This document shows positions 1 through 35,194 of a DNA stretch of 35,194 nt, piece by piece. The stretch lies in IMG/VR virus record IMGVR_UViG_3300032288_001247, positions 1 to 35,194 of that record; one strand, written 5' to 3'. Both the position numbers and the translations under genes were made by a program. This stretch comes from a virus. The notes beneath the pieces were generated by a model, which saw only the letters and a program-made list of their open reading frames with translations, was not told the DNA's origin and did no database searches. Position 1 is the first letter of the stretch, and every line of letters begins with the position of its first letter.

Positions 1-571
1 CAGCAAAGTGCATAGCTTCTTCAGGGAGAGCAACTGATTCTTTACCATTTACCACCTGAATAAGTTTCTGTGTTATATCAGCAACACCATTTGCACCAAT
101 TATTTCACCATTGACAGCTATCTTGCTAACAGCTTGATAATCAACACCTATATTATTAAGAAACTCTTTAATACGTTTGATTGTCTCAGGAGAAGCTTTT
201 GATAGTTCTGTTCCTGGAAGCTGAAACATTCTATCTGCAGGATCAGTTTGTTGATCTAATGGTAGTTTCCTATATTCATATTCAACATATGCTGGGTCAA
301 CATTTAATGTAATTGTAACTGGATCATATTCAGATCTGTTTGTAACATATCCAGTTATGGTATTGTTGAATGATTTCTTGATTGATTCTAGCTTTTGGTC
401 AGCTATCCTAATAGCCTGACTTCTACTCAATGCTTTTGTTTGGGCAGCATCTATTTGACCATTTATTCTAATGGTATCATCTGACATACGTGTATACGTA
501 TATCTACCCTCAAAAGCTTCATCAAAGGCATTATCTAATATTGCTTTTTTAACATCTAGTCTACAAGCCAT
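1..571 (-). CDS. N-terminal part of a large virion protein with a zincin-like EEAMHF motif (cut by window edge)
   Basis: The first 190 residues are visible, starting MACRLDVKKA; the rest lies beyond base 1. The ATG overlaps the stop of the giant polymerase gene in the arrangement TAATG, so translation is probably coupled. The last visible residues read LPEEAMHF (EEAMHF at 184-189). I recall EE-x-x-HF-type motifs in the large zincin-like proteins beside crAss-like RNA polymerases, where they resemble a metallopeptidase active site; here the downstream ligands cannot be seen. No signal peptide or membrane segment is visible. Position directly after the polymerase suggests another protein packaged in the virion and ejected with DNA. 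That it is coding is near certain; the metallopeptidase-like assignment is inference. It could equally be a second polymerase-associated polypeptide. Confidence 0.75.
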   Translation of the reverse strand, partial: MACRLDVKKAILDNAFDEAFEGRYTYTRMSDDTIRINGQIDAAQTKALSRSQAIRIADQKLESIKKSFNNTITGYVTNRSEYDPVTITLNVDPAYVEYEYRKLPLDQQTDPADRMFQLPGTELSKASPETIKRIKEFLNNIGVDYQAVSKIAVNGEIIGANGVADITQKLIQVVNGKESVALPEEAMHFA

Positions 572-3500
572 TAGTTACATTTTTGATCTTTAATATTCAA
601 GTTCTTGTCAGGAAACTTATCTACAACTGGAGGTTTGGTGTAGTTTTCCTCAAGGTCTTTGAGAGCAGCTTGATTGATTCTATCTTCATATTGTCCTGTT
701 GTTTCACCTTCTTCTTTAAGAATTGTGTCATGCTTTACTTCATGAATCAATGCAAAGGTAAAAAATTCATCTGAACTTTTGAACGCATCTTCAGCTAAAG
801 GTGTAGCAAAAGATCCATCGAGTTGCTTAGCTGGTTTGGTCCAAGCCTTATCATCAAACTTTTGAACCATGGCTTTATAATCTATAGTGATTACACCAGT
901 TTGCCTATTGTTTTGCATTGCAACAACTGTTTCCTTTTGTGTAGGAATCTTGTCTACAAAGTTCAACGTTTTACCTCTGAATGATTTCTGAGCCATTCCT
1001 TTCTCTGGAGTGAATAGTTCTTTCTTCTTAGGTTCTTCAACAGACTTAGGTTCTAGAGGAGCAGGAGCTATTGGTTTAGGATCTGTTGTTCTTGGTGCAT
1101 AATAATTAATGATGTCTGCATCAGGGATCTCATTGTCAATCTTCTTTGTACCATTGTTGAACACAGAAGGCTTGTTTACATTATAATACTCAGAAGCAAA
1201 TGCCCCATCTCCAAGAAGATTGATGAGTTTATAGATGTGTATAGCATTTCCATCCTTATCATATATAAGAACAGGATCACCGTTATCATATTTCACCTTC
1301 TGGTAACCGTATACATCCTTGTATGACATATCACCTTTTGCTTTCATTTGAGCAATCATTGATCTTGTCATAGTGGTTCCTGTCTCAACATCAATCATGT
1401 CACCAGTTTTCTTATCTGTAACAACTGCAGGAACCAAGAGGAAGTCTCTTTGAACATCCAGATAGTTATAAGCCTCATTGAGTGTAAGGATTTTTCTATC
1501 AGTAGAGGTTATGTTCAGATTTGGAATATCTGGGAACGCAGGAGAGTTGTATTGGTAGATGTCAATAATGTCACCACCATATGTATCAATTTGTCCAATA
1601 GGCTCATCATTTACAAAAAACTTAGGAGAAACAGTTCTCCATACATCTGAATTCTTCCAGTTGTTCCTTTGGAAAGCTCCTTTTGCAAATGCTGCCAGTT
1701 CAGGAGTGGCTACAAGATTTGCAATAACTGGAGCGATTGTTTTGCTGAAGTCTTCAATAGGAATTACATTCCTTATTGATATTGCACTCTGGTAAGTTCC
1801 TTGAAGGATAGCCAGCTTTACAATGTTGTTGTACAGAGCATTTGTTTCAGGATTGTCTCTAAGCTCTCTAAACATTCCCTGATAGAGATTTTCACTGTAC
1901 GCAGTTTTGTCATTCACTCTGAGCTTAATACTCTTTGCTCCATCAAACCTATCAGAACTAACCACTTGGAGATCGTTCAACAATCTGTTTTCAGGAAACT
2001 TAGCCTGAGCTTCAGCAAGTTGTGTAGCTACAGCTGTAGCAGGATCTACCAATAATGCTTTTAATTCATCACCTAGTGTTGTTTTGGTTTGGACTATGAA
2101 ATCCAGAAAAGCTGATGTAATTCTGTTTCCTATCTTTTCATAATCGTCAGCTGACAAATACTGATTCTCAGCAAATGGTCTCAATACTGTATCACTTATT
2201 ATTCTCAGTTTTGGATTCTCAAGCTTCAGATATTCTCCCAATGCTTCTGTAGACTTGTCAATCAAGAAAGCCTGATCACCAATAAATGAGTTATCCAACA
2301 CTTTATCTATAGATGAGAATATATTTCTCTCTCTTGCCTGCTGGGTTCTTGTTTGTTTTCTGAACAGTGCATCACCACTACCAAATTTAGTAGTGTCGTA
2401 GTTATATCCCTGAGTGAGAGTGAAGCTGAACTCAGCCATCTTAGCATATTTCAAGAACTCAAAGAATATCTTTTGCTGCACAGCATTGTCTATATCTGTA
2501 TCAAACTTACCACCGTTATTGTAATACTTCTCAATGTTACTCTCAAGAGCGTCTACATCTATGCCTGCTGCTCTAAATGTTTCTCCTTTTGCAGGGAAGG
2601 ATTCAAGGATACTGTTTATGTTTTTCTTGTTAAACAGATTCTTATAACCAATACTATCCAAGTGATTGAGATATTTAGCAATGATTGGTTGATTCATAAA
2701 CATTGCAACTTTCTCACCTGCACCAATTCTCTCAAGATACATAAATGTACCAACAACTAATTCACTCTTAATAAGTTTCATGATGTATGGATCTTTTGCT
2801 ACATCCACAAAAGATGTACCATATCCAGATAGCCTATCAGATATGTATTGCTTTCCATCTTCAGTCTTTGCTCCAGACATTGATACATATGTTTTTCCAT
2901 TTACATCAACAGTGTTGTGAGGGAGAACAACTGAACCATCACCAAGAAGTTCTTTGTCTCTCTTTGACAGAAGTTGAAATCTCTCTGGATCAATATATAT
3001 CTGAGACTTTTGGAACAGTGAATGACCTGTAATGTTAACAGCAGCAATACCCACCCATTTCTTTGCAGATACAAACGCATGCCTGAGGGTGGTCATGTAG
3101 CTTCTATTAAGAAGCCTGTTCTTAATCTTGCTCTCGTCAAAACCTGTTAATTCGTCCAGTCTTTCAGATAGTTTCTTAAGACCACCATCACTTACAGGAG
3201 AAATCAATCTGTTAAACACCTCAGGGAGCGTAAGCAGTTCTTCAAGAGATTCGTAGTATTCATTCTCCAAAGATTGCTTATATGCCTGATTTACAAACTT
3301 TTGTTTAAGTTCAGCCTGAACAGATGCATCACCAAGCTTCTCCAAATCCTTCATGAGAGAATCTGCCAAATCAGAAGCATCATTATAGTCTTGTAACAGT
3401 ACATCCAAAATATTACCATACCTTGTAAGAAGATTTTTTGGATCTGCTAGGGTGTATGTAAGAATGTCAACTGCCTCAAGTAGTTCAGCTTTCTTAACTG

Positions 3501-6500
3501 CTTTACCTTCAAGAATCCTATCAAACTCATCACTGAAGAAACTTTTTGTTTTTTCTTCAGATCCTAGATATTTTACCAACTTAACCTCACCTCTTGCATT
3601 TACATAGACAGACTTAAGATACATATTGAGTTTATCAATATCAAAGTCAGATCCTGCTTTAGTGGTGATTTCAGAAGGTACAACAACTGTTGCCCCCATA
3701 TATTGTGGGAGGAATCCTTTCACCTTAAACACCTCAACAGAACTTGTTGCCTGTGTAGGAATACGGAATCCTATACCTGTAAGAATCTTCCTACCCTCTT
3801 CTGTATTGTTCAGATAGTTGAGGATATCTTCATCTGTTTTAAACTTGTTTTTTGGAAACTTGTCTTTGAACCAGTGAGGAAGCATCACTTCACAATATGG
3901 AGCATCCTTTGTATAGAACTTCAGGGTGTCATCTGTAAGTGCTACCTTCTTCTTCTCATTCTCATCCAGCTTATCATATTCCTCTCTGGTTATCTTTTTC
4001 CAACCATCTTTGGTTTTATAAGCCAAGCTTCTTCCTTTTGTAGCAGATTCCCAGAGAGTGACAGGAACCTGTACGTGGGCACCACCACTCATTCTTGGAG
4101 AAACAAGGGCTTTGTCCACCATAGAGAACATAATGCTTCTTATCTGTAGATATGCAGGGGATGATTCAAAAGGCACTCTGAATTGACCATTCTCATCAGT
4201 TCTAACAGTATCAATAGCATTATCAGAAAGCTCTCTTCTAAGCATTTCATACTCAAGAGCTTCTGAAAGTTTCTTGCTGTCTACCACTTTAAAGCTATCA
4301 CCAAGGTCTTCAATTCCCAACTTATTAAGAAGTTCCTTATAGGAATTCTCATGCATCTTGTCAAGAATATCTTTATTCCTATCGTAAGCTTTCTTTATAA
4401 TTGCCTTTCTTTCAGGATCTTTACCAAGAGGTTCACCATTGCTATAGAGATCCATGCTTGACATTTTGGTAAGCTGAGACCCTCTTGTTTGAGACTTATC
4501 ATCCTCTGTTGTGGTTTCCACCTGAATACCATAAGCTTTCCAAGGAACTTCAATTCGGTTGTTAAATGCCTCTTGATTGAATGATCCATCTTGATTGTAC
4601 AAGCTATGGAGATTCTCAGCACCCACCTTTCTACCACTCACCATCACTGCATATCCTATGTCTTCCTTCATCATCTTCAGATAAAGGTTCTCTAGATTGG
4701 TTCCCTCAACCATGCTGTAATACATAGGCATTTGAGAAAACTTATCCAATACCAGATCAATGGTGTTTTTATTATGTTTACTACCAGATACAATAGGTTT
4801 CAACACCTCTATTGTATGTTTTGGTGAAGGAGATGAAATGGTTTTCTCATCCTGCTTTTTAAGATTGTCATTTGTATACTTATACAATCCCTTGGCAGAC
4901 ATCCTATTTCTTGTATAGGCCATTTGCCATTGGTGCCAATCTTCAGCCTCCTTACCCCATTGTCCATTCTTATTCTTGATTTCTCTGTAGGTAGTATCCA
5001 TTAATATAGATGCAGCATCTGCTTCATTTGTTTTAGCGTAAGCATCTTTTATATTTTTAGAAACACCTTCCATCATAGCAATACTACCAACAATATTTAC
5101 ATCAGCAGTGGTAATTGTTGGAGTGTAGCTTCTGTGTAGATGATAACCAGGATCTCCAGGAGCAAGTGATATATCTCCTGCTTTATTCCTGCTATTCAAC
5201 CATGTATTAAACTCAGGACTATCAAATGTCACTCTTCTTGGAGAGAGGAATGATTTAATACGTTTTGTCTCATCTAGCTGATTTTCTTTAATTGCAAACT
5301 GGTAAGGATCACCAAACAATACCTTGTGGAACTCAATATTGTTTATAATGTAATTGGTGTTTGCAAATTTGAACAATGCCTTCAACTCATCCTCAGACAT
5401 GTCATATTTATTAACATCTTGTTCTTTTGCAAACTTATCATTCATTGATGGGAATGAATATGTATTCTCATCAACTTGGAAAATCTGACTATTGTTTTGG
5501 AAATCTCTAATGGAATCATCCACTGTACCATTTATATAGTCGTTTACATTTGCATTTATCTCAGAAATGTTATCGTTGATAAACTTCTTAATTTTCTCTT
5601 TGTCACCCTTTTCTATCAGCTTGTTCAACTTTTTTAAAAGGTTTTCAGAAAGAATATCTTTGAAGAAACGAAGTTCTTTTGCACGAGGTTTAACATTTCT
5701 CAAATAAGATCTGTCAGACAGGGCAAGTTCAATATCATCTTCCAGGTAGCCTCTGAATATTTTGTGGATCTGATCATTAGCTTCATTTCCTTCAAAATCT
5801 TCAAAGTTTATGTGGTTTCCAAGATTGAGCATCCATTCTGTAGATCCATCTGCAGGAATAAGAACATAATAGTCACCAGCAAGATTTTGATTAAATTCTT
5901 GTGTGAATCTGTTACCAAGTCCCAGTCTTGATGTAGGAGTTCCTTTATCATCCACTGTATCTTTTGTACCCTGGATGTATCCCACCTTCAGTTTCCTATC
6001 TGTACGTTTACCATCTTTGTCAAAGAATGGACCTCCCTTTTGGAGAATCAAACTGTTTTTAGAGAATACATCATTAAGTTCAGGTCTTGCAGAAAGAAGT
6101 TCGTCAAGCGTTTCTATCTCATTAAATGTGTTCTCAAATACAGAAGGAGCATTGCTATCAGCATAAGATTGCTGACGTTTACCATCTACACCAAAATATG
6201 TAGAATCTATATTTGGATTGGTAGCTTTTATATAAAGTTCTGCAAGAGTGTTCAGCTGACCATTTATGGTGAGTGTTTCTCCTGTAATCTTTCCTATCTC
6301 TTTCTCACTTGCATATTTATGTATTGCAGACACAGCCCTTCCAAAAGCTCTTTGTTGGGGTTCTTTAAGGTTTTGGTAAACCTCAAATGGGAAGTTTATA
6401 CCAAGCTTGTCAAGAAACTCAACCATCTGTTGAGGATTGCCAATAGGAATATCAGACAGTTTCTTTGTTCTATATGTCTTATCTGGAGAATAATAATATA

Positions 6501-9500
6501 TCAGAGATGAGTTATCATTTGCTAATGTCTTAACATTCTCAAGCCATCCCTGCTTAAATTGTTCTACAGCACTGAACAGATTAGCCGCACCATTATACAC
6601 TTCATTGTTTTCACCTATGTATTGTATAACAGCATTAGGCTTTTGTTTTGTAAATGTCTGGTAGAAGTTGATAAACAATCTCCAGTCTTGTTCTTCAAAC
6701 TTTGAGAAGTCTATAGATACAGTGTTTCTATCACCTTTCAGACGAGTGAACAGACGAACATAATTACCGTCATATCTAGACAGTTCAATAAGTTTGTCTA
6801 CAAGTTTGGTTACACTGGTGGTGTTTGCAAACTTATCCATAGCTGTTGCAAAGGTTCTTGCAAAGTTTAGGATTTTGTATCCGTTTACACTAGATAGTTT
6901 TTGTTTTGGAAGATCCAGGGAAGCAGTATCTATTTGGCTAGTTGGTACAGTTTCTGTCAGTGTACCCAGGATGAGCTTAATAGGGAATGGAGATTGTTTC
7001 TTCCAGTCTGTAGAGAATGCCTCACGTGCGTAGTCATTCTTATTATAGTTCTCATCATTGATACCAAGAACACCCTCTTCGTCAAAATCTATTTTGAATG
7101 TACGAAGGAAGTCACGAGTTTTACCAATAAGTTGTCTCCATGCATTTTCAGAGAGCAAATCCAATTTACCCTCTTCCTGATACATTTCTTTTATTTCTGC
7201 AAATATCTGAGGAGCTGTAATTTGCTCAGGATTGTACAAAGACATGTTTGTTCCAAATGCTATCTGGAAAACACGAGCTGTAATATCCTGTACAAAGTCA
7301 TGAGTTTGTTCTTCTGTCAATCCTTCTACAGCTCTATATTCAGCAAAGTCATTCTTAACACTTTCTGAAAGTGTGCTTTCTTTAAACTTACCTGTATCAA
7401 TAGCTTTGAACAGTTGCTCCTTCATAGAAGGTTTCTGTACAAATTGCTTGAAGAATTCAATGATACTTTTGAAGAATCTAAGTATTCTTTCTCCTAGAGA
7501 ACGAGCAGGAAGTTTACCAAGTCTGAACTCAGCAAAATCATCAGCAATTCTTTCTTTAGCCTGCTGATCTGTAGCATCTGCATATGCAATCTTCTTACCA
7601 GACTGCCTATCTATAAACTCACCCTTTTTAGCTTTAAACTCATCGAGAATAGCTTGTCTTTCTTCTTGAGAAAGAAATCCTTTCCATACACCCTCAAACA
7701 CTTCATGGTATTCTGTACCTCTAGCTGCAGATTTATAGAACTTAGCTACACCCTTCTCAAACGCACCCCAAGCTTTTTCATTATCATGTGTAACAAGAAT
7801 GTTCTCAGTGATTTCATAAGGAATGCCAGGAACTTTCTCAGCAGCCCAAGTTTTGAATAAATCAAGCTCTTCACTAGAAATTCTTTCTACACCACCAACA
7901 CCCACTCTTCTGTATTCACTGTTAGGTGGAGGTTTAGTTCCTTTGAAATCTTTTGGTGCAGCAGGTTTAGCTTCTTCTGATTTCCTTTTTTGTTCAATAA
8001 CACCTTTTACTTCTTCTAAGAACAAAGCTTTTCCTTTATCAAAAGATCCAGGAGTCATTAAAGCAGCTCTTGTTGCCATACTAACAGCTCCATCATCATA
8101 AGGGTTTATACCAACAAGTTTTTCAGCAGCTTTGATTAGCTCTTCTTTGTTTTTAGCATTTAATACATTTTGAATATCATTGTCTATATCAGCTTTAGCT
8201 TCTGTAACTACAGGAGCTGTTGCAAGAGGTGTTCCTTTAACTGTTATTTGATCATCTGAATAAGCAGCAGATAACTCATTATATTTCTTTTCAGGATCAC
8301 TAATCTTTTCTTCTTTTTTTATGTCCTTATATTCTCCCTGGAAGAATGAAGAATAATTACCATCGACAATCTTTCCATCTTTTACAGTGAATGTATAAGA
8401 TTCAGAGAAGGTGTCTGTACCAGTTGGTTTAATTGTTATAGTTCCTTCAGAGATGGTAATTGGTTTACCAACCTTTTCTGGAGCTTTTTCAACCACTACC
8501 TCAGCAGCAGGAGCAACTGAAGCGTTATATTGTTTTTGCAAATTGTTTGCTATCATCAAAGAAACAAAACTAAGAGCATGTTGCTCGTCTGTTTCTGTAG
8601 CATTGAATTTGTCTCCCTGTTCATTCTTTAATGTAGGAATTATTGTATCCCTAAGGATATCTTTATTCTCAGCAACCTTTTTTATTGTATCATTAGACTC
8701 TACATCTACAATCACCGCACCATTCTTAACAGTGGCTGTAAATCCAACAGGACCATTCTTAAGTTGGAATACATTTTGTGTTACACCATCTACAGTGTAT
8801 TCACCTATTTTCTCTCCAGAAGGAGCAGGGGCTGTAGGAGCTGCTGGTTTAACAGCAGGCTTCACTGCAAGAGGAGGAAGTTCTACACCATCAAGAATAG
8901 AATACTTTTGTTTGAAGTTGAAAGGTTTGAGTTCTGTGGGTTTCTGAATAGGTGTAGTCAAAGGAATGTCTGATGTTGCCCTATTAGATCCATCTGGATA
9001 TTTTGAAGACAGCAGGTATGACTGATAGTTATCCCATTGTCTTGTTGCAAGATTTCCAGATTTGTCAACATAATACTCATTGAACTTCTCACTGAAGTTC
9101 TTTGTAAGAGAATCATTATTTACATTAGCATACAGATTCTCAAGCTGGTCTATAATTTCAGCCTCACTTGCACCAAGATCTGTCAAATCATATCTCTTTC
9201 CACCAAAGAATAAATCCATTGTATCATAGTCAATGAATATCTGGTTCTTATCTGTCTTGGGTGACTTTCTCCAATAGAGAACATTTTGAAGAAACTTAGT
9301 ATACTTCTTGTTGCTCTTTATCTTCTTTCCCTGGTCAAGCTTTTCCTTAATGTCTTCAGACATCTTTTTCATCACCTCATAAACAGCACGTGCTTCAGCT
9401 TTGGTGAACTTACGTGTTTTGAGGAATGTTAACACATCTCTGTATTGGAAAACAGGAACACCATCAGGGAACTTAAGGTTGCGTCCTTGATGTTGAATAG

Positions 9501-12500
9501 TTCCTGTTGTAGGAATTACAACAAGTCCTTCTTGGTAAACAATCTCACTTTCAGGAATAAGAGTTTCACCAACAGAATTATTGTCATTAACATTTGCTAT
9601 ATCTGGAATACCAGGACTTACAGAGAACTTATATATTTCATATTTTTCTTCTGCAACATCAAACAGTTGTTTACGTTTAGCTTTCCACCTATCTGCATAT
9701 TCTTGTGCTCTGTCTGAATCTGTTCCTCTATATCTGTTTTCTTTATTACTCCATACAAGACTTGTTGTAGGCATAGTGTCAAACACCACCTCATTTATAT
9801 CAACCTTATCACCAACCTTTCCAAGCCTCTTACCATTCTTATCTACAAAATATACGTCAGATCCATCTTGTTCAACATACACTGCACCTATAAATCCATT
9901 ATCTATATCTGTATATGTAGAAGGATCTGCACCAGTGGCAGTCATTGATAAGGCAGTTAGTCCAGATAAACCAAGAGATTTTTCCTGATTCTCTGTAACA
10001 AGGATTATTCTGAGATTATTTCTGTTAGGAAGATTCTTGTAGTTGTTTCTAAATACAATAGCACGCTGTTGACTAGGACTAAGTTTACCTGATTCCCAGT
10101 CTTCAGAAGCACCAGCAGTTGATGTGAATAAGAATTCGATTGCTTTCTTCTTATCTTCTACATTAAATTCAGTTGGTGTTTTTGCTGTATTTTCTTTAGA
10201 GGCTATTGTTCCAGATGTGTGTTCAATATCCTTTTGATCTTCTTCTACATCTTGTTTAAACTTCTGCAGTTTCTCCTGTTCAGTTTCCACCTTCTCATAT
10301 CCCTCAAACTTAGATGGATCAATATTATATATGTCACCATTGATATCTTCCACCTTCACTGTACCATCAGGATTGATGGCAATCACCTTTGCTTTCTGAA
10401 GGTTGCCTAGTTCTTCATTCACTTCAGCTGCAGCAGCATTTGCTTCATCTCTTGTAGGATAGAATGTAGATGTGCCATCAGGTAGAGTCACCTTAAATCT
10501 ATCATCAGCAATCTTTCTAACTTTAGCTTTCTTAGTTTCTGGAATCTGGTATTCTCTACCCACCTCAAACTCTTGCTTTTCACCAGCTTTGTTTACAAAC
10601 TGAGGACCTTCTGCTACAACAATTGGTTCTTCTTCTTTCTTTTCTTCTTCTTCAGGAACAGCTCTTGACTTTTCTGAATCATTCATGAACTTATTAAATC
10701 CTGACTCACTTGTCAAGTTATCAAATAGTTCAGATACACGATCTTTCAGTGCGTTGTGTCTATTTACATCATGACCATATTCATACAAAGCAGTTGACCA
10801 CTCTGGTCCAACAACTCTTTCTGCTTTTGGATTCTGACCATTAAGCTCAAAATTAAGCAGATAGTCAAACAGTTTTGTATCTACCTGAGAAGATAGACCA
10901 AGATTGATTCTTTCAGAAGCAGTGCGCAGAGCTTTAACTTGATCCTTTACATTTTTTCTATCTCGTGGATCAGTTGTTTCTGTAATTGTTTTATTAAGCT
11001 GGTTTGCCCTTTCTTCATATATTGAACTCAGTTCTTTGAGCAACTCCTTATTAGTAAGTTGTGCAATAAGTTCATTTGATATAGCAGGGTTTATTTCAGA
11101 TACACTTTGTTGAATAGAATCCAACCTATTGTTAATATGTGGAATCTTAGAAGCAGCACGAATTATTTCTGTTTTCCAATCATTAAAATCATTATACTTA
11201 ATGTTCTGTAAACCTTCTTCTTCGTTCTTTGGATTAATAGTTTGTGTGAAAGGATTCTTGAATGTTGAGTCAATAGAATCACTAATTTTCTTTATTTCAT
11301 TTGCCTGAACAATCAAAGAGTCTACGTATTCACTTACAGTGGATTTATTAGAAGAACCGAAATCCATACCAAATGTCTTCTCAAATTCTTCTTTATCCAA
11401 ATCCTTCAACATTCTCAATTGTTCAATTGTAACATCATGCATGCCGATAGCATTACGTGATTGTACAAAATTTAAGAACATATCGTGTTGAAGATTCTTA
11501 TATCTGAAAACATCACCAGACTTCGCAGCTTCTTCCATATCTTTGGCAATACCAGCTGAATTTATGGTATTATCAAAGTTACCACCTAATGTTCCAGTGA
11601 GTCCATATTGATTAAGGATATTAATTGCACTTTGCAGACGTGCATCAGATCCTTCTCCTTTCGCTTTATCAATTCTAGACATCGCACCACCAGTGAGCAT
11701 TGCACTAATGGCACCTACAATCATGTTCTCCAATCCCTCGTCTGTTCCAAATTGATCTTTCAATCCTTTCACTGTAGAGTCAACTGCCTCAACTGTTGTC
11801 TGCCAGTTATCCTTGTTTATAGGATCAGAAAGATTTTTATACTTTCTTGTGAAGTAGTCATATGTTCCTTTTTCTGCAGCATATTGACCACCTTCCTCAT
11901 ATACACCTTCTGCTAGAATATTTGGTAATTTAGGTTGTACAGATTCCCAAATTTTTCCAGAGATGGTTTGAGCACCTTTCTTTTCAAATACATCAATTGA
12001 TCCTTCCTTCAAACCAATTTTACCAATCTCATCTATATCTCTTGTTAATTGACCTGTAAGACCTTTTTGTGCAGATGTAAATGATTTAAACAGATTACCA
12101 AATTGAATTGTATTAGATGCTGTAAGCAATGCCATGTTAATACCAAACCTGGTATTCATAGCATCAGTTGCATATTTTTCAATTTGTTCTAAATCAGCAC
12201 CAACTGGTTCTTTTCCAGGATTTTGACTTTTGTATTCTTTAACCAACTCATCTCTCACTGTACGATAGGAATCTCTAGCTTCAATTGCAGCTTCAGTTCT
12301 AGAAGAACCATAGATACCCATTCCGTATCTAAATCCATTTGTTATCTTTGTTCCAGCAGCAATTTCTCCAAGACGTTTGATGTTTAGAATCTGCTTCTCA
12401 GTTTTACCAACAGCAGAAGCAAGATCTAAAACTCTATCCACCTTTGTAGTACCAGCATAAAGTTTATTAAGCCACAAAGAAGCTTTGCCAAGTTGAGCTG

Positions 12501-13191
12501 CTACCAATGGAGCAGCACCAATTCCTTCTGTAGCAGCTCCAATAATTGCATCCTGTACAAGAGCACCACCAATTGCACCTGCTGTAAATCCAAGATTCTT
12601 AATAATTTTATCTCCCCAGAAGTTAGCACTTCCAGGCATGAAAGGAATCATTGCCAGATATGGACTTTCTCTTTCCTTTCTAGTGTAATAGTTAGGAAAG
12701 TAGTCTTCAAGATTCTTTGTCCAATCATCTATTGCAGATTCATAACTATCTGGTCCTCCAGATAAATCAGCAAATTTTTTGTTTTTTATTGCAGAGAATG
12801 TATCAGGGATTGTGGCAAAACTTTGGGCAAATGTACCAGCAGCCAATCCTGCCATTTTAACTACACTGTTTCCCAGCTGTGCCCATGCAGATTGTTGCAT
12901 TCCATAGATGTTCTCAAGATCCATTCCTCTAACATAAGTGTTGTATCTTTTGTTAGCTGCCACTTCACTCAATGGTATTAGATTAGCACCACCTCCTTGT
13001 CCAGGAAGTTTTGCAATCTTTGACAATTGAGAACCATCAAGTCCTTCAATAGACTTGTTTCCAACACCAAAACCTCCAAGAGCTGGAGGTGTGGGCATAG
13101 GGCTCAATTGAGGAGTACCTAAAGCAAGCTGTGGAATAGGATCACCTTCAACAGGATTGTTCGTTATGAGTTCATCTTCAAAGACTGCCAT
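571..13191 (-). CDS. Giant virion-packaged RNA polymerase polyprotein (crAss-like, DxDxD) with two zincin-like domains
   Basis: 4206 residues. The catalytic signature of the crAss-like single-chain virion RNA polymerase (family of phage phi14:2 gp66, related to YonO/QDE-1 double-psi barrel enzymes) is GSDFDIDKL, with DFDID at 3182-3186, whose aspartates should bind catalytic magnesium. Upstream lie SGGAHVQVP (about 3030-3040) and GFRIPTQ...VVVPSE; downstream are KKWVGIAAVN and FVDVAKDPYIMKL (about 3460), blocks I associate with this family. Other regions: hydrophobic segments near 200-245 and 480-510, an acidic linker near 850, Pro/Ala-rich linkers near 1460 and 4060, a zincin-like block with HEVFE at 1829-1833 followed by KERIADDFAEF (1879-1889), and HEVKH at 4150-4154 near the C-terminus. 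Roughly twice the size of phi14:2 gp66 as I remember it, so fusion of normally separate proteins is likely. Probably ejected into the host to transcribe early genes. Both ends form TAATG overlaps with neighbours. Confidence 0.9.
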   Translation of the reverse strand: MAVFEDELITNNPVEGDPIPQLALGTPQLSPMPTPPALGGFGVGNKSIEGLDGSQLSKIAKLPGQGGGANLIPLSEVAANKRYNTYVRGMDLENIYGMQQSAWAQLGNSVVKMAGLAAGTFAQSFATIPDTFSAIKNKKFADLSGGPDSYESAIDDWTKNLEDYFPNYYTRKERESPYLAMIPFMPGSANFWGDKIIKNLGFTAGAIGGALVQDAIIGAATEGIGAAPLVAAQLGKASLWLNKLYAGTTKVDRVLDLASAVGKTEKQILNIKRLGEIAAGTKITNGFRYGMGIYGSSRTEAAIEARDSYRTVRDELVKEYKSQNPGKEPVGADLEQIEKYATDAMNTRFGINMALLTASNTIQFGNLFKSFTSAQKGLTGQLTRDIDEIGKIGLKEGSIDVFEKKGAQTISGKIWESVQPKLPNILAEGVYEEGGQYAAEKGTYDYFTRKYKNLSDPINKDNWQTTVEAVDSTVKGLKDQFGTDEGLENMIVGAISAMLTGGAMSRIDKAKGEGSDARLQSAINILNQYGLTGTLGGNFDNTINSAGIAKDMEEAAKSGDVFRYKNLQHDMFLNFVQSRNAIGMHDVTIEQLRMLKDLDKEEFEKTFGMDFGSSNKSTVSEYVDSLIVQANEIKKISDSIDSTFKNPFTQTINPKNEEEGLQNIKYNDFNDWKTEIIRAASKIPHINNRLDSIQQSVSEINPAISNELIAQLTNKELLKELSSIYEERANQLNKTITETTDPRDRKNVKDQVKALRTASERINLGLSSQVDTKLFDYLLNFELNGQNPKAERVVGPEWSTALYEYGHDVNRHNALKDRVSELFDNLTSESGFNKFMNDSEKSRAVPEEEEKKEEEPIVVAEGPQFVNKAGEKQEFEVGREYQIPETKKAKVRKIADDRFKVTLPDGTSTFYPTRDEANAAAAEVNEELGNLQKAKVIAINPDGTVKVEDINGDIYNIDPSKFEGYEKVETEQEKLQKFKQDVEEDQKDIEHTSGTIASKENTAKTPTEFNVEDKKKAIEFLFTSTAGASEDWESGKLSPSQQRAIVFRNNYKNLPNRNNLRIILVTENQEKSLGLSGLTALSMTATGADPSTYTDIDNGFIGAVYVEQDGSDVYFVDKNGKRLGKVGDKVDINEVVFDTMPTTSLVWSNKENRYRGTDSDRAQEYADRWKAKRKQLFDVAEEKYEIYKFSVSPGIPDIANVNDNNSVGETLIPESEIVYQEGLVVIPTTGTIQHQGRNLKFPDGVPVFQYRDVLTFLKTRKFTKAEARAVYEVMKKMSEDIKEKLDQGKKIKSNKKYTKFLQNVLYWRKSPKTDKNQIFIDYDTMDLFFGGKRYDLTDLGASEAEIIDQLENLYANVNNDSLTKNFSEKFNEYYVDKSGNLATRQWDNYQSYLLSSKYPDGSNRATSDIPLTTPIQKPTELKPFNFKQKYSILDGVELPPLAVKPAVKPAAPTAPAPSGEKIGEYTVDGVTQNVFQLKNGPVGFTATVKNGAVIVDVESNDTIKKVAENKDILRDTIIPTLKNEQGDKFNATETDEQHALSFVSLMIANNLQKQYNASVAPAAEVVVEKAPEKVGKPITISEGTITIKPTGTDTFSESYTFTVKDGKIVDGNYSSFFQGEYKDIKKEEKISDPEKKYNELSAAYSDDQITVKGTPLATAPVVTEAKADIDNDIQNVLNAKNKEELIKAAEKLVGINPYDDGAVSMATRAALMTPGSFDKGKALFLEEVKGVIEQKRKSEEAKPAAPKDFKGTKPPPNSEYRRVGVGGVERISSEELDLFKTWAAEKVPGIPYEITENILVTHDNEKAWGAFEKGVAKFYKSAARGTEYHEVFEGVWKGFLSQEERQAILDEFKAKKGEFIDRQSGKKIAYADATDQQAKERIADDFAEFRLGKLPARSLGERILRFFKSIIEFFKQFVQKPSMKEQLFKAIDTGKFKESTLSESVKNDFAEYRAVEGLTEEQTHDFVQDITARVFQIAFGTNMSLYNPEQITAPQIFAEIKEMYQEEGKLDLLSENAWRQLIGKTRDFLRTFKIDFDEEGVLGINDENYNKNDYAREAFSTDWKKQSPFPIKLILGTLTETVPTSQIDTASLDLPKQKLSSVNGYKILNFARTFATAMDKFANTTSVTKLVDKLIELSRYDGNYVRLFTRLKGDRNTVSIDFSKFEEQDWRLFINFYQTFTKQKPNAVIQYIGENNEVYNGAANLFSAVEQFKQGWLENVKTLANDNSSLIYYYSPDKTYRTKKLSDIPIGNPQQMVEFLDKLGINFPFEVYQNLKEPQQRAFGRAVSAIHKYASEKEIGKITGETLTINGQLNTLAELYIKATNPNIDSTYFGVDGKRQQSYADSNAPSVFENTFNEIETLDELLSARPELNDVFSKNSLILQKGGPFFDKDGKRTDRKLKVGYIQGTKDTVDDKGTPTSRLGLGNRFTQEFNQNLAGDYYVLIPADGSTEWMLNLGNHINFEDFEGNEANDQIHKIFRGYLEDDIELALSDRSYLRNVKPRAKELRFFKDILSENLLKKLNKLIEKGDKEKIKKFINDNISEINANVNDYINGTVDDSIRDFQNNSQIFQVDENTYSFPSMNDKFAKEQDVNKYDMSEDELKALFKFANTNYIINNIEFHKVLFGDPYQFAIKENQLDETKRIKSFLSPRRVTFDSPEFNTWLNSRNKAGDISLAPGDPGYHLHRSYTPTITTADVNIVGSIAMMEGVSKNIKDAYAKTNEADAASILMDTTYREIKNKNGQWGKEAEDWHQWQMAYTRNRMSAKGLYKYTNDNLKKQDEKTISSPSPKHTIEVLKPIVSGSKHNKNTIDLVLDKFSQMPMYYSMVEGTNLENLYLKMMKEDIGYAVMVSGRKVGAENLHSLYNQDGSFNQEAFNNRIEVPWKAYGIQVETTTEDDKSQTRGSQLTKMSSMDLYSNGEPLGKDPERKAIIKKAYDRNKDILDKMHENSYKELLNKLGIEDLGDSFKVVDSKKLSEALEYEMLRRELSDNAIDTVRTDENGQFRVPFESSPAYLQIRSIMFSMVDKALVSPRMSGGAHVQVPVTLWESATKGRSLAYKTKDGWKKITREEYDKLDENEKKKVALTDDTLKFYTKDAPYCEVMLPHWFKDKFPKNKFKTDEDILNYLNNTEEGRKILTGIGFRIPTQATSSVEVFKVKGFLPQYMGATVVVPSEITTKAGSDFDIDKLNMYLKSVYVNARGEVKLVKYLGSEEKTKSFFSDEFDRILEGKAVKKAELLEAVDILTYTLADPKNLLTRYGNILDVLLQDYNDASDLADSLMKDLEKLGDASVQAELKQKFVNQAYKQSLENEYYESLEELLTLPEVFNRLISPVSDGGLKKLSERLDELTGFDESKIKNRLLNRSYMTTLRHAFVSAKKWVGIAAVNITGHSLFQKSQIYIDPERFQLLSKRDKELLGDGSVVLPHNTVDVNGKTYVSMSGAKTEDGKQYISDRLSGYGTSFVDVAKDPYIMKLIKSELVVGTFMYLERIGAGEKVAMFMNQPIIAKYLNHLDSIGYKNLFNKKNINSILESFPAKGETFRAAGIDVDALESNIEKYYNNGGKFDTDIDNAVQQKIFFEFLKYAKMAEFSFTLTQGYNYDTTKFGSGDALFRKQTRTQQARERNIFSSIDKVLDNSFIGDQAFLIDKSTEALGEYLKLENPKLRIISDTVLRPFAENQYLSADDYEKIGNRITSAFLDFIVQTKTTLGDELKALLVDPATAVATQLAEAQAKFPENRLLNDLQVVSSDRFDGAKSIKLRVNDKTAYSENLYQGMFRELRDNPETNALYNNIVKLAILQGTYQSAISIRNVIPIEDFSKTIAPVIANLVATPELAAFAKGAFQRNNWKNSDVWRTVSPKFFVNDEPIGQIDTYGGDIIDIYQYNSPAFPDIPNLNITSTDRKILTLNEAYNYLDVQRDFLLVPAVVTDKKTGDMIDVETGTTMTRSMIAQMKAKGDMSYKDVYGYQKVKYDNGDPVLIYDKDGNAIHIYKLINLLGDGAFASEYYNVNKPSVFNNGTKKIDNEIPDADIINYYAPRTTDPKPIAPAPLEPKSVEEPKKKELFTPEKGMAQKSFRGKTLNFVDKIPTQKETVVAMQNNRQTGVITIDYKAMVQKFDDKAWTKPAKQLDGSFATPLAEDAFKSSDEFFTFALIHEVKHDTILKEEGETTGQYEDRINQAALKDLEENYTKPPVVDKFPDKNLNIKDQKCN

Positions 13192-15833
13192 TACTTACTA
13201 GCTTTTATTTCTTCGTACTTTCTTGTACCTATATTTTGCATAATTTGAAATATGCCATCCAGTTTTGCAAAACCTTCTTTATTAACAATGTCTGACTTCC
13301 AAGTACCATTATCGTTTACATACATCCTAAGTTGATACAAATCATCATCATCACCATTGTTATCATCAGCTCCTTCAATATCAAACCTTACTAGATTTGC
13401 ATACCTACTTCCTTGGAGAAGAGGTAATTGATTTCCTGTAAATGCAGCGTTAAGTGCTCCAGAAGGTCCGCCATCAATTGCACCTATTGCATTTGTTGTT
13501 TTTGTAGCAGAACCCATTATCATATACTTTGCTCCATCTAAAGGATGACCTTGTGCTGCTTGTGGAAAATATCTACCTAACTGAGTAGAATTAAGTGGAA
13601 TCTCTTGAACCTCGTTACCATTAAAAATCTGTAATACTCCTTGAGACATATCAGCTTTTCTCTTTACAACATACTTCAAGTCACCAGCTGTTTTACCTGT
13701 TCTCCACGCTGTTATGGTAGCAGGATCAAATTTTTCAGAATCAATTTTTCCACCAAGTTGATTTGCTATTGCGTACATATTACCAATAAGATTATCAACT
13801 TTTCCCATTGTAACTTTATCTTCTTTATCTAATGTACCCACCTCATCTTGATATTGTGGCATTATTTTACCAAGTTCTGTATTTATGAACTTGTTTTTTT
13901 CAAGCTGTATCTTCATACCTTTACTCGTAACTTCACTGCGAATATTATCAAGACTTCGCATTATTGCAACTTCATCACCTTGTAGAGAAGCTAGTCCTGT
14001 CTTGCTTCTTTTTTCTAGAGCGTTTATAATTGGAACATATTTAGAATTAGCATATGCCTGTTTCATAGCAGCCCAATCAACCTGACCTCCACCAATAACA
14101 GTTCCAAATTTATCACGTTTGTAATCAGATCTAAACCTATTCATATCAAGTGTTACATCTTGCATTTCTTTTGCACTATACACCTGTCTACCATTTTTTA
14201 CATAACCAGGAAGAGTTTCTACAATTTTATCAATTGCATCATCGTAAGGTTTAGCTTTTGATGTAATGTTTACATAATTGCCCATCCTTCTAGTCATATC
14301 AGTTTGCATACCAATCCACTGATCAAGAATTCTTCTTTTGTTATTATCAGTGATACTTGATGGATTTGCTTGGTATTGATTGACCAATGTATTCATTGCC
14401 TCTCTTCTTTGGTCATCAGTCATTTTATCATAACCAGAAATCAAGAAAGGAGCTTTTTCCCTTTTGAACACTTTCATTGATTCATCAAGGTCTGTAATAC
14501 CTGTCTGCAAGTCTTTGAGTGTAGGAAGAGTTTTGTCTTTATCTATTCCTGCATCTTCAAATATAATATCTTTACCAGCAGCATCTTTTGTTAGTTTGAA
14601 CTTCTCTATATTAAGTCTTTCTAAATCTAGTCCGTATTCTCTATCTTTATTCTTTTGATCTCTTGCAGCATTCCAATACTTAAACTCCAAGTCCTTTTTC
14701 TTCATCAAAGCATTGAAGTAAGGGTTGTCTTTATATTCTGTTTCTATACTTTGATAGGAAATATCAGTAGCAAGTTTACTTAGAGTTTTCTCCATGTATA
14801 CAGAACCTTTCAACTCATCATCACCCAGTCTGTCAATGTTGCTGAGTTTATCACGCATTTCTCTATCAATTCCTCCTTTATTAACAAGATCTGTATAGTC
14901 ATTTAATCTTGCTTCAAGAGCATCTTTTTGCTCCTTTGTGAGTTTAGAATTTCCAGAGAGATCTGCAGAGATTTTTACAATCTCTTTAGATAGTATATCT
15001 TTCTTTGTATTATATGAAGAAGTTATATCACTTACTATTTTTTGTCTGAATGTATCTCCAGTGTATCCTTTGTAATGATACCAACCATCTATATTCAGTT
15101 GTCTTTTATCATTCTCATCAAGACTACTATAGAAGTTGTCAAGGATTTTTTGGGCAGATTTACCCTTAACCTTAGTTTTTAACATTACATCATCTATCCT
15201 AGCCTGACCTTTATCTGGAGTGGTAAGTCTACCAGCTTTATCAAAATATAAAACGTTTCCAGAGTTATCTCTTTGGAAAGGTATTTCTATAGATTGATCA
15301 TACTCATGAACATCTTTGGCAACATCTCTAAGTTTCTTTTCAATATCTGTATATTCAACATAATAGTCTGAAAATGAAGACTTTGCATTACCATCACTCA
15401 ACCAATTGTTCACTTTGTTATTAAACCATTCTTCATTTTGAATAGAAGACTTACCTGCTTTTCTAGCAGCTTCCATATCACTTTGTCCCTTTCTAACATA
15501 TTGTGTAGACTGGACAGCATTTTTAATTGTAGGATCTTTAACAATTTGGGTGGCCATACCGCCTACAGAATTAACCAATTGGAAGTTGGAAAAGTCACCA
15601 GCAGCTACATTCTTTAATTTACCACCAAGCTCATTAAGTTTGGATTGAAGATATTGCTTATGGATGGGTTTTATAACGTCCAATCCAGCCACATTATCAA
15701 TGTAGCTTTGGATTTTCTGTACTCCTTCTTCATACTTCTGCTGCTTATACATGCCCACTTGAGCCATTGCCTCTAGGGGCAATTGCTGCACATACGGGCG
15801 AGATTGCAATATTTGGTCTGTAAATGAAGCCAT
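13191..15833 (-). CDS. Large helical cargo/ejection-type virion protein (880 aa)
   Basis: No enzymatic motif is recognised. The N-terminus (FTDQILQSRPYVQQLPLEAM, then a YKQQKYEEGVQKIQSYIDNV-like helix and a LGGKLKNVAAGDFSNFQL block, about residues 5-85) resembles an N-terminal region I associate with large internal virion proteins of crAss-like and other Bacteroidota phages. The rest is hydrophilic, Lys/Asp-rich and predominantly helix-forming with several coiled-coil-like stretches; an acidic patch DDNNGDDDD lies near residue 840. No membrane segment or signal peptide is visible. It sits between the 1189-residue protein and the giant polymerase, sharing a TAATG overlap with the latter, which fits a set of proteins stored in the capsid or tail and ejected together. 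Its start is preceded by the only substantial gap in this half of the window, with a candidate promoter. Coding is certain; the cargo role is inferred from position and size. Confidence 0.8.
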   Translation of the reverse strand: MASFTDQILQSRPYVQQLPLEAMAQVGMYKQQKYEEGVQKIQSYIDNVAGLDVIKPIHKQYLQSKLNELGGKLKNVAAGDFSNFQLVNSVGGMATQIVKDPTIKNAVQSTQYVRKGQSDMEAARKAGKSSIQNEEWFNNKVNNWLSDGNAKSSFSDYYVEYTDIEKKLRDVAKDVHEYDQSIEIPFQRDNSGNVLYFDKAGRLTTPDKGQARIDDVMLKTKVKGKSAQKILDNFYSSLDENDKRQLNIDGWYHYKGYTGDTFRQKIVSDITSSYNTKKDILSKEIVKISADLSGNSKLTKEQKDALEARLNDYTDLVNKGGIDREMRDKLSNIDRLGDDELKGSVYMEKTLSKLATDISYQSIETEYKDNPYFNALMKKKDLEFKYWNAARDQKNKDREYGLDLERLNIEKFKLTKDAAGKDIIFEDAGIDKDKTLPTLKDLQTGITDLDESMKVFKREKAPFLISGYDKMTDDQRREAMNTLVNQYQANPSSITDNNKRRILDQWIGMQTDMTRRMGNYVNITSKAKPYDDAIDKIVETLPGYVKNGRQVYSAKEMQDVTLDMNRFRSDYKRDKFGTVIGGGQVDWAAMKQAYANSKYVPIINALEKRSKTGLASLQGDEVAIMRSLDNIRSEVTSKGMKIQLEKNKFINTELGKIMPQYQDEVGTLDKEDKVTMGKVDNLIGNMYAIANQLGGKIDSEKFDPATITAWRTGKTAGDLKYVVKRKADMSQGVLQIFNGNEVQEIPLNSTQLGRYFPQAAQGHPLDGAKYMIMGSATKTTNAIGAIDGGPSGALNAAFTGNQLPLLQGSRYANLVRFDIEGADDNNGDDDDLYQLRMYVNDNGTWKSDIVNKEGFAKLDGIFQIMQNIGTRKYEEIKASK

Positions 15834-15848
15834 GATGGATTAAGTTAG

Positions 15849-15880
15849 CAAATTTAATTTAAAATATTATACCAACCAAG
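15849..15880 (-). promoter_or_regulatory. Candidate Bacteroidota-type promoter upstream of the 880-aa gene
   Basis: On the minus strand the gap contains TAAATTTG (15849-15856), an exact match to the Bacteroidota -7 consensus TAnnTTTG. CTTG (15877-15880), three of four bases of the -33 TTTG element, lies 20 bases upstream. Transcription would start just before the 880-residue gene. In an AT-rich genome such an 8-mer with four free choices can occur by chance, so this is a candidate only. Confidence 0.35.
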
Positions 15881-15911
15881 AGACTGTAACTGTTTCTGTT
15901 AAGTTGGTATA
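15868..15911 (-). terminator. Inverted repeat in the 1189/880 gene spacer (possible terminator or attenuator)
   Basis: TATACCAAC (15868-15876) and GTTGGTATA (15903-15911) are perfect 9-base arms around a 26-base loop. On the minus strand the hairpin is followed by an AT-rich stretch (ATATTTTAAATT) but no clean U-run, so a weak terminator, attenuator or processing site are all possible. It lies just downstream of the stop codon of the 1189-residue gene. Confidence 0.45.
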
Positions 15912-15926
15912 ACTGATTCAGTTATA
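15908..15926. repeat. 19-base palindrome overlapping the stop codon of the 1189-aa gene
   Basis: TATAACTGA and TCAGTTATA flank one central base, an almost perfect dyad. It contains the TAA stop (15922-15924) of the 1189-residue gene and shares four bases with the larger inverted repeat at 15868-15911, so the two hairpins are mutually exclusive. It may be an operator-like site or half of a switching RNA structure. Confidence 0.5.
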
Positions 15927-18900
15927 GGTTTTTAATAGCTTTTACGATAGATCCGTTTTTACCAGTGACAGGTTTCTTTTTCTTATCTTCTATCTTCTTA
16001 GCATCAAGTATTTTTTGAAGCTCTTCAGTGCTGTAATCTGCTATTGTAGGAATATTGAATTTGGTGGTTCCTGTGCTGTAAATCCTACCCTGAGGACCAT
16101 ATGAGAATTGAGGATACATATTTGCCATGACATTTGCAGACAGGGTTTCTGCCTTGTTTTTGCCAATCTTTTCAGCAATAGAGCTAAGAGCCTCAAATGC
16201 CTGGACTTTTGTAGCAGATTTAGCTTTAGCTTGTTTATCCTGTTGTTGGTCAATGATAGCAATATTCTTAAGAGTGGTGTCCTTAAGATTGGCAATATTC
16301 CTGAGACGAGATTCGGTCTGGATAGCTTGATTAGTTCTAAACTGCTCAGCTAGCACCTTATTCTTAGCTTTAATAGCTTCAGCAGCAATGCTTGCCTGGG
16401 CAGCTGGATTGTTACCTGTTAGCCTCATTGCAGCATTTGTCTGAGCCTGAATCTCATTCAATTGGTCTTGGAAAGAAATAGTGGGCACCTCTTCCAATAT
16501 AGGTGTAATTTTTTGTGCTCCTACTGGTTCCAGCTGATTGGTAGACAAAGCGTACATTTCTCCAGCTAGCTGACTAGGGTCAAGTGGATTTCTGATACCA
16601 GGTTTGATATAGGGATATAGTGTGTCATATGCTTCCAAACCTTTCTCCAAAAGAGTTTGTTTTTCAGGTGGAACTGTAGGATTAGGTCTTACTATCTCCA
16701 TACGTTCCACTAGTGGAATAAATGGATTACTAGGAGCATTATATCGAAAAGGAGCTTCTGGATTTGCTTTTCTGAATGCAGCATCTTCAGCTGCTAGTTG
16801 TTCAGCAGTTGGAAGAAACTTAGACATGTCAATATTTATATTCTTTCCTTTCTGAGCCTTATCAATACTTTTACCAAACTTAGCCATATCTGAATCTTTA
16901 GCTGGTTTAATTTTATTCTTAGCAAGAGCATCACTTTCTAAACCCATCTCTTCTGCTGTATCAAGAATCGCATTCTGTATACCTGCGAGAAGCTTCTTTT
17001 TGTCAGCAATTTCTCCATATGTAGCGTCTGCTCCTTCTAGCATAGCTTTTCCTGTATTGAGCTTAAGAATGTCAAATGGACTATCACCATCTACATTGTC
17101 AATAATTTCTAACGCTTTATCCTTAGTTTTCTCTGCTTTCTTCTCTTTTTTACTGAGATCAGCAGCATAGTGTTTGAACTTCTTACCCTTAGCTTTATCA
17201 TCACCAAGCTCACTTACACCATAGGAAGGAATCTTCATGTTACCAAAAACAATCATGCTTAAATCTCCTGTTTCTGGATCAGGAAGTTCTACAGCAGGTT
17301 CACCTCTCTCCACCTCAACATCAGCATCAGCCTGTTTTGTTCCATATTCTGCATAGTCAGTGTAGCTATCGTGAGCTCCCTGTCCATATTTAACACCTAT
17401 TCCTGTATGTCCATTTCCATCACTTTCTTCATGTGACTTTCCTCTAAACATTACAGTTTCTCCAGATCCTGGCAGATATGGATTCTGTGACATAGTTTCA
17501 GCATATCCACCCCATGTAGTTTTAAGTTGTCCACCCAAAGCCATTGTTTCCAAAGCCTCTTCACTAGGAGGAGTGTAACTGTAGTCTTTCAAATGACCAC
17601 CAGACCTAAGCATTTCTGCATCTTTAGGAGGTGCAAGAAGATCTTTCAAATCATAATCACCAAACTTAGTAATGAGTTGCGGTTGCCAGTCGTTACTCAG
17701 ATAACCACCATCTTCCATTACACTACTATATTGATTCTGAAGACTTTGTGAACCCTGTTGAAAAGCAGCTTGACCCAACAATTGTTGATTCTGCTTCATC
17801 CTACGTTCTGTGCCCATGTCAATAAAGCCACTTGCAACATCACCAACAACTTGTGCGCTTTTTCCTATTTGATCAAATATTGGATTACTACCTATATTAA
17901 GTAGACCCTGACCACCATCTGCCATTTTCAATTTACCACCTTTCTTGTATTGTTTCACTTGATTACTATCATCCATTGGTTCATATCCTAGATCCATGTA
18001 TAGATTGCCAGGATTGTACATATTTTGAATTTCAGTTAGATTGCCTCCAACCTGCATACCGTTTCTAGCAAGAAAACCCATACCTGTTCCATAAGCATTT
18101 CCACCCTGACCAGGTTGTAAAGGATTTTTTTCTTGACGATCATATCTACGTTTTGTTTCTTCTGGTCTAGTGGAGGATGCTTGTAAAGCAAGCTTGGATA
18201 GGTTACCAGCTTGTCTAGCTTTTTGAGCTTGTTTGATAGATTGATCTATCTTTCTACCAGCATTTATAACTTGTCCAATAGGTTTTCCAATAGGACCAAG
18301 TGCATTAATTCCTTTATCCAAAAGTTTTCCTCCAGCAGTGGTTGCTAAAGACCTTTGTTTTCCAGACTGTTGTTGCTGTTGGGTAGGCCCAGTGGGGGTT
18401 TGAGGAAAGGTTTGCCATGTGTATGGATTAGCATTAGTTGCGCCACTCATATCCATTGGGGTACCAAGATTAAAAGCAGAATCTACAGCACTTGGTATAT
18501 TTCCACCAGGTTGATACTTTTGAATTTTAGAACCATATCTAGCAAACATCATAGCTAACTTAGCTGCTTCTCCAACTTTTTTCATAGTGTCATCACCACC
18601 ACCACTAGTGTTTTGAGAATCAGAAACTTGTTCTTCTTCATAAAGTTTTTTCAATCTAGCTTCTTCAGCTCTCATTGCGTTGGTTTTTCCAGTTGCCATA
18701 TAGTCCAAATCATCAAATGCTCCTCTGAAGTCAAATGGTTGTTGTACTTTTGATTCACCACCAATATAGCTTCCGAATTGGGCTTTTGATAGTTTCTTAC
18801 CCTTTTTAGCTTTTGCCATTTCGTTATAATTTGTAAAATTAAGTAGTTGGTCCAATTTTTTCAGGGGAGCCTCATCAGCTTTGTTAACACTGATGCCAGT

Positions 18901-19491
18901 TTTACCTATAGGATATTCTGTTACTGATTCTCCATCGAATTCATAATCTTCTCCTGGGAACATTAATTGTGTATCACCAGTGTCTGATACTCCAAGGAGG
19001 GGTTCGTAAACTCCTTCCATTGTTATGAATGGTGAGTTTATTTCTACAGGCTCTCCCCAGTTGTCTGGATTCCAATAACCATCATCATCTTTCTTTATCT
19101 TAGATCCTTTCTTGCTAATGGTCTTAGGTTTGAAATCCAATCCCTGTTGGTAGTATTTCATCTCTGCACCATTCTGTGCACTAGCTTTTGTCTTCTTTGC
19201 ATATGGACCATTACTAGGAGCAGCTTCCTGCGTGCGTGCGTACATCATTCCTGTAGCACCAGCAAGAGAACCACCAAGTTGCATTGTTCCACCCCATGCT
19301 CCATTATAATTAAAACCCACGTCTGTCAATCCACCCATTGTTCCTTCTATACCATTCTGAGCTTTATATGGCTTAGCTCCTCCAGCAACAGCACCAAAGA
19401 ATCTTCTTTGTTTATCTGTAAGAGGTTGTCCATGAACCTCCTTATCATGGAGGATCTTTTTAGCTTTTGTTGATGTTAGCTTCTTTGCCAT
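15922..19491 (-). CDS. Large cargo-type virion protein with HGxPLT motif (1189 aa)
   Basis: The N-terminus is basic and carries KKILHDKEVHGQPLTDKQ followed by RRFFGAVAGGAKPY (residues 11-42), a short conserved block I associate with large internal phage proteins; its function is not known to me. The first 560 residues are low-complexity and glycine-rich, punctuated by short KAQNG, YQPGGN, VGGN, KKGGKLKMADGG and ALGGQ repeats, with a QQQQQ run near 375. A compact region at about 680-750 (FRGKSHEE ... ADVEVERGEPAVEL ... IVFGNMKIP) looks like a folded domain. The remainder is Ala/Lys-rich and helical. Its ATG overlaps the stop of the 289-residue gene (TAATG). Position before the 880-residue protein and polymerase suggests an ejected or capsid-stored protein. 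No enzymatic motif or transmembrane segment is recognised; the role is inferred. Confidence 0.8.
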   Translation of the reverse strand: MAKKLTSTKAKKILHDKEVHGQPLTDKQRRFFGAVAGGAKPYKAQNGIEGTMGGLTDVGFNYNGAWGGTMQLGGSLAGATGMMYARTQEAAPSNGPYAKKTKASAQNGAEMKYYQQGLDFKPKTISKKGSKIKKDDDGYWNPDNWGEPVEINSPFITMEGVYEPLLGVSDTGDTQLMFPGEDYEFDGESVTEYPIGKTGISVNKADEAPLKKLDQLLNFTNYNEMAKAKKGKKLSKAQFGSYIGGESKVQQPFDFRGAFDDLDYMATGKTNAMRAEEARLKKLYEEEQVSDSQNTSGGGDDTMKKVGEAAKLAMMFARYGSKIQKYQPGGNIPSAVDSAFNLGTPMDMSGATNANPYTWQTFPQTPTGPTQQQQQSGKQRSLATTAGGKLLDKGINALGPIGKPIGQVINAGRKIDQSIKQAQKARQAGNLSKLALQASSTRPEETKRRYDRQEKNPLQPGQGGNAYGTGMGFLARNGMQVGGNLTEIQNMYNPGNLYMDLGYEPMDDSNQVKQYKKGGKLKMADGGQGLLNIGSNPIFDQIGKSAQVVGDVASGFIDMGTERRMKQNQQLLGQAAFQQGSQSLQNQYSSVMEDGGYLSNDWQPQLITKFGDYDLKDLLAPPKDAEMLRSGGHLKDYSYTPPSEEALETMALGGQLKTTWGGYAETMSQNPYLPGSGETVMFRGKSHEESDGNGHTGIGVKYGQGAHDSYTDYAEYGTKQADADVEVERGEPAVELPDPETGDLSMIVFGNMKIPSYGVSELGDDKAKGKKFKHYAADLSKKEKKAEKTKDKALEIIDNVDGDSPFDILKLNTGKAMLEGADATYGEIADKKKLLAGIQNAILDTAEEMGLESDALAKNKIKPAKDSDMAKFGKSIDKAQKGKNINIDMSKFLPTAEQLAAEDAAFRKANPEAPFRYNAPSNPFIPLVERMEIVRPNPTVPPEKQTLLEKGLEAYDTLYPYIKPGIRNPLDPSQLAGEMYALSTNQLEPVGAQKITPILEEVPTISFQDQLNEIQAQTNAAMRLTGNNPAAQASIAAEAIKAKNKVLAEQFRTNQAIQTESRLRNIANLKDTTLKNIAIIDQQQDKQAKAKSATKVQAFEALSSIAEKIGKNKAETLSANVMANMYPQFSYGPQGRIYSTGTTKFNIPTIADYSTEELQKILDAKKIEDKKKKPVTGKNGSIVKAIKNL

Positions 19492-20360
19492 TACTTGTAA
19501 GAAATTTGGCTTGGTGTAATAATGAATTGAGAAACAAGGTGAGTTTCATCTGAGTTATCCAGAATATGTCTCACCTTCAAATCTTTGGCTCTCAGAGGTT
19601 CTTTCTTAAACGATCTCTTTCCATAGTCCATATTGATCTGGTTAACCACCTTATCTACAGACAGAGACTCACAAGTCTTTGTAAACAAAGGTAGAGATTT
19701 ATCTTTTACCAGAGACCAGAATGTATTGTATTGATAGAAATTGTCTGACTTGGTATACGTAATTGTCTTACTATCAGTGTTGTATACAGGATACTTCAAG
19801 TAGGCATTTAGGTTGTTCATAGGTTTAGCAACAAGCTCAAGGATTCCTGTAGATTGTTGGTCATTATACAATACAGCTTTGTTGAAATATCCATCAATTG
19901 CCACCCTTCTATTATCATTAAACACACCATCGTCAGGAGATAGATATTTGTATGCTTTTGTATAGTCTTTTACGTTCTGAAGAATCTCATCATAATATTG
20001 ATATGCAAAAGGATATTCAATAATATAAGACTGGGTGCATCCGTAAAATGTGTTATATATTACAGGATTTGTTAGATGTCTCCAGATAGATGATGTATTT
20101 GATTCTGTGTATTGGATTGCTGCTAGATCTGCCAAACAAATCTCTGTAACAGGAATGTTCCATGTTTTAGAACAACAATTAGTTCCTGTAGATGATAAAA
20201 CAACCACCTTTACAGAATCATTCACACTTAGTGCTAGTCCTGAAATTAAACTACTTTTGGGCACGTTAGTAGCAAGCACATTCCCCATATCGTCAGATAT
20301 AGAGAACGTGCTTAGTCTACTTCCAGCCTTTTTTAATTTTATGACAATTGCCTTACTCAT
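19491..20360 (-). CDS. Probable detached C-terminal domain of the stabilization/muzzle protein (289 aa)
   Basis: Residues 1-75 (SKAIVIKLKKAGS ... NVPKSSLISGLALSV) match the N-terminal domain of the adjacent 214-residue protein in length and in the V-x-KSSL core. Residues 100-289 (CTQSYIIEYPFAYQYYDEIL; YFNKAVLYNDQQSTGILEL; YPVYNTDS; FYQYNTFW; VNQINMDYGKRSFKKEPLRA) resemble the last ~200 residues that, as I recall, usually close the P22 gp10-like stabilization protein of crAss-like phages. Here that block is a separate gene two genes' length from the 1561-residue body. It likely completes or caps the tail muzzle. TAAATATG spacing to the upstream gene and a TAATG overlap with the downstream one imply tight co-translation. 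The comparison is from memory of the family, without alignment. Confidence 0.7.
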   Translation of the reverse strand: MSKAIVIKLKKAGSRLSTFSISDDMGNVLATNVPKSSLISGLALSVNDSVKVVVLSSTGTNCCSKTWNIPVTEICLADLAAIQYTESNTSSIWRHLTNPVIYNTFYGCTQSYIIEYPFAYQYYDEILQNVKDYTKAYKYLSPDDGVFNDNRRVAIDGYFNKAVLYNDQQSTGILELVAKPMNNLNAYLKYPVYNTDSKTITYTKSDNFYQYNTFWSLVKDKSLPLFTKTCESLSVDKVVNQINMDYGKRSFKKEPLRAKDLKVRHILDNSDETHLVSQFIITPSQISYK

Positions 20361-20362
20361 AT

Positions 20363-21007
20363 TTATTCTGGGCAGGTTGTGCAGGAAGAACTCAGAGATT
20401 CGGTTCCTTCTACATAAGTTTGATTACCAAATGATCCTGGAGTTATTGTATCTATTTCCAAATTAGCACCAGTTTCACTAGGATCAGCTCCTGTCAATGT
20501 AGCGGTTCCACAAGTTGTTCCAGAACCAATTGTTACAGTTCCACTAATGGTGCTCAAATCTGAAGCAGTCCAGGTAAGATCAACAACAACATTTGTATCA
20601 ACTACCCCACTTGCATAAGCATAAACTACTACATTACCAGAACCATCAGCTTGTACAGCACCACAAGCATCAATTGTGATTATCTCTGGAGCTTCAGTAG
20701 TTGTAGTTGTTGTGGTTGGTGTTTCAGTGGTTGTACTTGTTGTAGTGCTTGTACTACTAGTGCTAGTAGTGGTGGTAGATGTAACTAATGATAGATCTAC
20801 ATAGTTAGTACAAAGTGTACTTTCTGACTTAACTCTTATTATAGTAGCAAGATCAGGTACTAACACTGATACATACCCTGCTGTTAATGATGATTTACTA
20901 ACACCTGTTTCAAATGGTGCAACATAACCATCTGCATCTGAATACAAATCAAAAGGACCTGTATCAGCTCCAGCGGTTGTTAATGTTATTAATACTGTTT
21001 GTGCCAT
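20363..21007 (-). CDS. Virion surface protein with N-terminal small domain, Thr-rich linker and C-terminal beta domain (214 aa)
   Basis: Residues 1-75 form a small domain (MAQTVLITLTTAGADTGPFD ... GVSKSSLTAGYVSVLVPD), a type I associate with tail-associated proteins of Bacteroidota phages. Then comes a linker of almost only Thr and Ser with TETP and TEAP interruptions (about 76-108), and a C-terminal domain of about 105 residues rich in Thr, Ser, Gly and Val that looks like a beta-sandwich, ending CTTCPE. The domain-linker-domain plan suits a flexible surface appendage or decoration. It sits between the stabilization protein and its probable detached C-terminal domain, only 10 bases after the former. 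The N-terminal domain is shared with the next gene, which suggests a common docking function. No enzymatic motif is seen. Confidence 0.65.
   Translation of the reverse strand: MAQTVLITLTTAGADTGPFDLYSDADGYVAPFETGVSKSSLTAGYVSVLVPDLATIIRVKSESTLCTNYVDLSLVTSTTTTSTSSTSTTTSTTTETPTTTTTTTEAPEIITIDACGAVQADGSGNVVVYAYASGVVDTNVVVDLTWTASDLSTISGTVTIGSGTTCGTATLTGADPSETGANLEIDTITPGSFGNQTYVEGTESLSSSCTTCPE
20696..20785. repeat. GTN-triplet microsatellite encoding a poly-Thr linker
   Basis: On the plus strand this is a run of GTA/GTT/GTG triplets (Thr codons on the coding strand) broken by Glu-Ala-Pro and Glu-Thr-Pro codons. Similar runs occur at 21021-21168, 29529-29626 and 32019-32076. Confidence 0.85.
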
Positions 21008-21017
21008 ATATTATATT

Positions 21018-24000
21018 TTACGTAATTGTTGTTGTGGTTGTTGTAGTTGTAGTTATGATTAGAGCCACCCCATCTAGATTACATTCTGGAGGATATGCTG
21101 TAGTTGTTGTACTTGTTGTACTAGTGCTGGTAGTGGTACTACTTGTGCTAGTGGTAGTGGTGGTGATTACAATTTCCACCTCACCTTCTAAAGCACAATC
21201 AAATACATCAACTGTTCCTTCTAACGTACAATCTGGTGTGCATTCAACTTCCTGAGCAGCTATTGCTTCTAAGTCACATCCTCCATTTATACCAGAATAG
21301 AAGAAGTTGTTCTCAGCAATATACCAGTTGGGGATGTAGCTATGGAAACTCACCCAGCTGTTAGTATTAAAATTGTAAGAAAGTGTCCAAGACTTATTAC
21401 AGAAATACTCCCCATCTGTAAGTTCTACATATTGCTTCAGAACAGATGTACCATATGTTTTATTTATATAAAACTTATTTTGAGTGGCATCATATTTAAC
21501 ATTAGCATTAAGAGGAATATAATCCAATTTGCTGATAATCACTCTATCAAACTTGCTATCATACACTCCATGTAAACCTACAGCATTGAAGTGGTTATCT
21601 ACAGGGACATTTGGAAAATACCTAAGTATTTCAAATGCCAGATGATCTGTAAAGAACCTATTTAATCCTGAACCAAATCCAGACAAATCTTTTACACTAT
21701 TACCTGTAACCAGAAACACTTGACCTCTTTTAGCATCTATGGTAACTTGTCCTTGAGGTATTTTAAGCAACATTTTATGTTGGCTTCCTACAAATCCAAG
21801 ATCTGTTTCTGCAAAGTCAATTGGAGGAGCACTTCTAAACAATGTATCATTTCCTACATAAGCAGCCTGAGGATTACTAGTGTCAATTGTCAACATTGTG
21901 TTATACAACAATGACTTATTTTCAAACCTAGCAAGCACAGCTCTGTTCTGAATTCCATCAAGAGATGTAAGTTTACCATAGTTCTGTGGGAAATCAAAGA
22001 AGCTAACAGGTCTGTAAATCAACCAGCTGTTTATCCTATTATCTGTAAAACTTTGTTGTCTGTCAGAATAAATTGCCCTGAATGGGAAATTAGTGTAACA
22101 GAGTTGTTCTTTCCAATCTATTGGTAGATGTGAGAAGAAGTTCTCATTATTTTGCTTTGAGAACGTGCTATTATAATAATAGGTGTTGTCTTGAGCAATA
22201 GTTACAAAACTTTCTTGCAACCATTGATCAGGAATACCTGTGCTCACGTGTGGGTAGAAGTCACCTTCTTTATTGTTATATGCTTGCCTAAGATCCACAT
22301 TCACTGTCGACTCACAGTAGAATGTAGGAATACCGTAGGCAAATAAATAAAACTTACCATCATAATATGTTCTTCCAGGATTTACAATAGGAGGTGTAGC
22401 AGATGAATCTGGTGCAGGAAGTTGACTATTTGGACAATCAAAGTTATGGGCCTTGATTGATATAATATTTTTTAATGTTTCAGGAGATGGAGTTTCTGAT
22501 GTCACATAATCATAAAGAATAGATCTTGCTGAGTGCCAATATGCTGGATAGGCTACATTACCTATCTCATCATAGAATATATCACTATCATCAGGAGCCC
22601 CCACTTTATTGTCAATAAAGAAAGGAAGCTTTGTTTTGAAAGAGAACTTATTGATAAATGTATCTCCACCAAATACAGTGATGATTGGATCAGCTGTTAA
22701 ATTGTTAAGATTTCTTTGGAATCCTGTATCAATTGTTTGATATGAATACATTTGACCCCACTGATTAACAAATATATTTTTTAGTGATGCGTAATAAGAT
22801 ACAGTGGTTATATCAAACAGTTTCTCAGGTTGATAACAGTTAGTTGCACCTGGAGCATTTGATGCAATATATCTAGACTTATCTTCAACAACACTAGTTC
22901 CACCACTAGTTAAAAGATTAGGAGTGTCACTTGGGAATGGTAGAGGAGAAACAGATAGACCATCTCTATCTTCTATTGTCTTCAGATATACAGAAGATTC
23001 TCTCTGGAAGTTGTTGATGTTATGATTGTCACCAGCAGATTGAACTCCAGGGATTAGATATTGAGCAATTCCAAGTGTTCTTTGTTTAACACCTAGTCCA
23101 TTGTCTATGGCTGCTGAGTATCCATATTTTGCAATAGAATTGTAGGAATATGCATAGTTTCTTCTAGTTATTCCATTTATATAGATTTGCAGATATGATT
23201 GATATGCAGCAAACATTGCAGAGGCATCAAATGTAGCTGTAATATCAGCAATTCTTTCAGCAGAACCAAGCGCATCTTGTTGTGCCTCCTTAGTTAAAAG
23301 TTTGTAATTAGCATTATCTTCCACCTGAACAAAGTGTGCATTACCTGTACCATATATTGCACTTTCAAGTTTTAGAATATCTGAAAGGAAAGGTCTGCCA
23401 AATGATGTATCTGGTGAGTTAAATACTTGTCTGTATTTAGATGCATCTGTGTTAAATGCTTGAAGTTGATCAGGATAACAATATTCATTTGGACCATCAC
23501 TGCTTTCAGAAACCAATTTTAGTGTATATCCACCAATTCTAAATGCTACATTTGGTACTGTCCCAGCCTCAACTTGTATTGTTCTAGACTGAGCAGTGAT
23601 TAGTGTTATATACTCAGTGTCTAGTGTTATAGGGTTTATATACCCAAACTTCACTATAATACCATCACATTTTATGAAATATGTATCATATTGAATTGCA
23701 TTTGGTGTAGATATTGTTCCAGTTATCGCTACAGGTACAGTAAGAGAACATTCTGTATATTCTTTCCCTGCCTCCATTGCCTTACTGTTCGTAGAATTAG
23801 TAAAACAATCAGTGTATTCATACAAACCATCTGTAGTACACGTAAACACGTACGTGATACATTCCTGATTGTAAGCATTGTTTTGTTCTAACAAGAAAGG
23901 ATCAGTGCGAAGGTCATTGTACGGATAGTTAGGGAAGTAGTATGTAGTTCCTTCTCTATCATATTCACCAACATTTCTAAGAATACCTTTTGCTACAATT

Positions 24001-25703
24001 GATTGATTAGTAGATCTATTACCACGAACAATTTTAAATCCTACAATATTGTCTCTTTGATCCTGAGGTAGGTCAGATGTTGCTATCAAGTATTCAATCT
24101 GTTGCACATCCACTCTAACACCAATAGGAAATATTGCCCTATTATCCATCACTAGTCCTGCGTACGTACCATCAGTTTGTATAACTGGTGTACCACTTTC
24201 AAATATAGGACTAACTAATACATCAGGAAACTTATGGTGTCTGATAGGTTGATTTGCTAGAGTTCCCCAAACATCATCATTACAGGGATACACCTCAGTA
24301 GATTCCCAATAAGCAAATTCACCATACTTATATGGAGTGGCATTACCAATGTTCGGACCTGTAGCATCTCCTAATACAGAAGCTGTATTGTATATTTTCC
24401 AATAAGGAGCACTTGTACCATCTCCTATAAAGTCAGGATTGGTATTTGGAACATCAGGTTGAACAAGTTCTGTGTAAGAGATTTCTCTACCTGGAATATG
24501 AAATCCATCTGTTTGTTTACCGTTTCTAAGCAGAAACACTATCTCAAATGCATACACCTCATCCCTCATGTATCCTCTCAGATTTGTAGCATTCAGCTCA
24601 TCTGAGTAGTCTTCATTTGCAGGAAGCTTATATGTTTGCCACTTAAGATCAATTTGATTTGCAATCTTCTGATAGTTTATTCTATCTATTGATGTAAGAT
24701 TGTCCCAAACAAGAACATCCTGAACAGCTGTCAGGTCTTGAGCAATATCGTAATATGGAAACTTCTCAAATATATCATCAGTTGTGAGTCTTATTTGAGT
24801 TTGATTCTGACCATTATAAGTGATTGTATTAGTAGAGTCATCAATGAAAAATGTTCCAATGAGCTCAACAGATGTAATTGCGTTCACTGTTTTAATAACA
24901 GCAACGTTATAGTATTTGAAATAACCAGTTACATCTATGTTGTTGATATTCAGAATAATAGACCTTCCAACAGGATAATCAAAATTTGGTGTTGTGATTG
25001 CTGGATCTGCAATAGGTGTAGGGTTTGTTACAGAATAATAAGATGTATAAGCATCTCCTGCAACATCACAATATTGAATAGCAAATTGATATGTACCAGC
25101 TGTAAGACCCCCACCACTTGCGATACCAGCCACCTCAAGTTCAGGTATAGAGAAATTAGGTTGTATCTTAAGCTTATTGCAATCTAGTTCTGGAATTGTT
25201 TGGTTATCACAAACGTCTGTACCAGGTGCAATCTTATATGGAAGATTATTCAAATCCATATAACGCCTAGGGTTGAGACCATCTGTCCAATAGATTTCTG
25301 TAGTGCAATTTGTTATCTTATGCACCACCTTATGTATTGGGTTGTTGATATTAAAGTTCAAACAATTTCCACTAACATACTTACGATAGACACAATCATT
25401 ATTATCCATATATCCAATCTCAGAAGCCCCTGTTTCAGGATTTGTAAGAAAGAATATATGTTTGTTTTGTTCATTGATGAGATGTGTACCAATAAGATGA
25501 TATCCTTCAGGGAATTCCAAACAAAGTTCGTTCCCTGGCTCATTCTGATAGTTAACAGAGTTTGAGTCAAAGTTTTCTACAGCAGCATTTAGGGCATACG
25601 TAAGTTGTCCCTTCTGAATCTGATTCACGGATTGGTCCATGTTCAGTCCAGTGCGAGCTACATTATTCTCTTGGATAATATTAGTTGTTCCTTCTCCAGC
25701 CAT
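21018..25703 (-). CDS. P22 gp10-like tail stabilization / muzzle protein (1561 aa)
   Basis: The N-terminus (GLNMDQSVNQIQKGQLTYALN, then NEPGNELCLEFPEGYHLIGT, SEIGYMDNN, IHKVVHKI, EIYWTDGLNPRRYMDL within the first 170 residues) shows the repeat pattern of the large beta-rich stabilization proteins of crAss-like phages, which cap the tail hub. A long beta-rich body follows, ending with NTNSWVSFHSYIPNWYIAEN near 1450. Where the family normally continues into a conserved C-terminal domain, this protein instead has Cys-x-Leu-Glu/Asp-Gly/Ala repeats (CDLEA, CTLEG, CALEG, CNLDG; 1476-1550) interrupted by two poly-Thr runs (about 1514-1535 and 1551-1561), and stops inside the second run. The start overlaps the tail tubular gene by 23 bases in another frame; the ATG is the first in frame and fits conserved N-terminal length. 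Confidence 0.85.
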   Translation of the reverse strand: MAGEGTTNIIQENNVARTGLNMDQSVNQIQKGQLTYALNAAVENFDSNSVNYQNEPGNELCLEFPEGYHLIGTHLINEQNKHIFFLTNPETGASEIGYMDNNDCVYRKYVSGNCLNFNINNPIHKVVHKITNCTTEIYWTDGLNPRRYMDLNNLPYKIAPGTDVCDNQTIPELDCNKLKIQPNFSIPELEVAGIASGGGLTAGTYQFAIQYCDVAGDAYTSYYSVTNPTPIADPAITTPNFDYPVGRSIILNINNIDVTGYFKYYNVAVIKTVNAITSVELIGTFFIDDSTNTITYNGQNQTQIRLTTDDIFEKFPYYDIAQDLTAVQDVLVWDNLTSIDRINYQKIANQIDLKWQTYKLPANEDYSDELNATNLRGYMRDEVYAFEIVFLLRNGKQTDGFHIPGREISYTELVQPDVPNTNPDFIGDGTSAPYWKIYNTASVLGDATGPNIGNATPYKYGEFAYWESTEVYPCNDDVWGTLANQPIRHHKFPDVLVSPIFESGTPVIQTDGTYAGLVMDNRAIFPIGVRVDVQQIEYLIATSDLPQDQRDNIVGFKIVRGNRSTNQSIVAKGILRNVGEYDREGTTYYFPNYPYNDLRTDPFLLEQNNAYNQECITYVFTCTTDGLYEYTDCFTNSTNSKAMEAGKEYTECSLTVPVAITGTISTPNAIQYDTYFIKCDGIIVKFGYINPITLDTEYITLITAQSRTIQVEAGTVPNVAFRIGGYTLKLVSESSDGPNEYCYPDQLQAFNTDASKYRQVFNSPDTSFGRPFLSDILKLESAIYGTGNAHFVQVEDNANYKLLTKEAQQDALGSAERIADITATFDASAMFAAYQSYLQIYINGITRRNYAYSYNSIAKYGYSAAIDNGLGVKQRTLGIAQYLIPGVQSAGDNHNINNFQRESSVYLKTIEDRDGLSVSPLPFPSDTPNLLTSGGTSVVEDKSRYIASNAPGATNCYQPEKLFDITTVSYYASLKNIFVNQWGQMYSYQTIDTGFQRNLNNLTADPIITVFGGDTFINKFSFKTKLPFFIDNKVGAPDDSDIFYDEIGNVAYPAYWHSARSILYDYVTSETPSPETLKNIISIKAHNFDCPNSQLPAPDSSATPPIVNPGRTYYDGKFYLFAYGIPTFYCESTVNVDLRQAYNNKEGDFYPHVSTGIPDQWLQESFVTIAQDNTYYYNSTFSKQNNENFFSHLPIDWKEQLCYTNFPFRAIYSDRQQSFTDNRINSWLIYRPVSFFDFPQNYGKLTSLDGIQNRAVLARFENKSLLYNTMLTIDTSNPQAAYVGNDTLFRSAPPIDFAETDLGFVGSQHKMLLKIPQGQVTIDAKRGQVFLVTGNSVKDLSGFGSGLNRFFTDHLAFEILRYFPNVPVDNHFNAVGLHGVYDSKFDRVIISKLDYIPLNANVKYDATQNKFYINKTYGTSVLKQYVELTDGEYFCNKSWTLSYNFNTNSWVSFHSYIPNWYIAENNFFYSGINGGCDLEAIAAQEVECTPDCTLEGTVDVFDCALEGEVEIVITTTTTSTSSTTTSTSTTSTTTTAYPPECNLDGVALIITTTTTTTTTIT
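21021..21168. repeat. Two GTN-triplet runs at the 3' end of the stabilization gene
   Basis: Runs at about 21021-21055 and 21100-21168 on the plus strand encode the two poly-Thr tracts of the stabilization protein. The first reaches the stop codon, so the protein ends in a bare linker with no domain after it. Confidence 0.85.
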
Positions 25704-26649
25704 ATCTGCTTACTCTGTTTGGAAGTTCATACATGTTAAACCTATTCAAATCCTGCTTTATTCTACGTTGTTTAGCATAGACATCTTGCTTTTTAATCTC
25801 AATGTCTGCCATAATAAACGCTTCTTCAGAAAGCTGCTTGTAATATCCTAGCTTTCTTTGGATTTGATCAAAGGTCTCATCATTAATTTGATTTGACAGA
25901 GTTTCAAACACTTTGTATTTAATAAATGCTTCAACATACTCCCTAATACGGAAGTTATCTGGAATCATCTGATTTCCTCCTGCATCATATTCTGTTGCAT
26001 AAAATATCAGATGAACTATACCATTTCTGAAGTTTGTAACAAATTTATTTCCTCTAATGTCAAAAGAATCATAACCAGCAGAATTTGGTGTGAATTCATT
26101 TAGAGATGGAGGAGCACTATAAAACTCCCAGTTATCTGCGTAGTTAACATCACACTTACCTCTAGCTGATATGTTTCCTGGTTTTAACAGATAGGACTTA
26201 GTATAAGACCTAGCAACTGAGTTGTTTGTTTTATATACAGCTTGTATAAGTTCAGGCATACACTCAGGACATCCTGTTGTGCACTCAAGGTTTGTACAAG
26301 GCTGTCCACTTGATATAACAGGACTCACCTGAATTGTTGTAATATCAGCCGCCTGAGAATAGAAAGAATTAGCAGATTGATATGGATTCTGAGGAATCTC
26401 TGTACACATCCAAGCTTCTCTTACAGCATAAAAGTTGTCAGGAAGCCTTGCTTCAAAGTCATCCACATACAGAGTTTGTTCGCTAATTACATAGCTAGTT
26501 CTACCCAACTTTCTGAGACACTTGTCTAGATAGGTGGGGAACATCAAATCATCTATTGCCCCTGTATCAAAATAGCTCTTCAGCTCTTCCTTTACAGTGG
26601 AATAAACAATTTCAGGTGTTGTAAAATTATACTTGTAGTAGTATGACAT
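25681..26649 (-). CDS. P22 gp4-like tail tubular / ring connector protein (322 aa)
   Basis: The N-terminal helices (TPEIVYSTVKEELKSYFDTG, then FPTYLDKCLRKLG) are followed by a DDFEARLPDNFYAVREAWMC block (residues 64-83), and the C-terminal half has GIVHLIFYATEYD, NQMIPDNFRIREYVEAFIKY and LGYYKQLSEEAFIMADIEI. This alternation of helical bundle, LPDNF loop and IPD-plus-helix is what I recall of the tail tubular (ring) proteins of crAss-like phages, counterparts of P22 gp4 and T7 gp11, which form the neck between portal and tail hub. It lies directly before the stabilization protein, as expected, and overlaps it by 23 bases. The start follows AAATAAAATAA, a common leader in this window. Ring versus tubular naming is uncertain; a neck role is likely. 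Confidence 0.8.
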   Translation of the reverse strand: MSYYYKYNFTTPEIVYSTVKEELKSYFDTGAIDDLMFPTYLDKCLRKLGRTSYVISEQTLYVDDFEARLPDNFYAVREAWMCTEIPQNPYQSANSFYSQAADITTIQVSPVISSGQPCTNLECTTGCPECMPELIQAVYKTNNSVARSYTKSYLLKPGNISARGKCDVNYADNWEFYSAPPSLNEFTPNSAGYDSFDIRGNKFVTNFRNGIVHLIFYATEYDAGGNQMIPDNFRIREYVEAFIKYKVFETLSNQINDETFDQIQRKLGYYKQLSEEAFIMADIEIKKQDVYAKQRRIKQDLNRFNMYELPNRVSRYGWRRNN

Positions 26650-26654
26650 TTATT

Positions 26655-27128
26655 TTATTTTTTCCATTCACGATAAATATGTTGATATTTCTCGTTGGTT
26701 TTTATGTAATGAGACAGTAATCTAGATGTGGTTCTTGTAGGTTTGAAATACCACAACTCTGTATTTTTAAGTCTTGCGGTTTCTTTAAACCAAACCCATC
26801 CAAAGAAATAACCTTCTGTATGAAAATTGAAATTGTAAATCACCTTTCCTTTTTCCTTGGTTTTTTTCCAATCTATAGGAAGATTTACAAACTCATCATT
26901 CAACCCTTTCTTCTTTCTTCTCTTCTTTTTATTGATTGAGAACTCACCAAAACCAAAAGGAAGCTTAGCTCTTTCTCCTGTCTCTAATATGTAATTCTTA
27001 AATGACTCGTTGAACAAATAGATGATATTCTTCCACTCATCAAATGATATTTTTATGGAAGGATTCTTTTTGCAAAAGTTTATATAGTTTTCTTTACTGG
27101 AACTTCTCCAGTCAATCTTCACTCTCAT
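26655..27128 (-). CDS. IHF/HU-like small basic protein (157 aa)
   Basis: The middle of the protein (IIYLFNESFKNYILETGERA, then KLPFGFGEFSINKKKRRKKK; residues 35-74) follows the HU/IHF pattern of a helix, a G-x-KLP-GFG-F turn and a basic arm; it resembles the small proteins annotated as IHF subunits in crAss-like structural clusters. The C-terminal half (about 80-157) is aromatic and basic and not recognised. It lies between two neck proteins, so a structural role in the virion or DNA binding at the portal vertex are both possible; I cannot distinguish them. The ATG overlaps the stop of the 242-residue gene (TAATG). The resemblance is by motif only, not alignment, and the protein is longer than bacterial HU (about 90 residues). 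Confidence 0.6.
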   Translation of the reverse strand: MRVKIDWRSSSKENYINFCKKNPSIKISFDEWKNIIYLFNESFKNYILETGERAKLPFGFGEFSINKKKRRKKKGLNDEFVNLPIDWKKTKEKGKVIYNFNFHTEGYFFGWVWFKETARLKNTELWYFKPTRTTSRLLSHYIKTNEKYQHIYREWKK

Positions 27129-27856
27129 TATTGGGTATTTGTTGTGTTAGGAGCTTGCCCATCCACTCCTTCTGAAGTTTGATCAGTTTTAATTCTAAAA
27201 TAGGTGTTTAACATTTTTTGAGAAGTTAGTTCTAACACTTGCTTCTCTAAATATCCAGGTAAGGCATAGGGTTTGTCAAGTGGATTCTTGCACCACTCTT
27301 CATCAGTGTACTCTATTCCTCCACAGCCACACTCAGGAAACATCATCTCATTGGGAACATCTGTCTCAAACAATGCAGATATTCTAATAGACTGGAGCAT
27401 TGGATTGCTTACATACAGATAGTCATTCATTATCCAGTAGTAAGTTTCTCTCTTTATTACTGGAAGTTTTATAAGATTTACATATCTGTTTACAGTGATT
27501 TCCTTAAACTTTGTTCCTCTACCACTCATAGCGTTGATAGAATATACGCCTTGAATTATGTATTGGTAATTACCTTCAGCTATACGAGGGATCTTGTATT
27601 TAGTTCTTGCAACAGTGCAAGGATCTACAAAATCACAACATTCAGAAATAGGAACTTCTACCATCTCAAGACAAGAAATGGTAGTGAACAAAGTATCAGT
27701 AGCCCAAAGCTTCCTGAGGTTTGTCTCTCTTTTAATTAGCAATAGAGAGTTATTTTTGATTTCAGATGCAATAGCTCTGTCTGTGATAAGGCTGTCAGTA
27801 GACAATACCTTATGCATAGAACGCACATCTGAAACAAGTTTTCTTAGTGTTGACAT
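27128..27856 (-). CDS. Probable neck/ring structural protein (242 aa)
   Basis: It begins with helices (LRKLVSDVRSMHKVLSTDSL, then ITDRAIASEIKNNSLLLIKR), continues into a beta-rich middle with several cysteines (CCDFVDPC, residues about 73-80; FPECGCGG near 175) and ends with a helix (LPGYLEKQVLELTSQKMLN) and a polar tail. This N-helical, central-beta, C-helical plan is typical of head-to-tail connector proteins, and it sits between the phosphoesterase and the IHF-like protein in a block otherwise of neck proteins. Both ends are TAATG overlaps, so three consecutive genes are likely translated as a coupled unit. The cysteine clusters could bind metal or form disulfides. No precise family is recognised; connector role is inferred from context. 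Confidence 0.6.
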   Translation of the reverse strand: MSTLRKLVSDVRSMHKVLSTDSLITDRAIASEIKNNSLLLIKRETNLRKLWATDTLFTTISCLEMVEVPISECCDFVDPCTVARTKYKIPRIAEGNYQYIIQGVYSINAMSGRGTKFKEITVNRYVNLIKLPVIKRETYYWIMNDYLYVSNPMLQSIRISALFETDVPNEMMFPECGCGGIEYTDEEWCKNPLDKPYALPGYLEKQVLELTSQKMLNTYFRIKTDQTSEGVDGQAPNTTNTQ

Positions 27857-29163
27857 TATAAATACTGTTTGAATATATTTGTCATTCCTTCTTCAAAGTC
27901 TATCAAGAATGCTGTCACTTCAGCTTTTGAAGTGGTATATCCATTCTTGTCATCCCAGGAACTCTTAGCATTTGAAAATGCAGGAATTTGGTAAAATTTA
28001 ATTCCATTGAAGTCTTGGCTCAATTCATGGTGTTTATCACCAGTGAATATGTAAAAGTTATCATGCCAGGACCATTCTTCTTTATATTCCATTGGGAACA
28101 AAGCAGCAAGTTTAGCAGGCTTTATAGCATCCCCATGGTTAAACATCATAGCTGTAGTGCCATAACTTGTATACTTTCTGTAATTTGGAGAATCATCAAT
28201 ACTGATCCTACCTATGTTTCTGAAATAGGTTTTTAACCATTTCACCATGTGCCATCCCACAAACTCATCATGATTACCTGGAACATAGATGACATGTAAG
28301 AACTCACACTTTTGCAGAAGAAGATTTATTACACTCACCTCATGATCACAAATCCTAGAAAATGATTCGTGATATTGCATGATGTTTTGCTGAGGAGTAC
28401 CTTTTGTTGTAGTTCCAGTGAACTCACTATTGAATTCATCAGATCCAATTATGTAGTAGATTTCTTCTAGATTATTGGACAGTTGAGCTTGATTTATGAT
28501 GATTTCAATCTTTTCTACAAATGCACCAAATCTATCTTCTACATCATTATATCCATCAACATCCAACTTATTAAAATGTGAGTCTTGTTTATTTATAATA
28601 AGACATCCATTGGACTTTTCTGTCTCATATTTAGGACTCATTACACTTGGAGAAAGGGGCTTATAGTTTTCCAAGAAGTCAATAAATGAGTCTTGAAACT
28701 CTTGCTCATTGGATTTTTTACCAAGCCAAGCTTTTACCTGCCAGTGAGGTTGCTTAGCATTTCCCCAATAGTTCTGGACATATTTAGTTATTTCCCACTT
28801 ACTTGTGTCAATCTTACACTTCTCTATAAGTTCATCAAGAGATCTTATTTCTTCAGGAGAATTAAACACCACCTCTCCTGTTCCCTTTAGTACATCTTCC
28901 TGAAACCTAATTACAGCTTCTTCTAACTCATCAATATAACTTGCTGCTTCAGCCTCATCATTTATACTATTCTTGTACTTAAGTTCTTTCAACAATTCAT
29001 TAACCTCACCCTCTGTAATTCCCAATTTATCTGCGTAATACTTCTTACTTTTCTTCCAATTCAGCATCTGCTGAAGTTGTTCTAAGAGATGCTGATTTCC
29101 CAACATAGGATTTAGTTTGGTTAAAATTGCAGTAAAGATAGAATTCTTTTTGAAATTCTCCAA
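27856..29163 (-). CDS. Calcineurin-like metallophosphoesterase with N-terminal helix-turn-helix-like segment (435 aa)
   Basis: The metal-binding motifs of the superfamily are present in order: D-x-H (D194, H196), G-x-D (D242, with N245), GNHD (296-299), H343 in NHGD, and a GD-K-HH variant of GHxH (375-379). They should bind two metal ions and hydrolyse a phosphoester, possibly in DNA or nucleotide; the substrate is not deducible. Residues 40-66 (KYYADKLGITEGEVNELLKE) look like a helix-turn-helix, and WEITKYVQNYWG ... QVKAWLG (123-147) is a block I associate with phage phosphoesterases. The start is taken as TTG at 29163, directly after an in-frame stop and a TTAAATAAAT leader; ATG at 29106 (residue 20) is the alternative. 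A catalytic enzyme inside a structural cluster is unusual and may be virion-associated. Confidence 0.85.
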   Translation of the reverse strand: MENFKKNSIFTAILTKLNPMLGNQHLLEQLQQMLNWKKSKKYYADKLGITEGEVNELLKELKYKNSINDEAEAASYIDELEEAVIRFQEDVLKGTGEVVFNSPEEIRSLDELIEKCKIDTSKWEITKYVQNYWGNAKQPHWQVKAWLGKKSNEQEFQDSFIDFLENYKPLSPSVMSPKYETEKSNGCLIINKQDSHFNKLDVDGYNDVEDRFGAFVEKIEIIINQAQLSNNLEEIYYIIGSDEFNSEFTGTTTKGTPQQNIMQYHESFSRICDHEVSVINLLLQKCEFLHVIYVPGNHDEFVGWHMVKWLKTYFRNIGRISIDDSPNYRKYTSYGTTAMMFNHGDAIKPAKLAALFPMEYKEEWSWHDNFYIFTGDKHHELSQDFNGIKFYQIPAFSNAKSSWDDKNGYTTSKAEVTAFLIDFEEGMTNIFKQYL

Positions 29164-29189
29164 ATTTATTTAATTAAGTAGGTTATCTA

Positions 29190-29210
29190 TTATAATCAAT
29201 TTGATTATAA
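29190..29210. promoter_or_regulatory. 21-base palindrome upstream of the phosphoesterase gene (operator-like)
   Basis: Ten-base perfect arms TTATAATCAA and TTGATTATAA flank one base. Each arm contains a TATAAT-like core. It lies between the intrinsic terminator of the fibre operon and the TTG start of the phosphoesterase, so it may be an operator or promoter of a new transcription unit. Confidence 0.5.
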
Positions 29211-29241
29211 ATAAAAACCCCCAGCGTGGAAACGCTAGGGG
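29207..29241 (-). terminator. Intrinsic terminator after the fibre genes
   Basis: On the minus strand CCCCTAGCGT, a TTCC tetraloop and ACGCTGGGGG form a 10-base stem with one mismatch, followed by TTTTTATTTAT. This is a textbook rho-independent terminator, 30 bases past the stop of the 215-residue gene. Confidence 0.92.
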
Positions 29242-29243
29242 AG

Positions 29244-29273
29244 AAATCCTGTAAAACCAACAAAACAGGATTT
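29244..29273 (-). terminator. Second hairpin overlapping the stop of the 215-aa gene
   Basis: AAATCCTGT (29244-29252) pairs with ACAGGATTT (29265-29273), a perfect 9-base stem around a 12-base loop that ends at the stop codon. It lacks its own U-run and immediately precedes the stronger terminator, so it may assist termination or protect the transcript end. Confidence 0.6.
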
Positions 29274-29920
29274 TAACAATTTGTTATACTAGCTATTCCT
29301 GTACCTACAAACTCTAAATATTGTATATTATAAGCATTAGGACAACCATCAGATATACAGTAGAAACCTGATGCAGCATAAGTTGTTAATCCACCATCTA
29401 TCCATAATCCAACTCCTAAATCGAGCGTTGGTGAATTAGATAAATAAACGGCTGTAGTAGGGTTTAAACAAGCATCTGGACCACTAACCTCACTGTATTT
29501 TAACAAATAAACATATGGTCCAGTAGCAGTAGTTGTTGTGGTCGTTGTTGCAGGGGTTTCTGTAGTGGTAGTGGTAGTTGTTGTTGTTGGAGCTTCAGTT
29601 GTAGTAGATGTAGTAGTGGTGGTTGGAGAACAAACATTAACCAAGTTACAGAAAGCCACCTGTAGTGAAGGGTTGGTTTGAATTGTATAAAGAAGGGTTT
29701 GAACTAATGTTACAGGATCAAATTCTTCGTCTATTTTTTGCAAAACAACGTTTAAATCATCCCCTGTATCCACACCTGTATTGGAAAGGTTTGGACCATT
29801 ATACGTAATATTTTTGGTATTAAGTATCATGGAATTCAACCATCCATTATCACATTTCTTTGGAAATGTCATTTTTACAGGAGTGCAGGGATTGCAAGGA
29901 GTGCCTGGATAGCAAGCCAT
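29273..29920 (-). CDS. Tail-fibre-type protein with docking N-domain, poly-Thr linker and C-terminal domain (215 aa)
   Basis: The N-terminal 98 residues begin with Cys/Pro repeats (MACYPGTPCNPCTP) and contain ITYNGPNLSNTGVDTGDDL, which parallels KYTGLDVPALGIQNGDSL in the preceding 346-residue protein; it probably attaches both to the same tail component. A Thr-rich linker with TEAP and TETP interruptions spans about 99-133, and the C-terminal 80 residues (GPYVYLLKYSEVSGPDACLN ... YCISDGCPN) form a small cysteine-containing domain, perhaps a receptor or glycan-contact unit. The gene is last of its unit and is followed by two hairpins. Start ATG follows TTAAATAA. The fibre role is inferred from architecture and from the neighbouring collar protein; no family is confirmed. 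Confidence 0.65.
   Translation of the reverse strand: MACYPGTPCNPCTPVKMTFPKKCDNGWLNSMILNTKNITYNGPNLSNTGVDTGDDLNVVLQKIDEEFDPVTLVQTLLYTIQTNPSLQVAFCNLVNVCSPTTTTTSTTTEAPTTTTTTTTTETPATTTTTTTATGPYVYLLKYSEVSGPDACLNPTTAVYLSNSPTLDLGVGLWIDGGLTTYAASGFYCISDGCPNAYNIQYLEFVGTGIASITNC
29529..29626. repeat. GTN-triplet microsatellite encoding a poly-Thr linker
   Basis: Plus-strand GTA/GTT/GTG triplets encode a Thr-rich linker with Glu-Ala-Pro and Glu-Thr-Pro breaks, of the same style as that in the 214-residue gene 9 kb away. Confidence 0.85.
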
Positions 29921-29930
29921 TTATTTAAGT

Positions 29931-30971
29931 TTAAGGGATGTACATAATGTAATAACAAGCAAGAACAGGTTGAATATTACTGTGACCAAGTCCACCTCCT
30001 GCAGAAGCAATAGTTATTCCTGTAGTAGATGAATTGGTAGTCAAAGTTGATTGGACACCATCTCTACTAGACTCACCACCACCTCCTGGTTGAATTGATC
30101 CCTCGTACGTGTGCGTGTGACCAGGATCTGTGAGAGTGTGAGTGTGTGAAGGGATTTGTGTAATATCAAGGGTGATTGTATTTGCTCCAGATATATCTCC
30201 TAGAGCATAGTTGGGATTACCTGGTGTGGCTGGATTTACGGAAGGATTCAAAGCACCTCCAGGAACAAGCTGAATTGCTCCAACTGGAACCCTACCACGT
30301 TTATCTGGTGTACCATTCTGTCCATTACACAAATAGATATTTACCCAGTCTCCAAGACCAGCACCTGTTGCATCAAAATGAGAAAGAGAACCATAATATT
30401 CAACAACTGTATATGGAACCATCTTTGTATAATACTGTGTAGATGAAGCTACACTATCTAGATATGCTTGAATAAGATCATTCAAATCTGCAATCTTTAC
30501 ATAGTTTGTATCTACATCTAAAGCAAGAGCTGCTAATTCTACATCAATTTCACAAAGTTTTGTAATAACAGCTTGTAAAATAGCATGTGTTCCTGAAGTG
30601 GGAGTAACTCCAGTGAGGCATCCTATGGAATAATTTGCTTCAATTGTATCAACTCTACCATCTAACACATCTACCTGAGCTTGCAAATCACAAGCTGCTT
30701 GAATCAATGCAGATATGTAAGCGTTTAGGTTAAGCTCTCCACAGTCTGGAAGATATTTACTAACCACCTCACATAGAATAGATTCATTTATAGTGGGAAC
30801 AATAGAAACGCCTGTGAGGGCATTTGTGAGAAATTCTATCAGAGATGCTTCCACCAAAGATAGTGAATCACCGTTTTGAATACCTAAGGCAGGAACATCA
30901 AGTCCTGTATATTTGACGCACCTATCAGATACAATCTCGGCACATCCGTTATAGCAATTTGAACAAGCCAT
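29931..30971 (-). CDS. Tail fibre protein with phage tail-collar-like C-terminal domain (346 aa)
   Basis: The N-terminal 75 residues share the YTG...GI.NGDSL pattern with the 215-residue protein. A helical, coiled-coil-like stretch follows (CDLQAQVDVLDGRVDTIEAN, 94-113; then repeats to about 180). The C-terminal part has the layout of tail-collar/receptor-binding domains: GDWVNIYLCNGQNGTPDKRG (207-226) then RVPVG, the histidine doublets HTHT at 276-279 and 285-288, a Gly-rich loop, and the terminal GHSNIQPVLACYYIMYIP. HxH pairs in this fold often coordinate metal ions along a trimeric shaft. It is therefore a probable trimeric host-contact fibre. It lies eight bases after the 88-residue gene and ten before the next fibre gene. 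Confidence in the collar domain is high; receptor unknown. Confidence 0.85.
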   Translation of the reverse strand: MACSNCYNGCAEIVSDRCVKYTGLDVPALGIQNGDSLSLVEASLIEFLTNALTGVSIVPTINESILCEVVSKYLPDCGELNLNAYISALIQAACDLQAQVDVLDGRVDTIEANYSIGCLTGVTPTSGTHAILQAVITKLCEIDVELAALALDVDTNYVKIADLNDLIQAYLDSVASSTQYYTKMVPYTVVEYYGSLSHFDATGAGLGDWVNIYLCNGQNGTPDKRGRVPVGAIQLVPGGALNPSVNPATPGNPNYALGDISGANTITLDITQIPSHTHTLTDPGHTHTYEGSIQPGGGGESSRDGVQSTLTTNSSTTGITIASAGGGLGHSNIQPVLACYYIMYIP

Positions 30972-30979
30972 TTTTAATT

Positions 30980-31246
30980 TTATTTATGGATTAATACTTT
31001 TACTCTACTAGCTATCTCATTTATGGTAAACGGTGGTGCATAATCTCCATCACAATATCTATACCTTAGTATTCTTTTGTAATTAAGAAGATCATCTAGC
31101 ACTGTCCCAGGGAGAGGATAGTTTAGGGCGAACACAACATTATTGTATTCATTCTTTGCCAACTCTGCTATCTTGCAGTCAATTTCTGAAAGAAGAACAG
31201 TTATAGTTGTGCACTCAATACAGTTTGTAAGCCTTGGTGATAACAT
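30980..31246 (-). CDS. Small conserved-looking virion-cluster protein (88 aa)
   Basis: A predominantly helical protein: CTTITVLLSEIDCKIAELAK (residues 12-31), then NEYNNVVFALNYPLPGTVLD, a basic KRILRYRYCDGDYAP stretch and a final helix. Four cysteines are present (9, 12, 24, 65). No family is recognised. The ATG lies inside the 3' end of the 47-residue zinc-ribbon gene (32-base overlap, different frame), so expression is likely coupled. It precedes the collar fibre gene by eight bases and may be a small baseplate or fibre-attachment component; that is inference from position. Confidence 0.65.
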   Translation of the reverse strand: MLSPRLTNCIECTTITVLLSEIDCKIAELAKNEYNNVVFALNYPLPGTVLDDLLNYKRILRYRYCDGDYAPPFTINEIASRVKVLIHK

Positions 31247-31358
31247 TTTTTATTCTTTGTGCTGCTGTTTTCAATGCATTATTACATGCTGAACACAAGC
31301 CATTAATTAATTGACATCCACAACCAACTTTCATTCCGCAGTTTCTACAGTTTGCCAT
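31215..31358 (-). CDS. 47-residue zinc-ribbon-like protein
   Basis: A complete small gene reads ATG at 31358 to TGA at 31215. The product starts MANCRNCGMKVGCGCQ and has six cysteines at 4, 7, 13, 15, 22 and 25 in a CxxC-x5-CxC-x6-CxxC pattern, followed by a basic amphipathic helix (NNALKTAAQRIKNVITKAYK). It should bind zinc. The start sits one base after the TGA of the 185-residue gene (TGATATG), and its end overlaps the 88-residue gene by 32 bases, so it is wedged into a continuous translation chain, which argues that it is real. Function unknown; a small structural or nucleic-acid-binding protein is possible. Confidence 0.75.
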   Translation of the reverse strand: MANCRNCGMKVGCGCQLINGLCSACNNALKTAAQRIKNVITKAYKLY

Positions 31359-31359
31359 A

Positions 31360-31917
31360 TCAGTTAAAATTATTTATGTAATTATTACCATAACAATTGC
31401 AATTGTTTCTGATGAAGTTATCAAGCATTTTGTTTGCTTGTGCATACAACTTATTTGATGTATCAACAGCACAATTGTTTGCAGAAGCAATTGCTCCCTG
31501 GATGAAGTAATAGATGCTGTTCAAATCAACTTTCTGTTGCTTCTTGATAGGAGCATCACATTCCATCATGTCTAATTTCATAAACGCAGAATCAAATTTT
31601 TCCTGAAGCTTATCAACACGAATGATGGTTTTTTCTACGTAGTTCTGATACGCAGGAGTAACAGAATATTTAATATAATACACCCCATCAGGTAAGGCAA
31701 TCAGTGGTTCACCCACAGCAGTGATGCCTAAAGATTGAGAAGTGTATATGTTAAAGTCGTTAATATTGAACGGCAGACTGACATCTCCAAAACCAGGAAC
31801 ATTCATTTCAATAGTGGGAGCTGTAACAGTACTTGGGTAGGTGGACGCATCAGCAATGCCCAACGTTTTAACATTATATGTTGGAATTACTAATATGTCT
31901 AATTTAAGATCTGCCAT
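31360..31917 (-). CDS. Structural-cluster protein with beta N-domain and helical C-domain (185 aa)
   Basis: Residues 1-100 look like a beta-sandwich (LKLDILVIPTYNVKTLGIAD, SLPFNINDFNIYTSQSLGI, LPDGVYYIKYSVTPA). Residues 100-185 are helical (IIRVDKLQEKFDSAFMKLDM, KVDLNSIYYFIQGAIASANN, YAQANKMLDNFIRNNCNCYG). I recall similar proteins in crAss-like structural clusters but cannot give a function; adaptor between tail and fibres is plausible because the next genes are fibre proteins. It is the first gene after the terminator at 31933-31976, so it may start a new transcript or be read through at reduced level. Its TGA is one base from the start of the zinc-ribbon gene. Confidence 0.65.
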   Translation of the reverse strand: MADLKLDILVIPTYNVKTLGIADASTYPSTVTAPTIEMNVPGFGDVSLPFNINDFNIYTSQSLGITAVGEPLIALPDGVYYIKYSVTPAYQNYVEKTIIRVDKLQEKFDSAFMKLDMMECDAPIKKQQKVDLNSIYYFIQGAIASANNCAVDTSNKLYAQANKMLDNFIRNNCNCYGNNYINNFN

Positions 31918-31924
31918 GTTATTC

Positions 31925-31976
31925 TAAATAAATAAGCCAGAGGATTTGAGATTGAATCCTCTCACCCTCTGGCTTA
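31925..31976 (-). terminator. Strong intrinsic terminator after the 386-aa structural gene
   Basis: TAAGCCAGAGG (31933-31943) and CCTCTGGCTTA (31966-31976) are perfect 11-base arms; on the minus strand the stem is followed by TTATTTATTTAG. An alternative inner pairing GAGGATT/AATCCTC exists. It isolates the probably abundant 386-residue protein transcript from the downstream fibre genes. Confidence 0.88.
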
Positions 31977-32007
31977 GGTTATATGATAATTGTTTCTTCG
32001 TCTACTA

Positions 32008-33168
32008 TTAAGGAACCAAGGTAGTAGTTGTAGAAGTGGTTGGCCATACAGTTGTGGTGGTAGATGTTGTAGTGATACAAGCATTGTCATCAGCAACTTC
32101 ACCAAGACCAGCTTCAAGAACAGCTTGGATACCAGCAGTCAAAGATTGAGGAACTGCAAGGATAACCATGGAGTCTTCCTTAATATAGTCACCCCAAGAG
32201 TAAACAGATTTGTCATACTCGTTGAACTTGATATAGAAGGTATCGTAGATGGTACCATCAGTTACCCAAGACTCAAAGTTCTCATTGTAACCAGCCATCC
32301 TGTAGAGATGCTTCAAATATCCAGCTTGGTAGCTATAGTAGTTCTTCTCCAATTGTTGAACCTCGGTAGAAGTACCTGTAGCATAAGAAGCACGCTGAGT
32401 AACCTGAGCGTCAGCAACGATGTTACAGTTATCTGCTACGATGAAGTCAGCAGTTGTTGCAGGACCACTGTACACGAATGTACGGAACCACATCCTGTCA
32501 TATTCTTGAGGGAATGCAGCAACGTCACAAGGCTGACCATACTTGGTAAGAGGCTTACCAGAGATACGGAGAATAGCATTTGCATCATTACCAATCCTTT
32601 GGAATTGATAGAAATCAGAGAATGTGATGTTGTCTGGGTTGATACCAGGACCTTGTTGATTAAGCTTCAGAATGAACTGGTCAATCAGAGCAGGAACATC
32701 AACGTCAGTACAAGGATCACCACCACAGTCGCAGCAAGGAGCTTGAACTGTTACGGAGCGAGTGAAACCATTGAAATACAGAGTATCCAGGTAGGAAGAA
32801 TGTGCACGAAGTGTCAGAGTGACAACATCACCACATTTTACAGTCCAACCAGATACATCAGTAACTTGGGTAGCAGGAGTACCGCAACCACTCACCTTGT
32901 ACCACTCGGTAACATTAGACTTACAAGAAGATCCTGTAGGGCAACCTGCGATCTTGTCAGAACGCTTAGAGCCTTGAAGATATGTGTTTGTTCTACCTTG
33001 AGCCAAATAGAAGTATGGTTTAGCAGTGATGTTACCAGCGTTAGCCACTGTGTAATCACTCCTAAAGATACCAAACTGTCCTGCGGACAGGTCTTGCGTA
33101 GAACCAGAGCTAGGTAGAGAATTGCCCACTGGAACTACGAAGAGCGTAGTTAAAGAGAAATCAGCCAT
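32008..33168 (-). CDS. Probably abundant virion structural protein with Thr-rich C-terminal tail (386 aa)
   Basis: No domain is identified with certainty. The protein has a cysteine-rich middle (CCDCGGDPC near residue 143-151), beta-rich segments (VVTLTLRAHSSYLDTLYFNG; FDPALIDQF-like helix after it), and a C-terminal half ending in TTTSTTTTVWPTTSTTTT (about 367-384). Compared with the giant genes it uses more CGT arginine codons and more C-ending codons, a pattern also seen in the capsid fragment, and it has its own strong terminator; both fit high late expression. Candidates are a capsid auxiliary/decoration or tail-tube-like protein. The gene ends in the tandem stops TAA TAG. The structural role is well supported by context, the precise one is not. 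Confidence 0.7.
   Translation of the reverse strand: MADFSLTTLFVVPVGNSLPSSGSTQDLSAGQFGIFRSDYTVANAGNITAKPYFYLAQGRTNTYLQGSKRSDKIAGCPTGSSCKSNVTEWYKVSGCGTPATQVTDVSGWTVKCGDVVTLTLRAHSSYLDTLYFNGFTRSVTVQAPCCDCGGDPCTDVDVPALIDQFILKLNQQGPGINPDNITFSDFYQFQRIGNDANAILRISGKPLTKYGQPCDVAAFPQEYDRMWFRTFVYSGPATTADFIVADNCNIVADAQVTQRASYATGTSTEVQQLEKNYYSYQAGYLKHLYRMAGYNENFESWVTDGTIYDTFYIKFNEYDKSVYSWGDYIKEDSMVILAVPQSLTAGIQAVLEAGLGEVADDNACITTTSTTTTVWPTTSTTTTLVP
32019..32076. repeat. GTN-triplet run encoding the Thr-rich C-terminal tail
   Basis: Shorter and more interrupted than the three other runs; it encodes a bare terminal tail with a Trp-Pro break rather than a linker between domains. Confidence 0.8.
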
Positions 33169-33196
33169 TTTGTGCTTATTTTAATGATTAAAAAAC

Positions 33197-33928
33197 TTAT
33201 TCGTTTGTCTGTATCCTGTATATGCTACTTTGGACAGCAGACTGATTTTCTGTGTACATTGCAAGATTTTGAACTGTCAGGTCTAGAAGTTCATCTTCCA
33301 GGTAAGCTTCGAGTTCGCAGTCTACATTTGTAGAAGGAGTTCCATCAAACTTGATGTATCCCTCCTTATCAATGTACACTGGATATCTCATGTACGATAT
33401 GTAAATTTTTGTGGGGGTAAATGTACCATCTGTAAAGATTGATATCTCGTCAGATGATATAAAGTTGAAAGTTTCTTGGTATTCAAAAGAAGGTTTATAA
33501 TGATCGTTGTTCAAAAGAAGTGACAAGTCACCATGTTTTGCCAGATCTTTATTTATCCAAATCTTTCTATTCTTACATCTACCTTTGTCAGCCAATACAT
33601 AACTATCAATATAGAACATGTATTTAGGATCTAACTCATGCAAGTATGCAAACCACTGATTTAGTTGTGTGTTTTTTAAAGTTAATGTCAGGGGTTGGTG
33701 AGCATAATTCACCACCAAACTTTGAAGATCTTCATACCTTTTCTTAAAGGAATCCAATCCTAAACCAGATACCGTACTGAAACCATCAACTTTCTGTTTT
33801 ATTAGCTTGATCTGAGCTTCATTTAAAGCTAAAATCTTATCTTCCAATTGGATCTGCTGATGTTCGTTAGTTGATAGTTTATTTAGTTTCTGATCTATCT
33901 TGTATAATAAACTATCTACAGGGATCAT
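33197..33928 (-). CDS. Probable head-tail connector protein (243 aa)
   Basis: Residues 1-50 form a long helix with coiled-coil periodicity (LYKIDQKLNKLSTNEHQQIQ, LEDKILALNEAQIKLIKQKV). A beta-rich middle follows, and the C-terminal part reads FTPTKIYISYMRYPVYIDKE, then NVDCELEAYLEDELLDLTVQ and a final helix. The pattern of a Y-x-R-x-P strand pair, a 'D-x-EL' turn and a closing helix is common in connector or head-completion proteins next to phage portals. It overlaps the preceding gene by four bases (ATGA). Position just downstream of the capsid gene and its partner supports a head-neck role. The exact family is not recognised. Confidence 0.65.
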   Translation of the reverse strand: MIPVDSLLYKIDQKLNKLSTNEHQQIQLEDKILALNEAQIKLIKQKVDGFSTVSGLGLDSFKKRYEDLQSLVVNYAHQPLTLTLKNTQLNQWFAYLHELDPKYMFYIDSYVLADKGRCKNRKIWINKDLAKHGDLSLLLNNDHYKPSFEYQETFNFISSDEISIFTDGTFTPTKIYISYMRYPVYIDKEGYIKFDGTPSTNVDCELEAYLEDELLDLTVQNLAMYTENQSAVQSSIYRIQTNE

Positions 33929-34893
33929 ACAGCTGCTAATTTTTTACTTTTTAGTTTTTGTTCCAATGTGATGAGATCATCTTGATTATCATCATCAGCA
34001 AGGTATTTCACAAGTGCTTCCTCATCTGCAGCCACCTCAAATTCACCTTCGTAAATCTTTCCATTTGGCTTCATTCTATAGACAGAATGAGTGAGTGCTT
34101 GTTTAACCAAATCTTTAATATGGAGTAAGTTTTCCTTCATGTCAGCAAACCTTCCGAATATTTCTACTGGATTCAAGCCTTGATACTTACCATTCTTGAA
34201 TTCTGTTTGCTTAAGAAGATTATCCACTTGATTGTATACAGCTTCTTCCTTAGTGTCTTCTGTAACAGGGAGTCCTAACAAACGTGCAACCTTTCTCTTC
34301 TTCTCTGGAGTCATTGCATCAAACTTAACAATAGCTTTATTGATAAGTTGTTTCTTCTTGAACATCACTGCATTCTCAATATCTTCATCAGCTACATAGA
34401 ACTGAGTGTCTGCTGGGTATTCACCACGCTCCCAAGCTTGATAGCTAGAAGCAATTGTAGGATGAACCCTAAGCCATGCAAATGCAAGTTCTTGAAGAGG
34501 AACAGCTAAATCGAAGAAGTTATCACCGTCAATTAGTTTCACAGGCTGTACATGCAATGTGTCATCTGTTGATGTAGCTAGTCCATAGTTCCAGAATTTA
34601 GAACGTGAACCAAGATCAATTCCTCCAAGAGCATCTTGAAGTTTTTGACGCAACTCTGTTACACGCTCAACCTCAATTTCCCTTTCAGTGGGATCTGAGA
34701 TTCTACGAATGTAAGCAGCGTTAGGATCAAGTCCTGTTCTATATTGACCATCAAGTTCCTTGTAAGGATATTTAAATACACCTGTTCCAGGTATCCTGGT
34801 CAATCCTCTGTTAGCTAGTCCGCTTTGCATTGTTTGCAGCTGTGAGCTGTTATACTCCTTTTTAATAGTGGAGATTTTTCCAACTTTACCCAT
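33925..34893 (-). CDS. Head-associated structural-cluster protein (322 aa)
   Basis: The reading frame is open further upstream to a TTG at 35100, but I start it at the ATG at 34893 (MGKVGKISTIKKEYNSSQLQ): the upstream extension is proline-rich, overlaps the end of the capsid gene and runs through strong hairpins, whereas the ATG follows GAAAATAAACTACAT, like other starts here. The protein is mainly helical and charged: EREIEVERVTELRQKLQDAL, a WNYGLATSTDDTLHVQPV strand region, LQELAFAWLRVHPTIASSYQ, and a basic KRKVARLLGLPVTEDTKEEA segment. No family function is recognised; its place immediately after the capsid gene suggests a capsid-vertex, scaffold or connector protein. Confidence 0.7.
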   Translation of the reverse strand: MGKVGKISTIKKEYNSSQLQTMQSGLANRGLTRIPGTGVFKYPYKELDGQYRTGLDPNAAYIRRISDPTEREIEVERVTELRQKLQDALGGIDLGSRSKFWNYGLATSTDDTLHVQPVKLIDGDNFFDLAVPLQELAFAWLRVHPTIASSYQAWERGEYPADTQFYVADEDIENAVMFKKKQLINKAIVKFDAMTPEKKRKVARLLGLPVTEDTKEEAVYNQVDNLLKQTEFKNGKYQGLNPVEIFGRFADMKENLLHIKDLVKQALTHSVYRMKPNGKIYEGEFEVAADEEALVKYLADDDNQDDLITLEQKLKSKKLAAV

Positions 34894-34920
34894 ATGTAGT
34901 TTATTTTCTTGGTTTGTTTG

Positions 34921-34976
34921 CAGATGGTTCCCATCGAAGGGAATGCGACTGGGAGACTCCCCAATCCATCCATCTG
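34921..34976 (-). other. Putative three-way-junction RNA
   Basis: Outer arms CAGATGG (34921-34927) and CCATCTG (34970-34976) are perfectly complementary. Inside, TTCCC (34928-34932)/GGGAA (34939-34943) and GGGA (34951-34954)/TCCC (34958-34961) form two further hairpins, giving a compact branched fold just before the start of the next gene. Confidence 0.5.
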
Positions 34977-34987
34977 TAGGTTGAGAT

Positions 34988-35017
34988 AGAGCCCCCGTTA
35001 GGAGGGGTGGGGGCTCT
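34988..35017 (-). other. Perfect 9-base GC-rich hairpin
   Basis: AGAGCCCCC (34988-34996) pairs with GGGGGCTCT (35009-35017) around a 12-base loop. It is very stable for this genome and is not followed by uridines on the minus strand. Confidence 0.75.
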
Positions 35018-35030
35018 TCTCGAATATAAG

Positions 35031-35070
35031 ACCCAGGCTGGGACAGTAGACGTAGGGAACTGTCCTGGGT
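35031..35070 (-). other. Bulged hairpin just after the capsid stop codon
   Basis: ACCCA/TGGGT (35031-35035 and 35066-35070) and GGACAGT/ACTGTCC (35041-35047 and 35059-35065) stack into a 12-base-pair stem with a five-base bulge. It starts eight bases after the stop codon of the probable capsid gene. Confidence 0.65.
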
Positions 35071-35077
35071 ACTGTTG

Positions 35078-35194
35078 TTAGAATTGTGGGATCTCTTCAA
35101 TCAACACTGTACGAGACAGGTCTTCAATGAATACATCACAACGGTCTTTCATCCAGATTTCGTATCCAGGGAATTTGTTAGCAGAGCTCATACC
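35078..35194 (-). CDS. C-terminal 38 residues of a probable major capsid protein (cut by window edge)
   Basis: Only the end is visible: MSSANKFPGYEIWMKDRC, then DVFIEDLSRTVLIEEIPQF and a TAA stop. Position is the main argument: in crAss-like genomes the capsid gene precedes a block of neck and tail genes such as those seen here. The fragment uses CGT for both arginines and mostly C-ending codons for Phe and Asp where a choice exists, which suits a highly expressed protein, and it is followed by the structured spacer. Sequence alone is too short to prove the identity; portal or another head protein is possible. Confidence 0.5.
   Translation of the reverse strand, partial: GMSSANKFPGYEIWMKDRCDVFIEDLSRTVLIEEIPQF

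Follow-up and report, generated by a model that had tools for sequence, protein, structure and literature searches.

The window, i.e., the whole 35,194-base stretch of an IMG/VR virus record analysed here, carries on its minus strand a giant ORF that opens with ATG and runs without an internal stop. The preliminary description had placed at positions 571-13191, naming no strand, a chain of 4206 residues with the motifs HEVFE, DFDID and HEVKH, and its coordinates, length and motif positions were confirmed. The features of the locus, all on the minus strand, are as follows:

13191..15833, minus strand: upstream ORF of 880 aa at the position of the smaller cargo protein, without cysteine at its ends.
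571..13191, minus strand: giant ORF, 4206 aa, composed of a gp47-like part, a zincin-like domain, a gp66/gp50-like RNAP, an accessory zincin and a cysteine tail (fusion state B).
10402..12993, minus strand: residues 67-930, with homology to the N-terminal part of crAss001 gp47 (i-E 1.8e-26 and 9.7e-23; gp47-like profile E 7.8e-32).
7297..7911, minus strand: residues 1761-1965, predicted zincin-like domain at the gp47/RNAP joint, from its match to the C-terminal HEAFH domain of crAss001 gp47, AlphaFold2, and structural matches to PPEP/M34 and IrrE zincins.
7693..7707, minus strand: HEVFE, residues 1829-1833, a variant HExxE site recognized in the alignment of relatives.
7534..7557, minus strand: ligand helix K1879-E1880-R-I-A-D-D-F, with K1879 coupled to E1833 and E1880 invariant.
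2422..4986, minus strand: residues 2736-3590, two-barrel RNAP core by homology to phi14:2 gp66 and crAss001 gp50.
3634..3648, minus strand: DFDID, residues 3182-3186, RNAP catalytic motif aligned with gp66.
595..969, minus strand: residues 4075-4199, putative accessory C-terminal zincin-like module with HEVKH at 4150-4154 and E4169 as candidate third ligand, sporadic in relatives.
577..579, minus strand: Cys4205, the next-to-last residue of the giant and one of two cysteines in the chain, the other being Cys3100 inside the RNAP core.
2..571, minus strand: first 190 codons of the following gene, which is gp49/gp65-like and truncated where the record stops; its product begins MACRLDVKK, with Cys3 at bases 563-565, and contains LPEEAMHF.

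Scans of the whole giant ORF against Pfam and PHROGs gave no match above the cut-off, and a DNA-level search for it among phage records found none. We compared a profile built from relatives of the window protein with reference crassviruses. Residues 1803-1948 matched the C-terminal HEAFH domain of crAss001 gp47 and its cr128 counterpart, and residues 2544-3590 matched phi14:2 gp66 and crAss001 gp50; the RNAP region 2736-3533 aligned with phi14:2 gp66 (PDB 6VR4) at E 3.6e-17, DFDID included, and at E 1.7e-28 with a profile. Since the gp47-like and RNAP matches lie in one ORF, the window giant is, by homology, a single gene in which two virion proteins of Crassvirales are fused: crAss001 gp47, identified as virion cargo by mass spectrometry (PMC10172136), and the RNAP represented by phi14:2 gp66 and crAss001 gp50. 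The earlier view of a single chain that combines a cargo-type part, a virion RNAP and two zincin-like domains thus stands, as does the statement that phi14:2 gp66 is about half this size: it has 2180 aa, and the other half corresponds to the product of the neighbouring gene in phi14:2. Shuffling the giant protein yielded a mean of 0.20 HE..[HE] motifs (P of two or more = 0.019) and 0.02 HE..H motifs (P = 0.02). As these P values are only about 0.02, the motifs by themselves are modest evidence and the real test is their conservation.

The same parts are arranged differently among relatives. In crAss001, gp47 and gp50 are separate genes on opposite strands; in phi14:2 the genes corresponding to gp47 and the RNAP adjoin, and in Dulem virus 41 the gene break falls directly after the zincin-like domain. 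The gp47::RNAP fusion is the rule in the window's clade (3655-5140 aa) and in gut Suoliviridae, and giants of this type generally span 3.6-5.6 kaa, while in Intestiviridae (R. jaberico, ctbg_1, crAss002) gp47 stands alone and gp66 is fused to gp65. Fusions being so common, the size of the window giant is not unusual, and a review gives virion RNAP chains of up to about 6000 aa (PMC10136315). Packaging in the virion and transcription of early genes by a crAss-like two-barrel RNAP are known for phi14:2 and crAss001 relatives only (PMC10136315, PMC10172136). Two irregular loci were seen: in cr108_1 (14506-26096 of locus L016) the RNAP gene is split inside DxDxD, the first ORF ending in VAKAGSD and the second resuming about 290 nt on, probably across an intron, and the giant of L004 lies in two overlapping ORFs (2512 and 1653 aa; 17499-17539), probably owing to a frameshift or assembly error.

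The preliminary description had proposed zincin-like domains on both sides of the DxDxD core. For the central one the predicted fold supports this. An AlphaFold2 model from 52 sequences (pLDDT 75.8, pTM 0.73; an earlier model from 10 sequences reached a pLDDT of only 52.9) shows a helix, three strands, the motif helix and the ligand helix in this order. The structure prediction and fold search that had been suggested as a check returned zincins as the best matches, with Z from 7.4 to 5.6: PPEP-3 (7.4), PPEP-1/Zmp1 (6.7), the M34 lethal-factor family (6.5) and IrrE of M78 (5.6). Among viral predicted structures the model matched crassvirus giants (E 1.7e-10) and large polyvalent proteins. Foldseek of the model against the PDB gave no significant match, nor did profile searches of both zincin regions against PDB sequences. 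With Z values below 8 and Foldseek non-significant, the assignment of a zincin-like fold rests on the agreement of the matches with the motif and the residue coupling described below.

The active site itself departs from the canonical HExxH, which is absent at 1829 in the window protein. Conserved loss of its His and Glu residues in close relatives had been named as a refutation, and the outcome is divided: His1829 and Glu1830, together with Glu1880 on the ligand helix, a candidate third ligand, are invariant in 74 of 74 distinct sequences, but the second ligand at 1833 varies, with Glu in 60 sequences and His in the other 14. The adjacent position 1879, the other candidate, has Lys in place of Glu in exactly the same 60 and Glu in the same 14, so that the pairs are never mixed and HExxE always goes with a ligand-helix Lys. 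A second strict pair joins Phe1832 to Ala1883, and Gly or Met to Met, Leu or Trp. Both strict pairs show the pattern expected of two packed helices of one active site. On a tree built from the RNAP core, which excludes the zincin-like domain, the E/K and H/E states switched independently at least 8 times, and the two positions switched together in all 8 independent pairs (p 0.0078). HExxE coupled to Lys makes ordinary zinc protease chemistry at this site doubtful. Simple decay was considered and is weakened by the invariant His, Glu and second Glu.

The HExxE/Lys form could instead be a zinc-free pseudo-peptidase kept for structure, in which Glu and Lys form a salt bridge in place of part of the metal site. 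The perfect double switch and its recurrence on the tree speak for this reading, to which we give slightly less than an even chance. Against it, the three invariant residues do not behave like those of a drifting dead site, and a metal bound by His, Glu and Glu, with Lys compensating the charge, fits equally well. The coupled switch also supplies a set of natural variants in which a change of chemistry at a metallopeptidase site can be followed.

The gp47-like proteins of phages that encode the RNAP by a gene of its own also end in this domain (crAss001, cr128, cr85, Dulem41, R. jaberico, ctbg_1, crAss002). The zincin-like domain before the RNAP is an old part of gp47, present in the window's clade in its switched form of doubtful catalysis. 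This bears on the proposal, made in the preliminary description, that the chain processes itself once ejected, its zincin-like domains cutting the RNAP free. It is attractive in that a zincin-like fold sits at the gp47/RNAP joint, that gene boundaries in split relatives (Dulem41, phi14:2) fall just past it, and that the fused gut giants cr1, cr50, cr118 and cr10 keep a canonical HEA[FY]H; metallopeptidase self-cutting was also proposed for N4-type vRNAPs by Iyer 2017 (PMC5512222). However, the domain is kept where the RNAP is already a separate gene, so that freeing the RNAP is not its conserved or general task. The window site is HExxE with a ligand-helix Lys, the C-terminal zincin is missing from most relatives, and the N4 vRNAP, which also has a metallopeptidase domain, is packaged unprocessed (PMC5512222). 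No sign of cutting emerged for the window chain, and we regard self-processing as quite improbable. With catalysis at 1829 doubtful and the 4150 module swappable, release of the RNAP need not depend on self-cleavage.

The C-terminal module shows the canonical HExxH...E ligand pattern, with both His, the Glu and the Glu of GQYEDRIN invariant in five sequences of 49-94% identity, which is consistent with the second zincin-like site proposed earlier. Homology searches with this module gave weak matches only, to DUF4344 (0.07) and a metzincin (1.3). On a wider view this conservation is lost, most relatives having no HEVKH. After the RNAP and before the end of the tail, relatives carry an SF1 helicase, NADAR, cpYpsA, a 2OG-Fe(II) oxygenase, a zincin or nothing, and the 4150 module is, judged by this comparison, an accessory and sporadic member of a set of swappable modules. 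With unrelated enzyme domains in variable combination, the giant chain, presumably ejected, would class as a polyvalent protein in the sense of Iyer 2017.

Several further observations concern such modules. Tails with NADAR, cpYpsA/SLOG, an SF1 helicase or an AlkB-like 2OG-Fe(II) oxygenase (L006 at 22922-25012, L064, L096, L089, L075, L053) are likely counter-defence cargo. Additional HExxH motifs (HEIGH, HEFQH) near residue 910 (L059, L092, L094, L095, L096) or 1690-1790 (L066, L069, L079) apparently belong to other inserted domains. In phi14:2 g067 (L015, 17808-23201) the place taken by the zincin in other phages is occupied by a C-terminal part that resembles, by eye, a GNAT acetyltransferase (IDEAYRRKGIASSVYQFM). 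The idea that the central and C-terminal zincins replace each other was dropped, since L067 and L068 have HExxH at both places and most relatives have none at the end. The gp49/gp65-like third cargo protein contains a conserved LPEEAMHF or LPEEFAHFA, i.e., EExxH for HExxH (window 2-571; L003 at 22897-27834; L014, L017, L102, L103), which may be another zincin-like site where one ligand has been exchanged; the stretch after it resembles PD-(D/E)XK by eye only (GTIDFLAI...LDWK).

The stronger finding concerns the cysteines. Giants have one to a few of them along the entire chain, yet nearly all end in one; the window giant has only two in 4206 residues, and in its clade the next gene after the giant always begins M-x(1-3)-C. 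All 58 distinct junctions of the clade carry a cysteine on both sides, among the final 5 residues of the giant and at residue 3-5 of the protein that follows, whereas only 4 of 97 (C-terminal) and 8 of 97 (N-terminal) control ORFs have cysteine at these positions. A cysteine falls in the last 6 residues of 60 of 66 fused giants, compared with 0.17 expected if their own few cysteines were placed at random. No such cysteine occurs at the free ends, neither at the N-terminus of the giants (0/64) nor at the C-terminus of the third protein (0/4). The window fits this rule with Cys4205, Cys3 of the next protein and a giant N-terminus without cysteine.

The pattern extends across Crassvirales, where gp47-, gp66- and gp65-like proteins are nearly free of cysteine except at ends that abut the next polypeptide. 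In phi14:2, gp67 has a single cysteine, with which it ends, gp66 has only Cys3 and Cys2179, and gp65 has only Cys3. In crAss001, gp47 ends in its only cysteine, gp50 has one near each end and one inside, and gp49 has only Cys5. Even where gp47 lies on the opposite strand from gp50/gp49 (crAss001, cr128, cr85) it still ends in its only cysteine. In R. jaberico, ctbg_1 and crAss002, gp47 ends in CS or CT and the fused RNAP starts M[AS]C, with no cysteine at its far end.

We counted these states in a wider set of 132 loci forming 88 clusters at 70% core identity, partly recruited with phi14:2 gp66 as a different query; loci with broken, cut or intron-split ORFs (L004, L018, L152, L157, L168) were excluded. 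Where gp66 has its own start, its N-terminal cysteine is present in 36 clusters and missing from 2, both with an ambiguous start codon; where gp47 is fused to it, the cysteine occurs in 0 of 46. Likewise, with gp65 separate the RNAP has a C-terminal cysteine in 76 of 77 clusters (in the exception, cr10, it lies ten residues from the end), and with gp65 fused in 0 of 5. The gp65 N-terminal and gp47 C-terminal cysteines are found in 64/64 and 30/31 clusters, respectively. Two complete gp66::gp65 chains have a single cysteine, near the start, and five complete all-fused giants (5220-5639 aa), in which gp47- and gp65-like parts are both present, have none. On the RNAP tree the fusion states changed at least 6 and at least 3 times, and in every supported independent pair (4/4 and 3/3) the cysteines changed along with them, each sign test alone being non-significant (p 0.125 and 0.25). 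As fusion changes are few, the strength of the case lies in this unanimity and in the contrast of 0.17 expected with 60 observed giants. The rule at the level of sequence is that cysteines stand on both sides of junctions between polypeptides and are lacking at fused joints. Suoliviridae giants L098, L101, L105 and L108 open only with TAG read as Gln, and the same rule then holds; a few members have extra cysteines, up to 40 in L187.

We propose that Crassvirales eject a conserved cargo of three parts whose end cysteines form inter-protein disulfides, giving one ordered chain that is freed by reduction, and we put the probability of this reading at roughly 0.7. The parts would follow in the order gp47-like protein, gp66-like virion RNAP and gp65-like protein (crAss001 gp47, gp50, gp49), all three of which are found in the crAss001 virion (PMC10172136). 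Paired terminal cysteines would bind the separate proteins into a single chain that can be threaded out of the virion by way of the narrow tail, and the RNAP and its partners would come free on reduction in the cytoplasm of the host; the scarcity of other cysteines would prevent mispairing. We find it nearly as probable that separate virion proteins are disulfide-bound head to tail throughout Crassvirales and that gene fusion and cysteine pairs are interchangeable, the fused gene achieving the same linkage by a peptide bond. In the window phage the first two members would be the 4206-aa polypeptide and the third the product of the next gene, with a predicted link from Cys4205 to Cys3 of the protein begun at 571; the 880-aa upstream ORF is excluded from the chain as it has no end cysteines. 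In keeping with the proposal, passage of the crAss001 cargo through constrictions of less than 50 angstrom requires partial unfolding, and crAss001 virions hold many inter-protein disulfides (PMC10172136).

About 14 kinds of end module were distinguished in the giant and the next protein, and each kind has a single partner or nearly so. How similar two C-ends are predicts how similar the corresponding N-ends are (Mantel r 0.88; partial 0.876 after removal of tree distance), and among close relatives all 9 of 9 end-module changes were joint. Matched modules of adjacent genes could reflect joint inheritance of a junction cassette, and the non-adjacent end pair of crAss001 compared with one environmental pair showed weak similarity (E 0.035 and 0.2), so we take the matched ends as suggestive. 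They do indicate that docking by sequence exists, and the end cysteines could coordinate a metal at the junction or mark non-covalent docking modules. The hosts of gut crassviruses are strict anaerobes, so thiol oxidation would be harder and must occur after lysis or be catalysed, which counts against the disulfide chain and in favour of metal binding or docking. We nevertheless consider metal binding or docking rather unlikely, because a usual structural zinc site needs more than a single cysteine from each side unless it has further conserved ligands, the cysteine is the sole residue kept across unrelated end modules, the near-total lack of other cysteines fits avoidance of mispairing, and both cysteines vanish on fusion.

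Many junctions overlap by a few bases, and the cysteine codons might thus serve as an RNA-level signal for translational coupling. We reject this, its likelihood being close to nil, since the same cysteines are kept when the genes are separated by 100-170 nt or by several kb, or are encoded on opposite strands, and since their positions vary from -1 to -10 and from +3 to +7. A cysteine switch, with the terminal residue capping the zincin metal, was likewise discarded: phi14:2 gp66 has the end cysteine without a zincin, and the N-terminal cysteine of the partner would go unexplained.

How phages drive very large proteins in the right order down a narrow tail has yet to be explained, and in the human gut few viruses are as abundant as crassviruses. 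If the disulfide-linked chain is true, a redox-cleavable protein train joined through single end cysteines would account for the order of ejection, for stoichiometry and for polymerase release. It would also bring the fused and the split gene layouts of crassvirus genomes, confusing as they are, under one scheme. The giant RNAP, its size and the gp47 zincin by themselves are largely known, and GenBank MH616963 already annotates a 'putative RNAP associated protein fused to zincin protease'. Our literature search on terminal-cysteine or disulfide-linked cargo in crassviruses and ejection proteins found no report; Yutin 2018 and Drobysheva 2021 lay outside its scope and may hold a prior mention.

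The closest known systems are phi14:2 gp66 (PDB 6VR4), gp67 and gp65 and crAss001 gp50, gp47 and gp49, which share with the window the RNAP core, the three-protein cargo set and the terminal cysteines. In the window, unlike in phi14:2, the gp67- and gp66-like parts are one polypeptide with a zincin-like domain at the joint, where phi14:2 g067 has none. The Suoliviridae giants cr1_1, cr50_1, cr118_1 and cr10_1 have the same gp47::RNAP fusion (4.4-4.9 kaa), joint zincin and cysteine near the C-terminus, but their motif is HEA[FY]H, paired with Glu, where the window has HExxE paired with Lys, and their tails differ. The M34/PPEP and IrrE (M78) zincins resemble the predicted fold of residues 1761-1965 and differ by HExxH, with no significant sequence match and Z below 8. 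N4-type vRNAPs and other polyvalent proteins are likewise giant ejected chains that join an RNAP, a metallopeptidase and swappable modules (here NADAR, helicase, 2OG oxygenase), although the N4 RNAP is of T7 type and that of the window two-barrel, and the cysteine rule is undescribed in Iyer et al. 2017 (PMC5512222). P23-45 gp96 is also a virion chain of about 5000 aa with RNAP and metallopeptidase domains, but it is the tape measure of a long-tailed phage and belongs to another RNAP clade (PMC10770324). Finally, the disulfides of the crAss001 tail and portal vertex, which are also inter-protein, brace folded parts of the shell (PMC10172136), whereas those proposed here would join mobile cargo end to end.
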